Of a stretch of 64,000 nucleotides of DNA, positions 1 through 64,000 are shown in pieces. The stretch covers positions 14,180,227-14,244,226 of the forward strand of contig OZ024856.1 in assembly GCA_964017155.1 (NCBI GenBank), given 5' to 3'. The stretch is from Oasisia sp. SBJ-2009 (taxonomy: Eukaryota; Annelida; Polychaeta; Sabellida; Siboglinidae). The stretch's first letter is position 1, and each line of letters opens with the position of its first letter. Under the pieces are notes generated by a model that was not told the DNA's origin, searched no databases, and was given only the letters and a program-made list of their open reading frames with translations. The translations under genes and the position numbers were made by a program.

Positions 1-69
1 TGTATGTATGTATGTATGTATGTATGTATGTATGTATGTATGTATGTATGTATGTATGTATGTATGTAT
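1..69. repeat. TGTA tetranucleotide microsatellite
   Basis: The window opens inside an uninterrupted TGTA array of about 17 units. Its true left end is outside the window. Confidence 0.98.
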
Positions 70-149
70 CTTGAGCACATCACGGGAGAATTACAAACAT
101 CGTACTAAAACATATACATAACACATTCTTTAAGAAACCATTTCTTCAT

Positions 150-225
150 CTGGGTTTCACACTAGGATTGAACCAGCAAACCCCACGCCTGTGGGCATTC
201 GATACCCTGACATTATAGCATGGAA
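150..225 (-). mobile_element. tRNA-like SINE head (pol III A and B boxes)
   Basis: Read on the minus strand, the segment has a B-box-like GGTTCAATCC (164-174) preceded about 45 bases upstream by an A-box-like TAATGTCAGGG (208-222). That is the spacing of an internal pol III promoter. The acceptor and anticodon stems are not convincing, so it looks like an old tRNA-derived SINE rather than a tRNA gene. The long reading frame over it is a by-product. Confidence 0.4.
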
Positions 226-540
226 AGGGAACACTTGTGAGATCATCGATACCAGGATTTGGGCCGACAATTTCGTTATCAATGAAGCCCACAGTTGTAT
301 TACACCAACCCGTCATTAATAAATGGAAAGAGAATGTATAACTCAAAATCCTGACCTGCTGGGATAAATATGACTTCCGAATTGGAACCAGCATATTGGA
401 TGTAATCTAAATTGATTCCGCTAGCAAAGGTTGTGGTATTGCGAAATAGAAGAAGTCGACGAAATCGACGAAATCGACTAAGTACAAGAAACCAACATGA
501 AATCCACGAAAACGACTAAGTCCTACGAGAAATGTGTACG
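226..540. other. Intergenic, with short GAAATCGAC-type repeats
   Basis: No gene is seen. Bases about 455-525 hold degenerate direct repeats built on GAAATCGAC and ACGACTAAGT. Confidence 0.6.
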
Positions 541-751
541 TTATTACATTATCAGGCGAAAGTTATTACATTATCAGGCAAGAGGAGTTTATTACATTAT
601 CGGTTGAAAATTATTACATTATCGGTTAGCAAGTTTATTACATTATCGGTTGATGTTATTACATTATAGGGTGGTTATTACATTATCGGTTGATTTTATT
701 ACATTATCGGGTAGTTATTACATTACCGGGCGATTATTACATTATCGGTTG
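541..751. repeat. Array of ten TTATTACATTATCGG direct repeats
   Basis: The core TTATTACATTATCGG (variants end in CAGG, AGGG or CCGG) starts at 541, 563, 589, 611, 635, 656, 675, 696, 715 and 734. The period is 19-26 bases, and the short variable spacers are mostly GTTG- or GGCG-like. The regular period and conserved core suggest a minisatellite or the subterminal repeat cluster of a DNA transposon. Confidence 0.9.
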
Positions 752-1061
752 TAACAAGCGACGGCTAACATATTTGAATGGAAGATATTGCAGTTTCTTG
801 AAATGTTATGCAGGTCAACTATAACTTCGTTATAACATGTTTCATTACCGAAACGTTGCTAATATAAAAACATGCCTACTCAACTTCACCATTTGAGTTT
901 ATTGAATGTAGCTTTTGTTGTTGCTTGAGTTGTAATCACCATGATGTGAATGTGTAATAGTTCCTCTTATTAAAGTTCGGACTTGTACTAATTGTCACAC
1001 ACACACACGTACGCACGTACGCACGTACGCACGCACGCACGCTCACGCACACACTCACGTA

Positions 1062-1093
<32 letters not shown>

Positions 1094-1379
1094 CACATTG
1101 CATTTACCAATTCACACTGTTTTCAAAACACGGTACATTAATTAAATATGATATTATTCCCGCATTATGGCTCTACCGGTAACTGCTTAGTGGTAGATTA
1201 CCTAGTGTGAAGCACGTTTAAAAAGGGAGTGCAACACTGAAGTTTGGTTCTGTTCCACACTGTCTACCCATAACTTTATTGACATCTCGTGCAATCTGTG
1301 TACTTTATTTGCAGGTCCACTGTTGGCTATACGATCCACGCCCACGAAAGTGATAGGTACTGCTTGTCAACATGACAAT
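752..1379. other. Intergenic with an AC/ACGC microsatellite
   Basis: Bases about 996-1098 are a mixed (AC)n/(ACGC)n/(GTAC)n array. I see no coding exon or RNA gene in the rest. Confidence 0.6.
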
Positions 1380-2098
1380 ACACACATACACGTTATCCAT
1401 GTCATACATAAATAATCAGAACAATACAAACATAAAAAATTATAGCAAACATGGTAATAATGCGTATATTTAACAATTACAACCTGGGGTCAGGAGACTC
1501 CTCTAAGACCGGGCTAGTCCCTATCGAGGAGCCACCTTTCAGAAAATTTAACGTACAGAATAATTTCTTCATCTAGGACAAATTCTTCCAGAAACAAACC
1601 AACAAAAATATCACCAAACAAACATAATATGAAGATGCATGTGCGCAGCTGACATGATTATTGTATTTCAAGTAGAAAGGCTCTGTTTTTAAAAATAAAT
1701 ACTGAATGAAGTTGTTAGGTCGTTTTAGCAGTTTTGTCTAGTGCATGTTACTTCATAACTTTGTAAGAAATACAGTTTTACATAATTTACAAATCCCTGA
1801 TTACTATGTGACATAAGTTTTTCTTTCACTATTTCAGGAAGGTTATTTAATAATAGGGGCAAATTATGTCTGAGACATTTCTTGGCAAAATCATGTTTAA
1901 TTTGATAAGTGTATATTTAATTTGTGTCTCTTGTGTCATGACCATGTACCTCATATTTAAACACAAACCTCCAATTTTGTAAATAGCAAGGTAGGTCATT
2001 GTGTAGATATTTATAGTAAAATTTTAATTGTTGTAATTTAAGGATGTCATCTACTTTTAATAAGCTAAGTTGTTTGTACAGTGGCTCAGTGTGGGAAA
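1380..2098 (-). mobile_element. Antisense LINE fragment: ORF2 C-terminus and 3' UTR
   Basis: On the minus strand, about 2098 to 1735 translates to a typical C-terminal tail of a CR1/L2/Jockey-group non-LTR polymerase. It starts HTEPLYKQLSLLKVDDI and continues through LKFYYKYLHNDLPCYL, with at least one in-frame stop. It is followed by a 3' UTR with the paired motif GTGGCTCCTCG / GAGGAGTCTCC (about 1490-1545). It occupies the place where the linker exon upstream of the first FN2 exon would be expected. Confidence 0.75.
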
Positions 2099-2120
2099 TA
2101 TAGTTACTTACTTACGCAAG

Positions 2121-2132
2121 CACGCACACACA

Positions 2133-2214
<82 letters not shown>
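2121..2214. repeat. (ACGC)n(AC)n microsatellite
   Basis: A pure ACGC then AC array. It corresponds in position to the CA/CG-rich array at 5620-5816, which marks the left edge of each duplicated FN2 unit. Confidence 0.95.
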
Positions 2215-2215
<1 letters not shown>

Positions 2216-2470
2216 CTTTTAACATCGCAACCACATACCATTTTTATATATTTATGTTTTATGAGTGTTCATTTATGACCAATAGCATAACTATACAACA
2301 AATAATTTACTCTCATTGGAATTGGAACAGGAAGTCTGTTGTGGTAAACATGACAGTATACACAAAACATTTACCTTCTAGTCTACGTAAATTATGTATT
2401 ATTATTATATTCGTGACATAACGTTCATCTGAAAATGTTAAACGATTGAGTCGCGTTGTGTTTTGTTTAG

Positions 2471-2635
2471 TTCTTACCTATGGGGGGAATTCTAACGGAG
2501 CACCTTGCGTGTTTCCCTTCAAATGGGGCGGTGGCCCTCATCGCAGTTGCACAAGTGCGTACGCACACAAGCCGTGGTGCGGCACAACCTACGACTACGA
2601 CCGGGACAAGAAATGGGGCTACTGCGGACGAAAAG
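2471..2635 (+). CDS. Fibronectin type II domain exon 1
   Basis: This 165-nt exon encodes one complete FN2 module of about 55 residues: LTYGG, CVFPFKWGG, HRSCTSAY, PWCGTTYDYDRDKKWGYC. It has the four family cysteines (two disulfides) and the invariant PF and WC...WGYC motifs. FN2 domains are extracellular collagen- or gelatin-binding or sugar-recognition modules. The acceptor is TTTTGTTTAG and the donor AAAG|GTTAGC. Both borders are phase 1, the classic exon-shuffling phase of FN2. It is not a stand-alone ORF: upstream signal-peptide exons were not found, and its expected upstream linker is replaced by a LINE fragment. It differs from the second copy by one residue (Lys for Thr before PWC). 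Confidence 0.9.
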
Positions 2636-3599
2636 GTTAGCGGCTTTCGTTACCTTGCCTGTATAGTAAAACCTGTGTTGTGCGTCCTCTGTCACGAGTG
2701 ATCACTCTCTTGAACGACCGTTTTCCTAGGCACGTACGATTGCCTAGGCACGTACAATGAACGATTACCTGACAAACGCCACCAGCGTCCACATTGACCA
2801 GAAATGGTATTAAACTGCGACACGTCATCGCCATCGGTCAAGCATTCTTTACGTCGTTCGTTCATCGTTAAATAACACATTTATATTATTGTGGCAATAA
2901 TACAACAACACAGTATTCTTTACTACGTCATAAGTCTTCAAATAAATCGTATTTTTATGGTGAAAGATCGTCCGTGATTTAGCGAAAATGCTCGCCGAAA
3001 ATGTGTCAACGACGCTTCGCCGACATAGCAGCAAATCGCAACACCGCACTTGTAAACACATAAATCGATGCCACAAGAGAAACAAATTACACCAAGTGTA
3101 GGGTCTAAAGCGTGCAGATTCCTATATAATCTTGCTTAAACAACCAAACATGATTAACAACTACGGAAATAACGTTTTGTTCGACCATGTCGTTGTTGGT
3201 TTTTTAACAATATTGTACGTAGTTCAATTTACTCCATACTGAAATGTCATACTCATCGGACATGGTCATGGTGTGTTTTAAAATGTGCAAGTCACAGTTA
3301 TGTGTATACATAATTTGCATTTTTTATATTTGTTATAAATTGCGTTAGCAATTAGGTATTTAGTAAAGCATATACATTATTCATAATTATACCGACATGA
3401 TTTTTGGCACAACCGGCTATGACTTATGTTATGAGAGATCGTATGTTTTGAGACTGGTTTTGCTGCGCAGATCGAAGGGGTGCTCGCGCCAGACAGGTTT
3501 TACTGTATTGTAAGATAAAGATACTACACAACCAAAATAATACTTTGCTGGATGGTGTCATGAATCATATTTGTGCATGAATAAAAAATGACGAAAGTT
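2636..3599. other. Intron after FN2 exon 1
   Basis: No further exon is visible. The same sequence recurs at 6262-7231 with small indels. Confidence 0.7.
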
Positions 3600-3897
3600 A
3601 TGCACATTGACTTTAGGAGAGGTCCTCCACTCCAGACTGTCAGCTGTCATACACGATAACAAGACACATGGAGTTGACGAGTATAAATACCTCGGCACGA
3701 CAATTGAAAATAGGTTAAGGCAGGATGAACACTGTAGCGTTATATATAAGAAAATCCAGCAGCGAAACATCGCTTTTATTAACGTTGATAATACAGTACT
3801 CTCTTGTACAATATTCTTTATTTATTTGTTACGCTATCTATCGAACACCATAAGAGAATTTCCCCAAGAGGGACAAATAAAGGTATTTTGATTTGAT
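3600..3897 (+). mobile_element. LINE 3' remnant (copy in unit 1)
   Basis: The frame VDEYKYLGTTIENRLRQDEH...YKKIQQR matches the region just after the reverse transcriptase palm in non-LTR elements. The segment ends with TTTCCCCAAGAGGGACAAATAAAGG and a TTGATTTGATT tail, a common LINE 3' terminus. It was present before the unit duplicated, because the same remnant is at 7232. Confidence 0.7.
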
Positions 3898-4955
3898 TAT
3901 ACAAGTTCAATTAGTTATATTCAAGCAACAATTTCACAAACTAACTTCCATCACCTTAAACCATTGTCTTCAGCAATGAAATATCAACAATCAACACCAT
4001 GCATAACTTTGTTAACAATAATTATAATTATTTCAGCAATTGCAGATATTTTATTTATGATAATTATATTCTTGGAATGAGAAAAATTATTAATTAAAAA
4101 AGAATTTAATTACATTTCACATGCTACACAATATTTGTATTTTGACAAAACAACTAATTTATACTACAACTTAGATTGGACTATCCTTTTGATCATCCAA
4201 CACTGTATCACTTGCTAGAAGTGAAAAAACCACAAAAGGCAAAAACCAAGTAATTTGTTATAACGAAAAATAATGTTGGTTAAGCAATCAAGATATACTT
4301 ATAAATTATAAATAAATACAAGATAAAGTAAACTTTTTTTCAAGTTTAAGATGCTTTCCGATTTTAATAACGATTCTATGGAACGCGATTTTCCGTGGCA
4401 CCACCATACAATGCAAACATACGAAGTTTGTAAATACTTTCCTTCAAATATTTTATAATGACGTTCTAATATATACTAAAAACAGTTAAACAGTAATTAT
4501 ATGTATACAGTGATACAAGTGAACAATAACAGCAACAATAAGTGGATTTAATTAATGCTGGAAAGCGCCTACTGACGCCGTCACTGATGGCTGTGCAGCC
4601 GGCGGGAAGCCGGCGTGGTACGTCGTAGGCTGTTGAACATAAACGCACAGAACGCCTAAGCCTAAGGGTGCCAAAGGTCCTGGCCAATCACGCACAATGC
4701 CACATCTATCATTTTGAAGCTTATATATCGTACTAGACTACTTACCAAGTTTCCTAGACTAGATTTATACTTTAGATTTATGTATTTATTTCACAAGTAA
4801 AGAAAACATCATACTTCACGTACAAAAAGCGATCAATGTCGAAGTAAACCAAAAGTGGTACAAGATGTAAAACAGTTATCCATTGGTCGATTCCACGGTC
4901 ACAAAACACTGCTTTCCTAATTAGTATGCAGCGACAAAGGTCAATTTAAAGCGCA
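3898..4955. other. AT-rich intron
   Basis: No exon or RNA gene is seen. The stretch is mirrored at 7546-8577 in unit 2. Confidence 0.65.
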
Positions 4956-5402
4956 TACATATTCCGGCGTTATAAACGTTCCGATTGAGATTTCTGCGCA
5001 TGCGCGATAAATGTAAAATCATTAATATGCAGCGCAAGGACAATGCATTTATGGTATAAATACTACGAGTTGTTCGTTAACATGTATATAACCTCTCTAC
5101 AAAGTTATTTGTCGCAAATTAACACGAGGCAAACAACTTTTGAGGCATGTTTTGATAGCAAGCGTAAATCATATGACTGCAGTGCGCCATAATCCGTGAC
5201 AGTGATTTAAACAAACGTAAGATGGCATTGTATTGAACGACATTTTAAGCAACTCTTCACAGTAATCATCACAATCATCACGAACAACCCGTGGCATTTA
5301 TACCAAAAATGCTTTGTCGTTTCCTGCACATTGATGATTTTAAATTTCATCGCGCATGCGTAGAAACGTCAATCGGAAACTTGATCAAGATCGGGGAAAT
5401 GT
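4956..5402. mobile_element. Long-TIR MITE, copy A
   Basis: The two ends are inverted repeats of about 110 bases. The left arm runs ACATATTCCGG, CCGATTGAGATTTCTGCGCATG, TGGTATAAATACTACG. The right arm, reverse-complemented, runs ACATTTCCCCG, CCGATTGACGTTTCTACGCATG, TGGTATAAATGCCACG. No ORF is present, so this is a non-autonomous foldback element. Copy B (8578-14467, split) and copy C (10343-10671) are in the same locus. Confidence 0.85.
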
Positions 5403-5501
5403 GCTTATTATTGGGCATAACGCGCACCCGCTGCACGTAAGGAAGTGTCTACGTTAGACAGATGGATATTGTTAGCAACGTGGCACCTGCTATAGTTTCA
5501 G

Positions 5502-5588
5502 TGCCAATTACTGCGGAACTGACAACTACCGCGCGACCTCGTCTACAAGCGACAACGCAGTTAGCTTCTTTGAAGACAGAAATAAAAA
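5502..5588 (+). CDS. Thr-rich linker exon 1
   Basis: This small exon reads PITAELTTTARPRLQATT then QLASLKTEIK. It is a Thr/Pro linker followed by a short helix-prone stretch. The acceptor CTATAGTTTCAG and donor AAAA|GTAAGT both give phase 1, so it splices in frame to the FN2 exon at 6097. The second copy (14566-14688) is 36 nt longer and more Pro/Thr rich. O-glycosylated stalks of this kind separate modules in secreted proteins. Exon choice rests on splice-site phase plus conservation between copies, not on homology. Confidence 0.6.
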
Positions 5589-5619
5589 GTAAGTTCTTGT
5601 CAGGCGTGTGTAGCATACA

Positions 5620-5816
5620 CACAAACAAACACACACGCACGCACGCACGCGCGCACGCGCGCACACACGCGCGCGCGCGCGCGCACGCCGCACGCCGCAC
5701 GCCGCACGCCGCACGCCGCACGCCGCACGCCGCACGCCGCACGCCGCACGCCGCACGCCGCACGCCGCACGCCGCACGCCGCACGCCGCACGCCGCACGC
5801 ACACACGCGCGCGCCT
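5620..5816. repeat. CA/CG tracts and a GCACGCC heptamer minisatellite
   Basis: (AC)n and (CG)n alternations are followed from about 5684 to 5800 by about 16 perfect 7-bp units GCACGCC. Because 7 is not divisible by 3, all frames read the same RRAACGV-type polymer. The purine-pyrimidine alternation is prone to form Z-DNA. Confidence 0.95.
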
Positions 5817-6096
5817 TTTAACGTCGCAACCACATACCTTTTCTATATATTTATGTTTTATGAGTGTTCATGTATGCCCAGTAGCAAAACTATACAACAC
5901 ATAATTTACTCTCATTGGAATTGGTATTAAATGTTCTGTTTGTTTAGTCACAACAGGAAGTCTGTTGTGGCAAACATGACAGTAAACACAAAACATTTAC
6001 GTCCTAGTCTACGTAAATCGTGTATTATTATTATATTCGTGACATAACGTTCATCTGAAAATGTTAAACGATTGAGTCGCGTTGTGTTTTGTTTAG

Positions 6097-6261
6097 TTCT
6101 TACCTATGGGGGGAATTCTAACGGAGCACCTTGCGTGTTTCCCTTCAAATGGGGCGGTGGCCCTCATCGCAGTTGCACAAGTGCGTACGCACACACGCCG
6201 TGGTGCGGCACAACCTACGACTACGACCGGGACAAGAAATGGGGCTACTGCGGACGAAAAG
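6097..6261 (+). CDS. Fibronectin type II domain exon 2
   Basis: This is a second copy of the 165-nt phase 1-1 FN2 exon with the same acceptor (GTTTTGTTTAG) and donor (AAAG|GTTAGC). All four cysteines and the WC...WGYC core are intact, and the only residue difference from the first is THTPWC-type Thr in place of Lys. Upstream lies linker exon 1. Downstream, linker exon 2 is 8.3 kb away because of transposon insertions. The near-identity of the exons, against more diverged introns, suggests purifying selection or conversion. Confidence 0.9.
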
Positions 6262-7231
6262 GTTAGCGGCTTTCGTTACCTTGCCTGTATAGTAAAACCT
6301 GTGTTGTGCGTCCTCTGTCACGAGTGATCACTCTCTTGAACGACCGTTTTCCTAGGCACGTACGATTGCCTAGGCACGTACAATGAACGATTACCTGACA
6401 AACGCCACCAGCGTCCACATCGACCAGAAATGGTATTACAATTAAACTGCGACACGTCAACGGTCAAGCATTCTTTACGTCGTTCGTGTATCGTTAAATA
6501 ACACATTTTAAATATTATGACAATAATACAACAACACAGTATTCTTTACTACGTAATAAGTCTTCAAATAGATCGGTTTTTGTATGGTGAAAGATCGTCC
6601 GTGATTTAGCGAAAGTGTTCGCCGAAAATGTGGTGTCAACGACAACGACGCTTCGCCGACATAGCAGCAAATCGCAACACCGCACTTGTAAACACATCAA
6701 TCGATGCCACAAGATAAACGAGTTACAACAAGTGTAGGGTCTAAAGCGTGCAGATTCCTATATAATCTTGCTTAAACAACCAAACATGATTAACAACTAC
6801 GGAAATAACGTTTTGTTCGACCATGTCGCAATGTTTTTTAACAATATTGTACGTAGCTCAATTTACTCCATACTGAAATGTCATACTCATGAGTCATGGT
6901 GTGTTTTTAAATGTGCAAGTCACAGTTATGTGTATACATAATTTGCATTCCCTATTTTTATATTTGTTATCAGTTGCGTTAACAATTAGATATTTAGTAA
7001 AGCATCTACATGTGTACATATTCATAATTATACCGACATGATTTTTGGCACAACCGGTTATGAGCGATCGTCTGTTTTGAGAGACTGGTTTTGCGGCGCA
7101 GATCGAAGGGGTGGTCGCCCCAGACAGGTTTTACTGTATAGTAAGATAAAGATACTACACAACCAAAATAATACTTTGCTGGATGGTGTCATGAATCATA
7201 TTTGTGCATGAATAAAAAATGACGAAAGTTA
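6262..7231. other. Intron after FN2 exon 2
   Basis: Parallel to 2636-3599. No extra exon is seen. Confidence 0.7.
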
Positions 7232-7545
7232 TGCACATTGACTTTAGGAGAGGTCCTCCACTCCAGACTGTCAGCTGTCATACACGATAACAAGACACAG
7301 GGAGTTGACGAGTATAAATACCTCGGCACGACAATTGAAAATAGGTTGAGGCAGGATGACCACTGTTAGTGACTGTAGCGTTATATATAAGAAAAGCCAG
7401 CAGCGAAACATCGCTTTTATTAACGTTGATAATACAATACTCTCTTGTACAATATACTTTATTTATTTATTATTCTATCTATCGAACACCATAAAAAAAT
7501 TCCCCAAGAGGGACAAATAAAGGTATTTTGATTGGATTATACAAT
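7232..7545 (+). mobile_element. LINE 3' remnant (copy in unit 2)
   Basis: The same remnant as at 3600-3897, carried along by the duplication. An insertion at about 7365 (GTTAGTGACTG) breaks the reading frame that is still open in unit 1. Confidence 0.75.
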
Positions 7546-8577
7546 ATCAATTAGTTATATTCAAGCAACAATTTCCCAAGCTAACTTCCATCACCTTAAA
7601 CAATTGTCTTCAGCAACGAAATATCAACAATCAACACCATGCATAACTTTGTTAACAATAATTATAATTATTTCAGCAATTGCAGATATTTAATTTATGA
7701 TAATTGTATTTTTTGAATGAGAAAAATTATTAATTAAAAAAGAACTTAATTACCTTTCATATGCTACACAATATTTGTATTTTGAAAAAAAAAACTTATT
7801 TATACTACAACTTAGATTTGCCTACCCTTTTGATCATTCAACACTGTATCACTTGCTAGAAGTGAAAAAACCACATAAGGCAAACATAACGTTGTTATAA
7901 CGAAAAATTATGTTGGTTAAGCAATCAAGATATGCTTATAAATTATAAATAAATACAACATAAAGTAAACCCTTTTTTAAAGTTTAAGAAGCTTTCCGAT
8001 TTTAATAACGATTCTATGGAACGCGATTGTCCGTGGCACCACCAGTGACAGATACAGTGCAAACATACGCGAAGTTTGTAAATATTATCCTTCAAATATT
8101 TTATAATGACGTTCTAATATATACTAAAAACAGTTAAACAGTAATCATATGTATAAAGTGATACAAGTGAACAATAACAGCAACAATACACGATGATTGT
8201 GATGGAAGTGGGTTTAATTAATGCTGGAAAGCGCCTATTGACGCCGTCACTGATAGCTGTGCTGCCGGCGGGCAGCCGTCGTGATAGGGCTTAATTAGGC
8301 TGTTGAAAAGAAACGCACAAAACGCCAATGCCAAGGGTGCCAAAGTTCCCCGCTGTGTCGCTGGCCAATCACGCACAATAATGCCACATCTATCATCTTG
8401 AAGCTAATATATCGTACTTACCAAGTTTCCTAGACTAGATTTATATATTAGATTTATGTATTTATTTCAAAAGTAAAGAAAACATCAAACTTCACGTACA
8501 AAAAAGCGATCGAGGTAGAAGTAAACAAAAGTGGTTCAGGATGTAAAACAGTCATAAGGTCATAAGGTCAAAGCGTT
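7546..8577. other. AT-rich intron of unit 2
   Basis: Parallel to 3898-4955. No gene is seen. Confidence 0.65.
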
Positions 8578-8653
8578 TACATTTTTCCGGCGTTATAAAC
8601 GTTCCGATTGAGGTTTCTGCGCATGCGCGATAAATGTAAAATCATCAATGCAG

Positions 8654-9475
8654 ACATGCCACATGATACGGATTACCCGTATCCGATACGGATTTTGGCG
8701 GTTTTTTAAGTGATACGGCCGTACTCCATTTTGATACGGATTTTAGCTAAATTTATGGATACATTATTTTTAACCACATTATACCTAACAAATCTACACA
8801 GTCTAATTGAATAATGTTTATTGTTAGTAACTAAGTAAATCGACCCGAAACGAACGAACAAAACGACCGGTTCGTTTATTGTAGCGTGCAAGCAGATCGC
8901 GCGCTCGTAAACTGTAGTTCTGAACATTGCGGCAGGTGGCTATGGGCGCCGTATTCGTGGGCGCAGACTAAATTCTTCAGAATTTAAGATGGCTCCTCCT
9001 GCGAAAAGACGAAAGTGTACAGGAAAATTTCAGAACGAATGGGTAGCAATGTTCGGTGGCATGATAGTACAGAGCAAAACAGGCGAAAAGTACGCGAGAT
9101 GTAGTGTATGTACAGTATGTTCACGCGATGTGAAAGTTGCCGCTTCGGGGTTGTACGACGTCACGGAGCACATGGAGTCGAATTTGCACACGGCGAACCT
9201 GAAGCGCCACGAGGAAGGGGCTACCGTAAAAACCTTTTTCAAGCCACGGCCGAACGGTGGCTAACGAGGTGACCCGCGCCGAGGTGATGTTTGCATACTT
9301 GTCGTCTGTGAATGTAGGCTAGTTTGTTGCGATTATGAGAGTAATAAAATTGTGCAGTTGTATTCATGTGTTGTTATGGCATGCGCGACAAATTTGTATA
9401 CGATACGGATTAATACGGATTTTTACATAATTTTAGGTCAAAAATACGGATTGCCGTTTCAAAATTGTGGCATGT
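8654..9475 (+). mobile_element. 822-bp hAT-like mini-element encoding a BED finger
   Basis: The ends are perfect inverted repeats, ACATGCCACA and TGTGGCATGT, embedded in about 30 bases of weaker complementarity. Subterminal GATACGGAT motifs cluster at both ends (about 8665, 8683, 8711, 8732; 9401, 9411, 9442), as in hAT transposase-binding regions. Copy A shows the empty site. The flanks CAATG-CAG and AATGTGCAG suggest a degraded target duplication of about 8 bp. The element carries its own short gene (8989-9264). Confidence 0.8.
8989..9264 (+). CDS. BED-type zinc finger protein in mini-hAT
   Basis: This 91-residue single-exon ORF begins in a strong context (AAGATGG). It has a basic MAPPAKRRKC start, FQNEWVAMFGGM, cysteines in RCSVCTVC, then DVTEHMESNLHTANLKRH and a TVKTFFKP end. 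The Cys pair followed by a His-x5-His is the layout of the BED/hAT N-terminal DNA-binding finger, and the FFKP tail resembles what follows that finger in hAT transposases. The RNase H catalytic domain is absent. AATAAA (about 9340) follows the stop inside the element. It could bind the GATACGGAT subterminal motifs and act as a trans-acting competitor of a full transposase. The family call is inference from motif layout. Confidence 0.65.
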   Translation: MAPPAKRRKCTGKFQNEWVAMFGGMIVQSKTGEKYARCSVCTVCSRDVKVAASGLYDVTEHMESNLHTANLKRHEEGATVKTFFKPRPNGG

Positions 9476-10187
9476 ATGTTAATGTGCAGCGCAAGGACAA
9501 TGCATTTATGGTATAAATACAACGAGTTGTTCGTTAACATGTATATAACCTCTCTACAAAGTTATTTGTCGCAAATTAACACGAGGCAAACAACTTTTGA
9601 GGCATGTTTTGATAGCAAGCGTAAATCACGTGACTGTAGTGCGCCATAATTAGAACCAAGCTTAATTAATTATTTGAATAAAAAAAATTATGATGCATTT
9701 CATATCACAAGGGGTACCCGAAGAGGGGGTGGTGTTGCTCTATACACAAACAAAACAAAAAATTATCAGGCGCACTGACAGAAAGTAAATCGTTTGTAGT
9801 AGAAAATATTCTTGAATGTGTTACTGTAGAATTAACCATAAAGAACCACACAAATGTTGTAGTTAATTGTATTTACAGAACACCCGGATCACCGATAGAT
9901 ACATTTTGTGAAAACTTAGAACTTAACTTAAGTGATGTTAAATCTATTAAAACAATATTTGTGTGTGGTGACTTTAACATAGATTTATTAAAACATGAGA
10001 CCCATAAAAATACTAAACAGTGTCTAGACACAATGCATAGTTTAGGTCTTTACCCGCTAATTGATAAGCCTACCAGGATCACAGATAGCTCAATGAATTA
10101 CGCTTCAACCTAACTAGTGGTATCATGTTCAATGATATAATGTAAAAGAATATCAATTTATCAGAAATATGAATGAGGATAAAATAG

Positions 10188-11727
10188 CACGGACGCCGAT
10201 CGGTGGGGGACAGGGGGGACGCGTCCCCCCACTTTTCAGGGTGGGGGACAGCATAGGAATTGTCCCCCCCCCCCCACTTTTAAGTTCAGAAAAATTGCGA
10301 GGCATGTAGCCTGACTCAACACTCCTCTCTCTTAATAGCCGCTACATAGGACTAGCTAGACAATAAACTCGCGATATGAAATTCATCAAAGTTATTTATC
10401 GCAAATTAACACGAGGCAAACAAGTTTTGAGGCATGTTTGCTGTTAGTGCGCCATAATCCGTGATAGTTATTTAAACAAACGTAGTATTTTAATGTATTG
10501 AACGAAATTTTAGACAACTCTTCACAGTAGTCTTCACAGCAGAGTTATCGAACAGCCCGTAGCATTTATACCAAAAATGCTTTGTTATTTCGCTGCACAC
10601 TGATGATTTGAAACTTGTCGCGCATACGCAGAAAGGCCAATCGGAAAGTGTATAACTACCGGAAAAATGTAAGCCGCTGCCGGGCTCTATCAGGTTGCAA
10701 CCTTGTGTTGATATTGTTAATAGGCTCTAGCCATCAAGCACATTTTAAATGATGAAATTTGTGTTGCATTTTCACCCCTCGCCTGCTTGATGCTTATCGC
10801 CTACGACAGAAGTGGCGGATACCTACACTTTGTGTAACCTATTCCCATTTGAGTGATGACAAAATTCTTTGCCAAAATGTTGGATTGGGAAGTTCTACAC
10901 AGGCACAGCATGGACGTCGATCAGTGGAGGACGAGGGGGACACGCTGACCACCCCACGGCCTGAAAGGGTCAGCATAGGAAATGTCCTCATACTTTTTCA
11001 GTTCATAAAACAAATTTATAGGCATATATAGCGAGACTGATCACTCCCCTCACTTCAAAACCCTACATCAGTCTAGTAGTAAAGTAATAATAAAATAAAT
11101 TGCTTGGTTGGTCGCAGCCCGCAACTTGATCTAAGTCCAGTAAATATTCATCATGCCGGGCTCTGTCATTTTGTACCCTTGTATTGATATATAGCCATCA
11201 AGCACATAATAGATTATTAATTTTTGTTTGCCTTGTCACCCCTTGGATTGCAGCCTGGTCGCCCTGGTGGATCTTTTTATCGCCTACGGCGGAACCAGAG
11301 GATTTCTGCACTTTGTGTAATTTGATCTCATTTTAGTGATGTCAAATTTATTTGGCAAAAAGTGGGTTTGGGAAGTCCTACACAGGCACCCCTGTAAGCT
11401 TTGCATCTTGTCACTCTATGAATCAGGCAAGCAGTGTTGGTTCCAAAGTCTACCCCCTAATGTTCAGTGAGTGGGGTGGGCCATGGCCCCTCTTCAAAAA
11501 TATGTTGCCAACATACCTATTATAAATAGCATAAGATAAAGGCTTTCTTAGTTTACAATTAGTACCAGACCAACAATGAATTATGTTATATATTTAAAAC
11601 AAATACTTATATGTATTTCAGGTCATATATATATATATATTATACATGTCATATATGTGTGTGTGTGTGTGTGTACGTGCGTGCGTGCGTGCGTGCGTGC
11701 GTGTGTGTGATATATATGACATATTAT

Positions 11728-11777
<50 letters not shown>

Positions 11778-11849
11778 GCATACATATATGTGTATATAAA
11801 TTGGTCCTCCCCCCCCCCCCCCACTTTTAAAACCGGATCGACGCCCCTG
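10188..11849. mobile_element. hAT-like non-autonomous element, dimeric, 8-bp TSD
   Basis: The left end is CACGGACGCCGATC. The right end read inward is CAGGGGCGTCGATC. An 8-bp target duplication TAAAATAG flanks it (10180-10187, 11850-11857), and removing element plus one copy restores the LINE reading frame. C-rich tracts lie next to both ends. Internally the terminal-like head recurs at about 10904 (GCATGGACGTCGATCAG), and bodies 10680-10905 and 11155-11395 are paralogous, so the element is a head-to-tail dimer. It also holds AT/GT microsatellites at 11620-11775. Confidence 0.85.
10343..10671. mobile_element. Long-TIR MITE, copy C
   Basis: This is a shorter relative of copy A (TTATCGCAAATTAACACGAGG core; right TIR ending AAAAATGTA) inside the hAT element. 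It is flanked by AGCCGC on both sides (10337-10342, 10672-10677), so it jumped in independently rather than being carried by the locus duplication. Confidence 0.75.
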
Positions 11850-14565
11850 TAAAATAGCATCATTTTCCAATGAACTAAGTCAACAAACCTGGGAAACTGT
11901 GCTAAAAACTGATGATGTAAATCAAGCGTATGACTATTTTCTACACATATTTATGGATATATTTAACACACCCTGTCCAGTAATAAAAATAGTTTTGAAA
12001 ATAAGAAAAAAAAGGTTCACCAAAGGTTTAAAACGTGCTTGTACAAAGAAAAATAAGTTATATAAAGCATTCATTGTAATGAGATCTGCAGAAGCCGAAA
12101 ACAAATACAAAACATAAAAATAAAATTAACATCTATATTAAGAATTACAGAAAAAAAACTATTATAGCTCGATGTTAGAAAAACAAAAAGCAAATGTTAA
12201 AGAGACCTGGAAAATACTAAATGAAGTAATTAACAAACGTAAAAATAATCCAACATATCCAAAATACTTTATAAAAAAAAAAAAATGTCAAAGAAAGAAG
12301 ATATTGCTAATGGATTTAATAATTTCTTTACAAATGTTGGCCCCACCTTAGCAAAACATATCCCCTTACCTAAAGACGATACAACTAGTTATGATTACTT
12401 AGAAGAAAACATTGAACATGCTGTGTTGCTAAGTCCTGTTGGTGACCTAGATATTATTAGAACTGTTCAAAATTGTAAAAATAAAAGATCAACTGATTTC
12501 AGTGACATTAGTATGAACTTGGTTAAGAAAGTAATTTCTAAAATAGTTAAGCCATTTGCTCATATATGTTTAATGTTTTTCCAAACAAAATGAAAATAGC
12601 TAAAGTTATTCCGCGATATAAGTCTGGAGAAAAAAGTTTTTACAAATTACAGGCCAATATCTTTATTAACACAATTCTCAAAAATTCTGGAGAAACTATA
12701 TAACAACAGATTGGACATGTTCATTAATAAATGTAACATACTCAGTCCAAGTCAGTATGAGTTTAGATCTAGCATGTCAACAACTGAGGCTCTTTTAGAT
12801 TTGGTATAAGAAATTACAACTTTATTAGAAAAAAATAAGTATACTGTTAGAGTATTTATTGACCTAAAGAAGGCTTTTGATACTTGATCATGATCATGAT
12901 ATACTGTATAAAAAAACAGAATTTCTATGGTTTGCGTGGTGTCACACAGGAATGGATTCAGAGTTATTTAGAAAATAGAAAGCAGTTTGTCAGTTTTAAT
13001 AACTGTCATTCAGAAATACTAAATGTATCGTGTGGTGTCCCTCAGGGTTCCATTTTGGGACCAAAAGTATTTATCATGTATATTAATGGCATGTAAAGTC
13101 TCACAATTGTTCAAGTATATTTTATTTGCTGATGATACAAATCTATTATGTTGTTATAGAGACTTAAATGAACTTGTTCGGATGATAAATGGTGGTTTAG
13201 AACAACTGCAGGCATGGTTTTCTGTTAATGGATTGTCTCTTAATATATCAAAAACTAATTACATGATTTTTGGTAATCGCAGAATAACTGCAGATATTTG
13301 TGTTAGAATAAATAAAGAAAAAATCAATAGAGTAAATTGCACACAATTGTTAGGTGTAGTAATTGATGACAAATTAAACTGGAATAGTCACATTTTATCA
13401 ATAAGATCTAAACTGTCAAAATGTTGTGCTATTATGTATAGAGCCAGTTCCTTGATTAACAAACATGGTATGCATAGTTTGTACTATTCTCTTTTCATGC
13501 CTTATATTATATATTGTGCTGAAGTATGGGGTAACACATATGCTACAAATATTCATTGTTTAGTTGTATTACAGAAAAGGGTTATGAGATTAATTTGTGG
13601 TGCCAAAAGACTTGATCACACAAACGTACTCTTTCACAATGTACATATTCTTAAAATACCAGATCTTGTAAAACTAAAAATTGCTATCATTATGTTTAAG
13701 GCATATCGTTATATATTACCAATGAATGTACAAAAATTATTCAGAATACATGAATCACGATATTCATCCAGGCATAAATGTAAGTTCAAGCAAATCTATG
13801 TACGTACATATGTGTATTTCTGTTACTGGGGTTAAACTTTGGAACACCCTTGATAATTCATTGATTAGTTGTAAAACAATTCATCATGTCAAAAGGTGTT
13901 ATACAGATAGACTGTTGAATAGTTATGTGTTAGAGTCCTAGACTATTTTGCCAATATAAATTAGATAACTAAATTAAACATTCAGATTGTTTATTGTTAT
14001 AAAGGTTTTTTCTTCTTCAATAAATATCACAATGTCTTTTTCTCGATTAAATGTCGTATGGTTATACATGTAAATAATGTTGTCGCACCTTCTATTGCAC
14101 TGTTCAGATGCTTTATGTATGTAATTAAGCAATTATAAGGGTAAACATGATAAGTATTGTACTTCTTTTACCCTTTTTTCAACAAATGGTATTGTATGCA
14201 CTGTCTGTATAATGTAGTAATTGTTGTTGTTGAAAATTAATTTCAATTCAATTCAATAATCCGCGACAGTGATTTAAACAAACGTAAGATGTTATTGTAT
14301 TCAACGACATTTTAAGCAACACTTCACAGTAATCATCACAGGAGAGTTAACGAACAGCCCGTGGAATTTATACCAAAAATGCTTTGTCGTTTCGCTGCAC
14401 ATTGATTTTTTTATCGCGCATGCGCAGAAACGTCAATCGGAAAGTTTATAAAGATCGTAAAAATGTACTTATTATTGGGCATAACGCGCACCCGCTGCAC
14501 GTAAGGAAATGTCAACGTTAGACAGATGAATATTGTTAGCAACGTGGCACCTGCTATAGTTTCAG

Positions 14566-14688
14566 TCCCAGTTACTGCGGAACTGACAACTACCGCGCGA
14601 CCTACTACAACACGTCCACCTACTACACCTAGTACAAGAAGTCCACAAGCCGCAACGCAGCTAGAGTCTTTGAAGACAGAAATAAAAA
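14566..14688 (+). CDS. Thr/Pro-rich linker exon 2
   Basis: This 123-nt exon, phase 1-1 (acceptor CTATAGTTTCAG, donor AAAA|GTAAGT), reads PVTAELTTTARPTTTRPP, TTPSTRSPQAATQ, LESLKTEIK. Relative to linker 1 it has 12 more residues in the Thr-Pro tract, a typical mucin-like stalk. In phase it can join FN2 exon 2 to the first TIL exon at 15743. Its survival beside the MITE end (about 50 nt from the TIR to the start of the conserved region) shows that the transposon nest stopped short of the exon. Confidence 0.6.
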
Positions 14689-14954
14689 GTAAGTTATTGT
14701 TCAGCGCGAGCAAACAAACAAACACGCACACGCACACCACACGCACACGCACACGCACACCCACACACAAGCACACGCAAACATATACGTCTAAGTTACA
14801 ATAAGACTTCAGCATGTAATACATATCACGCTATGGTGGCTTTTTTTAGCCAAGTAAAATAGATTTCTCACACATATTATCGTACATTATAATTAATGTC
14901 TTTAGATAACGTTTTAGATAATATATTACAATTCGTATGTTTATTGCTTACGTT

Positions 14955-14999
<45 letters not shown>

Positions 15000-15000
15000 T

Positions 15001-15037
<37 letters not shown>

Positions 15038-15504
15038 TGCAAACAAATGTCCCTTCCTAGATAATAAAGTGTTATTGTAATGGAACGTGATATGTATTAT
15101 CGTTGCGTATCCAATCTAATGTAAAATGGGCATAACGCAACTTATCAGGCATTCGATACTGCGTTGAGTGTAACCATCGATCACTTCGGGCAGTGAGTGC
15201 GAAACAGTTATCTCGGTCACGTAACGACGCTACCATCAAGCGTGTTTGACGTAATGACTGGAGCTCCCTTATTTCAAAACTCGGTATCACACAAATGCCA
15301 TACAGAAAAACACAAATACACATACCACATACCTGCCAGGGCAGGGGGTCAGTTGTGTTTAAACAATTCCAATTCCCGCTACAATACCTCGCAATTCGTT
15401 TTGATCAATTTACTGCTTCCGTTTTGTTTGCATTCCCTTGTTTTAGTTCCCACTGAATCCATTAGGTAAACTTTAAATTTTCCAAATCCCGTTCGTGCTT
15501 TAGT
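14689..15504. other. Intron with AC and AT microsatellites
   Basis: Contains (CA)n at 14720-14790 and (AT)n at 14958-15035. Nothing else is recognisable. Confidence 0.6.
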
Positions 15505-15720
15505 TCCACAGAAAGTTTTGTCCCAGTACGTATCTAAACTAATTAACAAATATGATGTGTGACAAACTGTCTGAACGTTAGCTATCCGTCCGTCCGTCCG
15601 TCCGTCCGTCCGTCCGTCCGTCCGTCCGTCCGTCCGTCCGTCCGTCCGTCCGTCCGTCCGTCCGTCCGTCCGTCCGTCCGTCCGTCCGTCCGTCCGTCTA
15701 TCCGAATATTGACAGCATGA
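15505..15720 (+). pseudogene. Truncated left copy of the TIL repeat unit
   Basis: AAAGTTTTGTCCCAGTACG and the following bases repeat the last codons of TIL exon 2 (RKFCPS), its donor and the downstream intron. Only about 10 residues of the exon remain. A third TIL unit therefore once stood to the left and lost all but its end. Confidence 0.8.
15585..15698. repeat. CCGT array 1
   Basis: About 28 pure CCGT units. It is the shortest of three arrays at equivalent places in the TIL repeat. Confidence 0.98.
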
Positions 15721-15742
15721 TTGTACCATGGTATATCTTCAG

Positions 15743-15928
15743 ACGAGCCTGTTCCACCTACAGGTTGTGGTCGCGGACTGCGTGTGGCGCAGTGCGTATG
15801 TCAGAAAACGTGCTCAAATCGTCGGCCGAAGTGCAAGAAGTGCGTTAAGGGATGCAGATGTATTTATAGAAATCGCTATCTCCACAAGGGAAAATGCATC
15901 AGATCGAGTTACTGTCCTGGTCGTAAAG
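15743..15928 (+). CDS. TIL domain exon 1 (unit A)
   Basis: This exon encodes a trypsin-inhibitor-like domain with the ten-cysteine pattern CGRGLRVAQCVCQKTC, CKKC, CRCI, GKCIR, YCPG. TIL domains are secreted serine-protease inhibitors, and in mucin or von Willebrand type proteins they have structural roles. The chain between cysteines 5 and 6, where the reactive loop lies, is basic (KCKKC), which would suit trypsin-like targets. The acceptor ATATCTTCAG and donor AAAG|GTAAAG are both phase 1, matching the FN2 and linker exons. An alternative acceptor CTACAG|G 18 bases further in is also phase 1. No ATG belongs to it: it is an internal exon. Confidence 0.85.
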
Positions 15929-16281
15929 GTAAAGGTCAGTTCTCACCCAGCGCAGTGGCCAAAACTCACTGACTGTTCTGTCTTACGGCGAGTGCTGAGT
16001 GAAATAATAATAGTAAACTCGCCTCTCTGTCCGTTGTATATTTACAGTTCTCATGAAAATCCCCCAAGCACGCTAGAATTAAGCTAGTGAAATACTGAGG
16101 TAATAAAATACAGTTTAACCGAGGTAAGGCATATGTAAGACGAAATCAAATGTAACCATGATTCAACTAATTATTGTTAGGTTGCGTGCATAGCATGTGT
16201 AGTTATTGTGTACTAAAACAAAAATGATTATGTGAGTATGTAAAACGTTGATTATATGTACGTGTGTGTTTTGTGTTAAAG

Positions 16282-16446
16282 GGAAGTGTGGTCGTAGGCA
16301 AGAATGGAGTAGTTGTCGTGGGGGCTGCCATGGAACGTGCAAGAACCCCAGACCAACGTGCAGCAAGAAGTGTATTTCCGGATGCAAGTGTCGGTCTCCT
16401 TTTGTCTACCACAACAAGAAGTGCATAACAAGAAAGTTTTGTCCCA
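16282..16446 (+). CDS. TIL domain exon 2 (unit A)
   Basis: This 165-nt exon has phase 1-1 borders (acceptor GTGTTAAAG, donor CCCA|GTACGT). It reads GKCGRRQEWSSCRGGCHGTC, then NPRPTCSKKCISGCKC, HNKKCITRKFC. The ten cysteines match the TIL fold and differ in spacing and loop from TIL exon 1, so the two are old paralogs. The loop before cysteine 6 (TCSKKC) is again basic. The pair TIL1-TIL2 is the unit duplicated downstream. Confidence 0.85.
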
Positions 16447-16506
16447 GTACGTATCTAAACTAATTAACAAATATGATGTGTGACAAACTGTCTGTACGTT
16501 AGTTAT

Positions 16507-16671
16507 CCGTCCGTCCGTCCGTCCGTCCGTCCGTCCGTCCGTCCGTCCGTCCGTCCGTCCGTCCGTCCGTCCGTCCGTCCGTCCGTCCGTCCGTCCGTCC
16601 GTCCGTCCGTCCGTCCGTCCGTCCGTCCGTCCGTCCGTCCGTCCGTCCGTCCGTCCGTCCGTCCGTCCGTC
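16507..16671. repeat. CCGT array 2
   Basis: About 41 pure CCGT units, read as SVRP polymers in every frame. It lies in the intron between the two TIL units. Confidence 0.98.
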
Positions 16672-16719
16672 TAGCTATCCGAATATTGACAGCATGATTG
16701 TACCATGGTATATCTTCAG

Positions 16720-16905
16720 ACGAGCCTGTTCCACCTACAGGTTGTGGTCGCGGACTGCGTGTGGCGCAGTGCGTATGTCAGAAAACGTGCTCAAATCGTC
16801 GGCCGAAGTGCAAGAAGTGCGTTAAGGGATGCAGATGTATTTATAGAAATCGCTATCTCCACAAGGGAAAATGCATCAGATCGCGTTACTGTCCTGGTCG
16901 TAAAG
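16720..16905 (+). CDS. TIL domain exon 1 (unit B)
   Basis: Copy of the exon at 15743-15928, offset by exactly 977 bases, with the same phase 1 borders and all ten cysteines. One residue differs (Arg for Ser before YCPG). Both copies are intact, so the mature protein could carry at least four TIL domains. Confidence 0.85.
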
Positions 16906-17258
16906 GTAAAGGTCAGTTCTCACCCAGCGCAGTGGCCAAAACTCACTGACTGTTCTGTCTTACGGCGAGTGCTGAGTGAAATAATAATAGTAAACTCGCC
17001 TCTCTGTCCGTTGTATATTTACAGTTCTCATGAAAATCCCCCAAGCACGCTAGAACTAAGCTAGTGAAATACTGAGGTAATAAAATACAGTTTAACCGAG
17101 GTAAGGCATATGTAAGACGAAATCAAATGTAACCATGATTCAACTAATTATTGTTAGGTTGCGTGCATAGCATGTGTAGTTATTGTGTACTAAAACAAAA
17201 ATGATTATGTGAGTATGTAAAACGTTGATTATATGTACGTGTGTGTTTTGTGTTAAAG

Positions 17259-17423
17259 GGAAGTGTGGTCGTAGGCAAGAATGGAGTAGTTGTCGTGGGG
17301 GCTGCCATGGAACGTGCAAGAACCCCAGACCAACGTGCAGCAAGAAGTGTATTTCCGGATGCAAGTGTCGGTCTCCTTTTGTCTACCACAACAAGAAGTG
17401 CATAACAAGAAAGTTTTGTCCCA
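17259..17423 (+). CDS. TIL domain exon 2 (unit B)
   Basis: Copy of the exon at 16282-16446, identical in translation, phase 1-1. It is the last exon of this locus that I can see. Just beyond it the CCGT array runs straight into LINE sequence. No terminal exon or poly(A) signal is evident nearby, so the 3' end of the gene is either beyond the repeats or lost. Confidence 0.85.
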
Positions 17424-17483
17424 GTACGTATCTAAACTAATTAACAAATATGATGTGTGACAAACTGTCTGTACGTTAGTTAT

Positions 17484-17647
17484 CCGTCCGTCCGTCCGTC
17501 CGTCCGTCCGTCCGTCCGTCCGTCCGTCCGTCCGTCCGTCCGTCCGTCCGTCCGTCCGTCCGTCCGTCCGTCCGTCCGTCCGTCCGTCCGTCCGTCCGTC
17601 CGTCCGTCCGTCCGTCCGTCCGTCCGTCCGTCCGTCCGTCCGTCCGT
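17484..17647. repeat. CCGT array 3
   Basis: About 41 pure units. The last unit abuts LINE endonuclease sequence (TTGGTGATTTTAG) without a spacer, so the LINE junction lies inside the array. Confidence 0.98.
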
Positions 17648-18190
17648 TGGTGATTTTAGTCTTCCTTTGGATACACCGTCTGCATCAACTACTATGTTTA
17701 ATGATATCCTGGCATCGTTTAACACAAAACAACATGTCATTTTTCCAACACACTTACATGGCCATTTGCTCGACCTCTTGATAACTCGCTCGTCTTGTAA
17801 AAACATTCAGACATCCACAGTTTCAGATGGTTTATCGGACAACAACACAGTAATAGCTCCTATAGCCCCAGCCGTGTCCAAATCCAACGTGTTTTACAGA
17901 GCTATTCACAGTATCAACATCGCAGCATTAGCGACTGATATCCTCACATCTGACCTTGTTACATATCCTAAAGCAAATGTACCAGATTTATATGAACAGT
18001 ACCGTCAAATACAGACAGACAGTGATATCGATTATGCGCACACGTTGGGTATGAGTTATATGCCACCAGTTATCTCATATTCGGTAACGAGTTGGATTCT
18101 GTCATCACTGTTGTTATTGCTGTCTGGCGTAGTTTCTACTTTACAACGTAATCTATTAATGTTTATAATTACCAAATTAATAGGTCTTAT
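17648..18190 (+). pseudogene. LINE endonuclease fragment
   Basis: Open from GDFSLPLDTP through QHVIFPTHLHGHLLDLLIT and VSDGLSDNNTVIAP. This is the C-terminal half of an apurinic-type endonuclease (the GDF and SD(H/N) catalytic motifs) of a Jockey-group LINE. It continues about 90 codons into the linker before a stop. The catalytic His usually found after SD is Asn here. It is a different family from the LINE at 9651. Confidence 0.75.
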
Positions 18191-18462
18191 TTAGCGGTAT
18201 AGCAATTGTTATTTGTGTTATTGACATAATCACTTATAAATACTTTTATTAATTTTGAAAACAATGTGTTACTTTACTACGTAATCTACCAATGTGTATA
18301 GTTACCGCTTCTGAAATCATTGCACTCGCTCCCTGCACACTAACGCATTATTTTCAAGATATGAAATAACCTATCAAGGTTCTCATCAACACAACCAGCA
18401 TATCTTCTGAATTCGATGTTCGCTCCAGCAAGACATTCCAGACAGCTACGATTAATCAATAG

Positions 18463-18535
<73 letters not shown>

Positions 18536-18629
18536 TACCCAAATATTTCCTTTATTTTGTATTCAAAACATAATTTATTGCGTTTTGTCCTTAAACCCTT
18601 CATACGCACGCACGCACGCACACACACTC
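18191..18629. repeat. Intergenic with (TA)n
   Basis: 18464-18536 is (TA)n with one GTA interruption. The rest shows no gene. Confidence 0.85.
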
Positions 18630-18732
18630 ACATATATATATATATATACTACTACTACTGCTACTGCTACTGCTACTGCTACTGCTACTGCTACTGCTAC
18701 TGCTACTGCTACTACTAGTACTAGTGCTGCTG

Positions 18733-18768
<36 letters not shown>

Positions 18769-18813
18769 ATGCTGCTGCTGCTGCTGCTGCTGATGCTGCT
18801 GCTGCTGCTGCTA

Positions 18814-18849
<36 letters not shown>

Positions 18850-18879
18850 GTAGTAGTAGTAGTAATAGTAATAGTAGTA

Positions 18880-18936
<57 letters not shown>
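18630..18936. repeat. Compound TA/CTA/CTG/TAG microsatellite
   Basis: In order: (TA)n, (CTA)n, (CTACTG)n, (CTG)n broken by GATG, then (TAG)n, then (TA)n. The motif changes by single-base steps from CTA to CTG and then switches to TAG. Long leucine/alanine/serine polymers in all frames are artefacts of this repeat. Confidence 0.97.
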
Positions 18937-18940
<4 letters not shown>

Positions 18941-19954
18941 GTGGGAATTACTAGCCATAGTAGTAGTAGTAGTAGCAGTAGGCTAGTAGTAGGAGCGATG
19001 TCAATAACAGTATCATAATAGGGCCTGTGCACGGCTAATTTTGAGGACTTTCATTTCATGTTTTACTAATCGCACAAATCAGTTACACCAACCAACATAG
19101 TTGTAGCTCATCTTTGTACATTACACACATATTTATTTTAAGAATGAAGAACGCCTTTGAACATGCCTTTTACCTTGTATTATGTAACCAATGTTTGGAT
19201 AAACCTTTAGTATCATTTGGTAGTTATTATGCCTTGTTTTCAGAGAGCTCGTCTTGAAGACGGGGCAAGGCGACGACGGCGGCGACGACACGATACGACA
19301 CTCGACTCGATCACTCTACGTAAAACATTGCACTACAATTGCATCATGATTATCGTATCAATGCATGATAAGTTATGTAATCACCAACGCTTAATACTAC
19401 CACAGGCTAATTAGCATGCTCGTAATCGACGTTTGATTATACTGATCTCATTTTTGTGTACGTTGCCTGAGACGGGACCTATTTGGGTGTATCAAGCGGA
19501 CGGCAAGATGAAATGGGACCAAGGAAAGTGTTGACATAATTATATGATGTGTCATCGCACTTGCTTATACTACCAACATAGTATACATGTATGCATAATA
19601 GTAGATGATTAAAATGTGTATCACCGTAGTTTGTATGATTCATTATACTAAACGATTAGCTGTGTGCGTTGTCCACACGCATCCTTGTCCGCTAGGGGTC
19701 AATGCGACTGATGACGTCCGCCATCAATCCACCCCAACCGCACACCCCTTTGACAAACAATTAAATCGCCCATGAGGAGAATAATAATTTTTTAAGTAAT
19801 TTTGAGTGATTTCCGCCACAGGCTGCCCGTGTTACTTGCAATGTTTAGGACGTGAATGTGTCATTATATTTGAATTCCCACCATCTTCAAACTGGGCCAG
19901 GTATTTGCGATGTGCCCCCGGCTGACGCAGTAGCGACTCGCGAAGTCAATCAAC
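18937..19954. other. Intergenic
   Basis: No convincing exon. A (TAG)n remnant lies at 18957-18980. Confidence 0.55.
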
Positions 19955-21206
19955 TAGTTCAGGGCTCGTGTTGGTGATGATATCCTCGATTTATGTGGCT
20001 TGTTAATTGCCCCAGCTACTCTTGACGCGCTTTGTTGGTTTTGTGATGGTTTCGTTCATGGTGTCGATGTCGTCTAGTTCTTGTAGTGTCTCGAATCGGT
20101 TTCACAATTCAAGTTGGAATTCGATCTTCTTTAATCCTATTCTTGTGGCCTCTTTGTCATCAATGTTTTCCTTTCCATCTATACGTCTAGTTTGATGTTG
20201 CTCATAACTAATCTGTGGTCACTTCCAGTGTTGACTTGGGTGATGACTTGGGTGACGTCTGTGACGATGTCTGTCTGGCATGTTTGTTAGGATGTGGTCA
20301 ATTTCGATCTTCGTTACACCGGTTGGGCTTTTCCATGTCCATCTCCTCCCTGCTTTCTTCTGGAACATGGCATTCATGATTTTGTACTTTCTTGATGTTG
20401 CCCATTCTACCAAGGTGTCGCCTCTTTCGTTTCTCAATCCGAGCCCAAATTTGCCCGTTGCCGTTTTCATAGGGTTTGTTCTTTTCTATATTTGAGCATT
20501 GAAATCTCATCTCACTGTCGTGTAGTGGTTTCTTTTCCCTCAAGTCTCATTGACGTTGTTGTAGAAAGGAAGTAATTGATATCTTCTTCGGTGTATGATG
20601 TTGTTGGTGCATATACTTGCACTATCTTTAGTTAGTAGCGCTTTGTTATGCACAGAACAAATTCTGCTACTCTGGGGCTGATAGTGTGTACCCTCACTAT
20701 GTGTTCTTTCCATTTTCTGTTTATGAGAAAGCCTACTCCTGCTTGGCCGTTGTTTGCCTTGGAATTGTATAGTAGGTGGCCGCTTTGTAAGGTAGTGAAA
20801 CATTCCTCTGGTTTTCTCACTTCGGAGATCCCTATTACATCCCATACCAATCTGGTTTCCCTAAGTTTGTCTTTGAGTACTTGTATGTGTTCATCTCCTT
20901 GTAGAGTTCTGACGTTGTAGGTCGCTATCTTAAGTTTACTTACCCTCTTTCGGCGGCTCTTTTTGACCCAGAGGTTCTTAGCACCCTCTGCACGTAGTCC
21001 TAGTTGACCAGAGCCGCCTCCTTGGTCATGGACTCTTTCGATGCCGCTGGAGACTGGGGGCCATGGCTTTGTAGAGCTTGGCATGCTGGTGTTGTTGGCC
21101 TACCCTTCCACGCTGGCCAGTGCGGGTTGGAAGGGCAGGCGATATAGGGTAAACGAAATTGCCAAGGTTTCGATACGGTGGCTGTGTCAGTACCGAACCA
21201 CTGACT
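19955..21206 (-). mobile_element. LINE endonuclease fragment with intact 5' end (RTE/CFDP2-like)
   Basis: Read on the minus strand it gives a full endonuclease: LKIATYNVRTLQGDEHIQ, WDVIGISEVRKPEE, GQAGVGFLINRKWKEHIVRV, SPRVAEFVLCITKRY. Beyond frameshifts at about 20630 and 20470 it continues ATGKFGLGLRNERGDTLVEWATS, KAGRRWTWKSP, EIDHILT and the start of the linker. The match stops at about 19955, before any reverse transcriptase. Missing a 3' half while keeping the 5' end is the reverse of normal LINE truncation. Confidence 0.8.
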
Positions 21207-21280
21207 TGCCGGCACCGGGATTCGAACCCCGGTTCCTCATGTCGGGAGTCCGGCACTCTAACCACTCGGCCACCGCGCCA
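21207..21280 (-). mobile_element. tRNA-Ser-like pol III head fused to the LINE 5' end
   Basis: On the minus strand the A box TGGCCGAGTGG and B box GGTTCGAATCC are perfect, and the T stem CCGGG/CCCGG pairs. The acceptor stem is half unpaired (TGGCGCG against GCCGGCA) and the anticodon arm is abnormal, so it is tRNA-derived but not a tRNA gene. It runs into the LINE 5' region through about 75 bases of linker. Confidence 0.8.
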
Positions 21281-22247
21281 GATAATACTGTACTGTTAAA
21301 AGTATTCAACATTAAACTTATCCATACAAAAGTAACTAGAAATACAAATTTGCAGTTGTTTAAGAAGCAGGAATTGGGGCAGGATTAGTATCGATTACCC
21401 GGGTTTGTGAGATGGCAGTGCTTTTAAACCTTTCACACAGAAAACATTCAGAAGCCGGCTAAATCACCAGACTGTCTTCTCGGCGAAGGTACGCAGCCGA
21501 ACGAGATGAAACTAAAAACTTGTGCGATCGAAACAGAGCTGTATTCCATATATTGCTGTATATTGCTGTCTGTATATTGCATTGCTGTATATTATGTCGA
21601 TGGCAATCTTTCTGAGAATGCTTTACTTTAACTACATTTCGACTTGATGTGAGAAAGCCATGAAAACGACATTTCTGTGGAGTAGACCATGGTTGGTTTA
21701 TTTAGAGAGCCACCATCCCGCGTCGATGGGCAGGCAGTTCGCTATGCTATCTCTTCTCAGTAATTGTTACGGAGGGGAGAATGGGTTCCGGATCTATCTA
21801 CGACAACCATTAGCATAGCTCTCGCCTCGCTATTGCCGTACGACCCATGTCGTATACGTCTGAGGCTTGGTCGATACCAGAACCACTTGTTCGAGCCGCT
21901 CCTGGAAACATCACCATCACTCGTCTTTTGGCGCGCTCGAGATGACCACCCTCGCTGACCATTCGTTTTGCATCTCACACAAGAAATGAAGACCCCATTA
22001 CGGCCGTATATCATATACGATCGCTTCTGTTGCTTGTGACACTGTGTGTAGGAGTGAGGGCGGAGTGTAGGTGTATTCCAGTTTTCTTGCCTCGTTTCTA
22101 ATCGTGCTGAGAAAATAGGCTAGCTAGCAGCTGTTTTCAAGTGTAGCTCCTCAGCTCTTGAACTGCACATCCGTCGAGTTCCCGCTTCAGATAGTTGGAT
22201 GGTGAACGGGTTGGATCATCGTGTTCTTCTTTCTCCTTGCCTGTCGG
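21281..22247. other. Intergenic
   Basis: No gene recognised. Short tandem GTATATTGC repeats occur at about 21545-21590. Confidence 0.5.
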
Positions 22248-22373
22248 ATGCTTCGGTTCATTGATGCATTCCTCTCTTGCCGTGTCTTCGTGGTTACCGT
22301 TGTTTTCATTACCAAGTTCGCCATCTTCTGTTCATTCCTGCTCTTGGTACATTACCTTCTTCGTCGCTTTAAG
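22248..22373 (+). CDS. Possible first exon: N-terminal membrane anchor
   Basis: The ATG at 22248 opens 42 codons with a hydrophobic core (VFVVTVVFITKFAIFCSFLL) ended by HYLLRRFK. That is the look of a signal anchor with cytosolic positive charges. A donor AAG|GTATAC follows in phase 0, and reading through gives an odd Cys-rich tail to 22451. I do not recognise the family, and there is no homology support. A chance ORF in a C/T-rich strand is possible. Confidence 0.25.
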
Positions 22374-23694
22374 GTATACCTTAGCTACGTTGCCTGTCCC
22401 AAGAGTTGCTCACAGAGAGAATGGTGTCACAAGCTCCCTGCTATCATATAGTTATACACAATAATGTTGACGTAAATACTGTTTTTTAACCTAAATGGGC
22501 ATATCCATGATTGACATGTATGTTGGGGCGTATTCAAAAGCATACAACTGTTTACATTGTTACTCTCGGAGTGGCGTCAGAAGGGGTGGTGGTGGTGAAT
22601 GTGTTGCGGTCTTGTCATGTGCAGGGTTTGGTTTGTCTACCACCTACATAACCCACACATTGCTCCGAACACGCACGGTCTGAACCTCTAGAATAGAGTA
22701 CTATGGTATAATGAAGGTTTTAAATAGAAGAAAAAATCTAACGTTTGAATTAGGTGTGTGATCTAGAACTTATCAGTATAAAAAAGTTGTAAAATCTTTA
22801 GAATTGCATAAAGATAAAATGATGTCCATCTGAAGACGGTCACACGAGGACTGTTTCGATGACTATACTTCCACGCGTCATAATCTTGCGTGGTGCCCTG
22901 CACTCCGGCCGCAGGTGCCACGCAGAATGCAGGGTAGATATGACGCCTGTGAATATTATGTATAAACAAGTTCCATCTGGAGGAGGCGCTGCGGTTGGGA
23001 GAGACACACGTACACATACGCACGCACGCACGCACACGCACGCACGCACCCGTCTTGAAACACTGGCACGTAGAACATAGAGCCGTGAATGGGCGTGGTG
23101 TATCAGTAGGAGGCAGACGTATGGTTCTATTTCCCCCTCCAGTATATGAGACGTCATCGTAAGACGCCTGTGAACAATAATCAACAGCACCACAGCATAG
23201 CGCATTTTTATTTATCACTTTTATTTATCCCCTGAATGTTACATCGAATGTACATCGAATGACAACAAACACTGTCTACGATAAGCCAGTCATTTCCTGT
23301 GTCACGGTGAAACGTATACCGAACTCAATGTCGAAAAGTATTGACAGTTGAAGACGGCAGATAACCATGGAAAGAGTAAACGAAAGGAGTTTACTTCCGT
23401 CCCCACTATGATTACCTAAACGAAATTACATGCATCAAAATCTCTGTATGTTACGTTCAGTAATTATAACTACAGTCACCGTTGCCATAAGCAGGAGCTT
23501 CGTCATTTTGAACGCGTTCGACGCGACTTCTTTATCCGTCAACTTCCCACACGTCGCCATGCATTGGTCCCTCAGAATAAAGATGGCGTCAGTCAGTGGC
23601 GAGTCGTATATCTTCGTATGACCCGTAGTTCGATTCTTGTTCTGCACACATTCGTTCAGTGATTGCGGGCGATTCAGGGTCGAAATATAGTGTA
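22374..23694. other. Intergenic
   Basis: A short (ACGC)n tract sits at 23005-23050. Reading frames on both strands here show no domain and no good splice sites. Confidence 0.5.
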
Positions 23695-24020
23695 CATCTC
23701 AAATACGTCTATGTACGTCGACGTCGCACGTACAACTGGTTTTTATGCAGAAACAATCCACGTCACGTGATGATAGTTCCGCACTATTTCAGTGATTAAC
23801 ACGTCACGTCATACTTACAGTTTATATCATAATAACAAAGGAAATGGAGACATGTAGGCCAATACACATTGAACATACTTTTGATAGCTAACTGACAACA
23901 TTAACTGACAACTAAACTTGTTTAAAGAACATACTCCAGTATACAACCGTCACAGTGACGTCATCGCAATTTGTGTGAGTACAACGACGTGTTACGTCAC
24001 TACGCAGCTGCAGTGACGTG
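23695..24020. promoter_or_regulatory. Cluster of ACGT-core motifs (CRE / E-box-like)
   Basis: About eleven ACGT cores fall in 325 bases: GTACGTCGACGTCGCACGTAC at 23713-23733, CACGTCACGTGATG, CACGTCACGTCAT, GTGACGTCATCG, GACGTGTTACGTCAC and GTGACGTGG. Roughly one would be expected by chance. TGACGTCA is the CRE site and CACGTG the E-box. The nearest gene start is the MADF-like exon at 24718, transcribed away from here, so a target gene is unclear. Confidence 0.45.
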
Positions 24021-24528
24021 GCAGACACGAATGCGGCACTAAAAAAAATCTGTATCTAATACCTTAGGATACCTTAGGACGATTCTGATCGCAGGATTCT
24101 GTGTTCCTCTATGATCAGCTCTTCATTTTCATTATCTATTAATATTAAATCGCGTGTTCCGGTTCTATTGTTAGTTTTTAACTGTACTATAATCTGGTGA
24201 GGTGGGCAGAAGCAACAAGCATTACAAGGTGGGTAGTACTGAGCCTGAGGTACGTGACAGTGATCTGTCAGTGTGCTGTCGCTGTCAGTACAACTTTAAA
24301 AGGACAGAGTTAGAAAAACGCGATATTTCAAGCGTACATTATAGTATATAAGTGCATGTTACACGTTTCATGTACCCAGACCATTTGTTATTGTTTATGA
24401 TATAGGTAAATATAATACAACGTACATTATAATTCGTATTTTAAGGTTGTTTAACTAAGTACAAATTTGTAAGGGGCGGACGATAATACAAGTAGTCTTC
24501 GCTTAACACAAATTCCATTAATACTTAC
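24021..24528. other. Intron or intergenic
   Basis: No exon is seen. If the MADF-like exon is real, this is the start of its intron. A short tandem ATACCTTAGG occurs at 24059. Confidence 0.5.
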
Positions 24529-24718
24529 CGCCAATCATTTTGCCCGTTCTCGTTTCCATTTCTGCTGCTATTGCGCGCAGAGCCGTTGAAAGGTGCTCCT
24601 TTTTGTGGTAGTTTGTGCTACCTACGTTCCACAAACAATCATGTTCGTGGAACAATTCTATAAATATAACAATATCATCATCTGACAGCCGAACATCCGT
24701 TTTCTTTGTGGCTGCCAT
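24529..24718 (-). CDS. First exon of a MADF/SANT-like DNA-binding protein
   Basis: The minus-strand ATG at 24718 lies in a near-perfect Kozak context (ACCATGG). Sixty-three codons follow: MAATKKTDVRLSDDDIVIFI, ELFHEHDCLWNVGS, YHKKEHLSTALRAIAAEM. The three-helix layout with ...CLWN... and a long third helix resembles MADF / Myb-SANT-like domains, found in Adf-1-type factors and in the accessory protein of PIF/Harbinger transposons. The exon ends at a consensus donor (GGCG|GTAAGTAT, phase 1). I could not find the next exon to the left. An upstream in-frame ATG at 24751 is in a weaker context. Confidence 0.55.
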
Positions 24719-26440
24719 GGTATCAGAGAGCGTAAAGGGGAGAGATGTCACTCAGCCGGTGGCATTTTGGATTTTGAACTGGTGGCGCACCAAGCGGCTG
24801 GGTGTCATGCGAGTTCATAAGCAAACCGGCGTGCTTTCATTCATTTGGTTAAAAAGCGATCGACTGCTCGTACGTTGACTTGGGGGGTGTGTGTGTGGTG
24901 GGGGGGGTGCGGGTGGACATGTAAAGAAAAAAAAAAATTATGCGCCAAATATATTGATTTTCAAAAATATATAATATTTTATGGTCATTTCACGGCTACA
25001 TTATGATAGGATTCATGAAATCTCAGATATGATCATTATGCCTGGTTCTTTCTTTACCATGTCCCCAGACAACCTCTCCCTGTCAGCTGAAGATATGCTG
25101 CAGTCAATAATTATGTCCATAGCCTGAAAGTGCATTTTAAAATTTGTTGAATTTTCCGGTTTTATATATACATCTTGATACATGTACTGCCTATGGTCAC
25201 ACAACTGGTCCGTTGTAAATTTGAAAGGATGTATGTACAGTAAATTATGATGTAGCCCTAAGTGTCTTTTTCTACTACTTTCAATATTTGTATTCTAGTC
25301 ATATTTACTTCTTGTTTTGGTACACATGATGTTTAACATCTCACCTAAACATGCTAAACCTACACCCGCCCAAATTGCCAACACCATCATATATGCCTCC
25401 CTGTGGTTTATGTGTTCCTCTATTTTAATACTTTGTCATACAGTTGTGTGTGCGTTAAATTATGTGTCTATTCCTAGTCATATTCATAACTTGTTTTCAT
25501 GATGTTTAAATTGTATTTTTTTACACTGTCTGAAGGCTTCACCTCAACAGTTTTATTACTGAACGTGGATTCCTTAATAAATCAATCAATCAATCAATAT
25601 AATTCAGTTCAGACAGTTACTGTCCAATCCCAATTTTTAGAAATATTTCATTCCTATTCTGAAACAGATCAAAAACATGAACAAAAAAGACATGGGTACA
25701 ATAATACATTTATTGTAGGCATTAATAGCATGGGTACAGATATTAAAGTTAGTATACACTTCAAATGAGCCCAAAAACATGCCAATTTGGTTTGATTTGC
25801 CAACATTTGCAGAAAGTATTCAACATCATCTTTCATTTATCAAATACATATCATTTTGTAATCAATTTTTTTTTTTTTTTGGACACACACGTCTACAAAT
25901 AAATAATGTCTGCACATGTCCATCTATGTTTAGAATTAATGTAATTTCGCAGATGAAAGATGCATATGATACATACAACCTGTGCTGTATATTGATACAT
26001 GATAGTCATGCGCCACACAAAAAGTAAAAGAATATGTGCCAGTATTTAAATGTCAATACATTGTTAGCTACATGTACATTTGTTCACAATATTCATTATA
26101 GTTAGTCTTCAGTTTCATTGAATTGGCATAGTTTGCAATTCATATCGTGTGACTGCAAAATATAGCCAAAATGTTGGTTGCCATTTACAATATTTAGTGT
26201 CCAAATGACATACAGAATTATTTCGGTGTTCTCACAAAAACGTTACAATTATTGAAACATACTAATGTTATCAGTTGATTATGTAAAACACCTGTATAAC
26301 CCCTCGTATACCTTAGTCCAGCCAGGGCTATATGTATACTGTATGGTGATGTACTATATATCTAGTCAACTGTCTCAAGCAATTTACAACAATACAATCA
26401 TCTGGTCTGACATGAATATAATCAAGAACATTGCTTTTAC
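24719..26440. other. Mostly non-coding, with a LINE/SINE 3' tail
   Basis: ACCAAGCGGCTGGGT at 24789-24803 is repeated inverted at 27175-27189. A LINE-like 3' end with TTAATAAATCAATCAATC tail lies at about 25530-25600. I see no exon of the THAP gene here, though its 3' part should lie on this side. Confidence 0.5.
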
Positions 26441-26702
26441 CAGGACTGAAGTATCTTGCTCAACTACATGGTCAGAAGATGAAGTTCTGTCCTTAGGGGG
26501 CTTGCGTTCTTTCTGGCGATCTGATTGATTGCAGCTGAATAACGTGGGAACTGCATCCCATACCAGCTTGTCACGGCTGTTGGCATTCATAAACTGTGAC
26601 TCGGTGAAGTGTTTAGCGCACATCCGGCAGTTGTTATAGAGATACCCGCAGTATCTTTTCAACAGATCTTCCCTTCTAGAGTTTATAACCCATCGCTTAC
26701 TC
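26441..26702 (-). CDS. THAP protein, exon 2
   Basis: This exon continues the THAP finger begun at 27156: SKRWVINSRREDLL, then CRMCAKHFTESQF, WDAVPTLF, then a charged tail QSDRQKERKPPKDR. It supplies the last Cys and His of the C2CH zinc site (MCAKH) and the AVPTLF motif that closes every THAP domain. The acceptor CTTCTTATTTCAG joins exon 1 in phase 2, giving a contiguous KDKDR-SKRW. A GTAAAA donor after SVL (26440) is plausible. Whether a transposase-like body follows is unknown. Confidence 0.85.
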
Positions 26703-27046
26703 CTGAAATAAGAAGTGCAAAAACATTGAATTACAGCCAGCATTACACATTTATTGCTAATATTTTGCCAAGGCACCTATTCTATTATCTAGAATTTAGA
26801 TACACCATGTACATGAACAAGGACAAGTAGGCCAGTCTGGACACATGATACAGTGTCAGTGATATTTACTCTTAGTTCAGCCCACCACAAGATCCGCTGG
26901 GACATACTGTTAATTTAGTGTCATTGATTGACATCCAGTCTGACACTGACTGGGGGGGGGGGGGGACGTGTCGAGGCGTTGCATTTATGCATTTATGTGT
27001 GTTATGCATGGTATTTCTTTTTAGTTTGTATTGATTTAATGCCTAC
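26703..27046 (-). other. Intron of the THAP gene
   Basis: A GT-AG intron of 344 bases. It contains a pure G run at 26951-26964. Confidence 0.8.
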
Positions 27047-27156
27047 CTGTCTTTATCTTTCGGGAATCTGAAGAATGAAAGCTCTGCGTTGACGCTTTTG
27101 TTGTTGCTGCAGCCAAAGGCTGAGCAAAACGAACCGCCGTGCCTGGCGTACGCCAT
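27047..27156 (-). CDS. THAP protein, exon 1 (start)
   Basis: The ATG at 27156 (AACATGG) opens MAYARHGGSFCSAFGCSNNK, SVNAELSFFRFPKDKD. The first two zinc ligands (C-x4-C) and the FFRFPKD strand are diagnostic of the THAP N-terminus, which is normally within ten residues of the protein start, as here. It ends at AAAGACAG|GTAGGC, phase 2. THAP domains bind DNA sequence-specifically in animal transcription factors and in P-element-type transposases. With a MADF-like exon 2.3 kb away on the same strand, a transposon origin is possible. Confidence 0.85.
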
Positions 27157-27174
27157 GTTGATCTGACTTTTGCA

Positions 27175-27189
27175 ACCCAGCCGCTTGGT
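27175..27189. repeat. Right copy of a 15-bp inverted repeat
   Basis: ACCCAGCCGCTTGGT here is the exact reverse complement of 24789-24803. The pair brackets the THAP exons, and the right copy is 19 bases upstream of the THAP ATG. Confidence 0.6.
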
Positions 27190-27365
27190 TCGCTGCGGTC
27201 TATGTTTTAAAAATGGCGTCCAATGGGAAACAGCGCATGTGATTGGTCTTCCTTTAATTGTCTTTGATGGTATCAGCGTCTCAAGTGTCACGTGAGTAAG
27301 CCTTTTGCTGTCATTGAACAAATTCCATGCAACATGTTGCACGAAATAGAACCTTCCCTATCCAA

Positions 27366-27484
27366 GAGACCGCTGCATGCAGCGGTCTCATGCGACGCCG
27401 CTGCTTGCAATTTCATGTTTACACTACGCAACGCGGTTGCAAGCAGCCGTGCCTCACGTTGCATGCAACCGCGTTGCGTAGTGT
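27366..27484. mobile_element. Palindrome-hairpin cluster upstream of the THAP gene
   Basis: 27366-27389 is a perfect 24-bp palindrome (GAGACCGCTGCA and its complement). It is followed by a 21-bp perfect inverted repeat, ACACTACGCAACGCGGTTGCA at 27421-27441 against 27464-27484, with a 22-base loop. It may be a MITE core or a strong hairpin. Confidence 0.6.
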
Positions 27485-27489
27485 AGACA

Positions 27490-28909
27490 CGCCTTAAGTT
27501 GTGCTTATTCTTCTTCTATTTAACTAGCTAACGTCAACGTTTTGTAGATCATTGTTGTAATTTGCCGGGGATACCCACAGAAACAGAAATGTAAGAGATA
27601 GATAGAAGAAAATAGTTTGTAATTTAATTTGACAGATTAAGGGAATAATCTAATATGGATGCGGAAAGGTGTAATCCAAATACTAATTTTGTTTTCTGAG
27701 GACTGAAATGGGCAGCCACCCTAACATTGAAGTACGTAGCCAAGACTGGGAGGTGACACTACCATCTGTGGGAGTCATTTCCAATCTGCAAAGGTCCTGG
27801 GAAAGGACAAACATTTCCTGTAGTATGTTCAGGGAAATGGTACTTGAAGTTTCTTAGTGTGGTGATGTTATTGGTTGTGCAGGGAGGGATTGTTGTTTGA
27901 AATGTGTTGCGGTATTGACGGTATTTCTCCGGTAGCGAGGGACTCGTACTACACGGTGCAGATATTTGCGGTGTTGCGGGTTGGTATTGCTCGTTTGTTA
28001 TAAAGTTTGAGTTTCAAAACATCAAAGTGACACTATCTTGTAAAAAAAAGTATTGGTGTCATGTACACAATAGTTTCGGTGTTCAGCCTACCCCCTACCC
28101 CCCCCCCCCAGTTTCCGAGGGTCTATGCCTAATGTAGCTATCACAATACTATCAAAGTAGAGAGTAAATCCCCCCCCCCCCCCCCCCCGTAGTCATCACT
28201 ATTGCGCCCGGGGCTGTTACAGCACACGTGGGTCTGATGGCCGCAAGAAAAGCGACTAAACTCAGTTTTGGTTTCTCAACTCTGCTGTAGTTTCAGCCTG
28301 TACTTGGACTGATTAATTCACATATTATAACTTTCAACAATATCTTTTGTGAATGGAGAGGTATAGAACGTCAAGAACTGAAGAAGAGCTATTTTTACTA
28401 ACTAGTTCCTGTCCTGGTCACATCCAGCTACATTCCCTTTGCACACTGTGTACTTGCTCCATGTTCCCCTAGTTTGGACATAGTCTCCCTTAATGCACTC
28501 TCGCTCGGCTGCGTACCTACGCTGAGAAGATAGACTGGTGAAATCTAAGCTTTGCTTATGTAGCGTCACTGCTCATAGCCGTCAGATGACACGACTGCCT
28601 GGGATTAATTAACATTACGTATGTAATGACAATTTAGTTTATATAAAACGTACACTTTTGATAACAAAACGTTTTAAAGTTTTAAAATATATATACACAA
28701 AATAATAAGTAGAAAATGAAATATATATATATAATGATATGAACAACTAACAACAATACATGCCATTTCTGTTTGTTTTGTGTCTGATATTTTACTGTAC
28801 ATTTAATTTAGAATAGTTTTTTTATAGTATAGTAATATGTGATAAAAAAGGGTATCCTTAGTTAACTTGTTATTTCAAATTAGGCCTGAGAGGTAGTCAT
28901 CGTCTCTAC
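27490..28909. other. Intergenic with long poly-C tracts
   Basis: Poly-C runs lie near 28100-28110 and 28171-28188. No gene is recognised. Confidence 0.5.
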
Positions 28910-29059
28910 CCTATATTGGGCTAAGGCCGCCCTGACGGTCACATATGCAGAGCACTGATCTGTGATGCAGAGCCGTTTCTCCAGGCCATTGTGAGGGGCT
29001 AAAAAGTGCTGCCACACCACGGTGCCCGTGTAACCGCAGTTACTACAGACGGCGGCCAT
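28910..29059 (-). CDS. Possible GATA-like zinc finger exon
   Basis: The minus-strand ATG at 29059 (GTCATGG) opens MAAVCSNCGYTGTVVWQHF, LEKRLCITDQCSAYVTV. C-x2-C-G-x-T-x-T-x-x-W is the start of GATA-type fingers, and LC-x4-C-x-x-Y loosely matches the second half, but that knuckle has four rather than two residues between its cysteines and the loop is longer than normal. The segment is CpG rich. The donor candidate is TATAGG|GTAGAG. An ORF extends upstream to an ATG at 29272. A divergent finger or a chance match are both open. Confidence 0.3.
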
Positions 29060-29272
29060 GACAGCGGAAGTACACTGTGCGCGTGAGTTCTTAAATAATT
29101 CCTGCGCGGTGGCGGCGTCTGGGTGACTCGGTGTGGCCGTCACAGTCGGCTGCTCTCGGCCGCAGCACCCCTGCATGACACGCCGCTCTGTGCGCTGCGA
29201 CGCCGCCTGTCTAACGCGCTCACAGACGAAGCCACGCCCTGGTCGACTGCTGCACCTCGCTCTCGCAAACAT

Positions 29273-30318
29273 TTCATTTTAGCACGTTACGTTGACAGTT
29301 TACCACAGGTAGGTCATAGTGCGTAGTGTTGGCAACGAAACGATTGGTAAATAAAGTGTTGATGCACAGCTAGACACACCAAGTACAGGTAAATGCTAGA
29401 ATAAAGACCCGGACCCGTGACCTCGTTTGTACTCTATGTATTGGGCTATTGAAATAGCGATAAGGAAGTTCGGTTGTGACTGTATCTACCGGTCGACGGC
29501 CTTCAGTGTTCTGTTGAAGGAGTGTATATCGCCGTAGGGCAGGACCGGAATAGGCGGCCGAATCTGTGGCAGAGTATAACTTGGCGACAGGTGATGTCAG
29601 TATTCAGTAGCATGTCCACGCGTGTCGGGACGAATAGGTGTGTGTGTGCGCAAGGGTACTGTGTGTGTGCGTATGTGCGTGCATATATGGGCAAGCATAT
29701 TGTATGTGCGCATGCATAAAGCATACATGTGTACGGGCAAAACATTTGCAAGTTGGACAAATGACTCTGAAAATTATAAATCTTGTCAAACTCTTTTTAA
29801 CATGTCTTTTGTTATGTGACATATGAAATTGTTGACATGCCTAAATTATTACGAATACCTGTAGACTAGACATGTTGGTTTCAATTTAGCATAAATTATG
29901 TAATCAGAAGAACAGATAATCATCTACAAAGGTCAAAGTCTCGTGGCGTATCCTGCGATTACCGTAGTCTCTCGAATAAAAGCGTTTACCATATACCATC
30001 GAAACCCCCAACCACTAACAGAGATAACCATCTCTCCATTCAAGTGTCACGTATGTTTTTTAATAGTGTTGCAGTAACACCTTTAAAAAGACACACGTGA
30101 CAATGTGAGTCACTGTGACTCTCTGGGTGGCTCCTTTTACAGTCTTTCCCTGCTTACCCGACAACATGGTAGAATTGTTCTACGCTTCGAATCCCTATCG
30201 TCGGGGGTGAGGTTGGCCATGGATTCCGTTATTTGTCTTACGTCTCTGTCAATGCATTCCTTATCAACAGTCTGCAATTGCCTCTATCTTCTCCATACCC
30301 CTCCCATCCTTTCCAGGT
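29273..30318. other. Intergenic
   Basis: (GT)-rich tract at 29636-29700. Otherwise nothing is seen. Confidence 0.5.
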
Positions 30319-30641
<323 letters not shown>

Positions 30642-31231
30642 ATCTCTCGCTCGCTCGCTCGCTCTCTCAATTCTGCATGAAAACAAACCCTGCAGTACTT
30701 CGACACACTTCACTGACGCTCACAGCCTACGGGAGGCCGGGGATGGTTCACGGGATTTTCACTTAAAATGTTTTTAAGGCAATGCATACGTAATGAAGCC
30801 ACTTTGTATATGTATGTTCTCTTTTACGTCCTATATAAGAAGGTAATATATTTCAATTTATTTTCAATATTTCAGACCCTAAGGTAGTTTATTAAACACA
30901 GCTATTATGGACAAATAGACACATAAAAACGCCATAGCATCAAATATTACTCCATAAGCACGTTGTCTTCCACAAGGTCAGGGCCTTTTTAATGGGCGAT
31001 GTAGTTGTAAACGGTGTGCTGGACTAATAAGCATAAATGGCAATGCTGTTGCAGGAAGATTGGTATTATTTGACTTCTTATAGCATATTGCCTTATAATA
31101 TTGTGCTGTTTGAAGTTTTAATCATTTTCTTCGATGTCATAATCTGGGGTCCATGAACTGGTCCTCATTAAAATATACATGTAGTTTGCAATACAATACA
31201 ATTTCCTACGCAATTTGAACGACTACGTTAC
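30642..31231. other. Intergenic
   Basis: Nothing recognised. Confidence 0.5.
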
Positions 31232-31405
31232 AACAATACAATACAATACAATACAATACAATACAATACAATACAATACAATACAATACAATACAATACA
31301 ATACAATACAATACAATACAATACAATACAATACAATACAATACAATAAAGCGTTATTGTCCCGAACAGGGAAATTCATTTTGCAGCGATCGTCATCATC
31401 AAAAT
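31232..31405 (-). mobile_element. LINE 3' end with (TATTG)n tail
   Basis: Read on the minus strand, AATTTCCCTGTTCGGGACAA and TAACGCTT (the paired CCCTG / CGGGAC arm typical of LINE 3' UTRs) run into about 24 units of TATTG. Pentanucleotide 3' tails of this type replace poly(A) in many invertebrate LINEs. Confidence 0.7.
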
Positions 31406-32383
31406 AAAAAATACAGAGTAGAGAAATAAAAATATAAATAAATTCATTATTAAAACAGTATGTAAACATTAATCATAATAAAATACAAGACAAATCTATA
31501 ATATAATTTTTTTAAATTAAAGTTATAATTGTCATGTATTTGTTCACACACATATGCAAAAGACAGCGTCTTGTTTAATTCATAATGAATATGATCAGTG
31601 ACTGAGAAGAGCAAAATCGCTACACATGCGTTGTTATGGTACGCCATATGTTTGAGTGGTTAGGCCCTATGTGTAATAAATTCATGGACCGTTGAAGATA
31701 AATGGACAGCATTTCATCAGCACTTAAAAGATGGCTGTACGATCATTGTTGTGCTTTTCCAGAGCGTGTCAAAGTCTTCAGACACACTTTATTTTGTAAA
31801 AAAAAAAAGATGTTTGCCCCCATCAGGTGTGAGACATGTGCTGTACACCTACATGGACCACTCGTGCACTCACTCATTCACTAGAGCGGTCGTTCTTGTC
31901 ACATACAGAACAAATGTAATAGAAGTAACACTACTCCTTACGTTGCCGTTCCTCCTCAGACATCGTGACCTACAAGGCTTCAGCGCATGCGCACCAGTTC
32001 ATCCTGTTCTTTATCATCTGGTTGCCTCAAGTCCACGTCCCCGCATTATATGTTGTTTCCTGATCTATCCCGGCCACTCTCTGCTAGATGAACGTCAGCC
32101 TCTCTCCCTTTTCTTCCCAAATGTACGGTTGTTGTTGTTGGCATCTCTGACGTCGCCTGTGGTTACCGTCGCTTTTTCTTCGGGTTTTTTCCATCAATTT
32201 TCTCTCACTACGTTCTCTATCAACAGTCTCCAACTCCGTCTATCGTTTGCTTTTACTCTCCATTCACCTCTCGCTGTGCGTATCATTCTGAGTTCCATCT
32301 TTGTTTCTTGACTGCTACGCTTGTCTTCTTTCCGTTGTCTTGGCCAGACACAGTGCGCGACTACGTGATGTCGAGGATAAGAT
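31406..32383. other. Intergenic or LINE 3' UTR continuation
   Basis: AT-rich, with a C/T-rich strand at 31900-32290. No gene is recognised. Confidence 0.45.
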
Positions 32384-32713
32384 TGTAGAGCTTAGGGGTA
32401 GAGCTTCGGACTCTCGAATACGAGAACCCAGGTTTGAATCCTGTGCTGCGGTGTTAAAACCTTGGGCAAATTGTTTCACTCTATATTGCTCCAGTTCACT
32501 CAGCTGTATAAATGAGTACCTGGATATAGACAGTGGTGGATATGTGTACGAGCAGCCTTCGCGCATTAATTGTAGCATATGGCTGGATGCTTCCCAGAGA
32601 AGCCGAGGTGGTGTTTGAGTGAACAGGTATGTTAGGGAAGTAGAGTGTAAAGCGCTTTGAACGATCCTGAGAACTGGATACAGCGCTAATAAGAATTTGC
32701 CTTTTTTTAGTTT
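32384..32713 (+). mobile_element. Full-length tRNA-derived SINE with target duplication
   Basis: The tRNA-like head has an A box near GTAGAGCTTAGGGG and a B box GGTTTGAATCC (32431). The central part TTGGGCAAATTG...AATGAGTACCTGG and the 3' part AAAGCGCTTTGAACG...AGCGCTAATAAGAA are shared by many invertebrate SINEs. ATAAGAT flanks both sides (32377-32383 and 32714-32720). Confidence 0.8.
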
Positions 32714-33259
32714 ATAAGATGCTTTAATTCACTGTCACCTTCATTTACTCGTATGCCGTCAATGACGCTACGTATCATCCAACAATCCATCTCGAAAACT
32801 AACATCATTTCTAGCGTCATTTCTAGCGTCATACATGAAGCAGTTATCACGCGTCAAATTCATTTGTTGAAGCGAATGCAATAACGTTGGCTTACTGCGT
32901 TCCCTTTATGTAGGGATAGTTCGCCCAAATGTGCTGTCGTATCATTATGTATTGTAGCTGACAAATTATACGAAGGAACGAATCCAACTACATACTATTA
33001 ATCTACCATGAGTGTGGACAAAGACATTGACGTACGACACCATTTCTCAGTATACTCCGATGAAGGATCACATTTTCAGCACAGGTAGCGATGCATTCAT
33101 TTCACACCAAAATTGTGATTACGTGAACATTAACGATATGTTGCGTTTGATTGTGTTCAGGTCACCGCCGTGAGTAGACATCGCCGCTACACCGGGCGGA
33201 CGAACGTCTGAGAACCCCACTGCTGGAAAGGTCGTGTCGCGTAGTTGCCGACGACATCA
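32714..33259 (+). promoter_or_regulatory. Upstream region of the first type II membrane protein gene
   Basis: An acceptor-like TTGATTGTGTTCAG|G ends at 33160, which suggests a non-coding 5' exon further left and a leader of about 100 nt. The 16-bp tandem TTTCTAGCGTCA lies at 32810-32835. Confidence 0.45.
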
Positions 33260-35035
33260 ATGACAATGAGGTCGGCGACAAAGAGGACCTTGTTCGTCGG
33301 TGTGACGGCCGCATTCATCCTCGCCGTCATCATCTTCCAGTTCAACGGCCGACGCCTGCGAGCGCCGAAGCGACACGTGGCGGGCCCACGTGACCAGAGG
33401 TACCGGAACAAGCAAGGGTTCGTGCCGGTCCCGCGCAACTTCGGCAAGGGCCCGTCCTACAGGGTGAGCCAACAGCGAGGGTTCCAGGACCGCGTCCGCC
33501 AGGATAGGTTGGGCGATAATGCGCCCAATAAACCCGCATTATCGCCCAACCTGCCTGGACAGTTCGGCAGGCGCGGTGACAGTGCGGCTAGTACGACGCC
33601 GACAGTGCCGTCGGGTCGTGGACGCGACTGGTGGAAGGACAATGCGCTGAAGAAATACCCGGCCAATCAGGCGCCGCTTGGACGCGGGGTGAACGCGTCA
33701 CTTCCGGTGAAACCTCCGCCCGGTGTGGGACAATATAACGTGCCAAGAAATAACAGCAACAACAGCGGCAGACGCAATCAACAATCGTCTGTCGGGAAAA
33801 CGCCACAGTTGTCTAACACGGACAACAACAAAGGACAGTTCCCTAACAAGGAGGGCGAATGGAAACGGCCGGGGAACAATTTCGGGGTCAACAAAGCGAC
33901 CGGAAGCAGAGCGGGGGACAAGGGCGAAGTCAAGCGACAGAACGGCAGTCGGGTGTATGGTGGGCGACAGGGAATGAGGCCCACTTCCGGTTCGTTGTCG
34001 CCCGCTGGACGCGAGGGGATGCGACGCCAGAACGAGGGGCGCGATACGTGGACGGAGAAGGGGATGAAAACGACCCGTCCCACGACCAGAATACAAGACG
34101 GATATCGGTCTCAGGGTGAACTGCGCGGGAAACCACGCCCCGAGGCGGAGCAGGGTCGGCGCCAAGATGGAGAACGGCGGTTCGAACAAAAAGACAAATC
34201 CCGCGTTTGGGAACAGCGTCAGGTTGGTCAACGGGGCGGACCAGGTGGGGAGGCTCAAGCTCGTGGACGTGGCTCGCCGAACTGGTCTCGGAATCAAGAT
34301 TCTCCCCGCGCTGGCCGACAAGGGCAGTTTGGTCAACAGGGTGGTGCGACAGGCACGGGTGGTATGGCGCAAGGTCGCGACAACAACAGAGGGTTAAATG
34401 TAGGCGCGCGTGGTAATCGACCGGGTGAGGGAGACCAGAGGAGAGACCGCGATCAGAGGGTAGGTTGGCAACAGACGAAGGAAGGACAGAAACGGACGTT
34501 TCAAGGGGACGGACAGAAGCAGGCGTTTCAGAGGGAAGGACAGAAACAGGGATTTCAGAGGGAAGGACAGAAACAGGGGTTTCAGACGGAAGGACAGAAA
34601 CAGGGGTTTCAGAGGGAAGGACAGAAACAGGGGTTTCAGAGGGAAGGACAGAAACAGACTTTTCAAGGGAAAGTACCGAAACGAACATTTCAAGGGGAAG
34701 GACCGAAACAGACGTCCCAGAGGGAAGGACGCGAACAGACGACGCGGATGGCAAGACGCGAGCCCAATGGAACTTTCCGTGAGAAACAGGGAGTGATGAC
34801 CAACGACGTTATTGTAAGGAGAAATGACGAGCGAGAAGGTAGACGAACCTCAGGCGACAACAGAGTTATCCTGAAAACCGACGGAGACAAACAGGCAGCG
34901 GGCAACATCAAGGGTCAAATCGGCAGCCAGAAGACAAGAGACAGTTTGTTGTTTAGAAAGACTTCAGACACTGATAGGCGCGATCAGCCGGTTTCGGATC
35001 AGAAACGTAAATGGCCTAAGTATACAAACGTATGA
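33260..35035 (+). CDS. Unrecognised type II membrane / secreted low-complexity protein 1
   Basis: 591 residues from the ATG at 33260 (a second ATG at 33266 has a better -3 A). A basic MTMRSATKRT head is followed by one membrane segment (LFVGVTAAFILAVIIF, about residues 11-26) and a basic stem RRLRAPKRH. Then come 550 hydrophilic residues rich in Gly, Gln, Arg, Asn and Lys, with no cysteine-rich or catalytic domain visible. Residues 408-497 are ten 9-residue repeats. The layout suits a Golgi or cell-surface type II protein, or an uncleaved or cleaved secretory protein of an extracellular matrix. GC content is far above the surroundings. The frame closes at AAC GTA TGA, which overlaps a donor-like GTATGAG, so a downstream exon is conceivable. 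A poly(A) signal at 35776 argues for an intronless end. No family recognised. Confidence 0.75.
   Translation: MTMRSATKRTLFVGVTAAFILAVIIFQFNGRRLRAPKRHVAGPRDQRYRNKQGFVPVPRNFGKGPSYRVSQQRGFQDRVRQDRLGDNAPNKPALSPNLPGQFGRRGDSAASTTPTVPSGRGRDWWKDNALKKYPANQAPLGRGVNASLPVKPPPGVGQYNVPRNNSNNSGRRNQQSSVGKTPQLSNTDNNKGQFPNKEGEWKRPGNNFGVNKATGSRAGDKGEVKRQNGSRVYGGRQGMRPTSGSLSPAGREGMRRQNEGRDTWTEKGMKTTRPTTRIQDGYRSQGELRGKPRPEAEQGRRQDGERRFEQKDKSRVWEQRQVGQRGGPGGEAQARGRGSPNWSRNQDSPRAGRQGQFGQQGGATGTGGMAQGRDNNRGLNVGARGNRPGEGDQRRDRDQRVGWQQTKEGQKRTFQGDGQKQAFQREGQKQGFQREGQKQGFQTEGQKQGFQREGQKQGFQREGQKQTFQGKVPKRTFQGEGPKQTSQREGREQTTRMARREPNGTFREKQGVMTNDVIVRRNDEREGRRTSGDNRVILKTDGDKQAAGNIKGQIGSQKTRDSLLFRKTSDTDRRDQPVSDQKRKWPKYTNV
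34481..34750 (+). repeat. Ten 27-bp in-frame repeats (EGQKQGFQR type)
   Basis: Ten units of exactly 27 bases, translating as EGQKRTFQG, DGQKQAFQR, EGQKQGFQR and so on to EGREQTTRM. The central five are nearly identical and the edges diverge, a pattern of unequal crossing-over or slippage. The length is kept in multiples of three, consistent with coding constraint. Confidence 0.95.
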
Positions 35036-35775
35036 GACATGTAGGTGCTGTGGCGACGTGTATTCGTTGTTTTACATAAGGGTTTAGTGATTGTAACAAG
35101 TCAACGACGAATGACGCTTGTGTCGCCATGAGTCGTCGTCTTGTTGCCCAGTCTGTCACCCGCGGCCATCGTAATGTTTCTGCCACTCGCCATCCTCGTG
35201 TTGTCTTTCTTAACATTTGCTCTCACGTGATTGTCTTGTTTACACCCGCTGTTTTAGTGTTCATTTTTGCACCCAAAACCCACAAGTGTCAATCGTTTTC
35301 CCCGACACACACCATTACTGTCTTAATGCCAGCCATGCCTTGCACTTTCTGCGAAACCATAAGTTGCTATTGCATCGAATGACGATGGTTCCGTTGTAAT
35401 GAAACTGGAACACGCGCCTACTTTACATCATGCCTGCTTGAGAGAAACTCCACGAAGAGTTGCAGCGACGCCATGCGCCATTTTGTTTGTGATATTGTAC
35501 TATGTGCGCAGAACAAATGCTGTCGTGAATAAGTGTGTATTTCATCAATAATTACAAGTTGCCCATCAGTGGAGGATTTAGCAATTATGCACTTTCAATG
35601 CTTCAAAGGATGAATATATATTATATAATTTTTTTTTATATATACACTATGCACTCCAGTTGTTGGACAATGTTTGTTGGATCAACTGTTAAGCCTAGGG
35701 CTCAGCGACGAAGCTTAAAGGAACGTGTGTTATTAGGTACCACTTCAAAGAAAGATTCCTGGTAGCAATCAATTT

Positions 35776-35781
35776 AATAAA
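35776..35781 (+). terminator. Poly(A) signal AATAAA
   Basis: AATAAA followed at once by a GT-rich stretch (TGTTTGTTTTGTTTATTCGTG). It lies 740 bases after the stop of the + strand type II gene. Confidence 0.55.
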
Positions 35782-36536
35782 TGTTTGTTTTGTTTATTCG
35801 TGTCTCGTTTTAATTTAACGTCATGCAGTCGTACATTGCAAATATACAGAAAATTTGATACAACTGATAACACGACTTTTCACAAAATTATAGAAAATAC
35901 AAGTAACTGTCACGGCGCGTCTGAGAACCGTGAACGTTTGGACCCCAGCAAGTTTACAAGCACGTACATGTATTTAGCCTTCTGTGTGCTTTAGCATAGT
36001 TTCCACTTGGTGAGTGGCACCTTTATAGCAATGCACATCCCATCTGCAAAATGTATTAGAACTGCGCCCACGTATTATAATATATTAATTCACTTTCCCT
36101 TTTTGAGAGAGAAACTGAAGACGTCAACTCATGTCATCTTATCTTAACAAAATTGAGTTTCTGTAACTGTGCCTGTGACGACGTTTTAATTTTTCCGCAT
36201 TTCAACAAGATCTACCCGCAGACAGTCTCCTCGCCTCATCATGTGTTCATTCTTGTCTGAGAAAGACACGCCTCTGATCTACCATACATTTAGAGATGTG
36301 TTTAAACAGCAGCACAATATTTATTTAGTCCTACTTATGTTTCTATAGTAGGATATGCTTTGTTGTAAGCAGGTCCTCGTCAGAAAATGTATCGGTTATC
36401 TATGGTTGCAACCGTAAAATCTACATAAGGTAATGGTGGCAAATGTAATGGTGATTATTGTAATAGTAGCAAATGTAATGGTGATTATTTTAATAGTGGC
36501 TATTGTAAATGGAGAGCAAGGGAGAGAGAGAGGGGG

Positions 36537-36578
<42 letters not shown>

Positions 36579-36636
36579 TGGAGAGAGAGCATGGTTATGT
36601 GATATATACAACAGTATCAGGTGAGTGTTGTTTACA

Positions 36637-36679
<43 letters not shown>

Positions 36680-37598
36680 CATCATATATATGTATTAGCA
36701 GTTTAGTGTTGTTTACAGATTTATATATATATAATATATATATATCGTAAATTTATTAGGAAAATTAATTATACACTTCGTGAAGAAACTCGTGCTTTAT
36801 AAGCTTAACACTTCCTTCGTGTACTTTCATGTAAACAAAGTACCACATGGCCCACGCTAACATTGTTAGAATGAGTCACTAATAGAACGTAGTAAAGGTA
36901 ACAAGAAACAGCCGCAGTAACAATTAACAAGAAACAGCCGATATTTAGAATGATTAGTAATACATATTAAAGATGATATATGCAAATAGCAGGGTGAAAT
37001 TAAGCACGCGCGCGCCCGCGTCATGCCTCTAATGTTATCTGTGTGACGTGAATGTGTCCTACCTTAAGAAGGTCTAGAAAAATTATGTGGCGTTTCTTTT
37101 GAACATTTGTCTACAATATGCCAGTCAACAGACTGGGCGGCCGATATTCCAACATCAAAATATATTAGTTTTCCTCCAAGAACAGATAGATCTAAAAGCA
37201 TTAACGACCGTCAAAATGCACAAATGTCTGTCATCGAGGAGCCTCTGTGTCTCTGTTTCCATTAGAATGAGTCGTCTTAGAACACACCGAGTCTGACATT
37301 CTGAGACAAGACGTGCATAGCAACACTTGCCACTAACACAGTTTTCGACTGTTCACACGTTGCCATCTGTATTTAGTTATTAGAGGTAGGCTTATGCCTT
37401 CATCGTCACAAAATAAAAAACAATCTCCTTATAAAAACCGCACTGACAGGAGTGTATTATCAGCTGATGGTAGTCATAAATCGATCTGATAATGTTTGCC
37501 GTCGACATGTATCTGTCCATATGTAGACCATTCACCCTCTTCCCAGCTCATGCGTCTGTCCGCCACTGGAACCACCTCGACGTACACCCATTCACCTC
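35782..37598. other. Region between the two convergent type II genes
   Basis: Simple repeats: (AG)n at 36519-36577, (AT)n at 36640-36675 and 36720-36745. A possible minus-strand poly(A) signal (TTTATT on +) lies at about 36754. No further exon or enzyme domain is seen. Confidence 0.55.
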
Positions 37599-38462
37599 CT
37601 ACTGCCGCATTCTGACGACGTTGTTGGCTGGGTGTTCACGGAGTCTGTCGCCACCCGCGCCATGTGGCCTTGGCTTCACCCCAACCACCCTCGCTAACAC
37701 CGAACCGCCCATCTTCGGCGCCTGCGTCGTGGTTCTCGACGCGGAGCGATTTCGAAAGCGAGGCGCCAAGACGCCATTTTGTTTGAGACCATGCGGCGCG
37801 TTGATTGGCAGATGAGGCGACGCGACATTTCCCTGTGTCCTGTTTGACGACGAATGTTGATACGGCTCGGTGTGGTTAGTCCGGGCGTGGCCACGTCTGC
37901 CGGCTTGAGCAGATAGTTTACCGGGGTCGCCTTTCGCGACGAGTCGCCAGGAATTGTCCTGGTGCCTGGGTACAGAAACGTGCGGAGGTTTTACACCCCG
38001 CTCTCCGAGCGGAGGAACGTGATTGTTGGCGGGAAGGGGCGCCAGAACGGGGTGATCTCTTCCGTGGCCCTCGTGTCGACCCTTCTTTTTGTGACGCACA
38101 TGCGCGGTGGCGTTACCGGAATGTGGCTGTTGCTGTACCCCTTGGCCTGGATGGACTTGGTGTCGTTGTTTCTCTGAACCTGGATGCAGCTGGAGTTGCT
38201 TCTCAATTGTTGCGTGCACCTGGTGTTGTTGCCTCTCTGGTCCCGGATGTAGCGGGTGTTGTTTTTCGCCGGGCCCTTTGACTTGGTTTTTGCGGTGCTT
38301 GTGCTTGCTATGGTGTTTCTTGGGCAATATCCCCCGGCCGGCCCGGGCGATGCTCTGGCGATATCTGACCTTGCCCCAGTGGCTGTAGTGGAGCACAAAC
38401 ACGGCACACACCATCACGATCAGCATCGCCGTGTACACGCGCATCTTGGCGTGCTTGCGCAT
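37599..38462 (-). CDS. Unrecognised type II membrane / secreted low-complexity protein 2
   Basis: 287 residues. The head MRKHAKMRVYT is followed by a membrane segment (AMLIVMVCAVFVLHY, about residues 12-27), a basic stem (GKVRYRQSIARAGR), then a His/Lys/Gln-rich chain. The chain contains KKHHSKHKHRKNQ and two 21-residue repeats starting EKQHPLHPG and EKQLQLHPG. It ends in an Arg/Asn/Pro-rich tail. An in-frame TGA nine codons upstream fixes the start. A CRE palindrome TGACGTCA overlaps the ATG, and a 20-codon in-frame upstream ORF precedes it after an acceptor TTGTTTCAG at 38551. The stop lies inside a donor-like GTAGGAG. Architecture, composition bias and convergent position pair it with the gene at 33260. 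Function unknown; His-rich stretches could bind metal. Confidence 0.7.
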   Translation of the reverse strand: MRKHAKMRVYTAMLIVMVCAVFVLHYSHWGKVRYRQSIARAGRGILPKKHHSKHKHRKNQVKGPGEKQHPLHPGPERQQHQVHATIEKQLQLHPGSEKQRHQVHPGQGVQQQPHSGNATAHVRHKKKGRHEGHGRDHPVLAPLPANNHVPPLGERGVKPPHVSVPRHQDNSWRLVAKGDPGKLSAQAGRRGHARTNHTEPYQHSSSNRTQGNVASPHLPINAPHGLKQNGVLAPRFRNRSASRTTTQAPKMGGSVLARVVGVKPRPHGAGGDRLREHPANNVVRMRQ

Positions 38463-40818
38463 GACGTCACTTCCGCTCTCCCGCTCCGATCACTGGTTTG
38501 TCCGGCGCGCGTGTTGGGACTTTGCCGTGATCTTCTGCTGATCCCGCGTCATCGTCTGAAACAAGGCAACGACATCGATTTCTTTATTTACCAATCAACA
38601 AGTGAGCATGTGTGGCAACGCCGAAGAAATTGTCAACAAGTATTATAATTAGAGTCCTACTACTGTGTGCGAAGCGTTCGGTTGACTCGTAACTTGACAC
38701 GTTCTGTGTGACAGCGTCTACCTTGCAAACTACCGCAGGACGAATCAAGTGACCTCGTTCAGTGTGCTGGCCATGCATCGGCGCAGTTGACACTGTGCGG
38801 CGTGTCAACAAAACATCGCAATGTATTAAACACTCTACTCCGAGGACGCCTTGACGTATGGGCGACACCTACCTGCGTAATGAAACGCAATGCAACACGG
38901 AGACAAGAGAAATCAATAAAGCACTGGGCGAGTTGACATCAAGTCCAGGCACCTCATAACAGTTATAATATATGACGATAGAATTTGTTTGTTTACATTT
39001 TCCGACAAACCAGCAATAAATATAGATGAAAATGGGAGGATATATGTTCGTTCGAGTGTCCTCATTAAAAAAAGTGTGACACTGAAACGCACTTTAGCGC
39101 TTCTATTGTTGATGTGGGTTTCAGTTTGTTTGATGTTATCTACCTAGTCTAGTCGTCCATCTTATTAGACACGTATCATCAGATTCCGTGCACTTTCCCT
39201 TGCGCCAAATAATACTTTCCTATATGAACCCTCCTGCAAGAGGCCAACATACTTTAAACTGCGGTTCGTGACGCGTGCCAATTAGTCAGCGTTATTTATG
39301 CTTATGCTTGAAAGTATTGCAAACACGTTATGCGTCAGTGTTTACGTTAAATTATGGATAGGTTTATATCCGAAAACGTGGCTTGATTAGTATCTTAGGA
39401 GAAGAAAACAATATCATTGAGTAATTCGTGTTGCATTCAATATGCAAACTGTGACGTTATGCCACAGATAATAAACTGTTTTCACGGAACCGGACGATAA
39501 AAAAGCTGAAGCCAAAAACCTATTGACGGATGTAATTTACAAAAATAGGCACTATCTCGATGAGACGAAGCCAATAGTCTAACAATATATACACGATACT
39601 TCCGATGTCGTTGAACTTATGATAGAAGCTATACACAGAAGCGTCCAAGAGTCGAAGTTCTATAACTGTAAGCCGATTATCTATTTGTGAACGTAATAAA
39701 TCATGGGGAACGAACGGCACGGTCTTTGAACAAAGCATGGTTCACGACGAACAGTATTAGATGAGTTTAAATGGGGCTGATCTGAACTTAGAACATCAGA
39801 ATAATTTAGTTGATCAAAATTACTTTATATTACATACAATGATCAAATGTATGGTCATGGAGACTCTTTAAGACATCACTCGTGCTCCTACCAGGAGAGC
39901 CACCCTATTGTTTCAATAATTTTAATACAAATTAATTACAATATATAATTAATAATTGTATTAAATATGATTTTATAAGTGATAACCATTTCTGACGGTG
40001 CTTAACACCAACTAACTAACCAAGTACATAATAACGTATACATGACACTAATGTATAATAAAACTTACATTTATTTTAGTTATACTTACCTAAATTAATT
40101 TATAAACAATGATCTCAATTAATTGTAATTAATAGTATAATAACGTATGTGATATTAAGACAAAAACAAATATTTAACCATAACAATGTCTTAAAATGTT
40201 AACGGAGTCTTATATTACAAAACAGTATAATATAAACATGTTATCAGCGTTTCGAGACATATTAAAGAGGACACCTTGGTCCATCTTCGTGAGCCCGGAG
40301 TGTGTCGTCTCAGGGTACCTACGCATGCCCAGATGAGGGCACTTGGTCCCCACCCTCACAAAAAAACGATCGAAATTGTACCATAAGGTGGTCTAATTTC
40401 ACTCTAAAAACGTTGGGTCACAATAATAGTGTGTGCATCTTGGCGCAAACAAGATAATTGTTATTACTGCGGTTGTTTATAACATTTGTACGCTGGGAAG
40501 GGCTACGGTGGTCGGTGATAAGTGCTACCTATACAGCAGGATCGTAACACTCACGAACGTGCTTGGATTACGATTTACGAGTGGTTGGAATATGAGCCTA
40601 CACATAAATCACAAATACAATACTTTCTACGGGATTACTAGACTATAACGTGACTAACGTGATGGATGGCGTGACACAAAAACAAAATACACGTGGATGT
40701 TTTGCGCTGAGAAAGACCAAGGCAAACATTAGACGATGTCCAGCTAAACCTTGTGCACGAAACGAGAAGATGTAACTCAGCGTCCTCACACAGGGATTTT
40801 ACGCAGAAAATTATTTAG

Positions 40819-40821
<3 letters not shown>
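38463..40821. other. Upstream region and intergenic, with a LINE-like 3' UTR
   Basis: 38463-38550 is the probable leader exon of the His-rich gene. At about 39870-40020 the minus strand carries GGTGGCTCTCCTGGTAGGAGC...GAGTCTCC, the same paired 3' UTR motif as in the LINE at 1380. No other gene is seen. Confidence 0.5.

Positions 40822-40897
<76 letters not shown>
40822..40897. repeat. (AC)n microsatellite
   Basis: About 38 pure AC units. Confidence 0.98.
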
Positions 40898-40899
<2 letters not shown>

Positions 40900-41215
40900 G
40901 CTCGCTAGAGAGGCTACCGAAAATAGAGTACTGTTTCACCAGATGACGAATTTGTATTAGAAAAAGCATCTCTCCTTAACGAAAAGATTTACGTACACCT
41001 GGATTTCGTGTCCTTTGATGTTCTACAGCTGTGACAATTCGATTTGTCATCGTGACGCTGTGCAGTGTTATTTAGTTACGACGTGACCGATACCGCGAGA
41101 GTAAACTGAATAACAGCACACCTAAACACAAACTACCTCGGTTTGTATTTGAATAACGCATAGCCATGACATATCTGACATATGTGCGTGTATGCAGTCC
41201 TGTGTGCATGTGAGC

Positions 41216-41274
<59 letters not shown>

Positions 41275-41295
41275 CACAAATATATATATAATAAC

Positions 41296-41337
<42 letters not shown>

Positions 41338-41414
41338 GCACAAATAATACATATAATATGTATGTATGTATGTATGTATATTATATATATATATATATAT
41401 ATATATTATGTATG

Positions 41415-41453
<39 letters not shown>

Positions 41454-42533
41454 ATATATATATACATAATATGTATATATATATACATATATATATATAT
41501 ACATACTTTAAACTTGTTAATTCATTCATTAATGTTGATGAATGCACACGAACGCACACACACAATTTTAAATGCTGTCGGAGCTTTCCTTCAAGGCCTA
41601 ACTTATTAACAACCGCGGTGTGAATTTTCAACAGCAGAATAAAATTAATACACGCCCCTGCTTTTCAACAGCAGAATAAATACACACCCCTGCTTTGGGC
41701 GATAAACCAACGACCCGCTGTATCGCATCACACCCGACTCACCGGCAAACAAAAGTTATTGCTCGTGCGGAACGTGTGTTCGATATAATTACAGCTTTCG
41801 TATAATTACTAGGCGTGTGCCGAACTTGGTCCTGGCTCGCGAGTCGTTTCGACGGGAAAGTTGAGCCAGAGAGAAAGAGATTGACACACTTCGACGACAA
41901 GAGCCGAAGAGGCCAAGTCAGCCGCGCCGGATCACGAATGTGACCCGTGACAGCCTTGTGTGCGCGCTGAGGCCAAACAAACACACGTCTATTTCAGGTT
42001 TGTCAGGCCAGTCAGACGTACCTGATTCGCTGCTTCGGACACGGGTGTGCCGTCGTTGGCAACCTCAATCGGGCGCGCACCTGTCGTTCGGGACTAAACG
42101 GCAGCCCGCGACGTCGGAGTAGGTCTATGTCGAACTGTGGCTAATCTGCCTCCACACGTTTGCGATGTTGAGTTTAGGCGTATGTCGAAGCGACGCCTTT
42201 TCGCCAGTCCGATGTCGCGTAAACAAACAATGCTGCCTCGGTCCCCGACTCACCGGCCTTTACCTCTCGCTGCCCAGCGAAGCGTGACAGTTGCTCATAG
42301 CGCCACCTGTCGGTGTATTTGTGAACCTCTCTAACAACGAAGGTGTGTGCGGGTCTGCGAATGGCGTTTTGTTGAGGATGGCGAGAGAGCGCTAGTGAAC
42401 GGGACTAATTTGTCGTAAATTGTTCTTTATTTCTCACAAATGGGAGTTGATCAGTGTGTCACTAATCCACTCATAGGCTATCTGCTGTAAAGTGTGACTG
42501 GTATTATATTGGCCGAGTGTTTACTATTTGCCT
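40898..42533. other. AT microsatellites, then a CpG-richer block
   Basis: (TA)n interrupted arrays fill 41220-41510. TTTTCAACAGCAGAATAAA is repeated at 41627-41690. From 41810 to 42330 GC and CpG rise above the surroundings, and several short frames open, but none is recognisable. It might be a promoter or an exon of an unknown gene. Confidence 0.5.
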
Positions 42534-42952
42534 GCATGTACTATATATATGGTTTAGCATAAGTAGGGTACATCGGGGCAGCGCAGCAATTTAGCTGGCA
42601 TGAAACATCCTCACCATGTGGACAAAATAAGCATTGTGAATGTCCCAACGTATGGAAATCGATGTAGACATATGTCTGATAACCACCTAGAATGCTGATA
42701 TAATAATAATAATAATAATAATGATTATGCTTTACTGGATTTTTTGTATTATAATCGCACATATTTCATCATAAAATTATTACCATATCAGCATTCTGAA
42801 TTGTTATCGGACACATGTCTACATCAATTTTCATTCGACTTAGGGACATTCAGAATGCTTATTTTGTCCACATGGTGGGGGATGTTTTATGTCAGCTAAA
42901 TTGCTGCTCTGCCCCGATGTACCCTACTTATGCTAAACCGCACAGTACATGC
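42534..42952. mobile_element. 419-bp foldback element
   Basis: Left arm 42534-42703 and right arm 42783-42952 are near-complete reverse complements: GGTTTAGCATAAGTAGGGTAC against GTACCCTACTTATGCTAAACC, GCATGTACT against AGTACATGC at the ends. About 80 bases of AT-rich loop with (AAT)n separate them. A transcript across it would fold into a hairpin of about 150 bp. Confidence 0.9.
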
Positions 42953-44704
42953 TGGCAAACTTGGCTGATGAAACACATGCGATGAAATATTTTGAAACAA
43001 TAGAGCCAATACATTTATTGTACAAAATATGTGTCTTGTTTATTAAGGTAGGGTGGCGCAAGAAACGCGCCATTGTGTTTTCATTATGCGGTTGCTGTAT
43101 GTTTATTATGGACAAATTCTACACTGTCACTGAATTATTACACTGTCAAAAATGACAGGCGAAATACACGTTTAGAAAATATCTTCATTTAAGATTGCTT
43201 GTACATTTGATATAATGTCTTTGTGTTGTGTAATGTTTTACTGATATATATAGAGATAGTGCGCTTAGTGGGGTTTAGTCGTTGCTTTATAATATTTATA
43301 ACATTTGTGTTGTGTCACATTATGCTGATATTTATAGAGAGTGTGCACTTAATGGCGGTTTGTCGTTGCTTTATGCATCACTAGTATAATATAAAGCTTC
43401 ATTCAGTATTAAAAAAGATAAGGCAATTGTTGTTAGCGAGAGCATTGACAATTATGATAAGATCATGCAAAAAACACTTACAGTGCAAGCAAGTCGCCCT
43501 CGTGGCCGTCGGTTAGTGTCTAATCGCCAATACCGAAGAGTGTGTCAGACGTAGCCGCCAGCAAATGGATGGTTATCAATCACAAAAGAAAAACCGCTGC
43601 TTACGACACTACAGTGATATTTGAATGTGTTTTAGGTCACGAGCTCCTCCCAACTTCGTTTCGAAAGGAGTTGGCGATCGGAAGAGAGCATTTGCTGGGA
43701 CACTGGGGCCGCTCTGCCGCTGATGAATGCCACAGAATCAGCCAACGCCACATAATAGTCAGTGCATTGAAGTCAAAGCACAAAGTGATACACACCTGAG
43801 TGGTTTATTTTATGAGTTCAAGCAGTGACATTGTATGTAGGGCCGTATAAATGTTGTCAAAATAAAAGAAAATCTTTTTTTTTAACACAACTGACTGTGG
43901 TACTACTCTAGTCGTGTTAGTGGTTGTGTGCACCAAATTAGATTTGTGTCAACATGAATGCTGTTAGCCGTTGTATGAGTGAAACATGTGGCAGTAAGTA
44001 TGTTATGTATGTTCAAGTTCGTTTTCGCTCAACCTACCGGTTCGTGACGAACACACCAGGCTAAACACAAAATAGGGTTGAACACAATCTATATAGATGT
44101 ATGAGCTAGATCAACGTTTCGTTAACGTTCACTACCATTCTTGATAGCTAACAAGAGAGGTTTTGCTCTTTAAAATCACTCCTCCTCCAGTGGTCTAGCT
44201 TGTACATGGACAATTTTCATTGGATTTAATGATGGAATTATGTGTGAGCTCGTTATCTCAGTGAAACATCCAGTGTGACGGACTCTGCTATTCACAAGTC
44301 ACAATTGTGACGACCACCTCCTGACATAGCCAAAGTAACGTTACCGTGTACAGAACGTCTTTCCATTCAACGTGTCCATTGAACATGGTAAATAACTCAT
44401 TTCGTGTGTGTCCAATGAAGCGAACGGATGTTTAAGAAGAGACAAGTGTACTTCGGTGTCTTCTTCAAGGAGAAGCACTGCTATAGTAATAAAAAATATA
44501 GATTACTATAGGTCTGTTGCATGGTTGAGTGGTACCATTTCTGTCTGGAACACTTTTTGTTTTGTTGAGTTCAACAATTGAAGATATGAACAACGCATTG
44601 CTTGAAGATAGCGAATATGTTGATCCAAAGGATGTCAGAAACAAAACAATTTCAAACAGTCTACATGATTGATCAAATCTGTAAAAGACAAATAATAAGA
44701 ACCT
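42953..44704. other. Intergenic with a two-copy 95-bp repeat and an unrecognised ORF
   Basis: 43215-43285 and 43308-43380 are diverged tandem copies (GTGTTGTGT, GATATxTATAGAGA, GTCGTTGCTTTAT). A frame from 43542 to 43799 (GHELLPTSFRKELAIGREHL, ending KVIHT) follows a TGTGTTTTAG acceptor-like site at 43636. It precedes AATAAAAG at 43861, so it could be a terminal exon, but nothing identifies it. Confidence 0.4.
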
Positions 44705-45048
44705 TCACCTATCCTGTAGTCTGGTGGACCGTTGGGGAGCCACAGATGACCTGGCAACCAGCTCCCTCCATTCCTCTCGCCTCTCAGCCTTCATCATGGC
44801 GGCGCCCAGCGTCATGCCAGTCCATTCCGGGATGTTGTCCTCTCATCTCTTTTCTGTCTGCTTCTCCCTCCTTGTACTGTGCCGTTCAGGATTGTCTTGG
44901 CAAGCCCTGTAGATCTTGTTACGTGCCCGTACCGTTTCAGTTTGCGTCGCTTTCCTGTAGTCAAGAGTTCTTCGTGGGGCCCAATGGCTTGCCGAGTTCT
45001 GTTTCGCTCCTCTTCGTTGGAGGTGTGGTCTATGTATGTGATGCCCAG
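44705..45048 (-). pseudogene. LINE polymerase C-terminus (sense half)
   Basis: Minus-strand translation reads LGITYIDHTSNEEERN, RQAIGPHEELLTTGKRR, KLKRYGHVTRSTGLAKTI, NGTVQGGRSRQKR, then GLAGMTLGAAMMKAERREEW. This is the known C-terminus of a widespread invertebrate non-LTR polymerase. It lacks the first two thirds of ORF2, and frameshifts occur after GGRSRQ. Confidence 0.8.
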
Positions 45049-45052
45049 CCTT

Positions 45053-46714
45053 TGCGAAGATGTGAAAGCAGCGGTGAAATCGCTCAAGAAGGGGAAGTCA
45101 GCAGGAGCGGACAACGTCCCAGCGGAGCTGGTGCAGGCAGGGGGAGAAGACATGATAAGCGCCCTACTGACTATCTGCAACAAGATCTGGCAGACATGGA
45201 AGTGGCCCACGCCGTGGACCCAATCTCTCACCATCACCCTCTTAAAGAAAGGCAACCAGAACTATCGTACCATCAGCCTCATCAGCCACCCGAGCAAAGT
45301 TATGCTGAAGATCTTGCAGAACTGACTGAAGCTGCAAGCGGAAATGATCATCGCTGAGGAACAAGCAGGCTTCAGACCAGGGGTCAGTTTCATAGCGGCT
45401 ACTTACGACGTCGTAGCGGGCGATAACCCGTCGTAAGCCTAAGACGTCGTAAAGTTACACTAGTTGCGTTTCATGAGTCTGCTCCATAGTTGCACTTAGC
45501 TGCACCATGTATTTAGTAGGCGTAACTTTACGCTGGTTGAAATATTTACGGTATGCTCCCGAAGTTGAAAATGTACGGTATGCTCCCGACACGCCCACTC
45601 TCAACATTATTATTTTTAATGTATACACTGGATATCGTTTACATTCATCATAGCTTCCCATTTGCTATACGAACGACAAAGGTACAGCTAGAAAGAAAAA
45701 AGGATGTTCAGACACAGCACAAATACAGGGATTCCCCACCGTAACGTGAGGGGGTCAATGCTACGGCGACTTAGTGGCGCGAATGCTAAATTGGTCTCAT
45801 GAAACCGGCCGTACGCTGCATTGTCTATTCGCTGTTAGCTACGACCAGTAGACCGCGTAATTTCGCGTAAAGTTACACGGCTTCGTGAAACTGGGCCCAA
45901 ATCTTTAACCATAGGATACTGTGCGAGAAGTACCTTCAACACCAACAAGACCTCTACCACGTTTTCGTGGACTTCAAGAAGGCGTTCGACAGAGTATGGC
46001 ATGAAGCACTATGGGCCACTATGAGTATAAGGCAGAACAATGTCAACGCCAACATGATCAGAATGATACAGAACCTCTCTGACAAGCCCACCAGCGCAGT
46101 CTACCTTAAAGCACAGGGGACTGGTTCAGAACCACAGTCGGTGTAAGACAAGGCTGTCTGCTCTCTCCCCCCACCCTCTTCAACATCTTCTTGAAGAGAA
46201 TTATGGCTGACGCACTGAATTACCATGAAGGGACAGTCAGTATTGGCGACAGGACAATTACGAACTTGCGTTTTGCCGACGACATAGACGGGCTGGCAGG
46301 AAGGGAAGAGGAACTAGCTAATTTGGTGGAGCGCCTTGACAAGACTTCTACAGCCTTCGGCATGCAGATCAATGCAGAGAAGACCAAACTGATGACCAAC
46401 AACACCAATGGCATCAGCACTGACATCGGGGTCAACGGCGAGAAACTATATTGCGTAAACAGCTTCAAATACATGGGAGCAATCATCGCAGACGAAAGAT
46501 CCAAACTTGAAATTGTCGCCAGGATCGCCCACACCACAGCAGCACTCACAAAATTCAAAACCATCTGGAATAACAGGAAAATACCGCTAAGCTCAAAGAT
46601 CAGATTGATGCGCTCCCTGGTCATGTCCATATTCCTATACGCCTGTGACACTAACACAGAAAGAAGGATACAGACCATGGAGATGAGATACCCCAGAAAG
46701 CTCCTCGGCATCAC
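45053..46714 (+). pseudogene. LINE reverse transcriptase (inverted half)
   Basis: The fingers and palm begin EDVKAAVKSLKKGKSAGADN, VPAELVQAGGEDMISA, NYRTISLISHPSKVMLKI, EEQAGFRPG. After a nested MITE the frame resumes with LYHVFVDFKKAFDRVWHEA, then VGVRQGCLLSP and LRFADDIDGLAG, followed by the thumb to LLGIT. The catalytic FADD is intact, but frameshifts near 45330 and 46140 and the MITE break the ORF. A shortened NYRTISL segment and loss of the bases at the MITE site are further damage. Confidence 0.85.
45381..45898. mobile_element. MITE nested in the LINE (GGGYCAGTTTCA ends)
   Basis: Left end GGGTCAGTTTCATAGCGGC. Right end read inward GGGCCCAGTTTCACGAAGCC. The inner arms share CGTAAAGTTACAC-type motifs. 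A 16-bp direct repeat TACGGTATGCTCCCGA occurs at about 45551 and 45579. About 19 bases of LINE sequence (the RSTTE codons) are missing at the site. Confidence 0.7.
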
Positions 46715-46726
46715 TAATAAGAACCT

Positions 46727-48624
46727 AACATACACCTAACATGAAATTCGCTTAAATTGTCTCGAAAACAAATTATCTCTTTATAGTAGACCTCGTGCAA
46801 GGCAAACGTTATGTAGCAAAGCGCAATATGCATCACGGAAGACAAACTGCACTCTGCTTGCAAGATATTAGCGTGCCGAGCAAACAAGGACACCTGGACC
46901 GTTTGTTTGAGCACGAAAACACTACATGTTCTTCGTCTCCGTACCTTGCATACTGGAATATCTCGAAATATTAAATTCCTCATCACAGAATGCTCAATAT
47001 GTCGATACAAAGGTACTGACACACACATGCTCAGACCATGGGATATTCGGATACTTAAATATTACATCAGGCAAATATTTATTTCTTACATTGCCTCCCA
47101 GCGGGCAGCTATCGGTAGTGTCGACGATGTATGGGACAGGCAGTGTGTCGATAGTATCAGGCCGTCAACAACAGAACGTCGTATGTACACAACAAAAAGT
47201 GTGATGCAACGACTTCCCAAAATAGCTATCCTGACATTGGATACAGATGTGATTGTGTTTCCACGACGTTGGGATTGATGAGCTGTGTGTTAATGTTCGC
47301 GTTGTTTTTTACTTTCGCAATCCACACTGTTGAAAACAACCTAGGTGTGCTGTAATTTAGAGCAATAGTGCTGTATCGTGTGATAAGGCGCTGTGACGCT
47401 GTCTCCTATTTCATTGGCCGGGGGGCGGGGGGGGGGGGACAAGTAGGCATGGACGGCATGTTCACCTATCACGTCTTTTCGTTACACTCTCATCATACCC
47501 TGGATGCTTCGATTTACGTACCTATTCTATACGAAATCGAAAGGTTTATCATCGACATGCACAGTAGGACGTGTGCACTTACGAAGGTACATTAGGCAAT
47601 GAGACAGCTTTTCCATAGGATCACGGCCATCAGAAGAGCTATGTAGTATGTACCAGGCCGGTTGTGTGTCGCCAGAAGCTCTTGTGTCAGCTCCTCGCCT
47701 GCACGCTCGCTGGACATTGAAGTGATCAACGAACACAAACTTGAAACCATTCAGAACTGAACTACCAGAGACACTAGCGTCATGCTATGAGTCACACGTC
47801 TGTGCAATGCAATGTGTGTATGCGTGTTTAGTGTGTGCGTGTATAATGAAAGGTGTATGTGAACGTATAAATGTCGGCCGTCTAATCTATACAACCGAAC
47901 TGTGTGACTGAAGTGGAGCATGTCGACGACCATCCACGTTTGACAATACGGCGTCAACCCGATATTAATTTGATATACGTTACACTATATTTTATCGATA
48001 TCCGTGGCATATGATTTTACATCCATTTATGCAAACAGGATGACACTGGTAAACGTGAATGAACAGAAATGTGTAGCATTGTGTATGTCGCCAATCTAGA
48101 ATTTCAATATGGCGGTCATCGGAGGATACAACACATGGCAGACATGAATTCATTGACACCGAAAACTACGGGTTAGGCGCAAAAACAGTCTGTGTTGTTT
48201 GAAACACTTAGCTAATTGTTTCTGTAGCGGCCATCTTGATTGATTTCTTAACGACAATTGTCTGCAATTTCTAAAAACAATATGACAGCTAGATATCATA
48301 TGTTGATGCATGGCGATGGATACCTTGTTTATATGGATATCATAAAAGAAGTGCACATTGCTTAGACGCTGCACAAATATATGTAGATGCACAAATCTGT
48401 ATGGACAGACTATAGTAACGGACTAACGGTACACAAGTGTAACGGTAGCAGGCGCGAATTGGCCGGTCGGCCGGCACGAGGCACAGTGTCGCTACCTGGA
48501 GAAGAAAGTGAAACTAAATCAAATTTATGTTCTGGAACCCATAATTCTACTCCAGCGGGGCTTGAAAATGTCATGCAAGGCCAACCTACGCAAATGTTCA
48601 CACGACAGGCAAATACGTCTTTTC

Positions 48625-48689
<65 letters not shown>

Positions 48690-48949
48690 TATTAAACCAG
48701 TCTGAATTATCTATAATTATAAGGAAATAAACAAACAAAATACAATAGCGTGACTCATATTTATGTTGAACAAAACTGCTTGGTGAGCTTTCAGGTGAAG
48801 ACCAAGATCTAAGATCTGCTACAAGTACACATCTGTCAGCTGATGACATATATGACAATAACAAACATTAATTTACATTCACACATATGTACATCTAGTA
48901 ATAAAATACAAGTTGTCTCTCCGTCTCTGTCTCTGTCGCAGTGTTTTTT
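46727..48949. other. Intergenic
   Basis: A G-quadruplex-prone run (two G tracts of 6 and 13) is at 47418-47439. ATATGGCGGTC at 48110 and GCGGCCATCTTG at 48226 resemble YY1 sites. (TA)n lies at 48636-48685. TTTATT at about 48688 is a candidate AP4S1 poly(A) signal on the minus strand. No other gene is seen. Confidence 0.5.
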
Positions 48950-51900
48950 TTATCTTCGAGAGACTTGGTCGAGAAGTTGAACGGGTGCAAGGATCCGGAC
49001 CTTGCTACTTTCTATGATCCTACCATTGAGGATCATCTCATCGAGGATCATGTGGACACGATCTAGATTAAACATGATCTTATGCTCAGTCAAGGATACA
49101 AGGATATTGTTAATGATTCTAATGTACTCAGTGCTTTCCAGTTGATGTATTTTGTACATGACATCTTGTAGATAGAATATGACAGGTTAGTTTGATATAA
49201 TAACATTTAGCTAACGCGTTTCCTCCAAAACAATAAATTCTACATGACAGTAATAGTAATTCAATGATTTTCACAAGGCTATACAACTTAACAACCTACT
49301 GTGTATTTTGTAAGAAATTAACTTAATTCGGAGCATAACTTTGTGAAACGTACAACGTTTCAACCCTTCATCTACAGGTCTTGGTCACGTACTGGTGTCA
49401 CGTGTGTTGGCTCAGGTTTCGTCAGGACAATTGTGTTATAGATGGCGGGTGGTATCCCTGGTCTCTGTTCATGGTAGGCGCCAAGAAATGTGCCAAAACC
49501 TGAGCCAACACATATGACACCAGTATGTGATCAAAACCTATAGCTGTTGGGTCAAAACTGTATACATTTCACAAAGTTATGCTCCAAAGGAAATTAATTT
49601 CTTACAAAATAGACAAATCTTGGAGCCATGAAAAATATACTCCATAACCTATTGTGTATCTGAATCTTGCAATTTAGTTTTACTGATTGGTAGTAGTAGT
49701 AGATTTGTTCTCATTATTATTACTTGTATACAGGGTTGGAAAAAAATCATGATTTTTTCGAATAAATCGAATAAATCGGATTTGTTCGATTAAATCAGAT
49801 TTTTTCAATTAAATCGATTTATTTGATTTTTTCAACATTCTTGACAATCATAAGAAATAATATGTAATTCGGAAAATAAATAAAAGTGGAATATCATAAT
49901 ATACCCAATAGGCTGAACATTTCATTCTTAGCATTTCTAAAGAATTAAAGCAAAGTTGTTATGTACAAATTTAAACTTTATTTTAAAATACATACAGTTA
50001 AATCAACTGGTAGTAGCATGCAACGTAAGTATAAATTTAAGATAATCTGAAAAAATCGAAAAAATCAATGTCTTGATTTTTTCAAGTTGATTAAATCAAT
50101 GATTTAAACGATGATTTAATCAATTTGATTAAATCAATGCCAACCCTGCTTGTTTAGTGTACTAGGTAAAAGGATACATCCAGTTCACACTGAAATATTA
50201 AAGAACATAGATTAGATATAATCATACTAAAGTCAAACACATGCATGCATAAATGCAACTCACACAGACAATGACATTCTGAAAGACAGCAGCATGCAAT
50301 CTGCTCCATAGTAAAATATATACAATCATCAAAAAGCTATGAATATCACAAACATTTCTTTTTTATTATGTTTATGGACATAGACTAGGCAACAAAGTTA
50401 AATATTTCCACCTTCCTTTGAATACTGCACCTGAGAAATATGTGCAAATTTTAGTAAGCTAACAATTTCTCAGGTACACACTAATAACAACGGATGAGGC
50501 GTATATAAAGCAACTATTTGTTGACAACAACCTATGCACAAGAACACATCATTCATACACATTCATATACATATGTAATTATGCATAACAGACCATAAAC
50601 ACACACATCTCACTTCTTTAGGCAAGTGGGTTATAACTTATACATATTCGTGTTTTTCATATCATATGTACTGGTGCATGTACTTTACAGTGCTCAACAT
50701 CGTAAAACATTGCATATGGAAACCACTCACCACTTTTTCAAAGTATTTATCAAACGTCTCCACGATGTTGTGTATGAATTCCAGAACTGCCAATTCATTC
50801 TATAAATAAAAGCAAGTTTAAAAGACAAAAAACATATACATGTGTGTACTGAACATCTGAACATGTCTATACATTTCCATTGCATCTTTCTGAAGAGTTC
50901 AAAATATTAACATTATTGTTCAGATACTTGGAGATCAATTATGCGAATATTCTTACATATATCTGAAAATGGATGTGGACTAAGAAAATCATCTGCTTAT
51001 TTATTTAGGTAGCATTCTGTCATATGTCAAAATGCTTTTAAAATAGCTACTAGTAGTTGTTTGACGGTGATGCCCCATTAAATATTACAATATACCAAGT
51101 GACAAGGTTATCATCAGAAAATAAAGCTTTTACTACTATTACTACTAGTTGTCTGCTGAATTGATTTTTGTTTTGAACTAAATTGTACACTTACCTCATC
51201 ATCATCCACAGCTAGAATGAAACACATGTTTCCATATGTTCTGAAGACGATTTTAAATGTTCTGTAGTCAAAGAATGAACACTGTAACAAGAGCAGTGAC
51301 ACCTTGCAGGTAAACATGTATACCCTGTACATATGTTGTGAAACATGTATTATATGCAGACATGAAAATATAGTCGGAAAAATTACAGAGTTATTATTTT
51401 GGTAGTTGTATGAATATTAGAAAACCTGTTAAATTCAACTGCATCTGATACTTTTTCATTCTTCACCATAACTATGTGGCTGTGATAAACTATTTACACA
51501 GGATGACAGGAACTCATCAAACATGACAGAAGAAGCTGATACATTTTACTAATTTATTGATCATCGTCTGAGAAGCAGCCAAGACAGAGAGGAATGTCAA
51601 ATTCATGATCGGTGAATTATGACATACTGAAAGGACAGAACACAATAAGTGATAGAGCCCTCCCCCTGCAAGAACACTGAAAATATCCAGGGTATAGTAT
51701 TAATTACTAGTAATAAGTACATACCAGACTAACAAGTCTTATTACAGCTGCATATTTAAACTGTATTAGCAGGATGCGTTTATAAATTAAATATTAGACA
51801 GATTAGGTAATCACCTCTTTATCCGATACCGTGAGACATTTCTTTATGACTTCAGTTTCCTGGTCACGCACCGACTCGTCTCTGCCATTAGGCAAGCTGT

Positions 51901-51961
51901 CAAAATATTTTAGAATTCGTGGGTGGCCTTGTTTGTTGACAATCAGCAGAAATTTTATCAT
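48950..51961 (-). CDS. AP4S1: AP-4 adaptor complex subunit sigma-1, four coding exons
   Basis: Exons (minus): 51961-51815 (49 codons, MIKFLLIVNKQGHPRILKYF ... ETEVIKKCL), 51281-51195 (29, CSFFDYRTFKIVFRTYG ... DDDE), 50799-50731 (23, NELAVLEFIHNIVETFDKYF), 49084-48950 (44, HKIMFNLDRVHMILDEMILN, ILAPVQLLDQVSRR). All introns are phase 0, donors GTGATT, GTAAGT and GTGAGT. The total of 145 residues equals the usual sigma-4 length. Sigma-4 is the small subunit of the AP-4 heterotetramer, which sorts cargo such as ATG9 at the trans-Golgi without clathrin. The acceptor of exon 4 (TTGACTGAG) is weak and the exon starts two residues shorter than the vertebrate protein, so that border is the least certain. 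An ATG at 52000 would add 13 residues; homology favours MIKF. Confidence 0.93.
49300..49615. mobile_element. Long-TIR foldback MITE in AP4S1 intron 3
   Basis: Arms of about 120 bases are inverted copies: ATTTTGTAAGAAATTAA, GGAGCATAACTTTGTGAAA, ACTGGTGTCA, GTGTTGGCTCAGGTTT on the left, and the same motifs reverse-complemented to 49610. No ORF. Confidence 0.88.
49731..50148. mobile_element. hAT-like MITE rich in GATTTAAT motifs, AP4S1 intron 3
   Basis: Ends CAGGGTTGG and CCAACCCTG, flanked by CTTGTATA (49723-49730) and CTTGTTTA (50149-50156), an 8-bp duplication with one mismatch as expected for hAT. Inside both ends are dense AATCGATT / GATTTAATC palindromic repeats. Confidence 0.85.
50149..51814. 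other. AP4S1 introns 3 (part), 2 and 1
   Basis: Apart from the two small AP4S1 exons, no other feature is visible here. Confidence 0.7.
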
Positions 51962-52389
51962 AGTGGCTTTTGATGCTTTGTCATTTCCCCCAATATACAT
52001 TACTTATAGACATGTTAGAATGACTGCTGCCTTTCAGGAACATATTAAAACAAATGCTTCATTTAATCTTGTACGTGTACAAAACAACTTTATTGACGCT
52101 GCATTATTCTGCAGGTGCCCGGAAAATACACTGGAAATGTAAATCTCCCTTCAATATTAAAGAGCTCTAAGCCTCTATGAAACATAAAAATATGTAAATA
52201 TCAAATTATTTACATACGAGTTTCAAAATGTTAAAACTACGTACACATTGTTGCATTTATGCAAAGACACTTAAAAGAATTAACTACATCGTTGGGAATG
52301 TAAAAATGTAATGACGTCAAATAACGTCGCAGATACATGCGCCGCCTTTCGGAAATTTCGTAAACGACTGCCATGAATAGAAAATCGTG
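51962..52389. promoter_or_regulatory. Bidirectional AP4S1-striatin promoter
   Basis: Only 428 bases separate the two divergent start codons, so both promoters must overlap or lie in this interval. No TATA box is placed convincingly. TGACGTCA-like ATGACGTCAAATAACGTCGC is at 52311-52330, and the GC content rises towards the striatin start. Promoters of this sort are usually TATA-less and shared. Confidence 0.7.
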
Positions 52390-52593
52390 ATGGAGGAACT
52401 TTCTGTATCACAGAACGGTGGACAGTATAGGTCAAACATTGGAGGTATGAGTATTGGAGGAAATAGACAACAGGATGAACTTGGAAATCGCCCACAGTAT
52501 TCTATGCCAGGGATTCTGCACTTTTTACAAACAGAATGGGCGCGTTTCGAGATGGAACGTTCGCAGTGGGACGTTGAGAGGGCAGAATTACAG
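52390..52593 (+). CDS. STRN3: Striatin family protein, first coding exon
   Basis: 68 codons: MEELSVSQNGGQYRSNIGG, then QYSMPGILHFLQTEWARFEM, ERSQWDVERAELQ. The block from QYSMPGI to ERAELQ is the striatin N-terminal caveolin-binding / early coiled-coil motif, nearly unchanged from vertebrate STRN and STRN3. Striatins scaffold the STRIPAK complex (PP2A with GCKIII kinases). The donor CAG|GTAAATT follows in phase 0, exactly where vertebrate exon 1 ends. An in-frame TAG at 52378 fixes the start. The next exon (AQIAFLQGER motif) is not in the window, so intron 1 exceeds 11.4 kb. The symbol follows the vertebrate paralog beside AP4S1; most invertebrates have a single striatin. Confidence 0.93.
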
Positions 52594-52756
52594 GTAAATT
52601 CACATATTTCTGTTAACATATTGACACATAAATACTTGACGAAATATTTTTGCGTACTCGCAACAATTACACATTACATTATTTGTAAACAAAATGTGTA
52701 ACTTCCTGGTTTCACAGGAAATCTCGACATTTTATGAAGTCTAAGGGGTTTGCTTT

Positions 52757-52790
52757 GGCCGCCATTTTGGTTTCCAATATGGCAGCCGCT
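52757..52790 (+). promoter_or_regulatory. STRN3: YY1-type sites in striatin intron 1
   Basis: GCCGCCATTTTGG (52758-52770) matches the YY1 consensus, and CAATATGGCAGCCG 6 bases later is a near match on the other strand. YY1 sites just downstream of a transcription start are common in broadly expressed genes. Confidence 0.45.
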
Positions 52791-55649
52791 GTGGTCGCTT
52801 ATCTGACTGTGGGTAGCGAAGCTAATTTTTATGGCCTGTGTAAAATATATGCATGGGGAAATAAGCTTTTTACAATCAGGAACTATTCATGGGTGGCGTT
52901 ATACTTTACACACATAAAACAGGATAATATTTGACGGAAACGTTCATCACTTTGACAAAAAAATTGGCACCGGACACTGGCTGACAGTGGCAGAGCCGTG
53001 ATAGTGACACTGACAGCTACTGAAACATACCACTTCCCAATTACTATAGTCTATGCCTGTAACATTTCCATTGGTATAGTATAGATAGGTAGTTCAGATA
53101 CTTTAATCAATATGTTCTAGCATAAAACAAACAAGGACTTAACCTTAACGTTGCTTTAAGTTAACACATTGAACTTGGACAGATTAGTGTGTAATTTACT
53201 GCAAAACCTAAAATTACTGTTCTGTGTGCAGGTTTTATCGAATTAAGGTGTCATACCTGATTATAACTCTTACTGGCCACTATTGTAGAATCTTGAATGG
53301 TACATGCTTTTTATAATTAAGGGGTAGAACTACCCGCTAGTCCACTAGTCCGTATACTAGTAAGGATAAGGACATAACATACTACATTAAATGAATAATA
53401 AATTACCAAATGTCATGTTTGTTACTACAGGAACTATAAACACATGATAACCAAATAATTGTGGTTATTTTCAATTTAGTCAATAGCGGAAATATGGTCA
53501 TAGGATTGACAGGAATAAAACTAATTTTTTGGGCTAGGAAAAAGTTACAGGAAATAAGGTCACAAAATAATTTTGTTGAAACAGTGGATCAGCACATTAA
53601 AATGGAAATTGAATTTTGACTCACTGACATGTAGCATAATGAAGCATGCAGAAATAAGATAAACAATTAACTCAAAATATTTCAATGCATCAACCCATGT
53701 TTAGGTGCCAATACAGGGAAGGTGTTACAAACTGATTGAGTAGCTAGGAAGAACATAAAACCACAGTGTGGTTACTAGGTAGTTCTGGCTGGGTAAAATA
53801 AAATTTATATTTTATTTTACAACATTTATATAAATGATTATTGATGTCACATTGTGGTTATAATCTTCAAGTTTTGTCAGTCTTCACTGGTTTTATGTTT
53901 GTAATTGGTAATCTATGGACCCTAACTGGTTGCTGTTTGGAGGTATCCTGGCTGCTATCCCTAATTGCTTAGCATGTGATACTGGGAAAGTGTGATTGTT
54001 ATCTTCGAATTTTAGTAGTTCTCTGAAAGTCCCCAGCCAGCACTCATTCACACAAGGCAGTAGACAATTCACTTCCCATTGATCAGTTTCATCCACTGAT
54101 TAATTGCTTGGTAATGTTTGATCAGCAGCTTCATTGTCCAACTTTTCTTGATCATTAAACCCATTGCCTGCACAGCAATATTCCAATTGTCTGTAACATA
54201 TCCTTCGCAGCATCACAAAAATATCAGATACTCAATTCCTTTTCATTTAATTCAAATCTTTCAATTCCAATTCTATTCAATAAAATTCAATTCACTTTGT
54301 TCCAAGTCTTTCAATTCCAATTCCCGCTCCAATTCCGGAATTGAATTGGAAATGAATTTATCAATTCCAAATCCGTTTTAATTGACCCCAGCACTGGAAG
54401 CAGTGGGAACAAGTTCAAAAGCATATGTTTATCAACAAAAGCTTTTATGTAACGTCCAAGGCATAGCTATCTAGAGTAACGACGACATTGGTGTGGATCC
54501 TGTCGCTGCCAGATGTTATAAATTTGCCGCAAGGTGTGAATTAATTTTAGTCAGAAAGAAATGGAAGGCCGCACGAGTGTGGGATTCATGTGCGAAACGG
54601 GATTTTTCTACTGCAAAATGATGTGTTTCGATGAAAATGCAGCTGCACCGTAGACGACAGTGACAGTGTTTCACAAGAAATCCACAAGGGGTCGTCTTCA
54701 TATGCTCAACATATTTTGACTATTCGTTTTACATGTTAGGATAGCAACAATAATAAGGTCGAACACGAAATTCGATGACAAATCTTATTTTGTTACCACT
54801 CGGCTATTACTACAAAATCCAAAGCGTTATCTTGGCTAATTCACTAGGGGGGTGTCCACCGTACTTCTCCGGCTGTCACCAGTAGCAACACTGTGCGGAG
54901 TTACATGTGGAGAACTTGCAACTCATAAATTAGGTGGGACTAGGTTCGTTTGATAACGCAAGTCCATGGATTCGACTGCCACAGATTATGTTTAATTGTT
55001 GTGTAGGGAGTGACAACTGATGGAAACTATTATCTAGAACAATGATGAATAATTCGATTGTTGAAACCAGTGGCCCTTCGGGCCAGTAAAATGTGAAAAC
55101 TGGTGTCCCGAACTGGCCCGACTCCCTCAAAACACGCATCAGGCCATTGGGCCAGCGCAATTGTCGACCCCTGTCTGCTATCAATCAATATCAATGAAAT
55201 CTGGTATCGAACCAGTGACAGATTGTGAAGATTGAGTTCACACTGGTGAATGGGGCTGTGATTAATCTCAAACTGCGTTGTAAGACTGTTTCAGTTGCAG
55301 CTTGGTCAGTTAGCCAGCAACAGGTGCATTGATGTTCTTAATAGTGTTCACAAATAAAACAAGTTTTCTTTAAGCAGATAATTCTCAAGATGAACAGCTT
55401 AAAAATGTTAGTTGAAAGTTACGGCTTAAAATACGATTAAACAGTTTTGTAACTGTAACTGAGGCAGGATACTTTCTGCCAACAGTTTTCAGCCAGTTGA
55501 TAAAGGCCTTGTGTCAACTATGTGAATGGTCACTTGTGCATAAATAAATCAGACACATTGTTTTTTTTATTTTTACATCGGATGATTCATAAACTGTCAT
55601 TGAGTGAATGTCGTGAAACTTTATAGCCATTCCAAAAATAGCCATGCAT
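52791..55649. other. Striatin intron 1, left part
   Basis: A degenerate AATTCC-rich stretch lies at 54235-54375, with a perfect palindrome CAATTCCGGAATTG at about 54340. GGCCCTTCGGGCC and CCATTGGGCC palindromes occur at 55074-55155. No exon is seen. Confidence 0.55.
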
Positions 55650-57834
55650 CAGGGCTTTATGCAGAACCAACTTATTGCCAGTCACATATGTTTTGGTGGA
55701 TACATGGATGTTAACTGTTAAGTCAGTTTACAAACTTTAAATGTGTCTGATGACGTAAAATGGACTACAAACACACATGTGACACCATTTACATTCACTT
55801 TTGAGGCATAACTGACAATATCTATGATTTTGGAATTTTTTTTGCTCCTTCATTTTTATACCCATCCACCCATATTTCTACCCGTCCACAATGGTTTTTA
55901 CCCATCCAAATGACGGGTGGATGGGTCTCTACATAAAACTATGTCATGCCATGCATTGACTATATGAGAAGTTTCTCACAGCGTCCATTTTTTCTTGCGT
56001 CCTTCCAAAAATGTACACTAATAATATATTTTTAACAAGGTGTTAGTGGCATCATGCTATTATTTCATTGGTGAAATAATGCACAGTAACTTTATTTTAA
56101 TACACTACGATAGTCTAGGAATTGATCATTCCATCATAGGGGTATGTGAGTTGTATTAGAAATAAAGAGAAAAATGAAATGTATATTCTTGCCACCAGGT
56201 AATTAGCAGCTGACTGTGTGTCCTATTCCAAGTAAAGGTCCCTATGTGTTTGGGTAAGTTTATGGCCATAAAACCTTTGGAAGTATATTTGTGTATAACT
56301 TGCTGAATTCAGCTTTCTGTTAATCTCAATTGAAATTCCCTTGATTGTGAAAGAATCAACAGCCTAATATCTTCACAATACACAGTCTCATTTGCCTGGT
56401 CACACACTGTGGTTGGACATAAAATAATCAAATTCCCAGTGGAATAAGCCAGTTGAGGATGCAGGGTTTGTAGAACTGACCCAATAAACCCCTCCCCCTG
56501 ATGTAGCCCTGCCCTGGTGCAGAGGTTTACATGTGACCTCAATCTCCCAGGCCCAACTGCCTTGGCCCTGGGGCCAACCTTATGACTCCACATCCAAGCC
56601 AGATGGTCATCAGCAGCTGTTGGCAGCTTGCCAACTATGTCCAGTCCAGTCACTGCAGAGCAATCTGCAGATATAACTCATGCAAGACTTACACTTATTT
56701 CCTGCTCATTTATTTCTGGTGAACTCTGGCTGCTGAAGCTGTTCATCTCTGCTATGATGCTGTCAGCCTGTGACAGTGGCTGGCACAGTGCCAAGTGTGA
56801 ATGACATTCTTTTTCTAGCTCCAGTTTCATGTGGCAGTCTTCGTATGGAACAGATGCACATTTTACCATAGTAGTTTGACAAATGACATGACTTGTGGGG
56901 GTGGTATTGACTAAATGGGAGGTTGGTGGGGTAGAGTCAGCTGGTTTCTCTGCTGTCTGTAACACCCTGTACACAATACACGATTTAACATGGTGATTTG
57001 CCCCTGGGTCAAGGTGTAAACATTACATTGCTGAGGTGGTTTGACTTTGACATAGTCTACAGTTTTTACACCATACATGGATGAAACAACTGTACTGTTA
57101 TTCCATGTTTGAGAAATTACAGTACAGGGCAAACTAAGCCTGATGTGCTTTGAGTGGCAGGTGTCATGATTTAAGCTTTATTGCAGGTGACAGGTTTACT
57201 GGTGTTTTTGGACTTTGATGTGCAATTATTTTCCATAAGTTTATTGTGGTAGTGCACACTGCTTATACAATTGTGCACACTGCGTGTACAATTACAGGTG
57301 TTTTTTCTACACCCACTGCCCCAGTAAAGATGCTTACATTTGGTAATATTCACATGTACCACTGTTTGTGGCAGGCATCTTGGCCTAGTCCCTCCTAGTA
57401 TTGATTAATAGTTGATAGCATTGTTAATATGCACTAGCGTATTCTGTGCAGGTCCGTTGGTGATAGATGTGAGATGGGAGAGATTGTAGAGAGGCAGGTT
57501 CACTGTGAGGACAGGTCAGTGCAGTGGTCAGTGTCCGGAGATCTACACGTATGTGACCAGGATCTTCTTCACTGTACATACACCACTTAGTCTGAGAAAC
57601 TTAATTCTACATGGCTCCCCAGGCCTTGACCAATGCTAGATAAACGTCAGGATCACAGCGATTGTGTTATTGCTTTATTTAGAACCCCCAGTCCACCATC
57701 CACCTGTCATTTGGATGGGTAAAACCCACCGAGGATGGGTAGAAATGTAACTACGGGTTGTGTCTATGTGGGTTAATAGGCAAGCGTGTACCAAAGAATG
57801 TGACTGGCAAAATGTGAACCTGTATTAAGCCCTG
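55650..57834. mobile_element. 2.2-kb hAT-like TIR element carrying coding-like exons
   Basis: The ends are CAGGGCTTTATGCAG and (inward) CAGGGCTTAATACAG. TTGCCAGTCACAT follows in both arms, and a second inverted block TTTCTACCC, TTTTACCCATCCAAATGACR, GGTGGATGG lies at 55875-55925 and 57695-57750. A clear target duplication is not visible. The interior has frames on the minus strand that look like host exons rather than a transposase. Confidence 0.65.
56693..56966 (-). CDS. Coding-like exon inside the TIR element
   Basis: Between an acceptor TATTGTGTACAG and a consensus donor AAGT|GTAAGT runs a 274-nt open frame: TPPTSHLVNTTPTSHVIC, VPYEDCHMKLELEKECHSHL, LSQADSIIAEMNSF, SPEINEQEIS. It is Ser/Thr-rich with a short helical centre. 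Adjacent minus-strand frames (57362-57171 and 56653-56309) are also open for 60 to 114 codons. No family is recognised. It may be a captured host exon, a degraded transposon protein or chance. Confidence 0.3.
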
Positions 57835-60737
57835 GCTGATGTTAATCATTATTATATTGGATGTGTTGCTTAAATGCTTAGTTAATATAATGTTAATTAT
57901 GACTTGTCATACTGGGTAACTTTGTGTTGTTATTTGTGTTGATCATTTTAGTAGGCATTATTTAGCAGTTCACAACTGCTCTAAATGATACTTTGAATGA
58001 AGAAACACTAAATGTTTGACCCATGAACCAAATTGATCAAATAATGTAGGACTTCGTCATTGGCAAAATATTATATCTTTGAAAGTAGCATTTACCTTCC
58101 CCGGGACTATATTTTATGTTCTAGATCAAGCCAACAATTAAGTTACAATTACATTAATTTACTTTGTCAAAATTAGCATTTGCCTTATGGAGTCAAATTT
58201 AAGGCCATGTGCTGTGCATCCATTTGTTCAGATTTTCCATCCAGTGGTCTAAGCTAAGCAGAAGTTCTGGGTGAAAATGTTGTGTGATAAGAGGCATTTC
58301 TTATAGACCTGGTGTCGGACTTGGAACCCGTCGTTGGAATGTGATGGACCAAACAAATGACTGTGTTGTGTAACACAATTCTGTTTACCATCTTGAGGGT
58401 TTATCAGATGTGTTACACGGGCAATGGTGCGTCTTGCTGGAGGGAGAGATAAACTCCAGGTCTGGTGCCAGAAATATCTACGACAATCTACGTCATTGTG
58501 GCCACCATCTATACCAACAGCACAGATGGGCAAATACCTGATCACTGTTGGTTTTCTTTAGGCAGTGATGATGTCAGAAATTTTTATTTTTGGTGATTCA
58601 TATCGGGGAGGGATACTAATCATAAGATCAGGGTTACATATTAATAATTCAGAATAGATTGCTCGGCGGTTGTTGTTGGCGCCACTGTTGTTTTACACAA
58701 TGTTCAGATGAATGCAATTATCTTGTGCCAGGAACAAGTACCGAGTGTGTGATGTAATTGTATGTGGCGCATAAGGAAATGTGATCGAGAAATAAACTGT
58801 GAATATAATTTGAGTCTTGTGTGTGTGAATATATCTTTGTGTAAGTTGCTGGTCAGAGGTAGCTGATCCTGCTGAAATGAAGCTACATTGAATACATTCA
58901 TCTACCAGGTAGTCTGATAGTGACATGTGGTTTCAGTTTGGCCTTACTGACCAGTCCATCACAGCCTGGGGTAATTGAGGTCAGATCACACTGCCTCAGG
59001 TCCAACCACATTCTAGTGTCCACTGCCCTATAATTGAAGGTTGACATTTTGCCAACTTTTGTGATTTTGGTCTTTGTTTGGCATATGCAGAATGTTGTGA
59101 TACATGACCCACCCATGCACAGGAAACTAAGAATAAAGTGGGTCATGTTGGAGAATTATATAAACTAATTTATTTCTGGTGATAACCACTAGCCAACAAA
59201 CTGGCACACTGTGTTAGGGTTAGGGCAGAAATGTCTGTATCTCGGGGTTCAATATAGGATCTTGGCCAAATGGGCCAATGGCCCATCTAGAGTGTAGAAA
59301 TGGGCCATTTTAGACAATGCAGTATTGAATGTACATCATTCAAATTATGGACCGTTTTTATTACGATTATATGTGCAATACTACTATTATTTTATTTAGT
59401 GATGAAGCCTGCAACATGAACCAAGTATCTATTACCTAATTTAATTACCTTAGAAATTTATAATAACATTACATGTATACTACATTCTTTGTTATTACTT
59501 TATTATTCAGTTGGTTACTTAAATAAAAGAATGGTCTTGAGCACCTATAAAAATACTAAACTCTACTAGATTTTAACTGCTCACTTGTATTGGATATAAC
59601 ATTTGTATGACAAATTTTGAGACCAGCTTTTAGTTTTATCAGTTTAGTTTTGTATATAATTATTATTCATGTTGCTATAAATGTTTCAAATAGTAAACTA
59701 ATCAAGCAGTAGAAAGCAATCTATTAATTAATATATTTAATTTATATTTAATATAATTAATATTTCTATGCGTTAATGGACCTAAATGCACCCAGCGGAC
59801 AAGGTGCAGAAAAAAAATAGCACAGACATAGTAAAGACTAGCGTGTCCGCGATACATGCTTGCTGTTTATCGCAGTATTGCTGAAATAAAATGATACAAC
59901 ATCATCGAACAAAAGTTAGTTTCCGCACTTGTAAATCATGTTTTAATGGTACAGTGAGAAACTGAAAAATATCCTGGTTATCGCACAATGTTTCTGAACA
60001 ATTAAGAATGTTTGTATATTTTAATATAAGATAACTTTTTGCAAGGACACGTTGACTCAATCTGTGTGCACTGTGTGCCATATTTACAAGCGATACAATA
60101 ACGATAGTTGTATCGATAATGATAGAACAGTGGTATCTGGAGGGACAATATCCATGTGACTGTAAAAAGAATGGATGCCATGGGTTTGCTCTCTGGCATG
60201 TGCAGATATGTCAGATAACAGTGATTCATGTGTGACAGGTGGGCCAGATAGCACTGTTATTGATGAAGACTTGGGTGAAACTTTTAAGTGAAGGGCTTTT
60301 GCTCTCTCTCGGAGTCAGACCCAGGTGTTTGAGATTAGGACACATTTGTGGAGCTCTGTCAGTTGGTGAGAACTTTATGGTTTCTGGATAAAATGCAATT
60401 TAATAAAACTTCAATAATTGTTGGTATGTCATTAAATGCAGGCTCATGCATGCATTCATGCGTGCACACAGAAATACACATGTACACGAAACACGCACGT
60501 GCATGCGTGCGTGCGTGCGTGCATGCATACATAAATCATACATGCACACAGTTGCATCAATGATAAATAAAAATTTGGTTGCATAATTACAACTGGCTGG
60601 CTTGATATTCAGTTGCACAGATTAATGCCAACTGGTACAATAATGATCCATGTTTCACTGGTGGCATGTTGATATTAGGCCCTTGAAGGTGAAATGAACA
60701 TAACAATTATAATTAAACCAAGTAAATAACATACTAA
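57835..60737. other. Striatin intron 1, middle part
   Basis: A minus-strand frame at 58545-58249 (GHNDVDCRRYFWHQTWSLSL) is open for 98 codons but unrecognised and without matched splice sites. GGCCAAATGGGCCAATGGCCC at 59263-59283 is a palindromic MITE-like scrap. Nothing else is seen. Confidence 0.5.
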
Positions 60738-61907
60738 CTAGGCTAGCGCTGTGCCTAAAATCTGTTTAGCCAATTTGGCTAAAGGTCAGAAATTTGTTTA
60801 GCCAAATGAGATTCTCTTTAGCCATTTTTTGTTAGATCAATTAAATTACCCGGTTTAAAAGTGCAAAACAAGACATAATATAATAAAAAAATTCTATACA
60901 ATATCCACAAGAATTTTTTTTCCTATTTTAATTAACTAAACATTTATATATTTAGCTAAACATATATAACGCAAACAAAGATCCAGTATAATTTAACAGA
61001 ACATTGTTTAACAATCAAATGAAACCTGAACAACTGTTGGAAATTTTGCAAAATATAAAGAAACAGCACCTAACACATACTATTAATGTAATAAAATTTA
61101 CATTACAGATATGTATAACATAAATTGAAAGATACTCTTTTATAACAAGGTAAAATAATTAAGAACCCCCAACTCTACTCTTGCTGCCCCGCAGTGATTC
61201 AAACAGTGTATTGATAATAATTATTACCTATCTTAAAACTTCATTTGACTGCTCAGTAATTGAATACAGTAATTCACCAAATTAGTTAACTGTGACTGAC
61301 TGTAATCCTGGCCTGGGTGACGCAGGCTATATTGAATAAAACCCGTTTTTGACATGCATCTTTCTATCTGTAATGTTTCTGGTGGTGAAACTTGTCAAAC
61401 ATACATGAATTACAATCTATATTGGCATTTTATTGAATAGTTACCAGATGGCACATTGATTAATCATTGACAATGCCATATGATCGTGTGACTGCGCCGG
61501 CGATACTGAGCGATAATATGGAACCTGTCCGGTACAGCGTTGTACTTGCCTCAAACTTGTAATTAGTGCCATCAGGCAGGTTCCCATTGTCTAGTAAACA
61601 CAATTCTTGATTGATTTAAGCTCCCCTATTGTCTGTGAGCATGGCTAAGTGGAAGGATTAGCGACCTATTGTTTACCCAGCGGGTCACGTTACGCTGACT
61701 GGTTATTTGGGTCAGTTGAATGTGCGATCGTTTAGGCAACTTTAACAGAGCTGGGTGTTGAACAATGCAGTCATGTATTGCTGATAACATCAATAATAAT
61801 GACAGATATAACGTTTCGCCAATTTGGCGAAGAGGTTTAATTTATTTTCGCCAAATAGAAAACCGTTTCGCCTATGGCGCAAATGGCGATCGACAGCGCT
61901 AGCCTAG
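60738..61907. mobile_element. TIR element (CTAGGCTAGCGCTGT), copy 1
   Basis: Perfect 15-bp TIRs, CTAGGCTAGCGCTGT and ACAGCGCTAGCCTAG, flanked by ACTAA on both sides (60733-60737, 61908-61912). Subterminal palindromes differ between ends: TTTAGCCAATTTGGCTAAA on the left, TTTCGCCAATTTGGCGAA on the right. No transposase is encoded. It lies in striatin intron 1. Confidence 0.85.
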
Positions 61908-62784
61908 ACTAATATGATGCTATTTATACAGGTTTAACCCCTGACAACTTTTGTAGTTTATATATACACGCAGTTTACCGTCCATCTGATCGATTTCCCA
62001 GTGAAATACCGAAGTGAATAGTGTCAGTGGCTGCCGCTTGGAAAGTACTGATGACGTAATATGTACCATAGAAAATTTCGCCATATGAAGTTAGAATCTG
62101 GCGAGTCAGATTTGGACAGTTATGCGGCTACTGTAAGAACTTGTTGGTCGGTGAAAGCATACAGTGGTGAACCACTGGCTTCAGTAGTCACAAAAAACAA
62201 GCAGGAAAGCGACATTGAGCACAAGAGAAATGGAGAGGGTGAGTTATCCGGGGCCGCTGCCATCGGTGGACTACTGTATGAACACCCAAAACATTCCTAC
62301 GGTGGAACAAAACATCGAAGTGGATAGTGTCGATGAAACACCAGGATGGTTGATGGTATATTGCATGCGCATTTATGACTATTAATTGGTGTGATAGGAA
62401 TATTACATTTTCAAAGACAGAAAAGTAATAGTAGTTTTATTAATACCAACGGTATCGTATTGCCACGGAATTTCGCTATTGTAATGCATAAACTTCAGAC
62501 TTTATTTCTTCCATTCAGTAATAATAATCCTGTGGTTGATTATTCTATTACTGTTGAGTTTCACGTCTAGCCAGGCAAAAGTAACGACGCAGAAAACACT
62601 TTTAGACTTTTAAGTTTAGATGAAATGTGTCGATCACTAAAAGTGTCAATTCAATTTGGACGATGTCTGTATAGACTGTAAGCAAATGTGTTTGGACTGG
62701 TTATGCCTGGATGTCGTGGAATACCAGTATACAAGTGAACTTAATAATAAATAGAAATATTCAATTTGATTATCAAGCCCTAAT
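61908..62784. other. Spacer between the two TIR element copies
   Basis: Holds one possible exon (62061-62238) and otherwise nothing recognisable. Confidence 0.5.
62061..62238 (+). CDS. Possible short exon, unknown
   Basis: The ATG at 62061 opens MYHRKFRHMKLESGESDLDS, YAATVRTCWSVKAYSGEPLA, then KNKQESDIEHKRNGEG, before a consensus donor GAGAGG|GTGAGT. A CRE-like TGATGACGTAAT precedes it. It could be an alternative first exon within the striatin intron or of an unrelated gene. It does not match the next striatin motif. Confidence 0.25.
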
Positions 62785-64000
62785 CTAGGCTAGCGCTGTG
62801 CCTAAAATCTGTTTAGCCAATTTGGCTAAAGGTCAGAAATTTGTTTAGCCAAATGAGATTCTCTTTAGCCATTTTTTAGATCAATTAAATTACCCAGTTT
62901 AAAAGTGCAAAACAAGACAATATAATAAAAAAATTTATACAATATCCACAAGAACAAAATGTCCTATTTTAATTAACTAAACATTTATATATTTAGCTAA
63001 ACATATATATCGCAAACAAACATCCAGTATAATTTAACAGAATATTGTCTAACCATAAAATGAAAGCTGTTGGGAATTTTGCAAAATATAAAGAAAAAGC
63101 TCCTAACACATACTATTAATGTAATAAAATTTACATTACAGGTGTGTATAACATAAATTGAAAGATACACTTTTATTTTTTAACAAGACTTAACAAGATT
63201 GCCACCTAGAGAATCAACTCTAGATGGCAGGTGGACAAGGAAGCCCTTTGGCTTATCAAGAGTCCAACCTATCTAACTAAATGTACCCAGCCCTTCTTAG
63301 GTATATGTCAATTTTATTTTTAAACATATTAACACTACTAGCCCCTACACAATCAGCCGATAATCTGTTTATAACAAGGTAAAATAATTAAGAACCACCT
63401 ACTCTACTCTTGCTGCCCCGTAGTGATTCAAACAGTGTATTGATAATAATTATTACCTATCTTAAAACTTCTTTTGACTGCTCAGTAATTGAATACAGTA
63501 ATTCACCATGGCTGACTGTAATCCTGGCCTGGGTGACGCAGGCTATATTTGATAAAACACGTTTTTGATATGCATCTTTCTATCTGTAATGTTTCTGGTG
63601 GTGAAACTTGTCAAACATACATGAATTACAATCTATGTTGGCATTTTATTGAATAGTTACCAGATGGCACATTGATTAATCATTGACAATGCCATGTGAC
63701 TGCGCCGGCGGTACTGAGCGATAATATGGAACCTGTAGGGTACAGCGTTGTACCTGCCTCAAACTTGTAATTAGTGCCATCAGGCCCGTCCCCATTGTCT
63801 AGTAAACACAATTCTTGATTGATTTAAGCTCCCCTATTGTCTGTGAGCATGGCTAAGTGGAGGGATTAGCGACCTATTGTTTACCCAGCGGGTCACGTTA
63901 CACTGACTGGTTATTTGGGTCAGTTGAATGTGCGATCGTTTAGGCAACTTTAACAGAGCTGGGTGTTGAATAATGCAGTCATGTATTGCTGATAACATCA
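62785..64000. mobile_element. TIR element (CTAGGCTAGCGCTGT), copy 2, runs off the window
   Basis: The same left end as copy 1 and the same interior, in the same order and orientation, 2047 bases further on. It carries about 195 extra bases (63180-63375, starting CAAGATTGCCACC) absent from copy 1. Its right TIR lies beyond the window. Confidence 0.85.

Follow-up and report, generated by a model that had tools for sequence, protein, structure and literature searches.

A 12-nucleotide exon encoding a conserved tetrapeptide in a siboglinid annelid AP4S1 gene that stands head to head with striatin

Conserved small microexons have been described in plants, and the same account cites the neural microexons of animals; such exons, of 15 nt or less, are often missed or misannotated (excerpts of PMC8831610). 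The exon that we describe belongs to the same size class, but it lies in AP4S1, and its borders are deduced across animals and read from the DNA in a distant eukaryote. The main text of PMC8831610 contains none of the words adaptor, AP-4 and clathrin, and our literature search found no paper combining AP4S1 and microexon. For human AP4S1, an exon is known to start at c.295, and a splice variant found in SPG52, c.295-3C>A, affects what has been called 'exon 4' (excerpts of PMC4574112 and PMC12110826, the exon name from the latter).

The second feature of this locus also has described counterparts. Ancestral bidirectional promoters and conserved microsyntenic pairs likewise consist of divergent protein-coding neighbours that have been kept together for a long time (excerpts of PMC6292497, citing Irimia et al., 2012). 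Putatively ancestral bidirectional promoters already number in the hundreds, so AP4S1 and striatin would be one more member of this class; unlike the pairs of that account, the present one comes from a lophotrochozoan genome and is known from DNA sequence rather than from transcription starts. STRN and AP4S1 are both absent from the main texts of PMC2871058 and PMC3815023, and in no paper found by our literature search did AP4S1, STRN3 and a bidirectional promoter appear together.

The stretch of DNA analysed here (the window) is 64,000 nt long and corresponds to C3:14180227-14244226 of the Oasisia sp. SBJ-2009 genome, which comprises 764,102,534 bases in 33 contigs. AP4S1 occupies the minus strand from its conserved start codon at 51961 to a stop codon ending at 48950, and the first coding exon of striatin lies on the plus strand at 52390-52593 (68 codons, phase 0, gtaaat donor). 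The first-pass annotation had placed these two genes head to head and had proposed the same striatin exon, and both proposals held. Exactly 428 bases (51962-52389) separate the two start codons, well within the 1 kb that we allow between the starts of a divergent pair on opposite strands, and this interval is the candidate bidirectional promoter. An in-frame ATG occurs 39 nt before the conserved AP4S1 start; if it were used, the distance between starts would be 389.

Against the solved human AP-4 sigma-1, the 145-residue AP4S1 model of the first-pass annotation gave an E value of 8.7e-44, with AP-2 sigma as runner-up at 4.1e-23, and it matched Pfam Clat_adaptor_s at 7.8e-33; being nearer to sigma-4 than to sigma-1, sigma-2 or sigma-3, the product clearly reads as sigma-4. 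A search of the genome with the AP4S1 query recovered the exons of the gene itself, together with weaker sigma relatives on C3, C7 and C10; AP4S1 was found at one locus. The product lies closest to that of the annelid Paralvinella palmiformis (65%; 68% over 137 columns). Striatin exon 1 matched Pfam Striatin at 1.7e-13 and also striatin-3; its best protein matches were from molluscs, and no named annelid occurred among the best 120 of 297. When three striatins were aligned to the window plus a 200 kb flank, the gene could be followed collinearly along the plus strand, from position 52387 as far as 87607, with a second match at position 68699 (C3:14248925). Striatin is therefore about 35 kb long and most of it, including the later exons, lies beyond the window. 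All 11 striatin matches in the genome (E <= 1e-5, best candidates scored) fall inside C3:14232628-14267833, a single locus. Membership in the family is seen in the N-terminal Striatin domain and in matches along whole striatin proteins, for which an N-terminal region followed by WD40 repeats is characteristic.

The AP4S1 gene had been annotated as complete with four exons and 145 residues, and this model could not be upheld. With a 12-nt exon at 50178-50189, there are five coding exons and 147 residues. Exon 1 (51815-51961, 49 codons, opening with MIKF) ends in phase 0 at the donor gag/gtgatt. Exon 2 (51195-51281, CSFFDY...DDDE) is flanked by a ttacag acceptor and a gtaagt donor, and exon 3 (50731-50799, NELAV...FEKV) by ttatag and gtgagt. 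Exon 4 is the microexon, TGTGAACTGGAT, which encodes CELD, has AG/GT flanks and is supported by the family alignment. Exon 5 (48950-49078, IMFNLD...VSRR, stop TAA) follows the acceptor cataag/ATCATG, its start being the ATCATG at 49078; the 145-residue model had opened it 6 nt too early. The four-exon model was rejected, as it placed HK, derived from the intron, where most sigma-4 relatives show CELD or SELD. The sole AATAAA or ATTAAA within 1.5 kb 3' of the stop is an AATAAA at 48688-48693 on the same strand. The last intron also contains an inverted repeat at 49300-49615, with 125-nt arms that are 82% complementary around a 66 nt spacer, and a further stretch at 49813-50137, which is AT-rich, bears smaller inverted repeats and ends about 40 bases from the microexon. 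Both stretches look like small mobile elements.

To locate the microexon, the 1.65-kb intron was scanned for 12-mers that encode [CST]ELD and stand between an AG and a GT. One site emerged, tttaatatttcag/TGTGAACTGGAT/gtatcc at 50189-50178, the immediate context of which also reads ttcag/TGTGAACTGGAT/gtatcc; an AG-[CS]ELD-GT site occurs nowhere else in the window on either strand. With 12 nt, the exon stays under the 15 nt limit for a microexon, and it is phase 0 on both sides. Only with this exon does the [CS]ELD motif follow exon 3, the motif being missing from the 145-residue model. We infer that the exon is spliced into the mature RNA. A normal sigma-4 subunit would require its inclusion, because skipping, which would stay in frame and join V to I, removes a motif conserved throughout the family. 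The same genome offers a control for the isolation of the motif. A sigma-2 gene (L024), whose residues agree with AP-2 sigma, reads straight through CELD within a larger exon, and so does a second gene (L028), which by resemblance we take to be sigma-1. Isolation of the motif is thus not common to these two genes; the sigma relative on C7 gave no readable motif.

A second instance of the exon was found in the DNA of a very different organism. Among prokaryote genome contigs, 84 pattern matches included one relative, and among viral contigs 114 pattern matches included none. The one relative (L030) is a 6,641-base contig filed under a Verrucomicrobiaceae metagenome-assembled genome from a pond. 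Because it bears introns, it is a eukaryotic contaminant. With splicing as read from the DNA, its AP4S1 has exons of 138, 156, 12 and 120 nt and introns of 34, 74 and 32 nt, and the 12-nt exon, TGCGAGCTGGAT, encodes CELD. The borders before CSF, CELD and IMF are identical in position and phase in this gene and in the window (phase 0 at the CELD exon); the window's border before NEL is absent from the contig. The borders of the microexon are therefore conserved as read directly from DNA in this lineage, and in animals as seen through the failures of gene models only. In a weak tree of this single domain (145 columns, arbitrary root), the contig's protein falls in a ten-member group with Anaeramoeba and unnamed sequences (98/94), outside animals, choanoflagellates and Capsaspora, and the window's AP4S1 falls within a six-member set with Paralvinella, Capitella and three unnamed sequences (91/96, not starred). 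In P0029, also one of the ten, V and CELD are separated by an insert of 37 residues that ends in Q, as though the first of the two introns had been retained. Head to head with AP4S1 on the contig is a frame at 1523-2267 on the minus strand; from its resemblance, we take it to read like the RING end of PEX12.

In other animals, the exon can be approached through the way in which gene models fail at it. We classed 92 AP4S1 protein models, a sample that is biased, as the query lacked CELD and ranked models lacking it higher, isoforms were counted apart and many models are from teleosts. In this sample, the tetrapeptide is present in 58 models and missing or replaced in 26; four models read through the donor and four are of other kinds. 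Direct joining of V to the next exon accounts for 15 of the 26 (Paralvinella, Acropora cervicornis, Trichoplax sp. H2 and 12 teleost models), one lacks the V as well, and the remaining 10 carry filler residues. The skipping models by themselves say just that V and I can join. The filler ends in Q in seven of the 10, which is expected if splicing truly uses the CAG before ATC as acceptor; it reads VS, VS and VGIGR in the remaining three. The four read-through models belong to two teleosts (P0074, P0083), a bamboo shark (P0071) and a cuttlefish (P0088). In the first three, the retained piece ends in Q before IMF, and the cuttlefish model displays the donor side only. Taken with one another, these failures make it probable that the same 12-nt exon is present in vertebrates, the cuttlefish, a cnidarian, a placozoan and another annelid. 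They also suggest that several public models of AP4S1 are in error at the CELD position. Genome-based models of Capitella (P0010) and two bivalves (P0064, P0080) contain the motif without trouble. All of a further 98 proteins (among the best 120 of 1805) have the motif as well, 97 by pattern and P0273 on reading, their exon borders not being visible. The models of other kinds comprise a further replaced case (P0082), two short frames starting in the sequence before IMF (P0091, P0092) and one with exon 2 only (P0090). The last is an 85-residue frame on a metagenome contig of 1,911 bases, 93% identical to AP4S1 exon 2 over 21% of the query, and its 5' side resembles the translation of the window's intron; it probably represents a piece of the genome of a closely related animal, captured in a public metagenome.

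Two other readings of the tetrapeptide have to be considered. The CELD match could be due to chance, the four-exon model with HK in place of CELD then being correct. An AG acceptor is indeed present six bases upstream of exon 5 (ctgag/CATAAG), and the donor of the microexon, gtatcc, is weak. Against this, no AG-[CS]ELD-GT site arose in 20,000 first-order Markov introns, and HK fits neither the CELD nor the SELD of relatives. Moreover, the extra K of the 145-residue model is an AAG at the very position of the Q in the seven failed models, and the 12-nt exon recurs in L030. We regard a chance match as highly improbable. The other possibility is that the microexon is alternatively spliced, for example in neural tissue, so that AP-4 exists with and without the tetrapeptide and some CELD-less models are true isoforms. 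One known human isoform lacks the exon (excerpts of PMC4574112), zebrafish models occur with the tetrapeptide (P0026) and without it (P0032), and many animal microexons are regulated (excerpts of PMC8831610). However, the tetrapeptide is retained in sigma-4 outside animals, such as that of Anaeramoeba, and in the sigma-2 and probable sigma-1 genes of this genome it cannot be skipped alone. In addition, the filler in 10 of the 26 models and the intron sequence read into by four others look like errors of prediction. Regulated skipping seems to us rather unlikely.

How old such an exon may be is a matter on which we are evenly divided. It could predate the split between animals and the lineage of L030, and possibly derive from the last eukaryotic ancestor, which would place it among the oldest known constitutive microexons. 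Its phase-0 borders would have stayed identical while sigma-2 and the probable sigma-1 hold the motif in a larger exon, and in animals the gene containing it would have come to be locked head to head with striatin. The microexon is a better find than the gene pair, and its depth is the part that is surprising to a specialist. The human exon that starts at c.295 opens at the same codon as the window's microexon, the first residue of SELD, and c.295-3C>A thus sits directly 5' of it (excerpts of PMC4574112 and PMC12110826). From the vertebrate models, this human exon would be 12 nt long. These comparisons suggest that, across very distant eukaryotes, a 12-nt exon supplies the four-residue motif of a disease gene. 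They also raise the question of how so tiny an exon could be recognised with such reliability over so long a time.

For the gene pair, evidence comes from the interval and from other genomes. The CpG observed/expected ratio of the 428-base interval is 1.21, compared with 0.94 for the window, and lies above 467 of 595 equal stretches, which is not exceptional. A local peak (52200-52399, 12 CpG, observed/expected 1.96) lies on the striatin side, and the AP4S1 side is CpG-poor. The interval contains a full palindromic CRE, TGACGTCA, at 52312-52319, for which 0.006 were expected in shuffles of the interval, with 14 motifs tried; two other copies occur in the window (23956 and 38462). The interval has no TATA match. 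The CpG peak and the CRE fit a start region near striatin, and together with the short distance they would be consistent with a promoter shared by both genes. Two YY1-like motifs, GCCGCCATTTT and ATATGGCAGCC, are found at 52757-52795 on the plus strand, just inside striatin intron 1, by what we take to be the YY1 consensus.

In human and cattle gene lists, COCH, STRN3 and AP4S1 appear in that order (excerpts of PMC4970234 and PMC9602073), which bears out the adjacency of STRN3 and AP4S1 in human claimed by the first-pass annotation. These lists presumably follow chromosome order. The human genes are, we assume, also oppositely oriented. With the same pair head to head in a lophotrochozoan and adjacent in mammals, ancestral linkage is the simplest reading. 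Linkage of bilaterian age is likely on the strength of these two bilaterian lineages, and of the ancient shared promoter that had been proposed for this locus, it is the linkage that carries over; the sharing of a promoter is a suggestion drawn from the interval. No named species was common to the AP4S1 and striatin protein matches listed (92 of 92; best 120 of 297; best 120 of 1805).

It could be asked whether the neighbourhood is a coincidence, either through separate arrivals here and in vertebrates or because the region was never broken, the two genes having separate promoters. Such a reading could draw on the one-sided CpG peak and on the contig of the distant eukaryote, where AP4S1 adjoins other genes and no striatin match exists on the 6.6 kb, so that the linkage is not universal among eukaryotes. 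A striatin family search of the pond assembly found no match, but as the control genomes were equally silent this result carries no information. On the other side, with tens of thousands of genes in play, independent pairing of these two in two distant lineages would be very improbable, and the genes here stand just 428 bases apart in a genome of 764 Mb. Coincidence is thus an explanation that we consider quite unlikely, and with good confidence we favour an intact and probably ancestral divergent pair, together with a five-exon AP4S1 that includes the 12-nt CELD exon. Under this preferred reading, the AP-4 sigma and striatin genes would be transcribed divergently out of a single short promoter region. 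The pair would most likely have been retained as each first exon sits near or inside the promoter of the other gene, and because of this closeness a break would damage both genes. A shared pathway need not be assumed. With this locus, the divergent pairs possibly locked together since early animals gain a lophotrochozoan example, whose interval of 428 bases lends itself to testing.

The window contains no tRNA and no Rfam match at the gathering score. On the AP4S1 side, pieces of a THAP-domain gene lie at 26384-27357 on the minus strand, one frame scoring above the Pfam cut-off (32.2 bits) and its neighbour below it (20.3 bits). Fragments resembling non-LTR retrotransposons are present on the plus strand at 9694-13832 and 45889-46739; a reverse transcriptase match at 46110-46736 (49.9 bits) is above the Pfam cut-off, and the other endonuclease and reverse transcriptase matches are below it. 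Lastly, two long open frames, at 33245-35035 (plus) and 37599-38489 (minus), had no Pfam match at 0.01. Both have a short hydrophobic N-terminal stretch and a repetitive tail, and they may be the opening exons of genes for type II membrane proteins.
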